A DNA stretch of 64,000 nucleotides from positions 116,636-180,635 of the forward strand of contig VCMS01000169.1 in assembly GCA_022539475.1 (NCBI GenBank). Direction: 5' to 3'. Of this stretch, positions 1 through 64,000 are shown one piece after another (the first letter of the stretch is position 1; every line of letters starts with the position of its first letter). Origin of the DNA: Gracilaria domingensis. Its lineage: Eukaryota; Rhodophyta; Florideophyceae; Gracilariales; Gracilariaceae. Made by a program: the position numbers and the translations under genes. The notes under the pieces were generated by a model that did no database searches, was not told the DNA's origin, and saw only the letters and a program-made list of their open reading frames with translations.

Positions 1-310
1 CGCTGGGCCGAGTTACCTCATCTTCTTGAGGAGCAGAGACAGATGCACGATTTGCATTATCGGCAGTTGACGGCACGACATCGTTCGCTGATCCACGAAT
101 TCTTGACGCAATCCCGGAAGACGCTCCGCTGCGAGATGGGCGAGAGAGTCCTGTAGAAGGACGCCCACTGACTCTCTCCTTCGTCGAGGACGACTTCCGT
201 TTAGGAAGTGCGGTGCTTGTAGCCTGATTCGTATCATCCGATGCTCTTCTCTTCTTCTGTCCACTCTTGTTCCGCTGCGTACTATTTCGCTTTCTCGGCG
301 TTATACCCAT
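1..310 (-). CDS. Basic coiled-coil protein, N-terminal part (copy A, cut by window edge)
   Basis: Reading leftward from the ATG at 308-310 gives an open frame to the window edge. It begins MGITPRKRNSTQRNKSGQK and continues in a Lys/Arg/Ser/Thr-rich segment. It is the counterpart of the 423-residue protein at 52183-53454, where the rest can be read. An upstream ATG at 377-379 also exists, but the G-rich tract between them has changed length, so the inner ATG is preferred. The basic start suggests nuclear location or nucleic-acid binding (inference). Function unknown. Confidence 0.5.
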   Translation of the reverse strand, partial: MGITPRKRNSTQRNKSGQKKRRASDDTNQATSTALPKRKSSSTKERVSGRPSTGLSRPSRSGASSGIASRIRGSANDVVPSTADNANRASVSAPQEDEVTRPS

Positions 311-2140
311 GCTGTGGAGATAAACAGGGTAATGAAACGAAATTGTTGGGGAGGGGGGAGGGGGTGGGGGGGGGTGCATGGTTCAGATATTCCGGGAGAC
401 TCCGCAGTTCCTGCTTTTAGGAATTTGAGGTGCCCAATGGGTCGCAAATATCGCCGTTACAGATGAAGAGCTCCAGTGTACATGTACAACAACGCGTATT
501 GCAGGCAGCTGCAACACTCACAAGCATATTTACTTTCTATTCGCTACTGAACTCATCTATTGCTCCAATGTCAGAGCCCAGTCCAGGCGTACTGCTCTCC
601 GTAGTGAAATACAACTCTTCGCCCCTCTCAATATCTCTTACTGCTCTACAACGAAGTAGAGCATAGTTAGAAAGGTCTGACTTGAACTGTATCACGGACT
701 TCGCTTCCACCACCTGCACATTGGCACTTCGAGTCCTGTTTGACCGGGGCTCCGATAAATCGGGATCCCCGGCATGATATCCGGCGTCGTTAATGTAGCC
801 CCGATACAAAAAGGCGCCGGGACAATGTAGACTTCGCTCTCCTTTCTATCCTGAGCCTGTCCTGGTCTGTTCCTCAGGTGCAGAAACTCCGTACCAGTCA
901 CAGTGACCATCATAGAAAACAACTTGTACCGCACTGGAGTTGCTCCGAGACAGCCACTTCCATACGTTAAGTGTCTTTCCTTCCGGTTCGTCAGATCCGT
1001 GTATACCAAAGTTCCATAGAAATGACAGATAGTTTCCCCAGCCAATATCTTATGTTCCGTGAACACCCCCATACCAGCACGGGGATGTCGAATCTTAGAA
1101 GATGCTACATGTAAGCGATAGCGATTGGCTTCAACAGTCAACAGCATATGCATATCCATAAGATTCAGAGCTCCTCGGTACTTCTCCTCCCAAAGATCTA
1201 CAGTACGCTCTCCACACTTGTCGACAAAGTCCCAGTCCTTCAGTATCTTCCTAGGACTGAGTAATATGTCCAGGCATCACTTGGTACTGGGGGTAACCAA
1301 ATGGAGCCTCCCATTCAAGCCGACCTCGGTCCCGATGTGGAACCCGTTCATAGTCGTTGAAGCCGCATCCACCACCTCCTGTTCAACCAGGATGTCATTC
1401 TCCCCCCCGAATAACTTCGGCCATAAGAGTCGTTAGATGGTGCTTCGCATGGCTGAACATGGCCTATTCTTCTCGCACCCCAAGAACTTCCTATGCTTTG
1501 TCAGCGATAGGCACGCCATACCCGTAGAAAAAGTTCCCGCGAACATGTCCATGACAAGATCACCCGTCTTGTGAAGCGACATATCAACTCCTTCATCAAC
1601 TCCCTGGACTTCTGCTCCGGTCTTATGTACTGCCACCTGGTACTGAGCTACCTGGCTCATGTACCTTCCATGTCAACCACTCCCCCGCCTCGGTTTGGGC
1701 ACCCGGTCAATTACATTCTGTTAGCCGGGAAAGTGAAGGAATGAAATTGTTCTCCTCAAATGGAGTAAGACTGGCTTCCTCGATGGTCGCAATCCACGCT
1801 TCACCCCATGAACGGCGTACTCCGTTACGGGCTGTATCCCAAACTTCCGTGGATTCCCTCCAACATTACTGCGATCCCGGATGACACCAGTGGATTCGCA
1901 TCCACTTTAAACGAAGGCATGAGTTCTGGTTTACCTTCGCTTCCAGCTTCATCTTTCGTACTCGCCGTTTCCGAAAGTATCCTGTGCCACACATGAAACT
2001 GTGCCATGGCACAGAATATAATGAAGTGCCCACCTGACCGAAGCACGGAAACTTATTAAGTCAGCCGTACGATCATGGTCCTTCCTCACTGAGACATCGA
2101 GACCTACTATTCCGTTTGTTCTCTTCTTCGAGTGTCAAAG

Positions 2141-2202
2141 NNNNNNNNNNNNNNNNNNNNNNNNNNNNNNNNNNNNNNNNNNNNNNNNNNNNNNNNNNNN
2201 NN
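2141..2202. other. Assembly gap (62 N)
   Basis: A run of 62 undetermined bases within the copy A methyltransferase gene. Copy B has roughly 75 bases at the matching place, just next to the DPPF motif. Confidence 0.99.
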
Positions 2203-2347
2203 TCGTGTGTGTGTGCCTCAGGTCCTTCCTTGTCACAGTTGTACGCTACAAAGGGTGCCTTTCTCATCTTCCACACGCCGTGTCCATATTCATTGAAGGA
2301 GACTGGAATATCCCTTCATGGGCGCCAATACCAGTCTTCTTGGATGT

Positions 2348-2363
2348 GGGGGGGGGGGGGGGG
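2348..2363. repeat. G16 homopolymer
   Basis: Sixteen consecutive G lie inside the broken methyltransferase gene. Copy B has no such run at the matching place (near 55440), so this is either a local expansion or an assembly error. Confidence 0.8.
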
Positions 2364-2952
2364 TAACCCGGCAACACCGAGATTATGCTCCGCGAAATTC
2401 ACACACGCCTCTCGAAGTCGTCGCCCATCGGAGTCACGAGATCTATACTCACTCTCGACTGAGGTGGGGCTGGGGCAGCATTTGGTCGAAGAAGGTTCCG
2501 CATTACCGAAGTTTTAGGAGTTTCGTCAAGTGTTAATATCGGGTTTCCATGAATGCCCACATTGAACCACTGCCGCATGACGAAAACATACCCTGTATCG
2601 GTTTCCATAGCAACTCGAAAATTCTGACATCGTGCAGGCAACTCACCGGCAGTCAGAACCAGACTACGGTATCCATCCGGCATCTCCGAGAACTCTATCC
2701 AGTTCCTCATCTGATCAAGCACGTCAGCTATAGAGGTTCGTGGGTGCATATGGTTTCGAGGTCTGTCAAAAATTCTTAGCCAGTATTCGGAGGTTTGTAT
2801 CGCATTCATCACTCAAGGTCTTACGATCACTAGTACTGCTCTGTGGCACATCCTGTGTGTTCAATCGAGTACTCTGGCTGGGCGGGGCATACCAGACTCC
2901 GTGTCTCTAGCGCTGTATACTTCAAAGTCTGCATATTCATGTAAATGTATGG

Positions 2953-3674
2953 TTATACATGTGCTGACGTTTGTGTATCCAAGATGACCCGCAAAACAAC
3001 TCCATGCCCATACGACTCACTGATACGAATCCCAGTCGATCATAGTTGTTTTGGAGATTGACGTAAAAGTGGGTATGTACACAGATGGTGCTGGTTCACT
3101 TTTCGTTTCTTTTTCTGTTGTTTCTTTTCATCATTCTGATGTTGTCGTTCTCTCCATTATGTGGCCGAGGTATGATAAGTATCTAACGACCTCAAATGGG
3201 TTCACAGCTGTTGGTGGGATGAACACTGTCGTCTTCAGAACCTGCTTTCTCCTGGTCATGAAATAACCAACCAGGCATCGCCCGGTAGGTATATACCCAT
3301 ATCCATAGAGAGAAGGAAAAAATGCGGAGTCTCTGGTCCTCATCCCGTCTTCTTGTCAAGAAGCTTCGTTACAAGATATCGTTGTTCCACAGGTTTGTTA
3401 TTCACAACACTCTTTCGCAGCTGTTGCAGTGTCAAGTTCTGCAGGTTCTTGGAGTTAGTGGCTCCTCAAACATCTTCCTTGCTCCGGAATATCCTTATAG
3501 TTCTCGGCGAGAACTCTATTAGCCTCTAAACCCACGTCCCGTGGCGGATCAGGGCTCCATCGTGTCTGCCAAAGCATCGCGAAGAACCAAGAAAAGTCTG
3601 ACATATGCATGGAACGCGGAGGGGGAGCATCATGTCGATAAGATGTATTCCTCTCCATCATCGGTGGAATCCAT
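2953..3674 (-). pseudogene. Homologue of the 247-aa leftward protein, broken (copy A)
   Basis: The matching intact frame is 56029-56772. The start ATG is complementary to 3672-3674, and the terminating TAA (complement 2953-2955) is shared by both copies. Fragments such as FMTRRKQVLKTTVF and NPFEVVRYLSYLGHIM (about 3140-3280) are readable, but several one-base indels split the frame. No domain recognised. Confidence 0.6.
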
Positions 3675-3689
3675 CGCTTCATCGCAAAC

Positions 3690-3782
3690 AACGAGGCGAA
3701 CCTTTAAATGGCACTTACGCTAGGCACCCCGCTTTCGGCAGCTCCTCCCAGCGCACTGCCAGTCTCGTCCGTGTCCGTGTCC
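3690..3782 (-). promoter_or_regulatory. Leftward core promoter, left arm of a promoter inverted repeat (copy A)
   Basis: This stretch is a near-perfect inverted copy of 5129-5222, the upstream region of the rightward gene. It contains a TTTAAA box at 3703-3708, about 30 bases before the leftward start codon (3674). The conserved block holds the pieces GCGTAAGT, GCCATTTAAAG and GAGACTGGCAGTGCGCT. Promoter function is inferred from position and conservation. Confidence 0.55.
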
Positions 3783-3930
3783 ACTCGGTGCGATAGCGTC
3801 GCGTGTCGGCCACGTCGCGATTCGGAGCTATTGCAAAGGTCGCGTATTGTGCTAAAAGTCGCGGATCAAGTGGGTGTGAAGCGCTAGTTTTTTCTAGTTT
3901 GATATATGTGCACGGCGTGTGCAGCGAAAT

Positions 3931-4110
3931 CACTGCCGGAAGTGCCGGAGGAGTGTTTTGGGAGGCCTCCAGAGGGTGCCAGAATGTGGCTAGAACGTGC
4001 CGCGGGCGGGGGGGGGGTCAGTCGTGTTAGGGTAGGTACCCTAACACGACCGGACCCCCGCCCGAGGGCATAAAATCGCACATTTTTCAAAAAATCGCCC
4101 AAAACGTGCG
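3931..4110. repeat. Half of a GC-rich foldback palindrome (A1)
   Basis: It contains an arm with GTGTTTTGGGAGG and CCAGAATGTGGC, a G-run, the short palindrome CGTGTTAGGGTA/TACCCTAACACG (about 4023-4053), and a core reading GCATAAAATCGCACA then TTTTTCAAAAAATCGCCC. The second outer arm seen in copy B (57066-57395) is missing. The core runs in the opposite orientation to the matching palindrome in copy B. Confidence 0.75.
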
Positions 4111-4214
4111 GAATCAGTGACCGAATCTGTACTATCAGTGGTTCCCACCTGTTCTAAACACGCTGGCAGCAGTATAATGCACCAGGCTGTTGCAATTGTG
4201 CAACATGGCACTTG
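4111..4214. repeat. Spacer block inverted relative to copy B
   Basis: This block, from GAATCAGTGACCGAATCTG to CAACATGGCACTTG, matches the reverse complement of 58021-58121. It lies between the two foldback palindromes in both copies, but in opposite orientation. See findings. Confidence 0.75.
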
Positions 4215-4386
4215 CAGGGGTTGGTCCAATCCGATTGCGAGAAATTGCAATCACCCTTCCCTCTGCAATCGCAATTGCAATCTCCCTCACGTTTTCAATC
4301 GCGATTGCAATCATCTCTCTCCTTCGCAATCACGAATGCGATTGGGAGTATTTGTGCAATCGCATCGCAATTGCAATACAACGTAG
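4190..4386. repeat. Degenerate GCAATTGCAATCGC repeats
   Basis: About a dozen overlapping occurrences of GCAATC, GCAATT and CGATTGCAAT in both orientations form a simple, nearly self-complementary array. Copy B has no such array in its spacer, so it was gained in A or lost in B. No coding capacity is credible. Confidence 0.7.
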
Positions 4387-4610
4387 ATCTGGCAGCTCTC
4401 GTTATGTTCTACATTGTATGTTTAACTCTACGCTAATCTCAAACATAATATGAGAGTGTAGAGAAAGCTTTGTTTACGTACGAATAACTTTAGAACGGCG
4501 CTGTTCCGGATGTGGTGATCGCAGAGAGAGTAGGTGTGGTGCGCGTGGGAATTAGGGAGCGTTTGCGGGATGGAGAAGACGCGTTGGTGCATTGAGGTGA
4601 CGCGGTGGGT

Positions 4611-4912
4611 GCCGGAAGTGCCGGGAGGAGTGTTTTGGGAGGTCTCCGGAAGGCGCCAGAATGTGGCCAGAACGTGCCGCGGGGCGGGGGGGGGGTCGGT
4701 CGTGTTAGGGTAGGTACCTAACACGATCGGACCCCCGCCGCGGGCACGTTTTGGGCGATTTTTTGAAAAATGTGCGATTTTATGCCCGCGGGCGGGGGGG
4801 TCCGGTCGTGTTAGGGTACCTACCCTAACACGACCGACCCCCTCGCCCGCGGGCACGTTCTGGCCACATTCTGGCGCCTTCCCGGGACCTCCCAAAACAC
4901 GCCGCCCCGCAG
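4611..4912. repeat. Complete foldback palindrome (A2)
   Basis: The left arm (GTGCCGGGAGGAGTG, GGCGCCAGAATGTGGCCAGA) and right arm (TCTGGCCACATTCTGGCGCC, CCTCCCAAAACAC) are inverted repeats. Each arm contains an inner palindrome CGTGTTAGGGTA/TACCCTAACACG next to a G or C run. The central asymmetric core (ACGTTTTGGGCGATTTTTTG to CGATTTTATGC, about 4746-4783) is flipped compared with the matching palindrome of copy B at 58241-58568. Confidence 0.85.
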
Positions 4913-5128
4913 TGATTTCGCTACACCCGGCCGCCGGTACGTTGGCGCCGCTGTCCACGTGTATTGGCGGGAGTAGGTTGTACATGAAAGTGAATGAGTG
5001 TACTCTTGACTACTATGCAAAGCATTTGAAGAGCACGATTAGAGAGCGCGACCATTGCTCGCGTGAGTGATCATTGCGCGAACTCCACGACTCTAAAGCG
5101 TACAATCAGCGTGCGAGCGGCCACGGAC

Positions 5129-5222
5129 AGGACACGGACGAGACTGGCAGTGCGCTGGGAGGAGCTGCCGAAAGCGGGGGTGGCCAGCGTAAGTCGCCAT
5201 TTAAAGGCTCACCTCCGTTCTT
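5129..5222 (+). promoter_or_regulatory. Rightward core promoter, right arm of the promoter inverted repeat (copy A)
   Basis: Inverted copy of 3690-3782, with a TTTAAA box at 5200-5205 about 80 bases before the ATG at 5282. Similarity to the other arm falls off sharply outside this block, so the two divergent genes share only the core promoter stretch. Function inferred. Confidence 0.55.
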
Positions 5223-5281
5223 GTATCGTCCAGAGCGAGCGTATTGTTGATATACAAATTTCACTGCAATAGGGGTTCAAC

Positions 5282-6160
5282 ATGAAGCCAACTCGTGTTA
5301 GAAAGCGTACGCAAAGCGTGACTCCTCGCACTCGGCGGAGCACTCGATCATTGCAAGGTGGAATGCGGGTTTCTCTGCAGATGGATATTGAGAATGAAGG
5401 AAAGGTGATAGTCGGGGAAGCGTTGTTGCATGGAATTGGAAGTGTTCTACGCCGCGAGTTGAACGGGAAGCAATTGGACCCAGGTCTTGTGGTGGTTCAT
5501 AATACTCTCATCAGTCGAAGCGGTCACACGTTCTACCCTTACCGGGCGGAGGGCTGGATCTTCCACAATACATCCAGGATCTCCGGACGGCCGCTCCTTG
5601 GGATGAGAAAATGATGGAACCGGTGGCAGCCAGCATTCCGCGGCCAAGCGACGAACGGTGAGTGCTATGAGTGAGGTGAGGACGCCGACAAGCCGCACGG
5701 AGCCAATTCGAAGTTCATCAACACCGAGAGGTAGCGCATCAGTAGCACCTCCGCGGGCAGGTCCGTCGTCTTTTATGAAGCGGTCTATGGAGACGAGAGC
5801 ATCCCCAGCTACGAAGCGACAGGTCAAACAAAGTCTACCTCCGCTACGAAGCCCACTGCGTCGAAAAGGGCATCTCCTGCGATGAATCAGACCGTCGACA
5901 CAAGGGGATCTTCTGCGTCGAAACAGACGGTTCAGCACGGGACGGCTGTGCAAGAAGAGGAAGATGAGATCATAAAAGGTCCCTTCCAGACGCGGATGCG
6001 CAATCCGCACAAGGAGCTGGTCCATCTGTACCCAAACTGCACCAGAAACTGCGGAGCAGCAGGACGATGACGTTGTGCTTCTGTCCGCAAGAATGGCACG
6101 TTCAAGTTTTCTGGCGAGCGGTCTGGAACACAAGGGACACCTACTCGGAGCAAGAGGTAG
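5282..6160 (+). pseudogene. Small basic, S/T/P-rich protein (copy A, frameshifted)
   Basis: ATG at 5282. The N-terminus is strongly basic (MKPTRVRKRTQSVTPRTRRS), followed by a compact segment (MDIENEGKVIVGEALLHGIG), a long Ser/Thr/Pro/Ala-rich linker and an acidic patch (QEEEDEIIKG). The frame breaks near 5550 and again near 5620-5880, but the original end is the TAG at 6158-6160, which is shared by both copies. Copy A keeps CGA at 5649-5651 where copy B has a TGA stop. The basic tail suggests binding to DNA or chromatin (inference). No known domain recognised. Confidence 0.6.
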
Positions 6161-6208
6161 AGACGAATTCGTCAGAAGGTACCAATCGTGAACCTCAATC
6201 AGTACCGG

Positions 6209-9189
6209 ATGGTTGTTGTTACTGTTGACATCACTCTGGTGGACACTCCGCCCAATTTACTCCGTGGAGTAATTAAACGTCACGGTGAAGCCCTTGTGAA
6301 GAGTATGGAGGAGCAGGGGATATTGCAGTCGATGGGTTCTCCAGTGGTGGCCTTACAAGATGCTACTGCGGGAGAGAGGGATACTGACAAGGGACGCCTA
6401 ACGAAGAAGTGCTTCATTGTAGATGGTTTGCATCGTCTGAAAGCTATACAATATTTGGCAGCGACTGGTGCACCGAATTGGAAGCGATTAGCCAGGTTTT
6501 GGCGTTGCAATCTGCTGATACGAAGAGATGGGAGGCCCATTGGGATGAAGGAATTGTTATGTGTTGCTTCGTACCTCAATGAGTCGAGGAGTACCATGCG
6601 AAGGATGATGTTTGCGGACAAGATACACTCTATAGTTAGTGTGTCGCCATTCTAATTGAAGATGTTGAGGGGTGACGCCAGCAGACGTGGATCCTGCAGA
6701 AGGGACAGAAGTGTTGAAGGAGAGCCAACTGAATGGGACTGTGCAAGAGCGTCAGTATCTGAGATATGCCAATGTCGCCCTGCAACTCATGTCTCGTGAG
6801 GGAATGCTGGCCCATTTCGAGGATATATGTGAGAGTGTGAGTGACATAGGTCTCACACCTCTGTCCCATACTCCGCTATATGTTTTGGATGCCGAGGAGT
6901 TTTCCTTCATTCTAGACTGTCTTCAGATGTTTCTATTGAAGCGCAAGTCGACGAAGACAAAGCAATGGAAACGCTTTGAGGAGGTTCGAGGTTTCTTTTA
7001 TGATAGAGCAGTGTCTCTGTTCCGCGCGGCTCGAGCAGTGAGGAATGAATTGAACGAGGAAGAGTCGATGGAAGTGTTCCTGAAACGCGAAATCAGTCTG
7101 TCTGCTCCATCGAATGAAGATGACGTTGAAGACCCAGATAACAACGCAGCTGTGAATCAGTTCCTTTTGGGACAAGTTGTGAACTTCAACACATTGCCGC
7201 GTGTTCGGAGCAGGATGAACTCAATTAGAACTGCCACGACATCCGTTCAAAATCGATTGCGGACGATGCTCAAGTTAATTCCCCCCCGCACCAGTGAAGC
7301 AGTCCGTGACGAAGAGGAGGACTCCCGCTGCTGCTGCTGCAACATCTGCCAGTGAAGAAGGGGAGCCGCGAAGAAGTGCACGAGAACGGGCGCAGGTGAG
7401 TTATAGGGAAATTGAGCACGGCCGAAATCGAGGTGCCATAGAAGTTCTGGATAGCTCTGAAGAAGAACAGCGGGCTCCGCCGAGGAAGAAACGGAGAAAG
7501 GCTTTCACACAACAGATGAGATCTACTCTGAACAGCATGACACCGGATGACCTGATGTCTCAAATAAATGAACATGTGCTGAGAGGAAGGTCGATGAAGG
7601 TTCAGTTCATGGCATTGGAAGAGGGAGCGAATGCAGAGAACGCAGGCAGTTCTGCATTTGTGGATGACGAAGAGCTTCTTGATGTGACAGTTCCACGGGT
7701 TGTCACTGTCGAGAAAGATGCTGCGCCAGACGATCAGCAAGAGACAGGTGGGGGGTCATTTGATGACGAGTTACCTACAGCTCTTCAGGAATCTGAAGAG
7801 CACGGACTTGTTCGAGGAGACCCATATGATGGCCCACCGAACCCATCATGGTGCGGGTATGTCAGGCTGAGACCGCAAGAATGGCAAGGGAAGAACATAA
7901 TTGAGCACAAGGACCCCTAGCTCAGAGTCATTCACTTGCCGAAGGCACATAGGTCGGAGCTGCTAAGTGTCTCAGATCTCAGAGATGTACACCATCTTGT
8001 CTTTTGGCACGCTGCAAGGGCTGAACATCGCCTACGGGCGGAGACATTTGGTATGCAGTATCCTCGTACTCGGCCGACAGGTATGGATGATGAAGAGGTG
8101 CTGTGGGTTGCTGCGAAGGAGCATGACGAATTTGGGCAAATGTTCTTCGCCCGAATGCAAGCTGAACTAAGGCAGAATGGATATTGCGTGCTTGATGGCT
8201 TTGCGACGGATAATGGTGTCTCTAAATGGGAGGAGTGGGAAGAAGTTCGGGAGTTCGGAGATGTGTCGGGGAAGTTGGTGGAATTCTTCGAGAATGAGTA
8301 TGGAGCGATGCAGGATATACCGAAAGGGGAGGAACAGAAGTCGTTTGTTCAAATCATCATCGATGATGAAGAATGGAAGGACCGGAGCGATGGACCATTT
8401 GAGGGGAGAGTGATGTCGACACGTTGGGGTACGGTGGAGAAGCCGGAGGATAATGAGGAGCTCAGGTGGGTTGTAAGATGGCGTGCTTTACTTGATGTTC
8501 GAATGGGTACAATTGCTGCGGCTTTGGGACTATGGGACAGTGAAAGGGAAGCTGTGAAGATGTACACTCCGAAAACTGGTGGTCGATTTCTGGGGACCAC
8601 GAGAAAGTGCAAGCGCCAGACGCTGCACACCGACCTCAGTGGTCTGGTTACGAAGGAAACAATGAATACTGGTAACCCCGGATACTTTTTAATGGCCTCT
8701 GGGAAAGAGCGCTTTCCTCTCTGGGTGAGCGCTGGAAGCCATCAACTGGTGGGGATGAACAACCAACAGTTGCGAGTGATGTCGGAGGTGTATCCAGCGA
8801 AGAAGATAATCATCCCACCGTACTCTGTATTCGTGGGCCGTGGTGATGTGACACATGCTGGAGCAAGTGGGAAGGACAAGGTGGATAGGCTCGAGTCTAT
8901 GGATTTGCTGGTTAGATACCACATGTACATGGTACCAGAGGGCTACGCACTACCTGATGCTGTTCATCAGGTGCAGGATTTCCGACCCACGTTTGTCAAT
9001 GGTGACGAGGAGGAGGAGGCGGAGGATGAACTGTTGTCCGATAAGGAGGGTGGAGCGGTTGACATGGAAGAAGACCAAGTGGTCGTGGAGATTGGTGTGG
9101 AAGCGGACGCCGGTAGAACCGAAGTGCTCGAGAGTAGTAGTGATGACGATTTGCCAATAATGAGGCTGCGAGCGCCTCGAAGTGGATGA
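6209..9189 (+). CDS. ParB/Srx-like plus 2OG-Fe(II) dioxygenase-like protein (copy A, nearly complete)
   Basis: The first ATG of the open frame is 6209-6211. Residues about 20-130 resemble the ParB/sulfiredoxin-like fold: KRHGEALVKSMEEQGIL, then FIVDGLHRLKAI at about residues 69-80, like the GxHR motif of that family. A helical middle and an acidic/basic linker follow. The C-terminal part (7936-9189) has a double-stranded beta-helix dioxygenase pattern: the metal-binding HTD at 8626-8634, LWVSAGSHQLV, the distal His in GDVTHAGA (8854-8856) and a following Arg-rich strand. Single-base deletions near 6642 and 6675, a shift near 7280 and TAG at 7918-7920 (TGG in copy B) interrupt it; otherwise it is about 990 residues. 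The substrate is unknown; base or chromatin oxidation is a guess from the neighbours. Confidence 0.7.
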
Positions 9190-9504
9190 GAATGAGATGA
9201 TTAGTAAATTATGAGTGTCTTGCGAGTATTAAGAGTAGTATACTATTGCAAGGCTATACATATGAACATGGAAAAGGTGCGGCAGGCTGGTAATTGAACA
9301 AATGTCATACGTCTTTGGTCCAGTTTCGTCTAATTGCAACATGCCACATGCTCGGTATCGTTAACATCATTGGTGGCACCATTCAATTCGCAATGAAACA
9401 TGTAGCGTCCTAACACTTCTGAAACTGCACTTAAGGTTGCTTTTAAGAGAAGTAGGAAACTGAGAAGTCTATGCAGTGCCTGTCTGTGTGGTACTTGTGG
9501 CACC

Positions 9505-10365
9505 ATGGTGACTGTACCAGGAAAAATGGCAGAGGAACAGAGAGACTTGGCGGAAATTTCACCTAATACCTTGTCTAAGTTCATATATGCCAATGGTTAC
9601 GGTATATTAAGTTCCGTTGATGGAACGTTGAGAAGAGAAGGAGAGTCAATTCCAGAAGAAGTTGTGAAGTGTATGAAGTTCATTGACGAACGTGTTGGTT
9701 TCGGACTTGTCACAAGGGGTGATGTGGGCGACGTGGAGCGGAAAATGGAAGGACTCGGAGAGTTTAAGTTTGGTGTGTCGGCGAATCATGGAGCTTTCCT
9801 CCGTTTCTCTGACGAGAGGGAAATTAAGGCTGCATTCAATGATCACACCCTTGACCACACTGTTGACGGACTACTGTTCCTGGCAAGGGATTTGAATAGG
9901 AGGCATGGTGTTGCGAATGATGATTTGAAAGGGTTCGTGGAGAGCAGAAGTGATAATGGCCTTCCCAATTTCGTGTACAACAAACTGTGGCAGTGGAGAG
10001 AAGAAGTGGATTCTGCTATTGGGGACCTGTTGCAGAAGATGGATGCGTTTCTTATCTATCCTGGCGATAAAAGTTGCGAAATTGTGGACAAGCGATACAC
10101 AAAAGGAAGCGGAGGAGCAAATCTTGTGGATAATGAACCGAGATTTATTGATACGGATGACGTCGTGACGTTCGGAAGTGCTTTGAGCGACGGGCCTTTG
10201 CATGAGGTAGGCGTGTACGGCGTTCACGTCAAAGAAGATTGTATCCCGGGTGGAGTACACAACCTGTTCGAAAGCGTGGAGGATTTACATTCGACGATTA
10301 TGTTGGTGGCTCTGTTGTACGGCTACGAGGAAAAGCGGCACGATAAAAACCACCATGATTCATAA
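9505..10365 (+). CDS. HAD-like (trehalose-phosphatase/Cof type) protein lacking the nucleophile
   Basis: ATG 9505, 286 residues. The layout follows HAD phosphatases: motif I region GILSSVDGTLRR (residues 33-44), a substrate-cap segment, ANHGAFLRF resembling the NGA loop, and a motif IV-like stretch TFGSALSDGPLHEV followed by GVYGVHVK, as in OtsB-type enzymes. The first Asp of motif I (position 37) is Ser, and the first Asp of motif IV is also Ser, so phosphatase activity is doubtful. It is convergent with its paralogue at 10418-11290, only 52 bases apart. It may be a regulator or a decayed copy. Family assignment is by motif reading only. Confidence 0.6.
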   Translation: MVTVPGKMAEEQRDLAEISPNTLSKFIYANGYGILSSVDGTLRREGESIPEEVVKCMKFIDERVGFGLVTRGDVGDVERKMEGLGEFKFGVSANHGAFLRFSDEREIKAAFNDHTLDHTVDGLLFLARDLNRRHGVANDDLKGFVESRSDNGLPNFVYNKLWQWREEVDSAIGDLLQKMDAFLIYPGDKSCEIVDKRYTKGSGGANLVDNEPRFIDTDDVVTFGSALSDGPLHEVGVYGVHVKEDCIPGGVHNLFESVEDLHSTIMLVALLYGYEEKRHDKNHHDS

Positions 10366-10417
10366 AAGGGTATTGAGATATATACGACACTTTTATTACT
10401 GAGATCTCATATCCTAG

Positions 10418-11290
10418 CTAAGTATTATAGGCATCGTAGCACTTGAAACAAATTCCAAGAGCATTTCTAAACCATTGACACTTGCATTTTCTGTACCCGT
10501 ACAGTTCTGCCACCCTTCTGATGGTCTCATGCACGTCCTCCACCCCATCAACAAGATATGTTACCGCTGCTGGAGGGTCGTCTCCCTTCACATGAACCGC
10601 CAGGGTTGCCATTTCATATAGAGGGCCATCATTGGAAGCATTCCCGAAAGCAACGATTAAATGTGTGTCGAACTGGGGGTCGTTTTCAACCAAGGCTAGC
10701 GCCCCACTGTTTTTCGTGAAACGAATGTCCCCTATGTCACAGTTTTCATCTTGAGGGTACGCAACCAGGTTCGGAAAGGATGTCAACACTTTTGAAATAC
10801 CGGAGTTAACTTCTGTTTTCCACTTCGACAGTCCATTGTACGTGAAGTTAGGGAGTCCACTGTCTTTTCTAGTGCTCACAACTGCTTGTTGACGCTCTTC
10901 GTGAAGTCCGTGCGATTCATTTAAGGAGAGTGCAAGTCTCTCAAGTTCGGCTGCACATCTTTCGTAGCCTTCCCTGTCAAGGTCCTGATCAATTTCGGTA
11001 CCATTGGATAATCTCACCCGTGCGCCTTGGTTTCCAGAGATGCCAAAAGTGTAGCCACCCAGGTGCTCCATGAAACTCTCGGCATCCTCTATATCTTGCC
11101 CAGTAGCAATTCCGAAACGAACGCGTGCATTGATGTACTTCATGCATTTGACTGTTTCGGCAGGAATGTTCTCCCCAGCTCTTTTCAGAGTACGGTCAAT
11201 ATCACTAATGACGGCGTAGCCATTTTCGAATATTTCGTTAGCCAGCTGCTGAGGAGTTACTTCTTGGGCTCTAACTTCTGAGTTATACAT
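10418..11290 (-). CDS. HAD-like (trehalose-phosphatase/Cof type) protein
   Basis: The ATG complementary to 11288-11290 is chosen; the frame extends upstream only to a GTG. 290 residues. It is clearly paralogous to the gene at 9505 over its whole length. Motif I is SDIDRTLKR (Asp 30 and Asp 32 kept, Gly changed to Arg), followed by GISGNQGARVRL, FTKNSGALALVENDP and AFGNASNDGPLYEM with LAVHVKG, resembling the C-terminal part of OtsB-type phosphatases. The motif IV Asp is Asn. A phosphosugar phosphatase is plausible; the substrate is unknown. Confidence 0.6.
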   Translation of the reverse strand: MYNSEVRAQEVTPQQLANEIFENGYAVISDIDRTLKRAGENIPAETVKCMKYINARVRFGIATGQDIEDAESFMEHLGGYTFGISGNQGARVRLSNGTEIDQDLDREGYERCAAELERLALSLNESHGLHEERQQAVVSTRKDSGLPNFTYNGLSKWKTEVNSGISKVLTSFPNLVAYPQDENCDIGDIRFTKNSGALALVENDPQFDTHLIVAFGNASNDGPLYEMATLAVHVKGDDPPAAVTYLVDGVEDVHETIRRVAELYGYRKCKCQWFRNALGICFKCYDAYNT

Positions 11291-11916
11291 GTTTTGAAAG
11301 CTTTCGAAAGGGTTCGTTTTGCAAATGGGTATGGGTATACGAATGAGTAGGATGTGATTGATGTTCACAATGTGTTTCGTAGTATAAAAAGAGTCTAAGA
11401 ACGACCATATGCGGGTATTGTAGTACTGTTTTAAAACGTTACTACGACGAGAAGCTTTTGCATCGATTTGCAGTAAAGAAAGGATGATTTAGTCATAAAT
11501 TATATGTACGGGTTCAAGTGGGTAAAGAAAACTATGAATTTCTTCAACATAAGCTTAGAAATCAAGATCAGTAAAACAACCTCCATTAAGGGTTGAAACC
11601 CATAAAAGGTTTACCTTACTTTATACGGGTGCCCCAAGTATTGCAAAGGCTTAGTTCTTCAGAAATATCACAATTTTGTACTTGTTTCCTTACTAGTATC
11701 GTGCACTTTAATGATGCGGAATGACCCTTTTCCATCTAGCAAAAACTTAGCCAGGTATTAGTGATAAAGGATGTAGGATTTAAAGGGGCATATTTGAACC
11801 ACAGAAGGACGAACAATATAACTAATATAATAGGAACAGGTCATTTCGATAAAGTAACTTTTATGTTTAACTATCTCTAAAAGGTTTACAACACCGAAAA
11901 GTCATGTGTTCTAACC

Positions 11917-12819
11917 TCAAAGCTGGGGGAATGGGGAGGGGGATAGCTTTTCCTTAACAACGTTGACGTAGTTTGTATGAAAAGAAGCGGGGTCACCGCC
12001 TACGATGTTTCTTTCTTGGCGGGAAAAATCGTAGAAGTACGCGTTCCTAAACTGAAAGTCGGAGAAAGAAGTAGGGAAGCCAACAAGAGTTTTCCCATAT
12101 GCAAGAAGTCGCCCAACGGTCTCTTCCAGGTTGAAAGTAGTACCTGTCTTAAGCGAAACTATCTTCAACAGCTCTTTCATTATTGTGAGCACAACCGTAC
12201 TGCACTCCGTAGCGACTACGTCCATGGGAATGAAACCTCTTGAGGCCCCGACGATGTTGAACGCTGATAGCCACACGAGCTTCTCATAATAGCTTACGAG
12301 AAATGTGTCTTCGTCGACAACCCCGCAAGTGAGACCCATAGACCTAAACCTGTCTGCAACGTTGGAGGCCCACTTTCCTCTTGCGACAGTGAGACCATCT
12401 GGACTTTCAGGAGTGACACCATCCTGCGGAGCTGCGTTTCTTGAGGGGACAACAACGTATAGGACAACTTTTGAACATTTGTCCACACCGAGCTTCGAAA
12501 CCAATGGTATGATGTCTCCATTCTGGAAGAAAACGAGATTCTCTCTGAGCGAATAAGGGCAAGCCTGAATTACGGTCTCCAGGGTGTTCGTTCTTCCACA
12601 AACTAGTATCGGTACATCAGAAAGATGAGAGGTAGCAGCCATGCTGCAGAATTCGTGTGCGGAAATGACCATATCTTCTTCGTTCGCCAGCATGGTACCT
12701 ATACGCCCCCTTCCAACAATAACAGCCCGAGTCCTTCGGGTGGGAGATGAGGCCTGAGGGACGTCAGAGTATCTGGGACTCGGAGGCGGAGTCGGAGGGA
12801 TGTCGGACTGGGAGTTCAT
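11917..12819 (-). CDS. NAD(P)-binding, ketopantoate-reductase-like protein
   Basis: ATG complementary to 12817-12819, 300 residues, intact. After a Pro/Ser-rich start it has a Rossmann entry strand with a glycine-rich turn (RAVIVGRGRIG, about residues 32-42). Next come a strand naming the cofactor-binding fold (VPILVCGRTNTL), then KVVLYVVVPSR and a C-terminal segment YEKLVWLSAFNIVGAS, which resembles the helical domain of ketopantoate-reductase/6-phosphogluconate-dehydrogenase-like proteins. The catalytic role is not established. It is divergent from the epimerase gene at 13283, with about 460 bases between that must hold both promoters. Confidence 0.55.
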   Translation of the reverse strand: MNSQSDIPPTPPPSPRYSDVPQASSPTRRTRAVIVGRGRIGTMLANEEDMVISAHEFCSMAATSHLSDVPILVCGRTNTLETVIQACPYSLRENLVFFQNGDIIPLVSKLGVDKCSKVVLYVVVPSRNAAPQDGVTPESPDGLTVARGKWASNVADRFRSMGLTCGVVDEDTFLVSYYEKLVWLSAFNIVGASRGFIPMDVVATECSTVVLTIMKELLKIVSLKTGTTFNLEETVGRLLAYGKTLVGFPTSFSDFQFRNAYFYDFSRQERNIVGGDPASFHTNYVNVVKEKLSPSPFPQL

Positions 12820-13228
12820 TGCGAGTGTTCGATTGTTTTTGTGTGACGATAGAAATGGAAGATGGGGCGGAGAACTGCTGGGGTAAAGAGTGATATTTAA
12901 CTACAAACGGTTGGGAAGCGGAGAACGGGAACATGGTTCACCTTGTGAAAGTGAGCGAAATTTATGATATGTGATTGTACTGAATGGATGGTAGGGCTTG
13001 TATGAGACGACAAGCCACAAAGTGTGATGATGCTTTATGAAAAGTAGGTGGAAGTAGAAAGTGTACAACGAATGAAACTGATTTCGAACCTGAGTTGTAA
13101 AGTAGTTGTAAAGTACGAGTTACGGGGAGCTTGAATACAGGATGAAAGGAGCCATTTTGGCTTCATAAATGACGTGAACGGGTTCTATAGCTTCACTCGG
13201 ATTGCCATAATCTTCTTTTTTATTGAGG

Positions 13229-13236
13229 TATAAAAG
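13229..13236 (+). promoter_or_regulatory. TATA box of the epimerase gene
   Basis: TATAAAAG lies 54 bases before the ATG at 13283, in the divergent intergenic region. Spacing suits a start site near 13260. Confidence 0.6.
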
Positions 13237-13282
13237 GGGGGTGTGTCTGGGAAGGACGGGTTTGGCGTTACTGAAGTTATCG

Positions 13283-13995
13283 ATGTTCAGTATGGAGTCT
13301 CGTTTAATTATAGCGCCATCAATTTTGGCTTCAGACTTTGCTCGCCTTTCAGATGAAGCGAGTGCAATGGAAGAGGCTGGAGCGGAGTGGCTGCATATAG
13401 ATGTAATGGATGGTCATTTTGTGGCGAACCTTACTGTTGAACCGCCTGTTGTGAAAGCGTTGCGGAGGCATACGAAATTGTTTTTGGACTGTCATCTGAT
13501 GGTATCAGATCCTGGGCTCTGGATAAAAGACCTTGCAGAAGCAGGCGCAGACGGAGTCACATTTCATATCGAGAGTGTGTCTAAGGGACTAGAAAAGTGC
13601 GAGGTACCAACTGAGGAGGAGAACGTGGTGTTGAAAAAATTATGTAACCGAATTAAAAGGATGAGAATGCAGGTTGGAGTTGCGTTGTGTTGCGCCCGAA
13701 TACGTCTATAAAGGTCGTAGAAGCACTTATGAAAGAAGGAGTTGTAGACATGTTATTGTTGATGACGGTGGAGCCAGGGTTTGGAGGACAGGCGTTTATA
13801 GGGGGTGTTCTTGATAAGGTGCGACATGCAAGGGAGTTGTACCCAAGAATAGGGATACAGGTGGATGGAGGTATTGGACTGAGTACTGTGAAAGGAGTAG
13901 TGAAGGCCGGTGCAAACATTTTAGTTGCAGGATCTGCCATCTTTGGCTCGAGTAACCCAGCTCATGTCATAGCTGGTTTTCGAAAGGTTGGTTAG
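13283..13995 (+). pseudogene. RPE: Ribulose-phosphate 3-epimerase, interrupted by a 5-base insertion
   Basis: It interconverts ribulose 5-phosphate and xylulose 5-phosphate in the pentose phosphate and Calvin cycles. All family signatures are present: IIAPSILASDFARL at the start, HIDVMDGHFVANLT with its metal/catalytic Asp, LDCHLMVSDP, TVEPGFGGQAF, and QVDGGIG with the second catalytic Asp. The start is 13283 (or 13292, MESRL), directly before the APSIL motif, so there is no targeting peptide and the protein is probably cytosolic. At about 13686-13690 five extra bases (GTGTTG context) shift the frame between VGVAL and RPNTS; without them the protein is full length. Either a real mutation or an assembly error. 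Confidence 0.85.
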
Positions 13996-14060
13996 AGATA
14001 GTAGCATAAAATTATTGTTTATTACATTGTTACCTTTACGTGTTATCACGACTATATTCT

Positions 14061-14399
14061 CCATCTCTATTGGAGATGTATTTTTCTAGTGTCACAACCG
14101 GGAAAGGATGTGAGAGAACATCAATATATTCCCAGTGGATGTTGAGAGGGAGGATGAACTACTCTACGTGCTATCATTATTATACCTCCGGTGTCGAGTG
14201 GTGACATATTCTTTTTTTGTCACAACCTAAAAAGGATGTGACAGAAGAAGAAGGTGCCCCCACTCGAGACGGAGGGTGAGCTACTCTAAGTACAATCACT
14301 AGTCCCCAGCTTGCCTCCACTGGCGATATCTTCCTGTTTTGCAATAACCACCGATTGAGGTTATGGCGGAAGAGAAAAATATCGCCGGTCGAGGCGAGG
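14061..14399. repeat. Three tandem units, each a long imperfect hairpin
   Basis: Hairpins at about 14061-14153, 14185-14275 and 14309-14399 have arms of about 40 bases. The inner stem is GTCACAACC/GGATGTGAC in the first two and AATAACC/GGTTAT in the third. The units are separated by a repeated linker (GAACTACTCTACGTGC, GAGCTACTCTAAGTAC), giving a period of about 123 bases. They lie between the epimerase and the next gene. No protein is encoded here. Confidence 0.75.
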
Positions 14400-14635
14400 T
14401 GGGTGAGGACTATGTGAGCGCGAAAGAGGGGACAGAGGGGTGGCGCTTAAATAGTGGAAGGTGCGGAGGTGTGCAGTAGATGTTTTGGCGGGAAATGGGA
14501 TGAGGGAAACAGGAACAATCATGGTGCTGGATATAGCCCGTGTGGTTGGACAGTGGGGGTGGACAGCACAGTTTAGCTCGATTGCTCTGTATCGCAGCGG
14601 AAACTTCGATCCAACTACTACTTCTTCTTCTAAAG

Positions 14636-15565
14636 ATGTCGAACGGATACGTGAAGGATGAGGAGCTGTTGGCGCTGTTAGAGGGGAAAGAGGTACCGCC
14701 GACGCCGTCACCAAAGCGGGAAGAGGACTTGATTACGGCGGCTGGTCGGATGTCGCAGAAGAAGGAAGTCGGCGATGAAGAAAAGAAGTGTGAGGCGAGG
14801 AGAGGGGATGGTGATGAGGTAGAGAAGGGTGTAGAATTGGAGGTGGAGGGGGTCGCAATGGAGAGAAGGGGTGCGGTGCATTTGAGTCAGTTAGAGGTTG
14901 GAGACCAGATAGAGAGTGGGGGCGGAGAGGGTGACAAGGAGATGCGGTTTGTGGGGGAGATGAAGGCGAGGGTGGGGATGTTGGGGTTGGTGATGAAGGA
15001 GCGACTGGACGATGGAATTGTGGAGATTGTAACGGAAATGGGCGGTGTGGTGCTGAGTGGGGGTGGTAGTGGTGTTTCGGTTGAGGCGATTTCGAGCCTG
15101 CGGAATTCGTTGTCGGTATTGGGAGTGGAGATGAGGAATCATGTGTATGGGATAGTGGAGTGTGCGGGAAGGGAGGTTGGAGAGTTGCGGGAGGAGAATA
15201 GGGTTCTGAACGAGAGGTTGGACGTGCTGGAGAAGGAGGTGAAGGAGCTGGGCAAGAGGCAAAGATTGGTGGAAGAGGAGACGGTGAAAGGAGGTGTGGA
15301 GGGAAAGACGGAGAAGGGAAGTGTGAGAAGGGTGGTGGTGCAGAAGGGGTCCCCTGTGACACCGAAGACAAAGGGTGGTGGGGTTGGGGATGGGAAGAGC
15401 CGTCTGAAGAAGAGGCGTAAGGAGATGGAGAAGGTGGTGGAGGAGGTGCCGCGGGAGGGAGTCGGAGCTCCGGTGTTGACTGGGTTTAGGAGTGCGGCGG
15501 AGGTAGCGCGGACTGCGAAGGGGATTATGAGGGGACAGGAGGAGAGAAGGATGGGAGGGATTTGA
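14636..15565 (+). CDS. Hypothetical coiled-coil protein
   Basis: The ATG at 14636 (MSNGYVKDEELLALL) is preferred over an upstream GTG; 309 residues. The composition is Glu/Lys/Gly/Val-rich. A clear heptad region is REENRVLNERLDVLEKEVKE (about residues 188-207), then a basic segment (SRLKKRRKEMEKVV) and a conserved-looking end (TGFRSAAEVARTAKGIMRG). The strong G-over-C bias of the coding strand leaves long open frames on the other strand. It may be a host gene or a gag-like relic of the element that follows. Function unknown. Confidence 0.45.
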   Translation: MSNGYVKDEELLALLEGKEVPPTPSPKREEDLITAAGRMSQKKEVGDEEKKCEARRGDGDEVEKGVELEVEGVAMERRGAVHLSQLEVGDQIESGGGEGDKEMRFVGEMKARVGMLGLVMKERLDDGIVEIVTEMGGVVLSGGGSGVSVEAISSLRNSLSVLGVEMRNHVYGIVECAGREVGELREENRVLNERLDVLEKEVKELGKRQRLVEEETVKGGVEGKTEKGSVRRVVVQKGSPVTPKTKGGGVGDGKSRLKKRRKEMEKVVEEVPREGVGAPVLTGFRSAAEVARTAKGIMRGQEERRMGGI

Positions 15566-15949
15566 AACCGTTTTGGGGCGAGGCGGGTATACGAGAAAGG
15601 GGAGAGTTGTCCACCTGACTTCTACAAAATGAACGCGTGATGGGCGAGAAATGGGTAAATAGGGGGGGTGATGTGGACTGGGAAGAAGTGATGGGATGAT
15701 TGAGGTGGAATGAGTTGCGATTGGCATTGCAACATGGGAGAAAATGGAAACGCAAACTAGCACGAGTGCAGTTTTGAGAGAGGGTCGCGGAAAAGAGTAA
15801 ATGGGGTGGTGCAGCAAAGTAAAACCTCTGCGAAAACTAGAGGACCCAAGAACTAAACTGCGCGACATGGAATTTAATATTCCAAAATTTCTTAACTTTT
15901 TGAGTGCCAGCCTCTGCCACCCCCTCGCGGACCCCAAATATCCCCAAAA
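15566..15949. other. No gene seen between the coiled-coil gene and the gypsy remnant
   Basis: About 380 bases without a credible frame or recognisable repeat. The 5' part of the gypsy element (LTR, gag, protease, most of the reverse transcriptase) is absent, so its truncation point lies near 15950. Confidence 0.5.
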
Positions 15950-16006
15950 CTAGCTTAGTTTCCAAAGCGAACAGACTATATTCCACTTTGCAGAACACAG
16001 ACGTCG

Positions 16007-16939
16007 GTGAAATACCTGGGCCACATTATTCGCCCAGGGAAACTTTCGGTCGACGAGGTAAGGGCGAAGTCGCTGAAGGAAGCAAAACATGCGACAACTC
16101 AAACGGAACTCCGATCATTTTTCGGTTTGTGTAATATCTACCGTCGGTTCGTCCCGAATTTCACTGACACTGCCGCTCCTCTAAACGTTCTCCTCAAGAA
16201 AGGTCAGCCTGTTAAACTGGAACCCTTTGGCGATGCGGAAGCATCCGCCTTCTCCTCGTTAATCGATGCTGTAACGTCTCCGCCGATTTTGGCGTTGCCC
16301 ACACCAGGGCTTCCATATGAACAGGATACTGATTCCAGTGACCAGCAAGTGGGGTGTGCATTGTTTCAAGTCTCGAAGAAAGGCGAGCCACGTCCAGTTG
16401 GACACTGGTCCCGTTCATTGAACCTGCATGAGCGTAATTACTCAGTCTCTAAAAAAGAGTGTCTCGCCGTCGTTTGGACGCTGTCTACTTTAAGACCCTA
16501 TCTCATGGGAACCTATTTTCAGGTGCATACCGATCATTCGGCTCTCCGCTGGCTTATGGAGATCTCCAAGCCGTCGGGCCGTCTTATGAGTTGGCGCTTC
16601 CGCCTATCGGAATTCGATTTTGATGTCCGATACAAACGGGGCCCCCTGAACATGCAGGCTGATGCGCTTTCCTCGTTAGGAACGTCTGGTAAGGCAGAAC
16701 CTTTCGACGACGACATACCATGCTTTTTGGTGGAAGACTTTGAGGAAGACTCCGAAATTACGGATGACGTCTGTGACGATATTCTCGCCGCAGAAACGGT
16801 CGAGCCACCGCCTGGCCCATTTGAACTAATTACTGCTGAAGAGGTAATACGTGAACAACACGGGGATCCTTTCTGTACTCAGATACGGGCCCGACTCAAC
16901 GGGGGATTCAAGATACCCTTTCTCACTAACGATCAGTGA
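16007..16939 (+). pseudogene. Gypsy pol fragment: RT thumb and RNase H
   Basis: Begins within KYLGHIIRPGKLSVDE and continues with FFGLCNIYRRFVPNF, typical of the end of gypsy RT. An RNase H domain follows: YEQDTDSSDQQVGCALFQ (the first Asp region is altered from the usual TDAS), YSVSKKECLAVVWTL and QVHTDHSALRWL. The end, ADALSSLGT, leads toward integrase. 311 codons are open, then TGA. Confidence 0.85.
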
Positions 16940-17029
16940 TTACTTGTTAGGATTGTTGGGCCACGCCCTCATATTGTGATTCCACACTCCCTTCAATAAA
17001 GGGTTCTCCATATATCCCATTACGAGAAG

Positions 17030-17838
17030 ATTGGGGGACACCGTGGTAGCAGGAAGCTGTATCTAATTCTCCGAAGAGATTTCTATTGGCCAGCTATGGC
17101 ATTCGACTGTTACGCAGTACGCCGTTCATGCACGGAGTGCGCCAGGAACAACGTCAAACTCCGACGAAATTGTCGATGCCTGTTTCCAGCCCGGGCTCCT
17201 TTGAGGTTCGTCGCCATCGACATTCTGGGCGATTGATTCGAACCACGCGCGGTCACAGGTATCTACTGGTCATCATGGAGAGGTTTTCGAAGCTAATGCG
17301 GGTGGTTCCGTTAAAGAAGATCACTGCAGCAGCAGTCGCACAAGTATTTGTGACGCATTGGATCTTCACTTAGGACCACCTGTTAATCTGCTTTCAGACA
17401 ATGGCTCGCAGTTTGCGTCAAAGTTCTTTATGAACGTATGCCGTATCTTGGATATCAAGAATTTGTTTACTACAACCTGTCGTCCCAGTGTAATGGGCAG
17501 GTAGAACGATTTAATCGTACAATGTTTAGCGAATTACCCTCCTATGTTGCATATCCCCAAAGGATTGAGACTTGCACACCGATGCTATTACGTACGCGTA
17601 TAACACCCAGGTGCATCGGGTAACGAAGCTTTCGCCATTTGGACTCGTTCTTTCGAGGATACTGCCACCGGTAGCAATCGAATCACAACCGACGCTAGCG
17701 TCCTTCTCGTCACTACGGATGTACAAGGACACCTGGAAAACTTGGTTAACAAAGACGGTACCGATGGCCCGGAAGGCCATGGACAAGGGACAGCTTACGT
17801 ACGAGCGTAATTTCGATCGCCGACTTCGCGGTACATGA
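17030..17838 (+). pseudogene. Gypsy integrase fragments
   Basis: Pieces in different frames: a zinc-binding segment (CTECARNN, about 17130), RGHRYLLVIMERFSKLMRVV (first catalytic block), LLSDNGSQFASKFF (about 17388-17430, second catalytic Asp) and CNGQVERFNRT (about 17488-17520, catalytic Glu). At least three frameshifts separate them, so this integrase is not functional. Confidence 0.8.
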
Positions 17839-18280
17839 GTGGTGGTAGAGCTAAACAGCTTTGTGTTCCTTCGAAAGGAGTAATACAATCCTGACATGGA
17901 AAAGAGACACAAGCTCTCTCCCATAGCTGATGGACCATATCGCGTCATTTCCGTCAATCTGGATAACTGTTGTACTCGAAATTAACGGAAGCCGTGAACG
18001 AATCTCGCGTGACCGCGTTCTGCCCGCCCCGACTCCACCCACCGCTACCTCAGCCAATGCCCAGTAAGAGAATCCTCAACAGGAGGCAGAACCGTCAACG
18101 GTCGCTATCCTACCAACGCGCCCGGCGATTCTTCCGCACCCGGATCGAGGATTAATTGATCTACCTACAGTAGGTATTTCTGACCACAGAATTGAACTTA
18201 CTACTACTTGGACTAATTTCAACGACTCTGCACGAGTAATTACAAGAGTAACCCCTCGACCCCATCTTCTGACCGAGCCC

Positions 18281-18634
18281 GTGGCGCCATCTAAAGAGGG
18301 AGAGGATACCGCAGCTGCTGCGAATGGTATTCATGCTCCAGGGTCGCCCGGTTCCCCAACCACGGGAAATGTGATCTACACTGACAATCCAGTCGCTCCC
18401 GTAGGAGAATCTAGTGGCAGAGTTGTCTTATCGCACCCCAATCGTGAGGACTTCGCCGTATCGGTCTCCGGTACCAAAGATTGTGCCCACGAGAGGCCGG
18501 AGGCTGCCGTAGAAACAGCTACCCACTCTGGGACCTCTAACCGCGCGAACTCGCGTAACCGCGCTGAGAAGCACAGCCGAATTCTGAAAACAGTTTCCGC
18601 TGATCCGGACCAGCAGCCGCACGAAGAAGAATAG
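18281..18634 (+). pseudogene. Low-complexity open frame in the gypsy post-integrase region
   Basis: 117 codons rich in Ala, Ser, Pro and charged residues, opening with GTG. It sits between integrase and chromodomain of the decayed gypsy element and is most simply a relic of its linker. No domain. Confidence 0.25.
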
Positions 18635-19347
18635 GAATGCATCCCTGAACGGGAACGTCTCGTAAACGAGTTGTGCGGAATGTTACCATTCATTATGGAT
18701 TCCCTTCTGGGACCTTTAACGCTTTCTTGGAAGCCGACACTCTACACTGTGAACCCCGTTGCGTGTGGAGACTTGCAGCCTCGCCGCCACTGCAAGAGTG
18801 CAATCTCCGTGAAAAGTGATCTGAGAGCATCAGGCGCGTGCCACGTGACGCACATTACAAGGTGGGAAGCCCTAAAGAGTGGCCTGCGACCTTTCGCGAA
18901 CGGATGGACGAGCACCGAACCCGCACGCTTGTCGTAGTCGCCAATCTTGGGCTTAGAGCCAATCAGAGTTCGTGGCGCATGCCCCTTGGCCGGTTAAACC
19001 GCCGCCCTGCCAAGGAAGTGCCGTACGCATCTCCTTCACCGAAACGGTTATCCCGTTAAGGCCAGGAGATTCGTCAATTAGAATTAATACCGTTCGTTGG
19101 TCTTTCGACTATCATCGAAGAACGTAATACCGTTGGACTCGTCTGTTCGAGAGCTTTGCAAGTAACCCTCCACCTCGAGGATAAGACGCGTAGGACGCGA
19201 GTTACAGTACGGCCGCCGCAGCAGAATTCGTGGAAGACCGCGAAAGTAAGCACGTCTCCAGCACCTGGAAAGCCTCACCTGAGTGATTCACTACAGCTAC
19301 AGAACCCCTCCAGGTGAAACTGCATCAGCAGAAGTGGCCCATATGCC

Positions 19348-19581
19348 ATGGAAGCCCGCGAACGGGAAGTGTTCTCACAGGAATTCGTTATTGAACGCAT
19401 CGTGAGTCACGTCGTGCACCGCGATGGGGAGATTGAATACCAAGTACGTTGGTACGGATACTCCCCTGAGGAGGATACTCTCGAGCCGATCGGACGCTTA
19501 CCTCGGTCGAAGGTTCTCGCCTACTACCGGCGTAAGCGGTTAGCGCTGCCTCCAGATTTGGATAAAGATCAAGTAGGGTGA
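19348..19581 (+). pseudogene. Chromodomain of the decayed gypsy element
   Basis: FVIERIVSHVVHRDGEIEYQ followed by VRWYGYSPEEDTLEPIGRL is a clear chromodomain (aromatic cage region, W-Y-G-Y-S core). In chromoviruses this domain guides integration to marked chromatin. The separated position from integrase reflects frameshifts in between. Confidence 0.8.
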
Positions 19582-19962
19582 CAGTGCCGCTGTGTCGTAA
19601 GGGCATTCGACGGACACACTTGTGGGAGAATCATTGATGGTATGACCAAGGAGTTTGGTTTGTTCCTAAGGAAGGACGTATCGAAGGGATGAAGAAGAAA
19701 GATGATCTAACGGACGCTGATTTATCGGAAAGAAGCAAACTATAGTCTAATGGTCGACGTGAACATGTCGCGAAGCTACACATATATTGGAAAATCGTAT
19801 TCGAACGATGATGCGCAGAAGCGTTAAACCGTAAACCGGTTATGAAGGAAGTGACACCGAAGTCGATTTTATTCTAAGGAGAAGTTGTACCGCTAGTTAT
19901 TACGGAGTGCGTTGGTCACAGAGCCTACCACAGCCCATCATGGAGGAAACCCACCGTTGGGA

Positions 19963-21660
19963 TCACTGCCATCCTCTCGAAGGACGGGCACCTCCAGGGT
20001 TGAACGATCCCGCTTGGAGAGGCTGATTCGTGAAAGCCTGCGTGCCCAATGCCAACAGTTGGCAGAGGTCGTACATATCCGGTGGAACCGGTACCATAAG
20101 CCCAAAGAGTTGGCTGCGAATCCCTATCACACGAGGGTCAATGTTCCCGTGCGAAGGGCCCACACCGCAACCAATAGGAGCAACTGGCGCAACCGCCCCT
20201 CCGACAACCGTAGCTCTTGCGGAAGTCGTCGACGGACCTCCCGTTTCAGGGTATTCTACAGTATCGTCCACCATTGGATCATCCTCCTCTGCTGCGGAGT
20301 AGTAGTTGTCGGAAAACATGAACCCAATAGGGTGATCGCTCGAAACCACTCGAAGAAGTCCGCGTAGGACGAGAGCGCGCTCCTGCGGGACAATACCTCC
20401 CTTCCAGGGATCGTAATACACCAACACTGCGGCACCAGGATGTCTTCGCCCTGGTGAACGGTCGTAGTGCGAACGAGTTTCTCTGGGGACGTTTTCCGCC
20501 GGAACGGTACTCCAATCAATGGAATCGATAAGATCGATGAGGCTGAAAACTTCGCTAACGTTGTCGTCCACACCGAGTCCGGTGTATAAGTCCAGTGATC
20601 TAATCACATTCCGTAACCTCGGAGGCAAATACCAAACACGTTTCTGGTCGTATGCTTCCCATAGCATAAACGAGTCAACGCGAGCGGCCCATTCGGCGAT
20701 GAAAGACATCCAATACTCTGAGTGCGTATTCGCAGCCATGCGTGACCCCACATACGAGATGCACTGAGGCAATTCCCGGAAACACTGTCGTAGCACCTCA
20801 TAGTGAGCCAACAACGATGGGAGTGGAGCAAATCCACCCGCTAGTGCGTCCGGACGCAAACGTTCAACTTCCATATTCTGGTGCGCGATCAGATATCCAA
20901 ACCGGGATCGCCATTGGCATTTGTTTCGCAGTCGGCCGAAGAAACTTCTCTCTCCCGAAGGGCGATGTAGGTAACGGAACTCCGTTCGCTCGATTGGCAT
21001 GTTGAACACGAGGAAATCTGCCGGCATTGTCTCCGGGAAGTTTTCGGCCGCCTGGAATTCCGCTAGATTCGCGCCATACTTGATCTCTTAGTAAGTTCGG
21101 AACCGAAAAAGGTCGAACCCGTACGAATCGGGAATCCTATCAGGGAACGAGGCTCGGTCCTTCTAAAAGTATGTCAATCGCGCCATAGCCGTCTGCGCTT
21201 CATCCAGCCTCTCGTATCCACGTCCACGCCGTTTTCGTGACAACATGTGAGGTGCAACCGCCACGCGGTGTCTCCAATCCCAGGAATCTACCATATCTCG
21301 GTGTAGGCCGCCAGGCAACAAACCGTTCTCGATGTGTGAATCCATCAACGCACCATTGCGAACAGCTGTCGGGTGAAACCAGGGCGCTTTGAAATAGGCC
21401 CAGCTTCCTCCGGTAGTCGGATCTTGGACGAGGAGCGATTCAGGCACTATCCAGCCCGCTGGAGTTGCCAACAAGGGTACCGCTTGCGCGGAATTCCACG
21501 CCGCAACGTCGATCGGGTTGGGTGCAGTCGTATGATGTTGACTCTGAGGCAGAGGAGCGGAGGCGAAACCGCCGAGGTACCCTGTAGTAGGAGTTGCGGC
21601 ACCCGAAGCGTACGGAGCCCCGGCTTGGGAATGCTGCTCGTCGCCCTGGTGTAGGTTCAT
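19963..21660 (-). pseudogene. Unidentified leftward gene with two in-frame stops
   Basis: Two open pieces, 21163-21660 (MNLHQGDEQHSQAG start) and 19963-21027, lie in the same frame. They are joined by a readable stretch broken only by TAG (complement 21163-21165) and TAA (complement 21088-21090); both would be Gln codons with a single C-to-T change. The joined protein would be about 565 residues. The N-terminal part is Ala/Gly/Pro/Thr-rich, the middle has W-rich segments (WMSFIAEWAARVDSFMLWE), and the end is Gly/Pro-rich. No family recognised. Its setting between retroelements suggests a gag-like or element-encoded protein, but this is only context. Confidence 0.5.
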
Positions 21661-24039
21661 CGAATCGTCGATCGTCGCAGAAACTTCAATAACTAGAGCG
21701 TCTGAGTGCAGAGAAGTAGAGTGCGCTGGTGAGCGTGTCTCGTTGTGACGAGGAACCGAAATGCCGGAGATGTCTATGGTGGACAGTACCTTATATACGT
21801 GCTCGCTGCCGAGTTTCCGCTTGCAAACCGGATGTTCCCTGCGCTAAGGAGGGGGATATGTAGAGCAGAACGTGCTCGCTCGATGCACGGGGATGGTTTT
21901 CATAAATCCCTGGTAGGAATGATTCCGGGTACTCGGCAGATATGAGTATAGGCCCACGGAGGGGATGCCCATCGGCAGTATGAGGTATGGCACCCTGAAA
22001 GGTCGCCTATGACGTGGCGTGGATGAGTACTGGTCGCGTGCACGCGTGTGTAGGAATGGGTGTGTACACACATTTTTTGGGATTATTGTCGGATATTTTA
22101 CTAACCGCTGCCGCGGGTTGTCACGTGCATCACGTGTATGGACCTGTTTAGGTGTGCATTAGAATATTTAATTTAGTTTAACTAATTTATCGGTTACGAT
22201 ATAAGAGGTGACCTCCCGGTCACCCCCTCCTTTAGTAAAGGGTAACTGAGTTCGGCTCTGAACAAAGTTCGCCTGCGCGAAGTGCACGACTTTCTCGGGA
22301 GGGTCACCGCCTACGGTACGAACTAGCTTCATCCCTCGGGATCTTTCAGGCACTACTGACCTACACAGCTGTTGCCCTCGGGCTTATTTCCGTCTTCGGA
22401 CTATTGTTTTACTTGTCTTTACTGTGGAGCTATCGGATGCATCTTGTCGCTTATAATGAGATGGTACCGATGGCCAGTGACGTGGCTGGGTTATGAAAAT
22501 TCCCTTTAATTTTGGGCAAGTTTTGGGGGGTTTTAACGGAGCCCTGATAGGCGAATTCTCTGTAGGAAGTGTATAGTTAGTGAAATAGTTGCCCACGTGT
22601 GGAGCTTGGCCTGCAGATAGTTGTGCCACGCCGACTGGGGGGTACCCCACTCCCTAGCAAAACCCATTTTCATTGAAGCATTATGCGGCGGTAAATGAAA
22701 TTGATGCCTTTCAATAAAGTGTAAGGGCTCTTTCGAGGAATTTAATTTTTTCAAAAAATCGCAGTCATGGAAATGTCAGTGAAACAAAAACTTACTTACT
22801 TCTCAATGACGTTGGTCATATTACCTTACTACACCAGTCATCTTGTCTGCAGGTCTACTGAAAACCCTTTTAGTCTTTCCTTAACGAGTTTTGCCTGGGA
22901 CTCCCTGACAGTGGGTTGTCCACATGTAGAACCCCCGGGAGGTGTGCGCCGTAGATACAATAGTATTAATATATATATACTCGGGTGATTTCACCCTGGA
23001 GCCTCCAAGTAAATGGACAACTGAGTCGACATTCAAGTCGAATCCTGTTTAGGATCGGGCTATAGTAGCCTGTTGCCTACGTAGGTCTACGAGTCCATCA
23101 GGAGAGTGACCACGAGTGGTATCGGCACTACTTCCCCTCCGGATCACCTAGGAAGCACCTATCTTGCCATCTTTGGATATTTGATTGTTTTTACTGCGGT
23201 GTCGGTCGTCTCTTGTTGTTTCTTGTTGTTTCTTCTTTTCCTCTTGCTGTTGATTCTTGTTGTTGTCACTCCGTTGAGTCTCGTTGTTTACACTTGTTCA
23301 CCTGGTTCAGATTTCACTTCCGCCCTAGTACTGGGTTTACTTTTGGCGCCTGTGAGTGCGTCGCTCTGCTGTCGGACCTGTCCCTGCCGGTTGGCACGTT
23401 CCGTAGCTCCGCTTCGGAGGGTTTTACCGTCAGCTTTCCCCCGTTTGCACGATCCCCTTTTTCTCCCTCTGTTCAGGTTCGAATCACACTCCATCTCTGG
23501 ATTTACACCGTTGTTTGCATTCCACCTCTGTAGGTATAGCCAGTCACCGTCTCCGGTCTTACACCGGGTTTGTCTCTCGACTCGAGTACGGAAAGAGGGT
23601 TCTATCTCTGAGTCTGCCCTGCACAGGGAGTAGGACTCGGAAACCCTAGTGGAGATTCCCCACAGCGTTCATCGCTCGGTTTTGCTCTACATTTACCAGC
23701 AGAGTACTGCTTACTTGTGTCAAGTAGTTTTTCCGTCTCTATATATAGTTGTTGCCGTGTGGGCTTAATACGCAACCCCCGTCTCCCGTCGCCGGGTCTG
23801 TTGCCGCTTGTCGCACGGCCCGCCGAGGGTTCCTCCTTGGTCTTCACTTCTGTTTCCCCTTTCACATAGGGCTTTCATCGCTCTACGGTACCCTTCCTCC
23901 CAACCCCTCCGTCACTTTTCGCCGGACTCCTGGATCAGGCCCGTTCACTCCTCAACCTCCGTAGGTATATTCAGTACCACGGGCGGTCTTACACCAGCGT
24001 TATCCGTGTTTGGAGGGCTCACCACTGAGTTCATTTCAT
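21661..24039. other. LTR-like, non-coding retroelement debris
   Basis: No credible gene. The stretch is T-rich on the plus strand around 23200-23530 and contains a direct repeat pair with GTAGGTATA and CGGTCTTACACC at about 23522-23571 and 23951-24000. Pieces around 22090-22160 (CACGTG, GGTGTGCAT, AATTTAGTT) resemble parts of the solo LTR at 25482-26053. It probably contains decayed LTRs whose limits I cannot fix. Confidence 0.4.
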
Positions 24040-24063
24040 CAAGAAGACAAGGACTAGAACGCC

Positions 24064-24584
24064 TTGAGAGACAATCCCATCGCTGTGGTTTTGATCTACA
24101 ACTATGTATCCTTCAAGGATGACTTTTCGGGTTTCACTGTTATCAAACCCATTGCGAAGAAAAGTGACGTGGCTGACAGTTTCAGACAGTACGAGGCATC
24201 GGCAGAATGGAAAACGAACCAACGAGTCATGCAACTGCGGAGTGATCAAGGAGGAGAGAACCTTGCGCTGAAATTCTACTTGAAAACGAAGGGAATGGAT
24301 GGAAGCCTTCGTCTTTGTACTCTACGAATGAGAATAGCGATGTCAAACGAATAAATCGGACAATTGTTGAATACGCCCGTTCCATGCTGCTGCATGCTGG
24401 CCTGCCGAAATCATTTTGGGCTGAAGCTGTTGCTTACGCTGCCAAGATGCGGAATAGGTTTCTGTGTCCCAGGAATACAGTAACGATGTGTTACGAACTC
24501 TTCGTTGGTACGAAGCCTCGCATCGACCACCAACGTGGCTTTGGCTCACATGCTTGGGTTCATGTGCTGAAGCAGAAACGCTAG
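24064..24584 (+). pseudogene. Copia integrase fragments
   Basis: YVSFKDDFSGFTVIKPI holds the first catalytic Asp, and MQLRSDQGGENLALKFYL the second. After a frameshift near 24320, RINRTIVEYARSMLLHAGLP and FWAEAVAYAAKMRNR follow, the standard copia integrase continuation with the catalytic Glu just upstream. Confidence 0.85.
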
Positions 24585-24782
24585 AAGCTTAACACGAAGT
24601 GTACAGTACGTATTGTCATCGGGTGTCTGGAGAATAGTCAGTACAAGGTATGGCGGAAAGATTCTGGCTCTGTTGTATTTTCTCGAGATGTATGGATCGA
24701 TGAAGATTCTTTCTTTGGTAGGGAATGGTTTGCTGAAGATGAAGCCGTTGGAGATCTGACTAGGCTCCGAGAATATAATGCA

Positions 24783-26661
24783 ATGGATGCAGTTGAGGAG
24801 AGGAAGAGTAATGGACCGCATAAAGATCAGATGAAGCAGCAGGTAGACTTCGATCAGGAGGGAGAAAGTGTTTCATTTGCAGATCATGAACATTCTGGTG
24901 AACACCTTACCATTAGAAAGGATGCAGATGGGCAGGAATGGCTGACACACATTCCTGATCAGCCATCCATTTCTGGAATTGATGGCGAGGGGTACGCTTC
25001 TTTCGATGAGAATGATAAAAAACCACAAGAATCAAATTTTAATCTACATCTCTCACGCGACAGAATTGCATCTAAACGTTTTGAGCCTGGGAAAGCTCTA
25101 GCAGGTGCTGGAATTCAGTTAGATACCCCGAATTCTGTGCAAGAAGCTCTGTCCATGGCTGTTGCAGAGGAATGGAAGAGGGCGATCGATGATGAACTTT
25201 CTTCACTTCTGGCTGACGAGACATGGACGACAGTTCCCAGAGATGAGGATCAAAACCCCATTGGAACTAGAATGTCATTTGTCAGAGAGACCGATCGAAA
25301 TGGCTACACAATTCGTCACAAGGCCAGTATGGTGGTAAAGGGATTCATGCAAGGCTTTGTGGAGCATACTTACGCTCCAGTAGTTGACTTCAACAAAGTC
25401 AGATTGTTGTTGAGTCTAGCCGTTCATAGGGTGCTAGAGTTCCACCAGATGGACATCAAGACCACGTTCCTGCATGGGGAGTGTCGTATAGTACGCCCGA
25501 TCACCCGGGGCTCTACCTGACCCAATGGTGATGTCACGGGTCTCTGAGCACGTTTGTGTACTGTACCACGTGGGACGTGCCGGTGTGCATAAGGCAAGGA
25601 CTAATTACTTTATTTCTGTTAATTTAGAATTAACATTTACTAGGTAGGGTAGATATGTGGCCGGGGTGGTACACTACAAATGCACCTCCCGGTGGCTCAC
25701 GTGGCACTAGGCCCGTGAGGGCCAGAGGGGCGCTCGCGGGTACTAGACCCCCGAGGCGCCAACCTCCCACATCAGAGGGCAACGTCAAGCACCAACTGGA
25801 CTAATTCGACACCAGTTCGGTTCTACAGTCACCAATTGGTAAGTATAGTCGTCCTCTGTTAGTTTTGCTGACCTCACGGGATATACGTGCCAGCAGCACA
25901 CCAATGCAGGCGTATTTATTACTTGGTCACCGTGCACTATAGGCAACGGTGGGTGCTGCCGACCTATTAGGTGTCACGGGTTTCAACCCTCCGCCCCGGT
26001 CGAGCCCACACAGGGCTCCCCACTCACAGTTCGCATCGATCGGTTGTACCACAGGGAGATTGATGAAGACATCTAAATTTCTGCACCTGATGAACTGCAA
26101 GTCTGTGAGAAGAATCAGCTTTTAGAACTGAACAAAAGCCTGGATGAACTCAAACGAGCCCCACGTCAATGGTACAAGAAGTGGAGCGACGTCATGAAAG
26201 AATTGCAGTATGAATCATGTCTGGCAGATGAATGTTTCTACATCAGAGGCAAAACTTGGGTAATTATCTACGTCGACAACATTATTATAATCTCTCGAAA
26301 TGTGGCAGACGTGCAGAGGGTCAAGGATGATATTTCTAAGTACTTGGACTCTAAGGATATGGGAGAGCTTTCGAAGTTTCTTGGAATTACCTTCACTCGT
26401 TTCGATGGTTATGCATTAATGCACCAGAAAGAATACGTTTCTAAGGTACTGAGGAGATTTGAGATGGAGCAATGTCGACCTCTTGCTACTCCCGTCGTGC
26501 ATGAATGCACTCACTGTGACCACGTCGCCGTCGACCAGAAGAAGTTTCAAGAACTTGATGGATGTCTGCTCTCCATTGCAACGCAAACAAGGCCAGATAC
26601 TAATTTGACCGTGAACCTACCTGTCGAAGATCATCAAATCCCCTGCCCTGTGATTGGATAG
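24783..26661 (+). pseudogene. Copia reverse transcriptase, split by a solo LTR
   Basis: The upstream part (to 25481) has EALSMAVAEEWKRAIDDELS, TWTTVPRDEDQNPIG and FHQMDIKTTFLHGE, the classical start of copia RT. The downstream part (from 26059) resumes with the matching IDED, LDELKRAPRQWYKKW and YVDNIIIIS at 26269-26295. The catalytic YVDD is YVDN here, so the second Asp is lost. A dead enzyme. Confidence 0.85.
25482..26053. mobile_element. Solo LTR inside the copia RT
   Basis: 572 bases beginning TGTCGTATAG and ending TTGTACCACA (TG...CA ends with TGT/ACA inverted). They are flanked by the 5-base direct repeat GGGAG (25477-25481 and 26054-26058). Removing it rejoins the copia RT between HGE and IDED. 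It represents LTR-LTR recombination of a different LTR element after insertion. Confidence 0.9.
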
Positions 26662-26672
26662 CTGCGTAGCGA

Positions 26673-27134
26673 GTGCTGAGATACCTTAGAGAAACTGCTG
26701 AGTTTAGGTTAAAGCTGAGTGTTAATACTGGAACTGTACAGGCTTTTGCAGACGCTAAGTGGGCGGGAGACCTTGCAACTCGCAAATCTACTTCAGGTGT
26801 TCTCATCAAGTTGGGACAGAGAACGGTTGCTTGGAAGTCTTTGAGGCAATCCGTGACGGCTCTTTCAAACTCTGAGACTGAATTTGTTGCAGCGAGTGAC
26901 GCTTGCAAAATCGTGTTCTGTATGAGAAAAGGTCTCTTGTTTCTTCGTTATGGTGAACCATATTCTACGAAAATCTGACAGGACAATCATGGCGCAATCA
27001 ACTGGGAAACGTTAGGCATCTTGAACGCAAAGCACGTAGCCGTGAGGAGAAATTACGTGAAGGATTTTGTTGAACAAAACATTGTTCAAATCAAGTATCT
27101 ACCGAAAACGAAAATGACGGTCGACATATTCTAA
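26673..27134 (+). pseudogene. Copia RNase H
   Basis: RYLRETAEFRLKLS, then FADAKWAGDLATRKSTSG and VAWKSLRQSVTALSNSETEF, the hallmark copia RNase H sequence with its Asp, Glu and Asp region. The frame breaks at 26976 and then continues to TAA at 27132-27134 (CVRRNYVKDF-like end). Confidence 0.8.
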
Positions 27135-28926
27135 TAAAATTATGTAAAAATATGTGCCATGTCACACGGCTCATTTAATGTCTTTCTTGGAACATTGCTG
27201 TGATTGGATCACGGCTATGTCAACAAAGGAGCGCCTGAGGGAAAACATTTCCTTCTATGCACACATTTGGGAAATGTATCTTCGGTGATGTCCAGAAAGA
27301 AAGGTTCTGTACAAGGGAAATGTAGATGCTTCTTTATTGCATATAAATATCTAGGTATCATTACATATAGTGTAAAAACAGCTGCAACAAAAAAATTATT
27401 CCGTTTTGTATTGTTTTTGTTTAATACTTTTCTCCAGCTCTATGTGATACAGTACAAGATTTAAATTCAAACTTGTGTAAACGTTTTGTTTTGTAATTAT
27501 TCATGTTGAATACGTGAACTTCTGTTTTTTATTTTCAAGTTACAAATATCTAATTCAAACGTTAAAGATCACGTTTTTGATTTTTGATCAGATCAACCGC
27601 TTCGTTTTGAGTACAACTCACAAGCACTCTGTCTATGCTTCAATTATTCTTACCTGTCATTGCAAGAGTATCAGGTCTGTCAGAGTTCCGAAATAGCTCC
27701 TATAGTCAACTGAGTCCGTTCCAGGGTACGAACAATATCAGATTTATGCAAAGCAAGCAAGCTATGCATAAGAATTCGCAAAGCGCCTTTATGATATTCT
27801 TTGGCATATTTCTAGCTATACTTCTAATATATTTTATGTGCCACAGAACTAGAATTTTGCTTATCAATGGGATTTCCGAACCAGGAAGCTGATTTATTCG
27901 AAATTCGGGGCTGTGACTTGGATCTTTGCTGCTGTAACGTCTTGCCGCCAAAACCCATGCATTGATCAATGGAGGGACACTCACCTTGGCGGCAAGCAGT
28001 CAGTCGACGATCAGCGATCTTCCATCGCAGCAATGAACATCTTCTTGCGAAAGCTTTTAGTTTTCTTTTCACCACCCACCCTCTCCATGGGACAGTTTGC
28101 ATCTCCTAGATGCGGCTGGAGTTTGACTACGATATTTTCAAGCTTGTGCCTTTGTGTTTACTGCGGCACACCACTACTAAAACTCATTAAAGATCGATCA
28201 TCGAGCTGCACCGAAATGACTCAATAAAAGGTTTATATCAAGAAAGTGTTGTTTATAATGATAGAAAAGTCACAGAAAAGATTTTTTTAAACTTTGGTTT
28301 ACAAAATCTTTACGTGTTGCAAAAATGGATTTATAAAGTTGTACTTCGTTCATAAATGCTTTCAAGCAGCTCTTGATTTTTACGACTTAATGGCTAGACT
28401 GTACTATCTTTCCATTCAAAGAAAGGCAACAACTCTCCTAGCAATACTCTGTTATGATGTTCTCTAGGTTGTTTCGAAGGTAAGAACGTATGCCTCGCAG
28501 AAGAACCTAGCAGCAAGAGATTAGATATGCTTTTCAATCCCAAAAGTTTTCAAGTACCTTAATTCGAAAAGGAAAAGATTGGACAGTTAAAATAAATTTT
28601 TGGACTAGGGTGAGAGAGGAATTGAAGGGATTATCTTGCTCTGTGGGGGCGCATGACATCTATGTGGGTATCTTTACTGCGAGAATTGCCTTTGTAATTT
28701 GTGCATTGTATGTTTTTGACGTACACATTGATAGAACTAAAGAGACCCTCCGATTTCCACACATATGCGTGACCTAAGTGTGGAAGCATATACAAATTCT
28801 GGGAACTTGTCTTAAACGTTTGATCAATAACAAATCACTCTAAGGAATTTGGCCTGCAAGTAACTTACAAGTTCGTTAATGCGTTGTAGATCTAAACAAT
28901 GAACTTGTTTCGTTTCCTGTACTTTG
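27135..28926. other. AT-rich intergenic stretch without a gene
   Basis: Only short, unconvincing frames are present. A stem of 11 base pairs, CTTGCCGCCAA at 27941-27951 with TTGGCGGCAAG at 27986-27996, is the one clear structure. Confidence 0.5.
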
Positions 28927-28932
28927 ATGCAA

Positions 28933-28938
28933 TATAAG
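28933..28938 (+). promoter_or_regulatory. TATA-like box before the unknown gene
   Basis: TATAAG, 78 bases before the ATG at 29011, compatible with that ATG rather than the earlier one at 28927 being the start. Confidence 0.35.
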
Positions 28939-29010
28939 ATGCTCTGCTTTGCATTCGCTTCGAAAACTTCTTCTTGCATCAGGCGCACTTTCAGCTCCAT
29001 CTATACTAGA

Positions 29011-30015
29011 ATGGCAGATCACACAAATCCCAAGAATTTTCGTAAAGAGGATAAAGAAATTTATCCAACATTATCTTGCGCTGTGAAAGCTAGGATGCCT
29101 GAATATGGTGAAATCATTTCGACAAATGAACCGCCTCCCAAGAAGACGAAGATATCTACAAATGTGTTACGAAATATCAGCAAAGATGTGAAAGGTAGCC
29201 ATACCGTTGGAAGGATTGTTAATCTTCCAAAATGTTCAAGTAATATTGTTCAGGATGGTCATATTCAGGTGAAAGAACTTTTTTGTACTGCAGTTGAAAA
29301 TAGAGTTGGAAGAGTCAACTGTGATGAACAAAAGAAGAAAGGAATTCGTTTCGTGTATATTGCGGATTTTACATCTTTCATGAGCATTGGTATGCCCGGA
29401 AAAGATTCTGGAGCTTACGAGTTTGATCTATCTGAGGATGAGTGTAAGAAAGGTGGTTATTGTGTTTTCACCCTGTCTTTATCAGGGAAAATAGCATGGC
29501 GTCCGTCTTCGTATGCGTCAAGTACCCCAACGTTCTTCCTCAATAATGGGGTTGTAAAGAAGATTGATATATCTTGCTGGGATGTAAATATCGCAAGAGG
29601 CTTGCCAACTTCTGATGTATTGCGACGACTTTCATTTTCAAGATTTTCATCTAGCTCATCCTATGGCACCACTGGTATATGCAGAAAGATTGATAATGCA
29701 GTTGAAAAAGAGAATAAGCTCGTTTTATCTGTAGAGGATCCTGTGAGATTTACCGCAATGAGCCTTGCATTTGAAGAAAATGAAGGTTTGGAACTCTCGA
29801 AGACTCGAACGTTGTGCGAAGTAGGATCGTACATATTCATCTTCGGTATATTCGAAGTACAATCTTTGCCGAGTACTGAAAACGCAGTACTTTTCGGGCG
29901 TTCTTCTAAGGTTACTGTGAAATCAGTTGAAAAAGAGCAGTACACTAGTTACGTTGAAATGATGATGAATACTCCGGGAAACCTTTTTGTTGGGGTGCGT
30001 CCTGAGAAGATGTGA
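29011..30015 (+). CDS. Hypothetical protein, intact, next to the Helitron
   Basis: 334 residues from ATG 29011 (MADHTNPKNFRKEDKEI); an in-frame ATG at 28927 would add 28 residues. The start is charged, with a nuclear-signal-like patch PPKKTKI, followed by alternating short hydrophobic strands (KKGIRFVYIADFTSFMSIG, GSYIFIFGIFEVQSL) that suggest a beta-rich fold. A Ser-rich loop (SRFSSSSSYGTT) lies in the middle. No family recognised; an OB-like fold is only an impression. It is unbroken between badly decayed elements, which argues that it is maintained, either as a host gene or as cargo of the adjacent leftward Helitron. Confidence 0.55.
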   Translation: MADHTNPKNFRKEDKEIYPTLSCAVKARMPEYGEIISTNEPPPKKTKISTNVLRNISKDVKGSHTVGRIVNLPKCSSNIVQDGHIQVKELFCTAVENRVGRVNCDEQKKKGIRFVYIADFTSFMSIGMPGKDSGAYEFDLSEDECKKGGYCVFTLSLSGKIAWRPSSYASSTPTFFLNNGVVKKIDISCWDVNIARGLPTSDVLRRLSFSRFSSSSSYGTTGICRKIDNAVEKENKLVLSVEDPVRFTAMSLAFEENEGLELSKTRTLCEVGSYIFIFGIFEVQSLPSTENAVLFGRSSKVTVKSVEKEQYTSYVEMMMNTPGNLFVGVRPEKM

Positions 30016-30329
30016 GAATCAGCCCTTCCAAAGGGGAATGTGAACGTATGAGATTTGAGAACCTAGCCTTAGTTCATTGTTGGTGCATCATACATGGATT
30101 TGTCTATCTAGAATATCTGTACCAATTAAGATGAGATTGCTTTGAACTTCTTTTCAAGATTTGTTTTTTCTTCTGACACTCTTTATTCTCATACTATTGA
30201 TTTGGAAATGTGTCTGCATCCCACTTTTCGATAAAGTATTGAATTGTTTGGAGGGACTCGGACTGGCCGTCAATTGCAGCAATGCGATCTATGACGGTTT
30301 TTGTTTGAGACGAGAATTTGTTCAGAATT

Positions 30330-31829
30330 TTCGCAGTTACTGCTGAAGTTAACGTAATTCGTTCCAATGAGGGCGATCAAGAGAATGCCACATATAATGC
30401 CCTCATGCAGAAAGTGTCCCGTGGATCAATTACTGTATATGGAAGTGTAAGAGATTGACTCTTGTGCATAGTCAAGGCATGAGCAGGCACAATAGGGAGC
30501 CCTCTAACACGACCTATAACTTGTGGCTCAATGAGAATAGTTGCTTTTGCTTCATCTGATGTCATAGTTGGGTCTGAACTAGAAATTGCTCCAATTTTCC
30601 CTCGGTAGCTATCAGAGAATCTCACTAGCAAGGATGGAACTGAATAGTCTCCATTCAGACATCTTTCAGTTACTTCATCTTCTTTCTCATGTTTCTTCAT
30701 TCCAGGAAACGATAGAACTGAGCAAACTCTGCCAATGCTTCCATTGGAAAGACCAAGTGAGGGACATATATTTGCTCCGAGCATAACAGGCATGGCTGGA
30801 TAAATTATCTGTAACGGTGGAGGTTCAAATCTTTCATTTTGAGACCCAACCCTGGAAGATAATCTGTTCTTAAAAAAGTCCTCTGCAATCTTTCTTCGTG
30901 AAGCAATGCTTTCTGCTTTCGTTAATAACGGAAGATTTTGAATGTGAAAAGTTCCATATTGTGTACCATGTTTCGATATTGCTCTGTTATTCAGAGCTTT
31001 AACTGTGTGATTACGAGCTTTCAGAATTGGAGCCTCACTCCAATACGGATATTTCATGCACTGGTCTTCAAAACTGCTTACATATCGAGAATTTAGAGCT
31101 GCAGCGTCCATATCCGTGCACTGTGTGGTTCGCAATCTTTGGAGCATATTCGCATATTCTACATCTTTTCCTTGTCTGACTGATTCGGATAATTGTAAGA
31201 AAAAAACCTTTTCAGTTAAATGTTGATGAAGATCTCTTAGCTCTAGAGGAATTTTTTCTGTGATTCTCAAGAGCCCATGCGAATTGATAACTGGTATTTG
31301 TAAACCGTCTCCTGTTAAAAGAACTACAATACCGCAAAAAATTTTGGGCATATGCTGGACGGACTCTTCGAGAGACAAGATCCAAGTATGCAAGTAATGT
31401 TAATGATACCATTGAGTACTCTCCAATAACAATTACCGATACCCCAGAAAAGTCATGAGATAAAGTTAATATTGCTTCTTCTGAAGGACCGGAATGCAAA
31501 AACTTAAGAGTGATTATTGAAGATCGAAGGCCGTTGTGAAAGGTAAACCCAATTGAATTTCCAGCTGGTACTCCAGATGGAGCGAACACTGCCACTCCAT
31601 CGAGCCTCCCAGGGTGTTTGCTCTGGTCAGATTCAGAATTCACAGTCGCGAAAATATCAGAATCTGCACATGCAACCGATTTGTCAAGAGCAGGAACCCA
31701 AATTGGTTGCGATCCGTATGGAATGCACTTTTTAACAAATCTGTCAACCTGTTTTAACAACCATGATTTCCCACAACCACCTGGAGCATTCCTGAATATT
31801 GGATGATTTTCTTTGCAAAGCAATTGCAA
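30330..31829 (-). pseudogene. Helitron Pif1-like helicase
   Basis: Walker A is seen in NAPGGCGKSWLLKQVDRF (about 31740-31790). Further blocks are FTFHNGLRSSI, SVIVIGEYSMVSLTLLAYLD (Walker B region, altered), VVLLTGDGLQIPVIN and the C-terminal RVRGLPIVPAHALTMHKSQS and ALYVAFS. The frame shifts near 31390. A TGA at complement 30377-30379 replaces the Arg expected after ALYVAFS, and SPSLERI follows in frame. Confidence 0.85.
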
Positions 31830-31859
31830 CGATTCTGGAATAGATGATGGTGTCTCGCA

Positions 31860-33265
31860 CTAACAAATCATAAGATATGATAACACCATGTCCAACCAAA
31901 TCTTTTGTTCAGAGGTTTTTGTTTCAGAAACTAATGTGTTCTTAAATTCCAAAGAATTCCGTAGGTAATGAGACGTTGTATTTGGGGTTGAATTCGGGCT
32001 TTCTTTTCCACCGTCATTCAATTTTGAGTTCCACAGCGTTCTAAGTTCATTTTCCGCTGAACTACTTGAGGTGCAGTTTAAATTCCTCTGTGCTTGCGTA
32101 ATACCGAGAGTCTTACAATCTTTAAGGTATAAACGAAATTTGTCTAACTGCAAGGCTTCTTCGGAAGATGAAACTTGTGAATTTTTCTTTTTAAATCTGT
32201 TCCATTCTTTCTCAATGAGGTGTGGGTGTTCGAAGTCTCCGTCAAAAATGGCTGAGCTCGGATCAGTTATTGCACAGGAACCTTGCAAACTTTCCTCATC
32301 ACTTTGATATATTTTTTCAGGATTTTCTTCGCATAAGGATTCTTCCTTATTATGTTCTTTTTGAACTTTGGTCAGAGAAAATTTTGCAGTAGGGCATGAC
32401 AGATTAGAGGATTAGGCAGAAACATATTGGTTCAGGTGCGGATACTTTCCAGAATCTAGTAGCTGCTTCAATCTCTCTGTTACTGTACGGTCCCCAAGAA
32501 GGGCATCAATGGAACGAAAGGCGACGTGAAGAATTAAAGCTGCAGATGCGAAGTGTGGAGATTCATCATGTGCAAATCCACGAGACGAAACGTTTAAGAA
32601 GCGATCAACCCCAATGAACGTCTTGCTCGATCATCTCTTCTGCGCAATTTCAAGAATGTTTTGGGTTTGATGAACAGACCCAATTAATTCTTTGTCTTCT
32701 TTTGACACGTCCAGATCATCTAACAGTACCATTGTCGGATCATAATGGACTGACATAGATGTACTGACCTTTTTCAGAACATTACTTTCGTAAAACGTGG
32801 AAGCTGAAAGGTTTTCGAGCAGGTGTGGTCGTCTTATGTAGTTATAAATATATCGATCTGCGGCAGCAGGCTTGGAGGGGTTGGCGCAACGGTGGTATAG
32901 ATTGTTAAAAGGAGGAACTGCAGCTGTTTCGTTAGCGTCTAACTGTGGGAGCATGTCAATGCCACGGTTTCCACTTTGTAAGGAGTTACTCTTCTTAGCT
33001 TTTTGGTCTAGAGAGAGAGCTTTTGGATGATTCAAGAGAAAAGAAGTATTGATACTTTTCACAGATGCTGAAAAAAATGATATGGGATTGTCGAGAAGGT
33101 ATTCCACAGCTGTTTGTGCCCCGACAGACCTCGCATTTGTTGAGTTTCAAGCAATTGATCCTAAAATTTTCTGTTGTTCAATCCATTTTGAAAATGCTGG
33201 ACTCTTTTCAATGATTGCGTATCAAATAAGAGCGTCTTCTCAACTTTGACAGTATAAGAACAAAA
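31860..33265 (-). pseudogene. Helitron Rep-helicase linker region
   Basis: Short leftward frames (31860-32288 and 32631-33107) fill the interval between Rep and helicase. They carry no motif I recognise and contain several stops; the position is the only evidence that they belong to the Helitron. Confidence 0.4.
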
Positions 33266-34456
33266 TTACATTGCCCCTGGAATACTGCTTCCGACGATTA
33301 TCGTAACATCAGAATTTGAATGATTCATTGCAGTAAGCATAGGGTGAGTAAAGTTCACATATGGAGATGTTCGCGTAGCAAGAGCAACAAATCGAATCTG
33401 TCCAGAGTTGGTTCTTCTCATGCAGACAGACCCTCTTCTTTGCAATGGAAACGGAAAAAGGAATCGACAATTTTCATCTTTTCCTGAGAAATATGTATTG
33501 CATTTGTGGACTTGTGTACCAATTGTCAATTCTCTAAGTTCTCAATTATTCTGGACACTGCCATCGAAAGAAAGTTCATTGCAAGGCCGAGATATAACAT
33601 CATATCTTTCGGCCGCTGAAAGAGGACTAGGCATTGAAGTTCCATTCGGTGAAAGGAGAGTATACACAGATGGTGGAATGATTGCGATGTCCAAGCACCA
33701 GGAATTTCACTTATTGGAGTGTCTGGTGGCAGAACTGCGGTTGAAAAAATCTCTATGAAGTTGACATTCTCTTCAGGATCCATCTCTTCTAATTCTGATA
33801 GAGTAGGGCATTTCTCCTCGAGCCAGATTAGTAAGTGCAAGTGTGGCGAAAATCGTTCCTGCTATTCGACACGGCCTAAATAAATAAGCCACAACACTAC
33901 CGGAAGGTTTTGTCTCGCCTAAAAGAAAATTCTGGAAAAGAGATTGAACGCGCCTGTGGAACAGGGAAACTGCTGACACCGGATTTGATGCTAGTATATC
34001 GGCTCTTTGCTTCGACGTTAAACTTTTAGCCGCATTGAATGAAAGACTCGGATCTGCCTCACAATATAAGTATGGATCAGTTACATCTGCAACACTCATT
34101 GTCAAGAAAATTTGAGAAGGCCCAAATCTGGTGAGGTATGCCCAAGCTTTCCTCTTCAATGCTCTCCAGAATACAGGGGAGCCCCTTAATGTTCCGAAAG
34201 ACGCATTCAGAAATCCCGAACAAAGTAGGTAGTCAATGCGTTTTGCTATGAGAGATGGAGGTAATGAAGACGAGAGAAGTTCCCGAACCTCTAGTATTGT
34301 GCGCTCACAACGTCCGGATAAGAGAGCAAATGAACATAATCCTGTAATGCGCTTTCGTTTTAGAATACAGTACATAAAGAATATGAACTCTAAGTCCTTC
34401 GCAAATCGCGATCCGTAAACAGAGAGGACAATCTTACCCCTTTTGCAAGAGAACAC
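33266..34456 (-). pseudogene. Helitron Rep (HUH endonuclease) domain
   Basis: RFGPSQIFLTMSVADVTDPY (about 34090-34130) is the Helitron helicase-like block. Then, in another frame at about 33825-33855, RVE followed by a stop and QERFSPHLHLLIWLEE contains the HLH of the HUH metal site. QVHKCNTYFSG and ENCRFLFPFPL (about 33440-33510) follow, as in other Helitron Rep proteins. The catalytic Tyr region (expected after VGSSIPGAMY, about 33260) is degraded. Confidence 0.8.
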
Positions 34457-35808
34457 CCCATCGATTGTGGCCCCCCCTTCCCGTTTGGAAATAGAACTGG
34501 AAAGTATGATTCCAGATTACTGAGAGCGTTATAGGACGGCAGCATATGTTTCCGACGGTGAGTAAATGGTGTCAACATATGCTCAATCAGAAGTTTAGCA
34601 TGATAAGCGTTCTCGCTGTCATCAATACCATTCATGGTAGCTTTTGATAACTCTTCCAATGTAACCATATCTATTGGTCCCTGGACTCCATTGGAGTTAT
34701 GCGCAATACATTTGCCATCTTTTCGATGCCGTTTAGCGTCAGTAGGTTCAATTCTTTGTGTTTCTGGCTTTCTCTTGTGAGAAATATTCACGCAAGATTG
34801 TCCGACTTCAATATGTTGCTGAATGCATTCCGCTTCTTCTGTACAACTGATCTCTTCGAATGCCGTCTCGTCAATTTCAATTGCGCTGTAAAGAGGATTA
34901 TTCTTGCTTAGCCATTGTAAAGCTTCCCTTACTTTTTTTGAGTTGATATCCACTGGTGTTTGATGCTCTAATAGAAATTTGAAGACAATAGTAGGCCTTC
35001 TAGGAAGCTTAACAGCTAAATCAGCCACTGGATTCGAAAAGCAAACTGGGGGACCTTTGGAAACTTGTTGTCAAAAGCCACCTTGCGTTCGGAATATGAA
35101 TATAGAAGGAAGACGAAGACATATCAAATGACGTTCGCATGCTGAAAGCGTAGAAAGTTGTATAGAGATAGGATCAGAGAAAACCCATCCGTTTTTTAAT
35201 GCTCGAAATGGGATCGTTTTACGACGGAGAAGAGCAAAGCAAGAGAAACATATGTACAGATCAATCTCGTTCTTTGAATCTGGAAATAATTTGCCTTCTA
35301 ACACACCCATACAATCATTCCAAAGTCTTTTCTCAGAAACTTTCAAGTTCTGTTTCGAAACATGACGCACACACACTCTGCAGATTGCATATTGTTCAGG
35401 GTCGATGAGCATAATGTGGTTTGATATATCTCTTCGCATCTTCTGGCGGATATTCTCCGTGCGGCGTCTCATCTTGTTGAGATGCGACGTTGACAAATTG
35501 GAAATACTGCGACTATGAATAATGTTACGCAGCGACTCTTTGTTGTACTTCAATTCAAGATCATGTTCTTTGCCAGCATCAACTGGGTGTTTTGGTATGG
35601 GTGGTTCACGTCTTTGATTTTGTCGATAATATCTTCGTTTTCGAATTTGTTTTACTCTCTCTTGATAGCGCTGAGACCTCTTGCGTGACTTCGAGTTGTT
35701 TAGATCTTTTGCATGGCTCTGCATCATTTCAAAGATCAAAGAAAGCCGTCTAAGAGTATTTGTTATTACTTGTAGTTCTATTATAACAGCTTTGTTATTC
35801 AACCTCAT
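34390..35808 (-). pseudogene. Helitron N-terminal region (DUF6570-like)
   Basis: Two Cys pairs (CRVC and CFSC), then IPFRALKNGWVFSDPISIQL and LSACERHLICLRLPSIF are the pattern of the Helitron N-terminal domain. After a shift near 35050 the next block has KVREALQWLSKNNPLYSAIE and YFPVLFPNGKGGP. An Arg/Lys-rich tail (KSRKRSQRYQERVKQIRKRR) precedes them. Confidence 0.75.
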
Positions 35809-37090
35809 ATCCCCGTATCGAATATGTGAACGATCTAAGAAAAGCTATTATTCTAGATACGTCACTCTAAAATTTAGAACAGAATACTTTCAGAGGCACA
35901 CTTGCAACTTTTTTACTCTCTTGATATCTTTGCAAACCTTGCAAGCAAAAATTTAAAACACAGGCTTGAATTTGGGGAGATGTATTTTAGTCAATATGGA
36001 GATATGTTAACTACTATACAGCACAGTGTTCTGCAAAACAAGAAGTTGGCAAAAGAAGAACTACACGCTTTGAAATTTTTTCAAATGTCCTATGCAACGC
36101 GCTGCGCATAGGTAGAACTCCTTCTTTCTTCTACTCCTCATGAATGGATAGCACACAAGAGCGCAAATTTATGGATGACACCGACGATTCAAAGTGAAAA
36201 CAAGGAGGGTCTTTCTTTTTTAACAAATACACAACTTTGAGTTGATTGATTGCATCTACTTACTGCACAAATTCACGTAGTTGATGACTAGATATTCTCA
36301 CTATGATTTACAGCTAGCAGAAACAGAAGCAACACAGCAACTGAACATCACTCAAAAAGTGGAACCCAAGAAGCGATACATAAAATTTACAGAGTACATT
36401 AGGTTGAGGTCGCCCTCCGCAGGTTGGAAGCTGTGGTTATGGCCGATAAGACTGGAAGCTGGGATGCTACCCGACAGTTCAATTTCATGTGACAAATTTC
36501 AAATGGAGGAACAGTTTGGCGCTCGCTGTTGTGTAAACATATGTAAAGCAATTTTTTCTCTATCTCTAAAGACTTCAATTAAGTAAACGCTTTTTTTGTA
36601 AATTAAGGTTAGTCGCAAGCGAACACAGTGGTCAATGTTTATTCAAGAAGTACTAAGAGTTTACTAATGGAAAAACGTCATTATAATCTTTCTTCCAGAA
36701 GCACCGGTCAAAATCTAAGCAATCCATAAAGCTTTTGAAAAAGGCATGATATGTCATCGATATTTAATCTTTGCAACAGAGTTTGTGTTAATTAAAACGC
36801 CAATAACGATTACAGACGTTACGTAAAGCTCGAATGCTTCGTTTCTAATTATTGTTTTTCAAGATTTTTGAAAAGTTTTATAACGCCAAACAAGGTCTAA
36901 AAAACATGATTCCAAACAATTGGTATCTTTTACTGAACGTTTTGTAGATGAAATGGAGAAGTAAATCAGTTTCGGTATTCAATCGTTATGATACCAAGAT
37001 CCGGGTCATCAGGAAGGTTAATGTGCCATGCATTCTTTTCTTTGGGAAGTTTATTCATCTAATTAGACACTATCACCAAAAATGAAGCAA
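35809..37090. other. AT-rich stretch without a gene
   Basis: Only short frames without motifs. The right (5') end of the leftward Helitron should lie in here. Confidence 0.4.
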
Positions 37091-37825
37091 AATGCGCCGT
37101 GTGACCCTGCGCATTTTTTTTAAAAAAAGCCCATCGTCTGCTATATGTTATGTATCAAAATGTTAGATTCTAAAAATAAACCACGAAAACGAGAAGTCTA
37201 CCAAAAATGATTTAATGCGCCAAAAACAGTTAGTTAGCTAGTTTTTTTACAATTTTCAGCTCAAATTGGATCAAATCTATTCATAGAAAGGATAGCGGCG
37301 CCAACAGTAAGAGCTTTGTGATTAAAGTAAATTATGTTATATATTAAGAATAATTGTTTTCTCTACATGAAAATATATAGAAACGTTACAGTTTGTACAC
37401 TAAGGGAACAAAAGCTTCTTAATAAGCTAATTACATGAAAACTAATGTATAAGATACAGTGATTGTTTTTTGCTTAAAGGAAAGCTTGAAGAGAAACAAT
37501 TATGCATCAAAAGATAGTTTTTAGAAAAGCTATCCGTCTCTTACTTTGAGAAGTTTACTTTTCAACCGGTTGATATGAAGGTGTTTATAGCAAATCTACT
37601 ACTAACAAAGCGGCAGAGCTAAAGTTGAGCTAGGCGAGCATTTTGCTCAAAGTAAAACATATGTTAAAGCAGCAACAAGCTGGTTAGAGGAAGTCTGAAC
37701 CTTGAGTTTGGCACACCCTCAAAGTTTACGGCTTATAATTAGAATAAGTATAATTTCTTCACAAACAGTACCATTAAGCAATAGAAAATTTTTTTAAAGA
37801 AATAGGCCGTGTCACCCTGCGCATT
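37091..37825. mobile_element. Putative non-coding inverted-repeat element (735 bp)
   Basis: The left end (37091-37129) and the reverse complement of the right end (37786-37825) agree at roughly 32 of 39 positions. Both begin AATGCGC, have a GTGAC centre, and end in a T-run followed by seven A. Each end is itself nearly palindromic. The interior is AT-rich and non-coding. No target duplication could be assigned. Confidence 0.5.
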
Positions 37826-37954
37826 GTCATTCGATTTTAGAGAACTCCCTTACATTAGATCAACTAATGCCAACAAATTAAAATTCAGCACAAAAAACTT
37901 TTCTGTCATCACATGATTTTAGAGACAGTGCCTATACATATCCTGAATGGTAGG

Positions 37955-38231
37955 CCATATAAACATTGAATCTGGCCCAAATATGACCGAAAAGTGACCG
38001 AAATAATGCCGGTTAGCTCGAAAATTTATGAGAACGTGTAACACGTGGCATCAAAAATTCTATGTTTTCGTAGATGGCCATATTTGTGTCATATGTTGGC
38101 CACGTGTTATCCAAATGTTTCTAAGCAGAAATTGCTTGTCTTGGCAAGAAAGGGGTTCTCAAAAATTTTCGAACTAAAAGCCCTCATTTCGGTCCTGTTT
38201 CGGCCATATTTGGGCCAGATTTGATGTTCAG
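37955..38231. mobile_element. Putative 277-bp MITE with ~75-bp inverted ends
   Basis: The left AATCTGGCCCAAATATGACC and the inverted right AATCTGGCCCAAATATGGCC continue to match for about 75 bases (GACCGAAAT, TCGAAAATTTATGAGAAC). The direct repeat ATGGTAGG flanks it at 37947-37954 and 38232-38239. An 8-base target duplication would suit a hAT-type element, though the outermost bases do not pair well. Confidence 0.6.
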
Positions 38232-39088
38232 ATGGTAGGTTATCAGCATCCTTTGAAAAGCTTTCTAATCATTTCTCTCAAAAATTGGGTACTAACTAAA
38301 ATAGGATTCTAAAAGCAAAGACGAAAATGTTCTTAAACACTCTGAATGTTTCTGAACATTCGTCTAAAGTACTGTTTCTTTAAAATAAGTATTGTTTTAC
38401 AAAGAATGTCTAGTTCTCGAAATCTTTTAACCAACTAATTTCTTAATGGCTTCATTCAAGCAAAAGATTTTCATTTTTAAAAGATCATATATAGAACAAT
38501 AGATTCTAACATTCTTTCCAACAAATAGAACTCACAGGTAATCAAAAACGTTAAAAATGTAACGTTTTGCTTTATGAAAAGATGTATACCTCTTGCCCAA
38601 CTTTGGATACTGTGCATTACGTTTTATTCGTAATTCATTATAGCTTGCTCTTAAGAGCACTGATTAAACTACTATTTAAAATATGGTGTAACGACAGCCC
38701 TGGTGTTTTTCATTTTTTAAGCCATGGCATTATTCATTTTTATTACTGCCATAGCCAAACTCATCGCATACTAATGTTTCAATCGTTATGGTCCCGTGAA
38801 CGATTTAGTTTTTACTTTTTCTTAAAGCACACTCTATCTAAGTTTTATTGCGAAGGAGGTTTGCAAGGTTTTTTCTTGGGGACGCTTGGTTCTCGAAGCA
38901 CTGATTTTAGAATTGCCGCACATGCTGCATTGTCAGTTGACAACAATGTATTTGTGGACGTCATTTTTGTAACAGAATAACGCCGGTGGTGACAAACCCA
39001 ACGGAAGGGCCAGGGGGTACCAGCCAAATTAATGGCAATATGCAGATGTGCACAATAAAATAAGCAACAAATAAGAAAACGGCTAAAG
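38232..39088. other. AT-rich stretch without a convincing gene
   Basis: A 137-codon frame at 38567-38980 is hydrophobic and lacks any family feature, so it is not called as a gene. Confidence 0.4.
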
Positions 39089-39258
39089 CCCACGCCAACT
39101 CCAGACGACGACTCGAAATAATTCGTCTAAGATCTGCGTCAAACTCCAGACACAGATTCGAAACCAAACGGCTAGGGCTCGTGCCAAACGTCAGACAAAA
39201 GCTCGACTTCACTCGGCAAAAGTCCGTGTTAAACTTCAGAAACGAACTCGAAATAATA
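39089..39258. repeat. Four degenerate tandem repeats of about 45 bp
   Basis: Units start with GCCAACTCCAGACG, GTCAAACTCCAGAC, GCCAAACGTCAGAC and TTAAACTTCAGAAACG. Each ends in a CTCGAAA or TTCGAAA-like block. The array spans about 170 bases. Confidence 0.65.
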
Positions 39259-39919
39259 AGAAGAAATAATGGGAGCCAATCCCCAGAGGTAGGCGAAGGG
39301 AAAGAAAAAAGGGAAGAAATGGAAAAGACCAGAACCACTAAGTGGCCAAGAGGGGGGTGGATAATAATTGAGGGAAGCCCACCACACTAAAGGGAAGAAG
39401 AAATGAAAAGTTGAGGGGAAGGTTGACCAGCAGGTGTTGCTGTTTATGTGGGGCTGTGGTGGGTGGTGGGTGGTTGAAGAGGACCGAAGAAGGGCCAACT
39501 CGAATGTCACCGTGCTTATATAGACGATTGCTACCTTCTATCCTAGCTTTTGTTTGAGAGTAGCATATCGTACATATTATTTTTACGTTTTTCTAATTTG
39601 CACACACCTCGCAAGAATTGTGTAGACATTTTGTCGCCTTACCAGCCTTCTTTCAGATCCTCCGGCGTTTCCAGCCATTCAAAGCGTTCTGAGGAGCTGT
39701 TTAGAAGGTTCCAGACAAATTATCCACGTCGCAAGCCCAGAAATATCTTCCCCAGATCGATCTCAAGAGAATATGGGAGAAAAATAATATCTTCGTCCAA
39801 TTAAGATTCGTTTCAGAGTGTTCTAGAACCACCAGAGATTTCTACGCAACACTCCCATTATTTCTACGTATTGCTTGTGTTCCACTGCTTCGTCATTACG
39901 CGTTTCATTGCCCAGTCTG

Positions 39920-40010
39920 CTTACCATGCTTACCGTTGCTGAGAGTGCCTACCGTTGCTTACCATTGCTGATAGTGCTTACCGTGCTGAGAGTGCCGACC
40001 GTGCTCACCG
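39920..40010. repeat. Tandem repeat of GCTTACCGTTGCTGAGAGT type
   Basis: Four to five degenerate units of about 21-24 bases, with TTACCGTTGCTGAGAGTGCC as the best preserved unit and variants with CATTGCTGATAGTG. Confidence 0.65.
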
Positions 40011-40222
40011 TTGAATCTGCAATCGCGGTTACGCATCGGCGGGCGTGATGTTTCGTCACTCTCAGTACGTTCTGTTGCACGCGTAACAATCTCGCAGTCA
40101 CTGCGGCCCATGCGCAACTTCTCTCAGCCTGCGAAAAGAATTTCATATCTTGTGCTTCCTCATTGTACTTCACACACTCCCCCACTCAGCGGTCGCTTCG
40201 CCTGGGCGACCGATGAGTCTTT

Positions 40223-40549
40223 TCACATCGTAGTTTCCAGAGCACCATTCCGAGTAACCTCTTCAGTAGTGTACTCGAATGGGTACGGCGGCTGTGGGTA
40301 GTCTGGGTCTGGCTCAAAGTCGACGATGAACTTTTCTCGTTGTCTGATGAGCCTTATATAGTTCACCACTTGCTCTTCATGCGTGGCTGCCGGCGGTAGA
40401 TGACCGTACTTCCCAACAACGTAATGATAGAGAAGGAAATTGGTCCTTTCGGCTCCAAGTCTCACCATCTGCGGATGTACCCTTCGTGCCAGCGGTCCAA
40501 GCATTTCGTGAGAACGACGCGTGATATACTGGCCATATACGTGATGCAC
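40223..40549 (-). CDS. Post-pol reading frame of the leftward gypsy element
   Basis: About 108 codons just downstream of the integrase on the same strand. The stretch KYGHLPPAATHEEQVVNYIR followed by FIVDFEPDPDYPQPPYPF resembles the end of the 170-aa frame at 48233-48745 (QFGHLSPDPGDTF, then ITFEPRSDMVLFPNPP). It opens with GTG after a TAG; an internal ATG gives MLGPLARR. This suggests an extra gene shared by gypsy elements of this genome. Function unknown. Confidence 0.5.
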   Translation of the reverse strand: MHHVYGQYITRRSHEMLGPLARRVHPQMVRLGAERTNFLLYHYVVGKYGHLPPAATHEEQVVNYIRLIRQREKFIVDFEPDPDYPQPPYPFEYTTEEVTRNGALETTM

Positions 40550-40594
40550 GCTAAGGCACTAGTGGACACCATTCTAAACAATCCTGTGTTTCTC

Positions 40595-41760
40595 TCAATC
40601 TTCACAATCCAAAGGAGCGAGCAAGTCACGCAGGGTGATTCCGCCAAAATCTATTTCCAAGTAGTTGAATTCGTGATTGTAGACTTCGTAGTCCACCACG
40701 ATCGGCATTGCGAGAGCACCCTGAGGGTCATTTTTCTCGATCCTCAGGTTATCCGGTTGCTCATGGTAAAGCCTGAGCCTCCTTGCATGGATGCCTCTTC
40801 TGGACATGCGGCGATGTGGAGAGATCAAAAAGTAGCGCGGATGACTACCGCGTATGATGCGACAAGTGCCATAGAACTTAGAAACAAACGGTGGCCACTT
40901 GATCGACGGATTCATAGCTTCACCACGCATGACAAGTACCTGATCTCCAACTGAAAACCTGTGTCCATATCGTTCATCATTTTGACGGGCTACTTGCCTG
41001 TCGACTCGAGTAGCTCTTCCCACGGTAGCTGCTTCCACTTCTGTGAAACGATTTGCGTCTGTGGCATCGGGGATCAGAGGAGGGAAGTCCGTACGGTGCA
41101 TACGAGGACGCGTCTCGTAGAAAATCTGAAAGGGTGAGTACCCTTCGGACATCCTACGAGTCCTGTATCCGTACAGCACGTCATATAGTGCTTCGTCCCA
41201 GTTTACTTTCCTTTGATGAATGATCTTGCCAATTGCTATCTTAGTCGTTCCGACCATTCTTTCTGCGCCTCCGTTTGAGACAGGGACATATGCTAGCACC
41301 GGCTTCAGTGAGATGCCATGCTTTCTCATGTACTGCTGAACGGTGGCTGCAAAGAAAGAGGTTGCGTTATCAGAGACGATCGTCAGAGGGTGACCGAAGG
41401 AACCGACTATCTCTTGTTGCACAAACCTCAAAACTTCAGAAGCGGTCGCGTTCTTTGTAGCCAGTGCTATAGGCCATCCAGTCAAGTGTTCTTCTCCGAT
41501 CAGAAGGAATCTGTTTCCACAGCTCGTAGGCCGAAAAGGTCCCATCAAAGGCGATAGAAAATGTGTCAAACACATTAGTGAGAGGAGCCTGTTGGCGGGC
41601 ACGATAGGAGAGAACATTTCCCATGAACTGACAGCCATTGCAACTCTTGACGTATTTGGTGACCTCAACGCGCATAGTAGGCCACCAAAATCTGTCCAAA
41701 AGATGCCTCCTGGTGGCTGCCACGTCCCAGTGTCCAATCTTCTGTCTCTTGCAGATGCTA
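40595..41760 (-). pseudogene. Ty3/gypsy integrase, leftward, frameshifted
   Basis: The zinc-binding part (RFWWPTMRVEVTKYVKSCNG with CQFM) and the first catalytic block (FDTFSIAFDGTFSAYE) are in one frame (41436-41723). After a shift near 41540 the second frame has IVSDNATSFFAATVQQYM with the catalytic Asp and VPVSNGGAERMVGTTK with the catalytic Glu. It then runs to a C-terminal RFSVGDQVLVMRGE and a non-chromodomain tail ending at 40595. A purine-rich tract on the minus strand (complement of CTCCCCCACTC, about 40179-40190) could be its polypurine tract. Confidence 0.8.
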
Positions 41761-41990
41761 GTTTTTGGCGAGGGTCGTCCAGTAAATTTTTTGAAAAAAT
41801 ATCATTATCAATTATTTCAAAATTTGGAGATAATTGCTTGGTTCTTCTAGAATCGCTGTGCAGTAAATACTGGTGGGTTTTTCACTCGTGCTAGTTCTTT
41901 AGTCGAGGGTTACCTGAACGGTATTTCGTGAAGTCTAGGTTCAGTTTCCATTAAGGTGCACATTACACGATACCTTCTCCGGAATGATAC

Positions 41991-42507
41991 TGTTAGGATT
42001 TCGTTAATTCTGGTCATGTTTTTATTTGAATTTGTTATATTGCTACGCTTTTAGTTAGTCATTTAATGTTTTGATGCTTTCTTTGAATTCCCCGTGATCT
42101 AGCGATCCGATTTGATACCCTAATGATCCTCAGAGTCTTTGTTTGACATTAGTTGTCATAATGTTACCAAGACATGTCACGTGTGATGTCTGCCTCGTCA
42201 GTTGACGTCATGACTGACTTCATAGTTTCGGTGCCTTGCTGGAACTTCTACAAATGGACACGTTTCAGGAACTTCTAGAAGCTTCTAGACGACTCCACTG
42301 TCGATTTCTACGCACAGTTTCTACACTAATTCCGACGCAAGGGCCAGTACTCATAGACACATTAGTTTGAGGGATATTCTAGAAATCTGCGTTAGCGACC
42401 TTATTTTCGAAGGTCCGATTCTCCATATAAACCCTGGTCGACTGCCCGAACTCTCCTCGGCAGTCACCATCGTTCACGTTCTCAACCTCAGACCCAGTGT
42501 TCTAACA
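41991..42507 (+). repeat. 5' LTR
   Basis: 517 bases, TGTTAGGATT to GTTCTAACA. It matches the 3' LTR except three substitutions between 42036 and 42049. A TATA box (TATAAA, 42426-42431) places the transcript start near 42455. It also contains CACGTG and several CTTCTAGAA-type inverted motifs. Confidence 0.97.
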
Positions 42508-42508
42508 T

Positions 42509-42520
42509 TGGTAGCATCGC
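42509..42520 (+). promoter_or_regulatory. Primer-binding site
   Basis: TGGTAGCATCGC begins two bases after the 5' LTR. TGG pairs with the CCA of a tRNA, and the start resembles the methionine-tRNA-type site of many gypsy elements. The exact tRNA cannot be named without the genome. Confidence 0.6.
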
Positions 42521-42663
42521 AAGTAAGTATTGCGCTCATTTGAAACTGAGTGAACATCCAGCCCTAGTGGATTTTGCTATACAAAATTCCCTAGGTTTGG
42601 ATGAGCCACAGACGTCCAGCTCTTTACTGACTGTTGATTTCTGACCCAATTTGGGTGTTTCCA

Positions 42664-43287
42664 GTGAGCTCAATACGCCGATCCCAAGCACCGCCGTCAT
42701 CGCCGTCGGTCTATACGAACACGGAAATATCCACCGAACCGCCGTCATCGCCGCCACCGCCGCCACCCCCTGTCAACACCACCGAAACCCCTGTTTCCGC
42801 TGCCGTGTCCACCTTGGAACCGAGTACACCACCTTCATACACACCGTTACCACCGTCGTCACCAGCTCGTCAACAACCCGATCCTGTTGACAGCAATCCG
42901 ATTTCAAGGAACCGATCGGTTACCGAGGCTACCGAGGGTACTCCACGTCATCTGCTCCGCAGAGACGACGCGGCTAATATCCATATCCTTCACGTGGCCA
43001 CCGATCGAATCAAGCGACGGCGTGTACGTAACCTTCGACGTCGCTTGAAGACCCCCAGGTGTGACGACTGTGAACTCCGTTTCAATAGCCGAGTGCAACT
43101 TCGCGAACATTTGTCTGGTAGCCGACACCGCAACAAGCTCCAGAACAAGCGCTCCCCACCGGGCTGCTACGAATGTGGTATACTTTCGTTCAATAATTGG
43201 AAGCATTACGAGGATCACCGAGGTGGACGCAAGCACCAAGCAGCTGTCAACAAGGAAAACCGACGTCAACAGCGTTATTTCAAGTAA
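42664..43287 (+). CDS. Extra reading frame before gag: two-C2H2 (U1/JAZ-type) zinc-finger protein
   Basis: This open frame lies between the primer-binding site and gag, in the same direction. A Ser/Pro/Thr-rich N-terminal half is followed by a basic stretch (RIKRRRVRNLRRRLK) and two fingers: CDDCELRF...HLSGSRH (C-x2-C-x12-H-x5-H) and CYECGILSF...HRGGRKH (C-x2-C-x13-H-x5-H). The last His pair spacing is typical of zinc fingers that bind structured or double-stranded RNA. The frame has no ATG. It may be reached by splicing: a good donor GTAAGT at 42523-42528 and a TTTCCAG acceptor at 42658-42664 would join it to the leader. How it is started remains open. Confidence 0.6.
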   Translation: MSSIRRSQAPPSSPSVYTNTEISTEPPSSPPPPPPPVNTTETPVSAAVSTLEPSTPPSYTPLPPSSPARQQPDPVDSNPISRNRSVTEATEGTPRHLLRRDDAANIHILHVATDRIKRRRVRNLRRRLKTPRCDDCELRFNSRVQLREHLSGSRHRNKLQNKRSPPGCYECGILSFNNWKHYEDHRGGRKHQAAVNKENRRQQRYFK

Positions 43288-43511
43288 ATTATAACGTAAA
43301 CCTTGTGTTGACAAAGTTCAAGAATCGGTTGTTCTACCCTTTAAGCTACCGTTTGTGGTTGTGTTCCAGCTTCCGCTACGTTCGTATTACTTAGCATTGT
43401 CAAGGAGAAGTCGCCGTACAGGGCTTACTATCTTCCCAGTCGCTTGACGCTTTGTAATTGAACCGAAGAAACCTTAATTGAACTACTCCGGCTGCAATTG
43501 CAACTTACAGC

Positions 43512-43578
43512 GAAGGGAATCGAACCTAGAACCTCTGAAATTGCACCGGCGCCGCCTACCCACTAGGCCAGGCGCGCG
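43512..43578 (-). other. tRNA-like sequence with pol III A and B boxes in the gypsy leader
   Basis: On the minus strand, TGGCCTAGTGGGTAGG fits an A box and GGTTCGATTCC fits a B box, with tRNA-like spacing. The acceptor and T stems do not pair properly, so a functional tRNA is unlikely; a SINE or tRNA-derived relic is more likely. It sits antisense about 150 bases before gag. Confidence 0.5.
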
Positions 43579-43726
43579 GCACTGCTTGTCTGCAACCTGC
43601 AAATTGCAATTTTTTAAAACCCAGCGCGAGGCTTGATTTGCACTTTTCGAAAAATTAGACAATTTATTTGGGCAACCCCCCGATTTGAGCTAATTTCAAA
43701 GGTTTTCCGTTCGCGCAGCTTATACC

Positions 43727-44599
43727 ATGACGACCCCTCAAGGCAACCCAGGCACACCCCCACAGGTGCGTGCAGGCCAAATGATCCAAAGCATGGCTCG
43801 CGCGCTTGATGAAACACGGGCTCAGATGGAATTGTTGAAGCAAGAAGCGCAAACGAAGATATCCGCTCTCGAGACCTCACTCAGTGTCCTAGCCAATAAG
43901 GACAGCCCAGCCACGAATTCAAAGATCAACAAGCCCCCAACGTTCACTGGAAAGCAAAACATTGACAGTTGGATCACTCATATTCGCAATTATCTTGATG
44001 GAACCCCCGACGACAAAGCATTAACGATCGCGCTTAGTTACATCAGTGGAGCTGCTCATGAGTGGTATCTCGCCCAGCAAAGAAATGGACTGGAGCTGCA
44101 AACCCTTGAGGAACTCTTTGAACATCTTCAGAAACGATTTACTATTGTCAACAAAGAGAAACTTGCTCGGGACAAACTAAGCAAGTGGAAGCAGTACAAA
44201 GATGTTCAACAGTTCAATGAAGACTTCCTCAAGATTGTGCTTGAAATCCCCAACATCAGTATGGAAGAGCAAATCGACAGATATACCAGAGGCTTGAAAA
44301 GTTACATCTGGAAAGAGCTTTGCACCAATGAGTACAAATCTTTGACTAATGCAATGAAAGACGCTGAGCGGGTGGAATCTGCTTTCCGAAGGGGTGGACA
44401 GGCGCGATTTGGCAGGCAACCTGGCGGCTCTGGATCATCTCAAGGACCGGTACCCATGGATATTGGAAATATGAAGCTGAAGAAGTTAACCAAGGAAGAG
44501 CGCGAGAACTGTCGAAAGTTCGGACTCTGTTTCCGCTGTCGACAACCTGGACACATGGCACGCGATAAACAGTGCCCAAAAAACTCCCAGAGGAACTGA
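43727..44599 (+). CDS. gag: Gag polyprotein
   Basis: ATG 43727, 290 residues. Residues about 20-50 form a helix that could be a coiled coil (RALDETRAQMELLKQEAQTK). The central part has the retrotransposon gag block (IDSWITHIRNYL, ALSYISGAAHEWYL, LEELFEHLQKRF). A CCHC zinc knuckle, CFRCRQPGHMARDKQC, ends the protein at about residues 267-282. It forms the virus-like particle. The last codons overlap the pol frame through a slippery site. Confidence 0.95.
   Translation: MTTPQGNPGTPPQVRAGQMIQSMARALDETRAQMELLKQEAQTKISALETSLSVLANKDSPATNSKINKPPTFTGKQNIDSWITHIRNYLDGTPDDKALTIALSYISGAAHEWYLAQQRNGLELQTLEELFEHLQKRFTIVNKEKLARDKLSKWKQYKDVQQFNEDFLKIVLEIPNISMEEQIDRYTRGLKSYIWKELCTNEYKSLTNAMKDAERVESAFRRGGQARFGRQPGGSGSSQGPVPMDIGNMKLKKLTKEERENCRKFGLCFRCRQPGHMARDKQCPKNSQRN
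44578..44584 (+). promoter_or_regulatory. -1 ribosomal frameshift site between gag and pol
   Basis: A AAA AAC, read in the gag frame as (CC)A AAA AAC, is a canonical -1 slippery heptamer. Slipping back one base leads exactly into the pol frame (KKLPEELTPG). Gag stops only 15 bases later at TGA 44597-44599. A downstream structure was not modelled. Confidence 0.8.
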
Positions 44600-47500
44600 C
44601 TCCAGGGTCATCTGAAGAACCCACGTCAGTTCCACCGGACCACCATTGCACCCCACTGAATTCCATCGAAACGCAACCATTGACTAAGCCGGCAAACCCC
44701 GTACCCATTGAATCTGCAAATAAACATCGTACCCAAGAAAAAATATTGAGCAATGGAATTCATAAACTTCTTACCTCACGCTTAGCGTCACCATTTGAAA
44801 CCCCCTCTGTTGGACTACTCCTTGCATATGTATTCATCAATGGCAGAAAATGTACGGCTCTGTTCGATAACGGTTCCGAAATCAGTTATTTGTCCAAAGC
44901 CATCTGCAAAAGCATGAAGATCCCAACCATTGACACTAGTTATGAAGCCGAAATGGCCAACGGTTCCATTACTGTGCTCCAGGAAACCCGAGAAGATGGA
45001 GTAGATATCTAGATTGAAGAACTGCGAGAAAAGAGACGCTTTGCAATATGTGCATTATACGGATATGACGTCATTTTAGGAAAAGACTGGCTATACGAAT
45101 ATAACCCCTATATCAACCACCGAACCAATGAAATATCTTTTGTTCACAATTCCAGAACCATTTTCATCAAAGCAAACATTAAGAAGAACGAGAAGTTAAT
45201 TTCTGTGAACACAATCAAGAAGTCAATACGAAGGAAGCTACCTGTATTTGTTGTAGCGCTTCGGCCTTCAAAAGAAGAAACCTATGAACCAGCGAATGAT
45301 CATAAACTCAAAGAACTACTTGAAGAGTACAAGGACCTATTTCCAGAGAAATTACCAAAAGGATTACCCCCTCACGGAGAACAAGATTTTCATATCGAGT
45401 TATCCCCTGAAGCAACACCTCAGAAGAAAGGCGTATATCGAATGTCAGATAAAGAGTTGAAAGAGCTAAAGAAGCAACTCCATGAACTTTTGGAACAAGG
45501 TTTTATTCGACCTAGTTCAAGCCCTTGGGGTGCCCCTGTTCTTTTCGCAGCAAAGAAGGATGGGAGCCTAAGACTTTGCATTGATTACCGAGCCCTCAAT
45601 AAGTTGACCATCAAAAATAGTTACCCTATTCCAAGGATTGATGATATTTTTGACCAACTCCGTGGCGCAAAAGTATTTTCGAAAATCGATTTAAGGTGGG
45701 GCTACCACCAAATTCGACTCTCTGATACCTCCATTCCACTGACCGCTTTCAGAACTAGATATGGTCATTTTGAGTTTCTTGTCCTACCTTTCGGCCTCAC
45801 CAACGCACCCGCAAGCTTCATGAGCTTAATGAACAATGTACTGAAGGATCATTTGGATAAATTTGTCCTGGTATATCTCGACGACATTCTTATTTACAGC
45901 AAAACTGTAGAGGAGCATGTAGAACACATTAGAAAAGTATTCGACCAACTTCGTGCACACAAGCTGTATGGGAAGCTTTCAAAGTGTGAATTTCTAAAGA
46001 AGGAGGTTGAATACCTCGGGCATGTGGTTACAACCGAAGGAATATCAGTAGAGAAACAAAAAGTGAAAGCCATCACAAATTGGGAAACACCGAAGAATAA
46101 GACCGATGTTCAAGCTTTTCTTGGACTTGTTAATTACTACCGACGATTTATTAAGAACTGCTCCGAAATATCAAAACCACTAACCGCTCTGTGTGGAAAT
46201 AACCCATTCAAGTGGGGAGGGGATCAAGAAAACGCCTTCAAAAATCTGAAAGATGCAGTTTCAAGTACACCAGTGCTCCGTCATTTTGACCCAAAACTGC
46301 CTATCATCGTAACCACTGACGCATCTCAGTATGCTCTAGGAGCAGTATTGGAACAAGTAGAAAACGGTATTGCCCGACCTGTTGCATTTCATTCAAGAAC
46401 CTTGAATCCAGCCGAGCAAGGCTACGCCGCCCACGAGCGAGAACTTCTTGCAGTCGTAGACACGTTAAGAGTTTGGAGAGTCTACTTACATGGACAACGC
46501 TTCAAAGTGCGTACAGATCATTTTCCACTGAAGTATCTGCAAACACAGCCAAATCTTTCCCAACGTCAAGTAAGATGGCTCGAAAGGATCGTTGAGTTTG
46601 ATTTCACTTTCGAACCAATCAAAGGAAAATCCAACATAGTTGCAGATGCTCTCTCAAGATATCCTAAGCATGTTGAAGATCCGCTGGCTAGTAACCTCTC
46701 TCTATTAGATGAAGCAGTCTCCAGAACCAACCCGTTGAACTCTTTATCTCTTATTTGTGAAATATCCAAGAAGGATATGCGCGCATTCACTGATGGATAT
46801 AAGAAGGACAACGAATTTTCAGCTGCTTACCTGAATCCGGAACTTCCCTTTGAACGAAAAGGAAATCTTCTCTACTACAAGAATAAGTTATGTATACCGA
46901 GTGGGGAAATCAGAACTAAGATTTTATTCGAGAATCATGATCTCCCTTCATCAGGACATATGGCATTTAAGAAGACATTAAGAAGAATTTGGAAATCTTA
47001 CTTTTGGAAGAACCTGAGAAAGGACGTGTACACCTACACAAAGACATGCCAGAAGTGTCAGGAGACGAAGCCAATTACCAAAAAGCCGCATGGATACCTC
47101 CAGCCATTAGAACCCCCATTGAAGAAGTGGTCTCAGATCACAATGGATTTCATTACTCCACTTCCACGAACTAAGTCTGGAAACAGTGCCATATATGTAG
47201 TAGTCGATCGCCTTTCGAAACTTATACGCATCATTCCCACAACCAAGAATGTCACTGCTGTAGAAACAGCCAAGTTATATCTGGAGAATATCTATCGTCA
47301 TCATGGACTTTCTGATTCCATAGTATCCGATAGAGATTCAATATTTATGAGTAAGTTCTGGAAGGAAGTATTTCGATCACTTGGCACAAAATTAAAGCCA
47401 TCATCAGCATATCACCCACAGACAGATGGACAAACCGAAGTAATGAATAAGAAGATTGAAGAGATGATCAGATGTTTTGTCAACCACAGGCAGAATAATT

Positions 47501-48012
47501 GGGATGAACACCTCATTCAATTCGAAGTTGCTTACAATTCCTCAGTCCATTCTACCACGTCATTTACCCCATTCTTTCTCACATACGGAGAGGAACCACG
47601 TGTTTTACCAATGGATGCAATCACTTCCCAGAATCAAGCCGCCTCTGAGTTTCTGACAAGTATTTCAGATGCTGTCAAGCTTGCTAGGAGCCAAATCAGC
47701 AAGATAAGCAAGTACTCAGAAAGCTACTATAATCGGAAACGAACGCCTTGCGACTTAAAAGTTGGTGACTACGTCATGCTATCGACAGAGAATCTCAAGA
47801 TGGACGAAACAGGCCCACGGAACAAACTCGGAATCAAGTACTGTGGTCCATTCAGAATCACGGAACAAGTAAGCCCAGTAACCTTTCGACTTGATATAGG
47901 GACTGTCATGAAGCAGAGAAAAATACATGACGTGTTTCATTGCCAACTACTCAGAAGATACCATGAAGACAATACCTTCAGAAGACCCCAGCCCAAGCCA
48001 ACAGTCATCTAA
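44578..48012 (+). pseudogene. pol: Pol polyprotein: protease, RT, RNase H, integrase
   Basis: Reached by frameshift from gag. The protease site is FDNGSEISYL (about 44862-44892; DNGS instead of the usual DSG/DTG). A single TAG at 45010-45012 interrupts the frame before RT. From 45205 to 48012 the frame is unbroken for 935 codons. RT has [15 protein letters not shown] and [10 protein letters not shown] (YLDD at 45874-45885). RNase H has [16 protein letters not shown] and [10 protein letters not shown]. The integrase zinc domain has CQKCQETK, and its core has [21 protein letters not shown] and [16 protein letters not shown] with the D, D and E. TAA at 48010-48012 precedes the chromodomain. Confidence 0.95.
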
Positions 48013-48197
48013 TTATCTGATGGAACAGAAGAATATGATGTAGAAGCAATTCTTAATCATCGAAAACGGAACGCAAGTCAGAATACCTTGTCAAATGGTT
48101 TGGTTATCCCGATCACGAAAATATGTGGCTCCCTGAATCCGAACTCAAGAACTGTTTTGACCTCCTCGAGCGGTATAAAAGAAGCCACAACCTCTGA
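48013..48197 (+). pseudogene. Chromodomain at the end of pol, split by a stop and a lost base
   Basis: Directly after TAA, EEYDVEAILNHRKRN is readable in the pol frame. One base is missing near 48070, and the rest follows in the next frame: SEYLVKWFGYPDHENMWLPE, LKNCFDLLERY, ending TGA 48195-48197. Together this is a canonical chromodomain. The element is therefore a chromovirus, with targeting damaged in this copy. Confidence 0.85.
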
Positions 48198-48232
48198 ACA
48201 TCTCCGGGCCCAGTAACCACCCATCACCAACA

Positions 48233-48745
48233 ATGACGAACAACGGACAGCCGAACATCGCGAACAATCTGCAACTCGACAACGCCAGTCAGTTCTACAG
48301 TCGTATAGTTCTTGGGGGACGAAGGATGCTTACCTGGTTTGATGGTATTACCGATGAACTTTTCGATAGATTTCGTCTTGCATGGGCCTCATGTCATATT
48401 TGCTTTGCCTTTCTGCAAGTTCGAGGACCATTTCTAACCCCAGAGAATGCGATCATGCTAAGAAAGCTATTCAAAGCTTATGAAGATGGCACACTTGAAG
48501 ATATTCATGAAGAGTTCGTTCTATTCCTATTCTCTTACCTGGTATCTCAGTTTGGTCACCTCTCGCCGGACCCCGGAGATACATTCTTGAATACAATTGA
48601 AAGTGCTATTCTAAACATCGAGGAATTTGGAGATAATACTGATCTTTCCATAACGTTTGAACCGCGTTCCGATATGGTTCTCTTCCCTAACCCTCCAGGA
48701 CAGTTTGAAAATCATCCTATTCCGAATGGTACGCCCAACAACTAA
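48233..48745 (+). CDS. Third reading frame after pol, 170 aa, unknown
   Basis: ATG 48233, intact, ends 21 bases before the polypurine tract region. Features: an Asn/Gln-rich start, a central aromatic helical part (WASCHICFAFLQVRGPF), an acidic middle and a Pro-rich end (FPNPPGQFENHPIPNG). Its QFGHLSPDPGDTF segment resembles the frame at 40223-40549 behind another gypsy integrase. No envelope-like signal or transmembrane segment is evident, so it is not a classic env. Function unknown. Confidence 0.65.
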   Translation: MTNNGQPNIANNLQLDNASQFYSRIVLGGRRMLTWFDGITDELFDRFRLAWASCHICFAFLQVRGPFLTPENAIMLRKLFKAYEDGTLEDIHEEFVLFLFSYLVSQFGHLSPDPGDTFLNTIESAILNIEEFGDNTDLSITFEPRSDMVLFPNPPGQFENHPIPNGTPNN

Positions 48746-48768
48746 CGAGTCGGGACGACTCTCCTTAA

Positions 48769-48780
48769 TGGGGGAAGTGA
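48769..48780 (+). promoter_or_regulatory. Polypurine tract
   Basis: ATGGGGGAAGTGA-type purine run immediately before the 3' LTR, the expected primer for plus-strand synthesis. Confidence 0.8.
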
Positions 48781-49297
48781 TGTTAGGATTTCGTTAATTC
48801 TGGTCATGTTTTTATTTGAATTTGTTTTATTTCTACGATTTTAGTTAGTCATTTAATGTTTTGATGCTTTCTTTGAATTCCCCGTGATCTAGCGATCCGA
48901 TTTGATACCCTAATGATCCTCAGAGTCTTTGTTTGACATTAGTTGTCATAATGTTACCAAGACATGTCACGTGTGATGTCTGCCTCGTCAGTTGACGTCA
49001 TGACTGACTTCATAGTTTCGGTGCCTTGCTGGAACTTCTACAAATGGACACGTTTCAGGAACTTCTAGAAGCTTCTAGACGACTCCACTGTCGATTTCTA
49101 CGCACAGTTTCTACACTAATTCCGACGCAAGGGCCAGTACTCATAGACACATTAGTTTGAGGGATATTCTAGAAATCTGCGTTAGCGACCTTATTTTCGA
49201 AGGTCCGATTCTCCATATAAACCCTGGTCGACTGCCCGAACTCTCCTCGGCAGTCACCATCGTTCACGTTCTCAACCTCAGACCCAGTGTTCTAACA
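48781..49297 (+). repeat. 3' LTR
   Basis: 517 bases; 514 identical to the 5' LTR. Ends with GTTCTAACA followed by the target duplication GATAC. Confidence 0.97.
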
Positions 49298-49460
49298 GAT
49301 ACCCTGCAACGCATGGAATATTGGTGCTAGTACAGATGATGCCCATTATGAAATCATCCCGTTTTATTCGTATCTATTCTTCTATTGACCGCTTTTGCTA
49401 ACCACTACTTCGCTATATTACATGTACCATTTCCCCATAATGGAGCGGGTGTAGGCGCAA

Positions 49461-49480
49461 TCTGCGGCAGATGCCGCAGA
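49461..49480. repeat. Short palindrome
   Basis: TCTGCGGCAGATGCCGCAGA, nine of ten bases pair in each arm. Confidence 0.7.
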
Positions 49481-49527
49481 CTGCACCTCCACTAAAGTGC
49501 GGTATCGGTAGAACACATACGCACTCC

Positions 49528-49560
49528 GAGAGGATGAGGCGCGAAGCGCCTCATCCTCTC
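49528..49560. repeat. Perfect 15-bp hairpin
   Basis: GAGAGGATGAGGCGC, loop GAA, GCGCCTCATCCTCTC: all 15 base pairs match. GC-rich and isolated from genes. Confidence 0.9.
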
Positions 49561-50293
49561 CGTTCCTCATGTAGGGAACCATGCCCAGATGCATGATTCC
49601 TTACTTGATGAACCTGCACCTGCAACTCGTGAGCTACGTCCGCATCAAAAGTCATTTACCTGTATACTCAAGCAGCAAGTATCCATAAGTTAGTCAATGC
49701 TCTGTTGGACACATTTGAAATGCGATGGAACGTACCATTGATAAAGCAAAACAGAAACGTTGCACTAGAAAATTCGAGAGACCTAGTAACTCGCAAAAGG
49801 AAGAAGAAGAAGGAAAGGGAGCGTTTAGATTACCAACAATCCATTCATCGTAAAACGCGAAAGGTCTCGAAGCGAGAACTCACAAGCAACGATACCAAGA
49901 CTGCCCATGCAGCAAAAATACCCCAAGATGCCATAAACGTGAATGCAGCCTATGTCCTAAGCAAGTACCAGAATTGCCTATCCCGAACAGTCAGAGAACC
50001 AAGATCACCAAGAAACCAACTTGGACCAATTTTTAGCGTGCTTCAAGTCGTCGCTTTGGGCTACTGGGTTCTCGTTTTCACCCTTCAACTCGTTCTATAT
50101 CTTGAAGAAATAGAAGAAGTTGAGGGTGAAAAGCTTATTTTCTGCCGTATATATGTCGCAGAGCGCGAAGAAACGCGGTGAGGATTGGTTAGTTTAGAGC
50201 AAAGATACGTGGAAGGATATGGAAGAAAGTATGAAAAGACTGCACGGCATACATCCGTGAGATAGGGATGACTCCGTCCTACTTTCTTCCGCC

Positions 50294-50324
50294 CTCTACT
50301 TTATGGAGCCTCCATAAAGTAGAG
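50294..50324. repeat. Perfect 14-bp hairpin
   Basis: CTCTACTTTATGGA, loop GCC, TCCATAAAGTAGAG: all 14 base pairs match. Confidence 0.9.
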
Positions 50325-50715
50325 AGAGGAAAAAAGAAGGACAAAGCGGAGTATAACGCGAGGATGTGGATGGCACGTATCACGACGGTAACAAAAGGTC
50401 GGACGTCGGAGGGGCGGCGGCGGCAGCGGAGGGAACAGATTTATTTTTCTGTGCGAGATTTGACACATGTACAGCGTACAACGTTGCGAAACCACAGGTT
50501 TATAACCAGTGGTAGATAATACGAGAAGTACACCCTTGTGTTGAGGTCGACGTGTACCTACGTTTCTTTCTGAACGAAAGCACGTGACTTAAACTCAAAA
50601 TATATTCTCCGTTACCAGCTTGACGTCGAACTTGACTGTCGCACGACCACCTTCTCCCCTCGGACGACCTTCTTTTGCCGTCTTTGTTGTCGTTTCTCCT
50701 TCATTTCTTCTTCCC

Positions 50716-52260
50716 ATGGTCTACTACTGTACACATAAGAAGCGTGGTTGCCCGTTCGTTACTCGCCGAGGAGTGTTATCTCTTCAACAGCATGTCAAGC
50801 ATTGCGCGTTTCGTCTAAAAGCCGCGCTGGAAGACGACCATAGGCGGCCCATTCGAAGAAGCAAGCGTCCCAAGCTCTTCGCTCCCGCGCCCGCATCTTC
50901 CGAAACGGGCACTGCCCCTTGTCCACTTCCCGAGCCTCCGGTGTCCAAGGACAGCGTTGACTCCACTCCGTGCGCCCCTCTCATTCCGGACACTTCGCAT
51001 TGTGTTTCTCCTTCCCCGGGTCCCGCGGCATTAGAGCGAGAACACGGAATCATTTCACGCCCAGTGCCTTCTGAGGAGGCCCTCGGTGATTTGCATATGG
51101 ATTATCTCACGGTTTGTCTGGCTTCAATAGCTTCCAACCTTGGTCATCGTGAAGCAGACGAGCTAATTGGGCTACTTCGGGACCCGCAATTCTCGCAAAA
51201 GCGATTCAACGAGACCATAACAAGTTACAAGCGCTGTACAGAACTGAAGAACGCCATTTTCGAACGATACGCCTCAAAAGACGGTTTCAATCTAAGAACT
51301 GTCTCGCCAGAAGGATGTAAGTTCAGCGCCACCCTCTACACGAGAGACCCCGTTCAGACACTTGTGAAACAGCTCCAGTTGGCTAACAACGAAAACACAT
51401 TCTTCCACCCTATACCTCAGACCCACTCCACGAAAATATCTCACCCCATGTCCGGCTCTCTCGCAAGAGACGCCACCTCAAAACTTAAGGAAATGGTCAT
51501 GGGCTCTTTGGATAGTAGAATAGTGTGGTACTCCCAAGAAATAAGTTACAGTGAATCTTTCGTAGGTCTTCTGCAGGTATACACCGATAAGTCTTCAACA
51601 ACTCTAAAGCAAACATCGGTTACCGCCTATCCTCTTCACCTCATATTTCTCAACTTCTCCGACGAGCTACGCCGTAAGTGCATCCGTGATGACCTCACAG
51701 TAGTGGCATACTTCCCTACTACACTGATCGAGGTTTCCGCATCTGAAGCAGACGCAATGCCATTCGTTTCTAGCAAGTCTCTACGCGAGTCCAGGATGCA
51801 AATCCTTGAAGAACCTCTTCGTCAAGTCCTGGAGCCCATTCTAAATCTCACGCAGAAAGGTTTTCAGTTCATCGGCGAAGACAAACTAAGTCGAGTGTGC
51901 CATTCTCTGCTTGCAAGTTATTGTGCGGATATTTCTGAGGCTAAGGAAATTCTGTCCATTCTTCATGGGACCAAAACGGAAAGCCCTTGTAATAGATACA
52001 AAGCCCCTCGCTCATCTTTTTGGAGTGCTGTTCTCACCTCATTCAACGGATGTTCTCAAAAGCACACGAAAAGCATCCGAAAGACATACATAGTTATCTT
52101 ACAACATGCACAAAGAGACAAGGCAGAAAGACGTCCACGTCGTGCGAGGGAGAGGAGATCTCAGGCGGATACTCTGATGCGTTCAAATTCCATATCTCTC
52201 ATTCCTTCGTTCCTCGAAACTTCCGTAAGCCTTGGAATGATCCCGGGATTGTCTCCATAG
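50716..52260 (+). pseudogene. Plavaka-like (KDZ/CACTA-type) transposase, N-terminal part
   Basis: The ATG at 50716 (MVYYCTHKKRGCPF) is preferred to an upstream TTG. A Cys/His finger (C-x6-C, then LQQHVKHC) opens the protein, followed by a Pro/Ser-rich linker. The stretch SFVGLLQVYTDKSSTTLKQ then AYPLHLIFLNFSDELRRKC and DDLTVVAYFP (about 51560-51725) resembles the Plavaka block that reads YSDKT, YPVYL, NI, R and YLP in fungal proteins. The catalytic second half is absent: after about 52060 the frame runs into basic low-complexity sequence and overlaps the end of the leftward gene at 52183. A truncated transposase at the edge of copy B. Confidence 0.6.
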
Positions 52261-53454
52261 AGTCTTTCGACCTGTCTGCCCAGGTTCACCAGCACGTGTA
52301 ATCCTATCTCTCTCCTGTTTCAGTGCCCCCCTTAGCCCTTCAATGACTAGATCCTTCTCCTCAAGCCTCTTTTTCAAAGCCGTAATATGCTCTTGGGCGA
52401 CCTTCACTAGAATACCCCGAACCATCAAGTCCTCCTGTCGCGTCTTAACCTTTTCTTTTAAGCAATTCAGTTCATTTAAAAGATCACGTCTGTTCATAGA
52501 GGTTGAATTCACACCAGTGTGGATATTTTCCGGTATTTCTCTAGCCTCTTCGGCGATAGGCTCCGGTAATGCCGCAGGATTCGGTGTTATTTCGTTATCA
52601 GAACTATCCTCATGTGCTACACCCTTAGGAACGAGAGGCTGCAGGCTTTCTGTCTCCACCCTTGGCACGGCTCCCAGCTCCAACTCCCGTGTCTGTCCTC
52701 CTCCATAACATCGTATATCAGATGAATTGGGCCTCGTACGAGCTGCAACGGCCCCCGTTCTGGAAAGAGGGGAAGGTCGAGAAATAGCTCCCCGATCAGT
52801 CGTCTCTCGATTTCTTTTTGTCTTTCTCCCTTGTCCGGACCCATTGCGAGGCATAATACGATTCATAGTGGCCCCAGTTCTAGAAGGCAGAGAGGGACGT
52901 GACGATCTTAACATACTAGGGTTCTTACGACTTCTCGTCAATGTCCCTTGTTTTCCAGATCCACTGGGCGGCGTAACCCGCGCTCCAGTAGCTCCGGTCT
53001 TCGATATCGGCGGGGGACGTGAAGGTTTTGGTGTCATACGAACCTCTTCAGTTCCAGTTGTCATGCCCTCCTGTCCTGACCCGCTGGGCCGAGTTACCTC
53101 ATCATCTTGGGGAGCAGAGACAGATGCACGATTTGCATTATCGGCAGTTGACGGAATGATATCGTTGGCTGATCCACGAATTCTTGACGCAATCCTGGAA
53201 GACACTCCGCTGCGAGATGGGCGAGAGAGTACTGTAGAAGGACACCCACTGACTCTCTCCTTCGTCGAGGATGACTTCCGTTTAGGAATTGCCGTGCTTG
53301 TAGATTGATTCGTATCATCTGATGCTCTTCTCCTCTTCTGTCCACTCTTGTTCCGCTGCGTACTATTTCGCTTTCTCGGCGTTATACCCATGTTGTGGAG
53401 ATAAACGGGGTAATGAACGAAATTGTTGGGGGGGAGGGGGTAGGGGATGTGCAT
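52183..53454 (-). CDS. Basic coiled-coil protein (copy B, intact)
   Basis: 423 residues from the ATG complementary to 53452-53454, or 402 from the inner ATG complementary to 53389-53391 (MGITPRKRNSTQRNK), which copy A also keeps. It is Arg/Ser/Thr/Gly/Pro-rich with an imperfect repeated motif, RPSxxSRTGAxxxRxxPxxGSG, at about residues 145-245 (ISKTGATGARVTPPSGSGKQ, LPSRTGATMNRIMPRNGSGQ). The C-terminal part has a long heptad helix (RRDLLNELNCLKEKVKTRQE, HITALKKRLEEKDLVIEGLR). It probably binds nucleic acid and oligomerises (inference). Third leftward gene of the cassette, 180 bases after the SET domain. Confidence 0.6.
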   Translation of the reverse strand: MHIPYPLPPNNFVHYPVYLHNMGITPRKRNSTQRNKSGQKRRRASDDTNQSTSTAIPKRKSSSTKERVSGCPSTVLSRPSRSGVSSRIASRIRGSANDIIPSTADNANRASVSAPQDDEVTRPSGSGQEGMTTGTEEVRMTPKPSRPPPISKTGATGARVTPPSGSGKQGTLTRSRKNPSMLRSSRPSLPSRTGATMNRIMPRNGSGQGRKTKRNRETTDRGAISRPSPLSRTGAVAARTRPNSSDIRCYGGGQTRELELGAVPRVETESLQPLVPKGVAHEDSSDNEITPNPAALPEPIAEEAREIPENIHTGVNSTSMNRRDLLNELNCLKEKVKTRQEDLMVRGILVKVAQEHITALKKRLEEKDLVIEGLRGALKQERDRITRAGEPGQTGRKTLWRQSRDHSKAYGSFEERRNERYGI

Positions 53455-53633
53455 GGTTCAGATATTCCGGGGGACTCAGCAGTTCCTGCTTTTTAGGAAT
53501 TTGAGGTGCACAATGGGTCGCAAATATCGCCGTTACAAATAGAGGAAGAGCTCCAGTGTACATTTACAACGCGTATTGGAGGCAGCTGCAACATTCGCAA
53601 GCATATTTACTTTCTATTCGGTACTGCACTCAT

Positions 53634-56016
53634 TTATTGCTCCAATGTCAAAGCCCAGTCCCAGGCGTACTGCTCTCCGTAGTTGAAATACAACTCTTTG
53701 CCCCTCTCAATATCTCTTACTGCTCTACAACGAAGTAGAGCATAGTTAGAAAGGCCGGACTTAAACTGTATCACGGACTTTTGCTTCCACCATCTTCACA
53801 TTAGCACTTCGAGTTCTGTTCGACCGGGGCTGCGATAAATCGGGATCCCCGGCATGATATCCGGCGTCGTTAATGAAGCCCCCGATACAGAAAGGCGCCG
53901 GGACAATGTAGACTTTGCTCTCCTTTCTATCCTGAGCCTGTCCTGGTCTGTTCCTCAGGGGCAGAAACTCCGAACCAGTCACAGTGACCATCATAGAAAA
54001 CAACTTGTACCGCACAGGGGTTGCTCCGAGACAGCCACTTCCATACGTTGAGTGTCTTTCCTTCCGGTTCGTCAGATCCGTGTATACCAAAGTTCCATAA
54101 AAATGACAGATAGTTTCCCCCGCCAATATCTTATGTTCTGTGAATACCCCCACACCGGCACGGGGATGTCGAATCTTAGAAGATGCTACATGTAAGCGAT
54201 AGCGATTGGCTTCAACAGTCAACAGCATATGCATATCCATTAGATTCAGAGCTCCTCGGTACTTCTCGTCCCAAAGATCTACAGTATGCTGTCCACACTT
54301 GTCGACAAACTCCCAGTCCTTCCAGTATCTTCCTAGGAACTGAGTAATATGTGCAGGAATCACTTGGTACTGGGGGTATCCAAATAGAGCCTCCCATTCA
54401 AGCCGACCTCGGTCCCGATGTGGAACCCGTTCATAAGTCGTTGAATCAGCATCCACCACCTCCTGTTCAACTACGATATCATTCTTCCCCCCGCGAAGAA
54501 CTTCGGCCATAAGAGTCGTTATATGGTGCTCCGCATGGCTGAAACATGGCCTATTCTTCTCACACCCCAAGAACGTCCAATATTTTGTCAGCGATAGGCA
54601 CGCCATACCCGTAGAAAACGTTCCCGCGAACATGTCCATGACAAGATCACCCGGTCTTGTGAACCGACATATCAACTCTTTCATCAACTTCCTGGACTTC
54701 TGCTCCGGTCTTATGTACTGCGCACGTGGTACTCAACTACCTGGCTCATTTACCTTCCATTTCAACCACTCACCCGCTCTCGGTTTTGGCACCCGGTCAA
54801 TTACATTCCTGTTAGCCGGGAAAAAAGAAGGAATGAAATTATTCTCCTCAAATGGAGTAAGACTGGCTTCCTCCGATGGTCGCAATCCACGCTTCACCCC
54901 ATGAACGGCGTACTCCGTTACGGGCTGTATCCCAAACTTCCGTGGATTCCCTCCAACATTACTTCGATCCCGGATGAACACCAGTGGATTCCCATCCACT
55001 TTAAACGAAGGAATGAGTTCTGGTTTACCTTCGCTTCCAGCTTCATCTTTCGTACTCGCCGTTTCCGAAAGTATCCTGTGCCAAACATGAAACTGTGCCA
55101 TGGCACAGAATATGATGAAGTGCCCACCTGACCGAAGCGCGGAACTTATTAAGTCAGCCGTACGGATCATGTCATCCTCACTGAAGACATCGTGAGAACT
55201 ATTCCGTTTGTTCCTCTTCCTTCGAGTGTTGAAGGGAGGGTCTGTTAGGACAAGCTGTGCCTCACCCCATAAAATCTCACTCTGATTCACAAACGTTTCG
55301 TGTGTGTGCCTCAGGTCCTTCATGTCATAGTTGTATGCTACAAAGTGTGACTTTCTCATCCCCTTCCACACCTTGTCCATATTCATTCGAAGGAGACTGG
55401 ATATCCCCTTCATGGGCGGCTCAATACCAGTCTTTTGGATGTTGTACCCGGCAACCCGAGATTCATGCTCCGCACGATTCACCGGCTTCTCGAAGTCGTC
55501 GCCATCGGAGCTCACGAGATCTATATACTCTCGACGAGGTGGGGCTGGGGCAGACTTGGTCGAAGAAGGTTCGGCATTACCGGAAGTTTTAGGAGTTTCC
55601 GTCAGTTCAATATCGGGTTTCCCATGAATGCCCACATTGAACCCTGCCGCATGACGCATATCCTGTATCGGTTTCCATAGCAACTCCGAAAAGTTCTGAA
55701 ATCGTGCAGGCAATTCACCGGAGTCAGAACCAGATACGGTATCCATCCGCATCTCCGAGAACTCTATCCAGTTCCTCATCTGATCAGCCCGTAAGCTATA
55801 GAGGCTATCGTGGGTGCATATGGTTTCGAGGTCTGTCAAAAATTCCTTAGCCAGTATTCGGAGGTTTGTATCGCATTCATCACTCAAGGTCTCCACCGAT
55901 CCACTAGTACTGCTCTGTGGCACATCCTGTGTGTTCAATCGAGTACTCTGGCTCGGCGGGGCATAACCAGACTCCCGTGTCTCTAGCGCTGTATACTTCG
56001 AAGTCTGCATATTCAT
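53634..56016 (-). pseudogene. DNA amino-methyltransferase (beta class) fused to a SET domain (copy B)
   Basis: ATG complementary to 56014-56016. Motif IV DPPF (complement 55231-55242, about residue 259) in AQLVLTDPPFNTRRKR comes before the AdoMet motif DMFAGTFSTG (complement 54607-54636, about residue 461). This order (DPPF, target region, FxGxG) marks beta-class N4-cytosine/N6-adenine DNA methyltransferases. A SET domain follows (about residues 610-794): RAGVGVFTEHKILAGE, ICHFYGTLVYTDL, CIGGFINDAGYHAGD, then RAVRDIERGKELYFNYGEQY and AWDWALTLEQ. Interruptions are TGA at 54733-54735 (TCA in copy A) and one extra A near 53783. The end is TAA, complement 53634-53636. It probably modifies DNA and histones in the nucleus (inference). 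Confidence 0.75.
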
Positions 56017-56028
56017 GTAAATGTATGG

Positions 56029-56772
56029 TTATACCATGTGCTGAACGTTTGTGTATCCAAGATGAGCCGCAAAACAACTCCATGCCCATACGACCTCACT
56101 GATAGCGAATCCCAGTCGATCATAGTTGTATTTGGAGAACGTCGTAAAAGTGGGTATGTACACAGATGGTGCATGGTTCAATTTTCGTTTCTTTTTCGGT
56201 TGTTTCTTCTTCATCATTCTGATGTTGTCGTTCTCTCCCATTATGTGGCCGAGGTATGATAAGTATTTAACGACCTCAAATGGGTTCGCAGCTGTTGGTG
56301 AGATGAACACTGTCGTCTTCAGAACCTGCTTTCTCCTGGTCATGAAATAACCAACCAGGCATCGCACCGGTAGGTATATACCCATATCCATAGAGAGGAG
56401 TAAATAATCGGGGAGTCTCTGGTCCTCATCCCCGTCCTTCTTGTCAAGAAGCTTCGTTACAAGATATTGTTGCTCCACAGGTTTGTTATTCACAACACTC
56501 TTTCGCAGCTGTTGCACTTTCAAGTTCTGCAGGTTCTTGGAGTTAGTGGACTCCTCAAACATCTTCCTTGCCTCCGGAATATCCTTATAGTTCTCGGGGC
56601 AGAACTCTATTAGCCCTCTAAACCCCACGTCCTGTGGCTGATCAGGGCCTCCATCGCTGTTTGCCAAAGCATCGCGAAGTACCAATAAAAGTCTGACATA
56701 TGCATGGAACGCCGGAGGCGGAGCACTCATGTCGATAGGATGTATCTTCTCTCCATCATCGGTGGAATCCAT
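56029..56772 (-). CDS. 247-aa leftward protein of the cassette, unknown
   Basis: The ATG complementary to 56770-56772 lies about 30 bases after the TTTAAA box at 56802-56807. Ends with TAA in both copies, in the same frame as the methyltransferase that starts 12 bases on, so read-through or a lost fusion is possible. Features: a helical N-terminal half (FHAYVRLLLVLRDALANSDG), a Lys-rich segment (MMKKKQPKKKRKLN) that looks like a nuclear signal, and an aromatic end. No domain recognised. Confidence 0.55.
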   Translation of the reverse strand: MDSTDDGEKIHPIDMSAPPPAFHAYVRLLLVLRDALANSDGGPDQPQDVGFRGLIEFCPENYKDIPEARKMFEESTNSKNLQNLKVQQLRKSVVNNKPVEQQYLVTKLLDKKDGDEDQRLPDYLLLSMDMGIYLPVRCLVGYFMTRRKQVLKTTVFISPTAANPFEVVKYLSYLGHIMGENDNIRMMKKKQPKKKRKLNHAPSVYIPTFTTFSKYNYDRLGFAISEVVWAWSCFAAHLGYTNVQHMV

Positions 56773-56783
56773 CGCTTCAGCGC

Positions 56784-56883
56784 AAAGAACGGAGGCGAGC
56801 CTTTAAATGGCGACTTACGCTGGGCACCCCCGCTTTCGGCACCTCCTCCCAGCGCACTACCAGTCTCGTCCGTGTCCGTGTCC
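56784..56883 (-). promoter_or_regulatory. Leftward core promoter, left arm of promoter inverted repeat (copy B)
   Basis: Inverted copy of 58790-58878; TTTAAA at 56802-56807. The same arrangement is seen in copy A (3690-3782 and 5129-5222). Confidence 0.55.
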
Positions 56884-57065
56884 GCTCCCTTCTGAGGTCG
56901 GTGTCTGTGCCGCTTTAAGCGGGTGCGAAAGCGTCGCGTGTCGGCCACGTCGCGATTCGGAGCTATTACAAAGGTCGCGTATTGTGCTAATAGTCGCGGT
57001 CCAAGTGGGTGTGAAGCGCTGGTTTTCTCTAGTTTGATATATGTTTACGCCGTGTGCAGCGAAAG

Positions 57066-57395
57066 CACTGCCGGAAGTGCCGGGAGAAGTGTTTTGGGAG
57101 GTCTCCGGAGGGTGCCAGAATGTGGCCAGAACGTGCCCGCGTGCGGGGGGGGGGGTCGATCGTGTTAGGATAGGTACCCTAAAACGAGCCGACCCTCCCG
57201 CCCGCGGGCACGTTTTGGGCGATTTTTTGAAAAATGTGCGATTTTATGCCCGCGGGCGGTTGGTTCCGGTTGTGTTAGGGTACGTACCCTAACACGACCG
57301 ACCCCCGCCTCCCCCTCTGCTCGCGGGCACGTTTTGAGCACATTCTTGCGCCTTCCCGGGACCTCCCAAAACACCCCCCTCTCCGGCACTTCCTG
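57066..57395. repeat. Complete foldback palindrome (B1)
   Basis: Both outer arms are present (GTGCCGGGAGAAGTG to CACCCCCCTCTCCGGCAC), each with an inner CGTGTTAGG/CCTAACACG palindrome. The core is oriented ACGTTTTGGGCG to CGATTTTATGCCC. Matches A1, which is truncated and has the core reversed. Confidence 0.85.
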
Positions 57396-58240
57396 TACCC
57401 ACTGCGTCACCTCAGTGCACCATCCCGTCTTCTAAACCCTCCAGAAACTCCTTAATTTTCACGCGCCCCACACCTACCCTAGAGAAGAGGATGGTATCGA
57501 GAGTCAATGATGTAGGGGACTCTATGCATTCTGCGCCGTGTTCCACGACGGGGGCTGATATACTGGATGCACCGCCGATGGCCCGGCTGCCGCCTCTGGC
57601 GCAGCAATACTTAAGAGTGCCATCGATAGCAGTCTTTTGTAGTCTAGTGGTAAGGTATGAAACAACTTAGAACTTTCTGTAAACTAATCTTTACGCCAGT
57701 CATAGACTGTACACGACGCAATTCCATCCCGGAGCCGTAAGTTCGTTACGATCATGCAGCCCATCGGAGGGCCGCCGCTGTGCTCGCCAGCGACCGCGCC
57801 CAACAACAGTCTCACTCCAAACCCACGACACCGACCGCTGCTGACACCAGGGTGTGAAGGGCGTTGCGAACGCGCTTCACACCCTTCCGTACGTGCTCTC
57901 CCTCTCCTCTCACCACCTTTGTGACACAAACACAAAGCGTCACAGTCCGTAGCCTCTATCGCAGCCTGGCTTGCTCCCGGGGATTCTGTGGTGGGACACC
58001 TCCCTCGCGCGCTCGCCGGTCAAGTGCCATGTTGCATAATTAGGGCAGCCTGGTGCATATACTGCTGCAGCGTGTAGAACAGATGGAAACCACTCAATTA
58101 TACAGATTCGGTCACTGATTCAGTGAAGTGTAGCACCTCGGAAGGGAGATGGTGATCGCAGAGAGGGTAGGTGTGGTGCGCGTGGGAATTTGGGGAGCGT
58201 TTGAAGGATGGAGAAGACGCGTTGGTGCATTGAGGTGACG
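57396..58240. other. Spacer between the palindromes (copy B)
   Basis: Its ends (about 57396-57490 and 58155-58240) are inverted repeats of each other (CACTGCGTCACCTCAGTGCA against TGCATTGAGGTGACGCGGTG), extending the palindromes. The middle has no gene. It includes an inverted pair near 57845-57895 (GGTGTGAAGGGCGTTGCGAA with CGCGCTTCACACCCTTCC) and the 58021-58121 block that is reversed in copy A. Confidence 0.7.
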
Positions 58241-58568
58241 CGGTGGGTGCCGGAAGTGCCGGGAGGAGTGTTTTGAGAGGTCTCCAGAGGGTGCCAGAAT
58301 GCGCCCAATACGTGCCCGCGGGCGGGGAGGGGGGGGAAGGGGGGGGGGGGGGTCGGTCGTGTTAGGGTACGCTAACACGACCGGACCCCAGCGCCCGCGG
58401 GCATAAAATCGCACATTTTTCAAAAAATCGCCGAAAACGTGACCGCGGGCGGGGGATACCGGTCGTGTTAGGGTACCTACCTTAACACGACCGACCCCCC
58501 CTCGCCCACGGGCACGTTCTGGCCACATTCTGGCGCCATCCTGGGACCTTCCAAAACACGCCCCCCCG
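58241..58568. repeat. Complete foldback palindrome (B2)
   Basis: Arms GTGCCGGAAGTGCCGGGAGG and CCTGGGACCTTCCAAAACAC with inner palindromes and long G/C runs. The core reads GCATAAAATCGCACA then AAAATCGCCGAAAACGT, reversed relative to A2, which stands at the same site in copy A. Confidence 0.85.
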
Positions 58569-58789
58569 CAGTGATTTCGCTACACCCGGCCGCCAGTACG
58601 TTGGCGCCGCTGTCCACGTGTATTGGCGGGAGTAGGCTGTACATGAATGTGAATGAGTGTACTCTTGACTACTATGGAAAGGATTTGAAGAGCACGATTA
58701 GAGAGCGCGACCATTGCTCGCGTGAGTGATCACTGCGCGAACTCCACCACTCTAAAGCGTACAATCAGCGTGAGAGCGGCCACGGACAG

Positions 58790-58878
58790 GACACGGACGA
58801 GACTGGCAGTGCGCTAGGAGGAGCTGCCGAAATCGGGGGTGCCCAGCGTAAGTCGCCATTTAAAGGCTCGACTCCGTT
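58790..58878 (+). promoter_or_regulatory. Rightward core promoter, right arm of promoter inverted repeat (copy B)
   Basis: TTTAAA at 58859-58864, 77 bases before the ATG at 58941. Inverted copy of 56784-56883. Confidence 0.55.
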
Positions 58879-58940
58879 ATTATATCGTCCAGAGCGAGCG
58901 TATCGTTGATATACAAATTTCACTGCAATAGCTGTTCAAC

Positions 58941-59825
58941 ATGAAGCCAACTCTTGTTCGAAAGCGTACGCAAAGCATGACTCCTCGCACTCGGCGGAGC
59001 ACTCGATCATTGCAAGCTAGAATGCTGGTTTCTCTGCAGATGGATATTGAGAATGAAGGAAAGGTGATAGTCGGGGAAGCGTTGTTGCATGGAATTGGAA
59101 GTGTTCTACGCCGCGAGTTGAACGGGAAGCAATTGGACCCAGGTCTTGTGGTGGTTTATAATATTCTCATCAATCGAAGCGGTCAGACGTTCTACCCTTA
59201 CCAGGCGGAGGTCCTGGATCTTCCAAAATACATCCAGGATCTCCGGAAGGCCGCTACTTGGGATGAAAAAATTATGAAACCGGGGGCAGTCAGCATTCCG
59301 GCGTCCAAGTGACGAACGGTGAGCGCTATGAGTGAGGTGATGACGCCGACAAGCCGCACGGAGCCAATTCGAAGTTCATCAACACCGAGAGGTAACGCAT
59401 CAGTAGCACCTCCGCAGGCCGGTCCGTCGTCTGTTACGAAGCGGACTATGGAGACGAGATCATCTCCAGCTACGAAGCGGACAGGCCAAACAAAGTCTAC
59501 CTCCGCTACGAAGCCCACTGCGTCGAAAAGGGCATCTCCTGCGATGAATCAGACCGTCGGCACAAGGGAAACTTCTGTGTCGAAACAGACTGCTCAGCAC
59601 GGGACGGCTGTGCAAGAAGAGGAAGATGAGATCATAAAAGGTCCCCTTCCAGACGCGGATGCGCAATCCGCACAAGGAGCTGGTCCATTTGTACCCCAAA
59701 CTGCACCAAAAACTGCGGAGCAGCAGGACGATGACGTTGTGCTTCTGTCCGCAAGAATGGCACGTTCAAGTGTTTCTGGCGAGCGGTCTGGAACACAAGG
59801 GACACCTACTCGGAGCAAGACGTAG
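58941..59825 (+). pseudogene. Small basic, S/T/P-rich protein (copy B, one in-frame stop)
   Basis: ATG 58941. The basic N-terminus (RKRTQSMTPRTRRSTRS) leads to a folded-looking part with PYQAEVLDLPKYIQDLRKAA, where copy B is cleaner than A. TGA at 59310-59312 stands where copy A has CGA. After it the same frame continues with repeated Ser/Thr-rich units (TKRTMETRSSPATKRT, SATKPTASKRASPAM), the acidic patch EEEDEIIKG, and ends at TAG 59823-59825. About 294 codons. Low-complexity tail; function unknown. Confidence 0.6.
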
Positions 59826-59873
59826 AGACGAATTCGTCAGAAGGTACCAAAGGTGAACCTCAATCAGTACCGG

Positions 59874-62866
59874 ATGGTTGTTGTTACTGTTGACATCACT
59901 CTGGTGGACACTCCGCCCAATTTACTCCGTGGAGTAATTAAACGTCACGGTGAAGCCCTTGTGAAGAGTATGGAGGAGCAGGGGATATTGCAGTCGATGG
60001 GTTCTCCAGTGGTGGCCTCACAAGATGCTACTACGGGAGAGAGGGATACTGACAAGGGACCTCTAACGAAGAAGTGCTTCATTGTAGATGGTTTGTATCG
60101 TCTGAAAGCTGTACAATATTTGGCAGCGACTGGTGCACCGAATTGGAAGCGATTAGCGAGGTTTTGGCGTTGCAATCTGCTGATACGAAGAGATGGGAGG
60201 CCCATTGGGATGAAGGAATTGTTATGTGTTGCTTCGTACCTCAATGAGTCGACGAGTACCATGCAAAGGATGATGTTTGCAGACAAGATACACTCTACAG
60301 TTAGTGTGGTCGCCATTCTAATTGAAGATATTGAGGGGGTGACGCCGGCATACGTGGATCCTGCAGAAGTGACAGAAGTGTTGAAGGAGAGCCAACTGAT
60401 TGGGACCGTGCAAGAGCGTCAGTATCTGAGATATGCCAATGTCGCCCTGCAACTCATGTCTCGTGAGAGAGTGCTGGCCCATTTCGAGATATATGTGAGA
60501 CTGTGAGTGAGATAGGTCTCACACATCTGTCCCATACTACGCCATATGTTTTGGATGCCGAGGAGTTTTCCTTCATTCTAGACTGTCTTCAGAATGTTTC
60601 TATTGAAGGGCAAGTCGACGAAGAAAAAGCAATGGAAAAGCTTTGAAGAGGTTCGAGCTTTCTTTTATGATAGAGCAGTGTCTCTGTTCCGCGCGGCTCG
60701 AGCAGTGAGGAATGAACTGAACGATGAAGAGTCCATGGAAGTGTTCCAGAAACGCGAAGTCAGTCTTTCTGCTCCATCGAATGAAGATGACGTTGAAGAC
60801 CCAGAAAACAACGCAGCTGTGTATCAGTTCCCTTTGGACAAGTTGTGCACTTCAACACATTACCGCGTGTTCGGAGCAGGACGAACTCAATTAGAACTGC
60901 AACAACTTCCGTTCAGAATCGATTGCGGACGATGCTCAAGGTAATTGCGCCCCCCGCGCCAGTGAAGCAGTCCCGTGACGAAGAGAAGAACTCCCGCTGC
61001 TGCTGCTGTAACATCTACCAGTGAAGAAGGGGAGCCGCGAAGAAGTGCAAGAGAACGGGCGCAGCTGAGTTATAGGGAAATTGGAGCACGGCCGAAATGG
61101 AGGTGCCATAAAAGTTCTGGATAGCTCTGAAGAAGAACAGCGGGGTCCGCCGAGAAAGAAACAGAGAAAGTCTTTCACACAACAGATGAGATCTGCTCTG
61201 AACAACATGACAGCGGATGACCTGATGTCTCAAATAAATGAACATGTGCTGAGAGGAAGGTCGATGAAGGTTCAGTTCGTGGCATTGGAAGAGGGACGGA
61301 ATGCAGAGAACGCAGGCAGTTCTGCATTTGTGGATGACGAAGAGCTTCTTGCTGTGACAGTTCCACGGGGTTATCACCCTCGAAAAAGATGCTGCGCCAG
61401 ACGAACAGCAAGAGACAGGTGGGGGGTCATTTGATGACGAGTTACCTACAGCTCTTCAGGAATCTGAAGAGCACGGACTTGTTCGAGGAGACCCATATGA
61501 TGGCCCAGCGAACCCATCATGGTGCGGGGTATGTCAGGCTGAGACCGCAAGAATGGCAAGGGAAGAACATAATTGAGCACAAGGACCCCTGGCTCAGAGT
61601 CATTCACTTGCCGAAGGCACATAGGTCGGAGCTGCTAAGTGTCTCAGATCTCAGAGATGCACACCATCTTGTGTTTTGGCACGGCTGCAAGGGCTGAACA
61701 TCGCCTACGGGCGGAGACATTTGGTATGCCAGTATCCTCGTACTCGGCCGACAGGTATGGATGATGAAGAGGTGCTGTGGGTTGCTGCGAAGGAGCATGA
61801 CGAATTTGGGCAAATGTTCTTCGCCCGAATGCAAGCTGAGCTAAGGCAGAATGGATATTGCGTGCTTGATGGCTTTGCGACGGATAATGGTGTCTCTAAA
61901 TGGGAGGAGTGGGAAGAAGTTCGGGAGTTCGGAGATGTGTCGGGGAAGTTGGTGGAATTCTTCGAGAATGAGTATGGAGCGATGCAGGATATACCGAAAG
62001 GGGAGGAACAGAAGTCGTTTGTTTCAAATCATCATCGATGATGAAGAATGGAAGGACCGGAGCGATGGACCATTTGAGGGGAGAGTGATGTCGACACGTT
62101 GGGTACGGTGGAGAAGCCGGAGGATAATGAGGAGCTCAGGTGGGTTGTAAGATGGCGTGCTTTACTTGATGTTCGAATGGGTACAATTGCTGCGGCTTTG
62201 GGACTATGGGACAGTGAAAGGGAAGCTGTGAAGATGTACCACTCCGAAAACTGGTGGTCGATTTCTGGGGACCACGAGAAAGTGCAAGCGCCAGACGCTG
62301 CACACCGACCTCAGTGGTCTGGTTACGAAGGAAACAATGAATACTGGTAACCCCGGATACTTTTTTAATGGCCTCTGGGAAAGAGCGCTTTCCTCTCTGG
62401 GTGAGCGCTGGAAGCCATCAACTGGTGGGGATGAACAACCAACAGTTGCGAGTGATGTCGGAGGTGTATCCAGCGAAGAAGTAATCATCCCACCGTACTC
62501 TGTATTCGTGGGCCCGTGGTGATGTGACACATGCTGGAGCAAGTGGGAAGGACAAGGTGGATAGGCTCGAGTCTATGGATTTGCTGGTTAGATACCACAT
62601 GTACATGGTACCAGAGGGCTACGCACTACCTGTGCCTGTTCTCACGGGTGCAAGGATTTTCGACCCACGTTTGTCAATGGTGACGAGGAGGAGGAGGCGG
62701 AGGATGAACAGTTGTCCGATAAGGAGGTGGGGCGGTTTGACATGGACGAAGACCAAGTGGTCGTGAAGATTGGTGTGGAGCGGAGGCCGGTAGAACCGAA
62801 GTGCTCGAGAGCAGTAGTGATGACGATTTGCCAATAATGAGGCTGCGAGCGCCTCGAAGTGGATGA
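59874..62866 (+). pseudogene. ParB/Srx-like plus 2OG-Fe(II) dioxygenase-like protein, broken (copy B)
   Basis: ATG 59874. The ParB-like part is unbroken to 60506, which is longer than in copy A and shows how the domain continues (VVAILIEDIEGVTPAYVDPA). The GLHR motif is GLYR here. Further on there are shifts near 60490, 60590, 60830, 61085, 61370, 61730, 62030, 62105, 62240 and 62480. Tryptophan TGG at 61590-61592 replaces the TAG of copy A, proving that the two halves belong to one gene. Original stop TGA 62864-62866. Confidence 0.7.
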
Positions 62867-63182
62867 GAATGAGATGATTAGTAAATTATGAGTGTCTTGC
62901 GAGTATTAAGAGTAGTATACTATTGTAAGGCTATACATATGAACATAGAAAGGTGCGGCAGGCTGGTATGTTGAACAAATGTCATACGTCTTTTGGTCCA
63001 GTTGCGTCTAATTTCAACATGCAACATGCTCGGTATCGTTAACATCATTGGTGGCACCATTCAATTCGCAATTGAACATGAAACGTCCTACCACTTCTGA
63101 AACTGCACTTAAGGTTGCTTTTAAGAGAAGTATGAAACTGAGAAGTCTATACAGTTCCTGTCTGTGCGGTACTTGTGGCACC

Positions 63183-64000
63183 ATGGTGACTGTATCAGGA
63201 AAAATGGAAGAGGAACAGAGAGAACTTGGCGGGAATTTCAGCCATGTACCTTTGGTCAAGTTCATATAGCAATGGTTACGGTATGATTAAGTTCCGTTTG
63301 ATGGAACGTTGAGAAGAAGAAGGAGAGTCAATTCCAGAAGAAGTTGTGAAGTGTAAATGAAGTTCTTGACGAACGTGTTGGTTTGGAGCTGTCCAAGGGG
63401 TGGATGTGGGCGCGTGGGGGAACATGGAGGACTCGGAAGAGTTAAGTTTGGTGTGTCGGCGAATCATGGAGCTTCTCCGTTTCTCTGAGAGAGAGAAATT
63501 AAGGCTGCGTTTCAATGATCATACCGTTGACTACACCTGTTTGACACTACTGTTCCTGGTAAGGGGATTTTGAATAGGAGCATGTATTGTGGAATGATGA
63601 TGAGAAGGGTTCGTGGAGACCAGAAGTGATAGTGCCTTCCCCAATTTCGTGTAGCAACAATGTGGGCAGTGGAGAGAAGAAGTAGATTCTGCTTTTGGGG
63701 ACGATGCGAGATGGATTGCGTTGTTTCTATCCGGCAATAAAAGTTGCGAAATTGTGGACAGCGATACAGAAAAAGGAAGCGGAGGAGCCAAATCTGTGGT
63801 ATGAACCGAGATTTATTGATACGGATGACGTCGTGACGTTCGAAGTGCTTTGAGCGACGGTCCTTTGCAAGAGGTGACGTGTAGGCGTTCACGTCAAAAG
63901 AAGATTGTATCCCGGGTGAGTACAAACCTGTTGAAGCGTGGAGGATGTACATTCGACAATTATGTGGTGGCTCTGTTGTAGCGGCTACAGGAAAAGCAGC
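63183..64000 (+). pseudogene. HAD-like protein, heavily frameshifted (copy B, cut by window edge)
   Basis: Matches 9505-10330 base by base, with an indel roughly every 30-60 bases. The start ATG (63183) is kept. The density of indels is far higher than in the rest of copy B. Confidence 0.7.

Follow-up and report, generated by a model that had tools for sequence, protein, structure and literature searches.

What is known of transposons fighting silencing with DNA-modifying enzymes of their own is an outline, drawn from fungal TET carriers and plant VANC proteins, the latter being, to our knowledge, without a known enzyme domain. According to the excerpts of PMC12730594 used here, TET genes are carried by fungal transposons, including PlavakaB of the Plavaka superfamily (CMCT clade; Kojima 2025), and SET histone-methyltransferase genes by HarbingerS/MuDR elements of Phytophthora. 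In Arabidopsis, VANDAL elements, which are of MuDR type, combine repeated noncoding target sites with an element-coded factor for which an action on these sites has been proposed, and the VANC targets form tandem repeats (excerpts of PMC5735166 and PMC10398659). The N4CMT gene of bdelloid rotifers joins a bacterial-type N6_N4 amino-methyltransferase to a chromatin domain, and Plavaka giant repeats of Amoebidium reach 50 kb with tyrosine-recombinase genes (excerpts of PMC8885841 and PMC11244446, respectively).

The locus described here lies in a stretch of 64,000 nucleotides (the window) from the red alga Gracilaria domingensis, whose genome comprises 78 Mb, and resembles each of these systems in part. 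With Plavaka it shares the transposase and a 2-bp target-site duplication, and with PlavakaB an accessory enzyme with a possible action on DNA marks, whereas the red-algal host, the CGTCTGT...ACAGACG ends (TGT..ACA or CATCA..TGATG in fungal Plavaka) and a length of up to about 22.9 kb set it apart, as do palindrome arrays and methyltransferase-SET and ParB-like/HxD fusions in place of a TET/JBP gene (compared with the excerpts of PMC12730594). HarbingerS/MuDR elements likewise carry SET, but belong to other transposase superfamilies, and the same excerpts mention no DNA methyltransferase joined to it. The likeness to VANDAL lies in the repeats and a candidate factor, although binding is here a prediction from these two. 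Unlike N4CMT, which has a chromodomain and an SPPY motif and is a host gene, the present protein has SET and DPPF and is transposon cargo (excerpts of PMC8885841); the excerpts on the Amoebidium repeats (PMC11244446) mention no methyltransferase-SET.

A large and abundant Plavaka-type transposon

Each of the two gene pairs of the window belongs to a damaged copy of a large, abundant transposon. An earlier note on this DNA had described a divergent cassette, and in both copies methyltransferase and SET on the minus strand indeed stand back to back with a ParB motif and HxD on the plus strand, forming the central part of a larger mobile element. The range 3674-9189 given there for the pair covers the spacer and the plus-strand gene and leaves the methyltransferase outside. 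The features of copy A are as follows.

1..16003, + (the orientation in which the transposase would read +): copy A of the element, left end outside the window
about 557..3673, -: methyltransferase-SET gene, degenerate, mapped with references from other copies
3727..5179, no strand: putative divergent promoter region with perfect inverted repeats of 50 nt at its borders (3727-3776 / 5130-5179)
4024..4047, no strand: palindrome GTGTTAGGGTAGGTACCCTAACAC in the spacer
4808..4831, no strand: palindrome GTGTTAGGGTACCTACCCTAACAC in the spacer
5282..9189, +: ParB-like/dioxygenase-like fusion gene, frames broken, two stops
6203..6510, +: ParB-like segment with VDGLHRL motif
8185..8965, +: dioxygenase-like segment with HTD near 8626, the distal H at about 8854 and R at about 8914
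9406..10362, +: HAD-like gene 1 (PF08282 E 0.017 and HAD-IIB E 0.0045, both below cut-off)
10421..11488, -: HAD-like gene 2 (PF08282 E 1.9e-10, over cut-off)
11917..12900, -: ketopantoate-reductase-like (KPR-like) ORF, named from reading only
13211..13998, +: ribulose-phosphate 3-epimerase (RPE) gene (PF00834 E 1.2e-33)
14537..15562, +: coiled-coil-like gene adjoining the right end, no significant family in the profile search
15989..16003, -: right terminal inverted repeat CGTCTGTGTTCTGCA (exact 21-mer match, 0 expected by shuffles)

Copy B comprises the following.

41739..64000, +: element copy B, split by an LTR retrotransposon and with its right end beyond the window
41739..41753, +: left terminal inverted repeat CTTCTGTCTCTTGCA, with a single change relative to CGTCTGTCTCTTGCA of the family; left boundary common to copies
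41991..49297, +: Ty3-type LTR retrotransposon (LTRs of 517 bp, 99.4% alike; duplication GATAC)
50716..52265, +: Plavaka transposase gene, internal deletion of about 2.9 kb by comparison with copy C60
52263..53457, -: truncated basic gene of coiled-coil-like type, on the left side of the methyltransferase
about 53634..56772, -: methyltransferase-SET gene with in-frame stops and a frame break
57162..58488, no strand: three palindromes of the divergent promoter (57162-57185, two mismatches; 57272-57295, exact; 58465-58488, one mismatch)
58941..62866, +: ParB-like/dioxygenase-like gene, broken
63084..64000, +: HAD-like gene 1, incomplete at the end of the window

Similarity of copy A to other copies, which extend left of window position 1, ends at 16003, a boundary common to nine copies, with two others ending earlier. 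Both window copies are degenerate: reading frames are broken, and the methyltransferase part and the ParB-like/HxD gene contain two in-frame stops each; the methyltransferase-SET match of copy B (C169:170912-173437) contains one TGA and one TAA, and the gene in copy A includes a run of 62 N (2141-2202). The fusion gene of copy A matches the 1308-aa open frame of copy C296 at 96.3%. Within the Ty3-type insertion, PF00078, PF17917 and PF00665 were found at 45013-48009.

The ends of the element are imperfect 15-bp terminal inverted repeats, whose pattern gave 522 and 501 exact matches genome-wide versus 2 and 0 for the reversed control, amounting to about a thousand end sequences. Two-bp duplications of varied sequence flank all ten picked facing end pairs 9-15 kb apart, one of three pairs separated by more than 20 kb (the other two being without a match) and one of six pairs matched by expected distance (C16, versus C29, C81, C361, C383 and C69), giving 12 of 19 pairs overall. 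The transposase matches the Pfam Plavaka profile PF18759 (E 1.9e-13, 50.8 bits, cut-off 26.3); 41 of its 84 places reach 1100 aa with a match free of stops, and the motif FEPLHNLHLG is identical in two of five copies. On the strength of the terminal repeats, the duplications in most tested pairs, which agree with the 2 or 3 bp of the Plavaka superfamily, and the transposase, the element is a large Plavaka-type DNA transposon. The fungal PlavakaA and PlavakaB lineages were rejected on their required termini, given above. Judging by its family, the transposase very likely mobilises the element through a cut-and-paste mechanism acting on the 15-bp ends.

In its longest form, of about 22.9 kb, the element carries, in order, the transposase, the basic coiled-coil gene, methyltransferase-SET, the palindrome-rich divergent promoter, the ParB-like/dioxygenase-like fusion, two HAD genes and metabolic passengers. 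This order recurs among copies, nested insertions are present, and the C-terminal ORF alone gave at least 99 scored matches, compared with two copies in the window. Because the copies of 9-15 kb show clean duplications, the longest form is not necessarily the one that mainly moves. Plavaka type and ends, family size, the longer gene set and the palindrome arrays in the shared promoter are features beyond the earlier note.

Viral insertions also show large size and methyltransferase genes, so that an integrated virus or virus-derived element might be considered. Given the Plavaka transposase, the short inverted ends and the 2-bp duplications, we regard this as extremely improbable; capsid and packaging genes were absent from the profile matches of the element ORFs searched, and a weak scan of viral contigs with two peptide patterns confirmed no relative of the fusion protein.

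The methyltransferase-SET and fusion genes

Profile searches confirmed the minus-strand protein as a predicted beta-class N6/N4 amino-methyltransferase joined to a SET lysine methyltransferase domain. The methyltransferase of a copy outside the window (P0001) matched PF01555 with E 2.6e-14 (54.1 bits, cut-off 26.7) and a window piece with E 7e-10, while SET of an intact copy elsewhere in the genome matched the whole PF00856 profile (1-105; E 3e-8, 34.5 bits, cut-off 22.4); in the window itself, SET is present as broken pieces that reached only E 0.06-0.08. DPPF precedes FAGT, which is the order of beta-class amino-methyltransferases, and the enzyme resembles bacterial adenine enzymes such as CcrM. 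LTDPPFN is identical in six of six copies and DMFAGTFSTG in five of six, and 9 of 54 places have 1055 aa and no stop. The pairing is also found in other copies, as had been proposed: among the matches listed, the dioxygenase ORF lies divergent within 10 kb at no fewer than 17 of the 54 methyltransferase places, lies in another orientation at one and is missing from the listing at 36, a group that includes the methyltransferase of copy B despite its present partner.

Profiles thus support two of the four domains originally named; ParB-like and dioxygenase-like identities rest on motifs. For the ParB-like segment, the best profile matches were phrog_3264 (E 0.0085) and PF03235 (E 0.089), both sub-threshold; no ParB family of Pfam was listed for the fusion gene, and no PDB sequence matched the segment. 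No 2OG dioxygenase family was listed in repeated searches including Pfam and NCBIfam, in listings that leave out most matches above E 0.1. Structure models reached a pLDDT of 43.5 for the ParB-like segment and of 30.6, which is not usable, for the dioxygenase-like one, so that neither fold finds firm support in profiles or structure prediction. At the motif level, VDGLHRL is identical in nine of eleven copies and conserved in P0004, the HxD...H...R motifs are present and largely kept among copies, and a gene from another record keeps the ParB motif fused to HxD at 38% identity. A TET/JBP dioxygenase was rejected, with no such family listed in Pfam or NCBIfam and no such chain among PDB sequences. 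The fungal PE type of TET was seen only by structure-based comparison (excerpts of PMC12730594), and a remote TET kinship of the segment is therefore still conceivable.

Palindrome arrays, further cargo and selection

The divergent spacer, by its position a probable promoter, holds copies of a 24-bp palindrome with 1,115 exact sites in the genome versus 0 for the reversed control. All five window sites lie within the two divergent spacers, and 31 of 40 sampled sites fall inside end-bounded element copies, which cover 6% of the five contigs used for this sampling.

HAD-like gene 2 has 114 scored copies and a HAD-IIB match just below cut-off (E 7.3e-10); no family was listed for the KPR-like ORF in profile searches, and the RPE gene is a probable passenger. 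In copies chosen for long open frames rather than randomly, pairwise amino-acid/silent ratios were 0.48 for the methyltransferase, 0.58 for SET, 0.63 for the transposase and 0.68 for ParB/HxD. Shared changes had lower ratios than private ones in the transposase (0.10 vs 0.74, p 0.0002), the methyltransferase (0.26 vs 0.57, p 0.012) and ParB/HxD (0.50 vs 0.82, p 0.02), while uncorrected contrasts were not significant for SET (p 0.065), the left gene (0.15), the HAD genes (0.096 and 0.23) and the coiled-coil gene (0.10). The pattern suggests purifying selection on the transposase, methyltransferase and fusion genes, of which only the transposase contrast survives Bonferroni correction over eleven segments.

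These data also bear on the view that the cargo consists of passengers, host or bacterial genes caught and multiplied by the transposon and useless to it. The KPR-like and RPE genes, with ratios of 1.07-1.37 and RPE reduced to its 3' part in three of five aligned copies (c329, c79, c241), would fit this view, as would the stops in many copies of all element genes and the cargo contrasts lost on correction. We nevertheless find it unlikely in the light of the near-transposase ratios of methyltransferase, SET and ParB/HxD, nominally lower for shared changes, the mostly kept motifs, the retained fusion in the distant relative and a second Plavaka lineage of the same alga with its own beta-class methyltransferase. 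The second methyltransferase type has 31 places, of which 12 lie within 10 kb of a second-type Plavaka match, convergent in 12 of 12 and spaced by 5.5-5.9 kb in 11 of 12.

The joint retention of transposase and methyltransferase in the second lineage and the resemblance to CcrM would also suit a base modification that serves transposition itself, through post-replication timing, target choice or end protection; bacterial transposons are known to show Dam-type control. As such a role leaves SET and the spacer palindrome arrays unexplained, we judge it distinctly unlikely.

Proposed role of the cargo

As the earlier note had suggested, we infer that the genes form one DNA/chromatin modification system, backed by the selection signal (weak after correction), the motif conservation, the 38%-identical fusion and the second Plavaka lineage. 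That the cargo of this large Plavaka-type transposon serves the element by keeping its own chromatin open has, in our estimation, about an even chance of being correct; the element may direct these enzymes to the chromatin it occupies and so withstand silencing, in analogy to VANDAL/VANC elements. The ParB-like part would bind to the arrays of palindromes that the shared promoter contains and bring the dioxygenase-like part to remove or oxidise a repressive mark. Methyltransferase-SET, which is expressed from this promoter as well, would mark the element at two levels, on bases (6mA or 4mC) and on histone lysines. The result would be sequence-targeted anti-silencing like that of VANC on VANDAL tandem target repeats, but built from enzymes. 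In the excerpts of PMC12695648, 6mA accompanies permissive chromatin, where it is laid by MT-A70 enzymes and not by beta-class ones. The analysis showed only a weak CpG mutation excess and a CpG observed/expected ratio of about 0.9, and thus no clear sign of 5mC for an eraser to remove.

The complete version, a self-targeted writer/eraser in which a ParB-like domain on parS-like palindromes carries a dioxygenase and one protein writes DNA and histone marks, is doubtful. If true, it would represent a transposon-borne epigenetic identity system, the methyltransferase part of which at least occurs in two Plavaka lineages of one alga. Conversely, methyltransferase-SET could act as a brake, placing silencing marks on the family and limiting copy number; in bdelloids, N4CMT likewise marks transposons, adding 4mC at active ones (excerpts of PMC8885841). 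Since the genes lie inside the element, a selfish aid suits them better, and we consider such self-limitation very unlikely.

Whichever role applies, a bacterial-type DNA amino-methyltransferase and a histone-methyltransferase domain are here predicted in one protein, beside a candidate DNA-binding/oxidising fusion and more than 1,000 palindromes. With this element, 6mA or 4mC in a red alga can be tested for directly by long-read sequencing; it also suggests a route for non-5mC base methylation into eukaryotic genomes and offers a natural case for how one repeat family is singled out for a mark. In public gene models of this alga, parts of the element are named as ordinary proteins of host or bacterial type.

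The divergent gene pair and its Plavaka-type element family

Both copies of the gene pair described in the earlier note, a (−) methyltransferase/SET gene divergent from a (+) ParB-like/dioxygenase-like gene, are present about 53 kb apart in the window, and they belong to a family of Plavaka-type transposons in which a methyltransferase-SET gene and a fusion gene share a spacer that contains arrays of a palindrome. The span 3674–9189 proposed for the pair holds for the spacer and the (+) gene, hereafter the fusion, whereas the methyltransferase-SET gene of copy A lies outside it, at approximately 557–3673. Copy A (1–16003) and copy B (41739–64000) are both decayed, with stop codons and disrupted reading frames, and a run of N occupies 2141–2202. 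Copy B is interrupted by a 7.3-kb LTR retrotransposon of the Ty3 type (41991–49297, duplication GATAC), whose insertion is recent, since its 517-bp LTRs are 99.4% alike. Further Ty3-type pol fragments (15959–16936 and 40598–41881; RNase H, with a sub-threshold integrase match) abut copy A at its right end and copy B at its left end, and a fragment of a Copia-type reverse transcriptase lies at 24585–25517 (RVT_2, E = 1.7e-16). The DUF6570 match at 34393–35844 (E = 3.9e-8), adjoined by ORFs of low G+C, may represent a Helitron.

The two genes also adjoin each other in other copies: a dioxygenase ORF was found in divergent orientation within 10 kb at no fewer than 17 of the 54 methyltransferase places in the genome, while one place had a partner in another orientation and 36 had none among the dioxygenase places listed. 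Searching the 77.9 Mb assembly (680 contigs) placed the C-terminal ORF of the (+) gene at at least 99 scored places (680 candidates). Ten copies chosen for their long open frames were compared with the window copies, which revealed a right boundary common to nine, the two others being truncated before it, and likewise a common left boundary once deletions had been corrected for. A candidate left end near position 817 of contig C81 was rejected, as deletions in that copy had created a false boundary and the true end lies several kb outward. The ends are imperfect inverted repeats (left CGTCTGTCTCTTGCA, right CGTCTGTGTTCTGCA) alike at 12 of 15 bases, and a pattern covering both gave 522 + 501 exact genome matches compared with 2 + 0 for the reversed pattern.

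A 2-bp duplication flanked all ten facing end pairs of 9–15 kb that were hand-picked from the list of end matches (CA, TA, GG, TG, CG, AC, TA, GT, TT and AA). Among pairs above 20 kb it was observed in one of three (TC), with mismatches in C23 (CG/TC) and C5 (TA/CA), and among those matched by expected distance in one of six (C16, TT); the remaining five, on C29, C81, C361, C383 and C69, may join ends of separate insertions. For the copies on C49 and C2, the right end was not found within the stretch examined. Overall, 12 of 19 end pairs carried the duplication, against a chance expectation of about 1 in 16. The terminal CG was rejected as the target duplication, because two nested insertions place it within the element, indicating that it is part of it, and because the ten pairs show varied 2-bp duplications outside CG. 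The longest end-bounded copies among the matches listed measure 22.8–22.9 kb (C5 and C23); each contains HAD-like gene 2 and a PF01555 match, and C23 also the transposase. Since neither shows a matching duplication, we only infer that this form is full length.

Gene order of the element, left to right
(+) transposase
(−) basic coiled-coil-like gene (left gene)
(−) methyltransferase-SET
divergent spacer
(+) ParB-like/HxD fusion
(+) HAD-like
(−) HAD-like
(−) ketopantoate-reductase-like (KPR-like), named by reading the sequence alone
(+) ribulose-phosphate 3-epimerase (RPE; PF00834, E = 1.2e-33)
(+) coiled-coil-like

The ORF at 50593–52257 matches the Pfam Plavaka profile (E = 1.9e-13), and an open transposase frame of 1100 aa, its match free of stops, occurs at 41 of 84 scored places. 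In the fetched copies, the motif KFHLLDHL is identical in 6/6 and FEPLHNLHLG in only 2/5. Plavaka is a member of the CMCT clade, with duplications of 2 bp in PlavakaA and 2–3 bp in PlavakaB, as described by Kojima 2025 (PMC12730594). Judged by transposase sequence and duplication, we classify the element as Plavaka, but as neither PlavakaA nor PlavakaB, because its ends differ from the termini given there for both. Titles and abstract openings among the papers listed mention neither a red-algal Plavaka nor a transposon-borne methyltransferase-SET fusion, and an earlier record may exist, for example in Repbase or subscription papers. The terms 'Plavaka' and 'CACTA' are both absent from the Gracilaria sex-chromosome paper (PMC12502185).

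Methyltransferase-SET and fusion proteins

Four domains had been proposed for the pair, of which the methyltransferase and SET are supported by profile searches, while the ParB and dioxygenase assignments stand at the level of motifs, without firm profile support. The methyltransferase matches PF01555 (E = 2.6e-14), and its closest solved sequences are the adenine methyltransferases DpnA (5hek, E = 5.7e-7) and CcrM (6pbd, E = 2.6e-5); the succession of DPPF and FAGT is the motif order of the beta class. A protein search with this part returned no match at E ≤ 0.001. In an intact copy elsewhere, SET is covered across its full profile (E = 3e-8), its closest solved sequences being KMT2A/MLL at an E-value of 0.006, a similarity insufficient for naming the histone residue it would target. 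An open frame of 1055 aa without a stop was found at 9 of 54 scored places. Among the fetched copies, LTDPPFN is conserved in 6/6 and DMFAGTFSTG in 5/6, and the SET motifs were retained in 5/6, 5/7, 5/7 and 6/6. In six copies (C163, C591, C28, C211, C182 and C323) the methyltransferase match stops near residue 773, reflecting either a homopolymer error or a frame break common to them. At C211, an open frame of 1838 aa was rejected as a new C-terminal fusion, the methyltransferase frame being broken at about residue 773 with SET downstream in a different frame.

The fusion is preserved as a 1308-aa open frame, its match without a stop, at two of the at least 99 places (C81 and C296). Its ParB-like motif VDGLHRL is unchanged in nine of the 11 fetched copies, and LHTDF in 10 of 12, the two exceptions being the window copies, in which H and D are retained; GSHQL (12/12), GDVTHAG (11/12) and LVRYHMY (12/12) are similarly conserved. 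This HxD-GSH-H-R pattern resembles that of phytanoyl-CoA-type dioxygenases. The best profiles for the ParB-like part were phrog_3264 (0.0085) and PF03235 (0.089), the dioxygenase-like part gave no profile match, and the predicted structures reached mean pLDDT values of 43.5 and 30.6, respectively; both names are thus used as motif-level designations. A relative of 38% identity (P0004, on a 6,846-bp contig) keeps the VDGLHRL and HxD...GSH segments and terminates before the distal H and R. Two public gene models of G. domingensis match the fusion protein of a sister copy at 94% and 89%, with 73% of the query aligned, and a profile search with the fusion alignment listed nothing beyond these two. 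Scans of viral and prokaryote contigs with two peptide patterns each confirmed no relative. The gene models, P0002 and P0003, bear the public names 'mediator of RNA polymerase II transcription subunit 15-like' and 'SasA (LPXTG motif)', and the HxD segment is missing from both.

Genome-wide, PF01555 matched at 150 scored places, every one above the cut-off. A second methyltransferase type (31 places, matching from profile position 1 to 216–220) lies within 10 kb of a second Plavaka type (46 places, range near 106–317) in at least 12 cases, the other 19 having none among the matches listed. All twelve pairs are convergent, spaced by 5.5–5.9 kb in eleven and 8.0 kb in one. A methyltransferase-SET fusion of a third, divergent type forms open frames of 1169–1170 aa on contig C382 at 10484, 36683 and 110684. 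Given these second and third types, the second with its own Plavaka, a single accident is an unlikely origin for the association of Plavaka with a beta-class methyltransferase.

Palindrome array and a possible chromatin function

The spacer of copy A is flanked by perfect inverted repeats of 50 nt and contains the repeated palindrome GTGTTAGGGTANNTACCCTAACAC. Within the window, all five matches (up to three mismatches) fall in the two spacers and shuffled sequences gave none, while the genome holds 1,115 exact sites compared with 0 for a reversed control. From 50 listed sites, the 40 in five contigs whose length is known were sampled, leaving out ten in C3, C7 and C12; 31 of the 40 lay inside elements with exact ends, which make up 6.0% of these contigs. 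The corresponding binomial p of 3e-30 overstates independence, because the sites are clustered, often about 110 bp apart; counted by cluster, 11 of 15 were inside elements. At least one exact site is present in 11 of 13 bounded elements, and in ten of these it lies 4.8–6.0 kb inward of the left end; the array therefore seems to be a core component of the family, and of its shorter copies too. Among the at least 99 dioxygenase places, 14 on the + strand and one on the − strand begin no more than 3.3 kb from where their contig starts, which may reflect assembly breaks at the palindrome-rich spacer.

A plausible mechanism would have the divergent spacer serve as promoter, the methyltransferase-SET protein write open-chromatin marks, and the palindrome array recruit the fusion protein, possibly bound through its ParB-like part, which would then remove a mark. 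Other transposons carry chromatin genes, namely SET in HarbingerS and MuDR and TET in fungal transposons, according to PMC12730594, and 6mA is described as accompanying permissive chromatin across eukaryotes in PMC12695648, where 'red alga', 'rhodophyt' and 'Gracilaria' do not occur. Against an open-chromatin role, an amino-methyltransferase may equally contribute to silencing, as N4CMT does in rotifers (PMC8885841). Mark removal is further called into question because the CpG excess among private transitions is only weak (35 on 488 CpG bases versus 106 on 1,937 other C/G bases), too little to claim 5mC.

Tests of selection on the transposase and cargo genes

Pairwise amino-acid/silent ratios among the fetched copies were lowest for the methyltransferase (0.48), coiled-coil (0.53), SET (0.58), HAD 2 (0.62) and transposase (0.63), followed by the left gene (0.67), ParB/HxD (0.68), HAD 1 (0.90), KPR-like (1.07–1.18) and RPE (1.37). 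Changes common to at least two copies, presumably dating from the spread, were contrasted with private, presumably later ones in one-sided tests on eleven segments and 6–12 copies. The private ratio exceeded the shared one for the transposase (0.74 versus 0.10, p = 0.0002, with only 4 and 13 shared changes), the methyltransferase (0.57 versus 0.26, p = 0.012), ParB/HxD (0.82 versus 0.50, p = 0.02) and SET (0.62 versus 0.20, p = 0.065); the transposase contrast alone survives Bonferroni correction. No significant contrast was obtained for the left gene (p = 0.15), HAD (0.096 and 0.23), coiled-coil (0.10), KPR-like (0.48 and 0.41) or RPE (0.21). HAD-like gene 2 (window 10421–11488) is strikingly conserved, with 114 scored genome places of 95–100% identity, nearly all open, yet its selection contrast is among those not significant. 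Taken from these sequence comparisons, the cargo enzymes seem, short of proof, to have been kept functional while the family spread, and the metabolic genes look like passengers.
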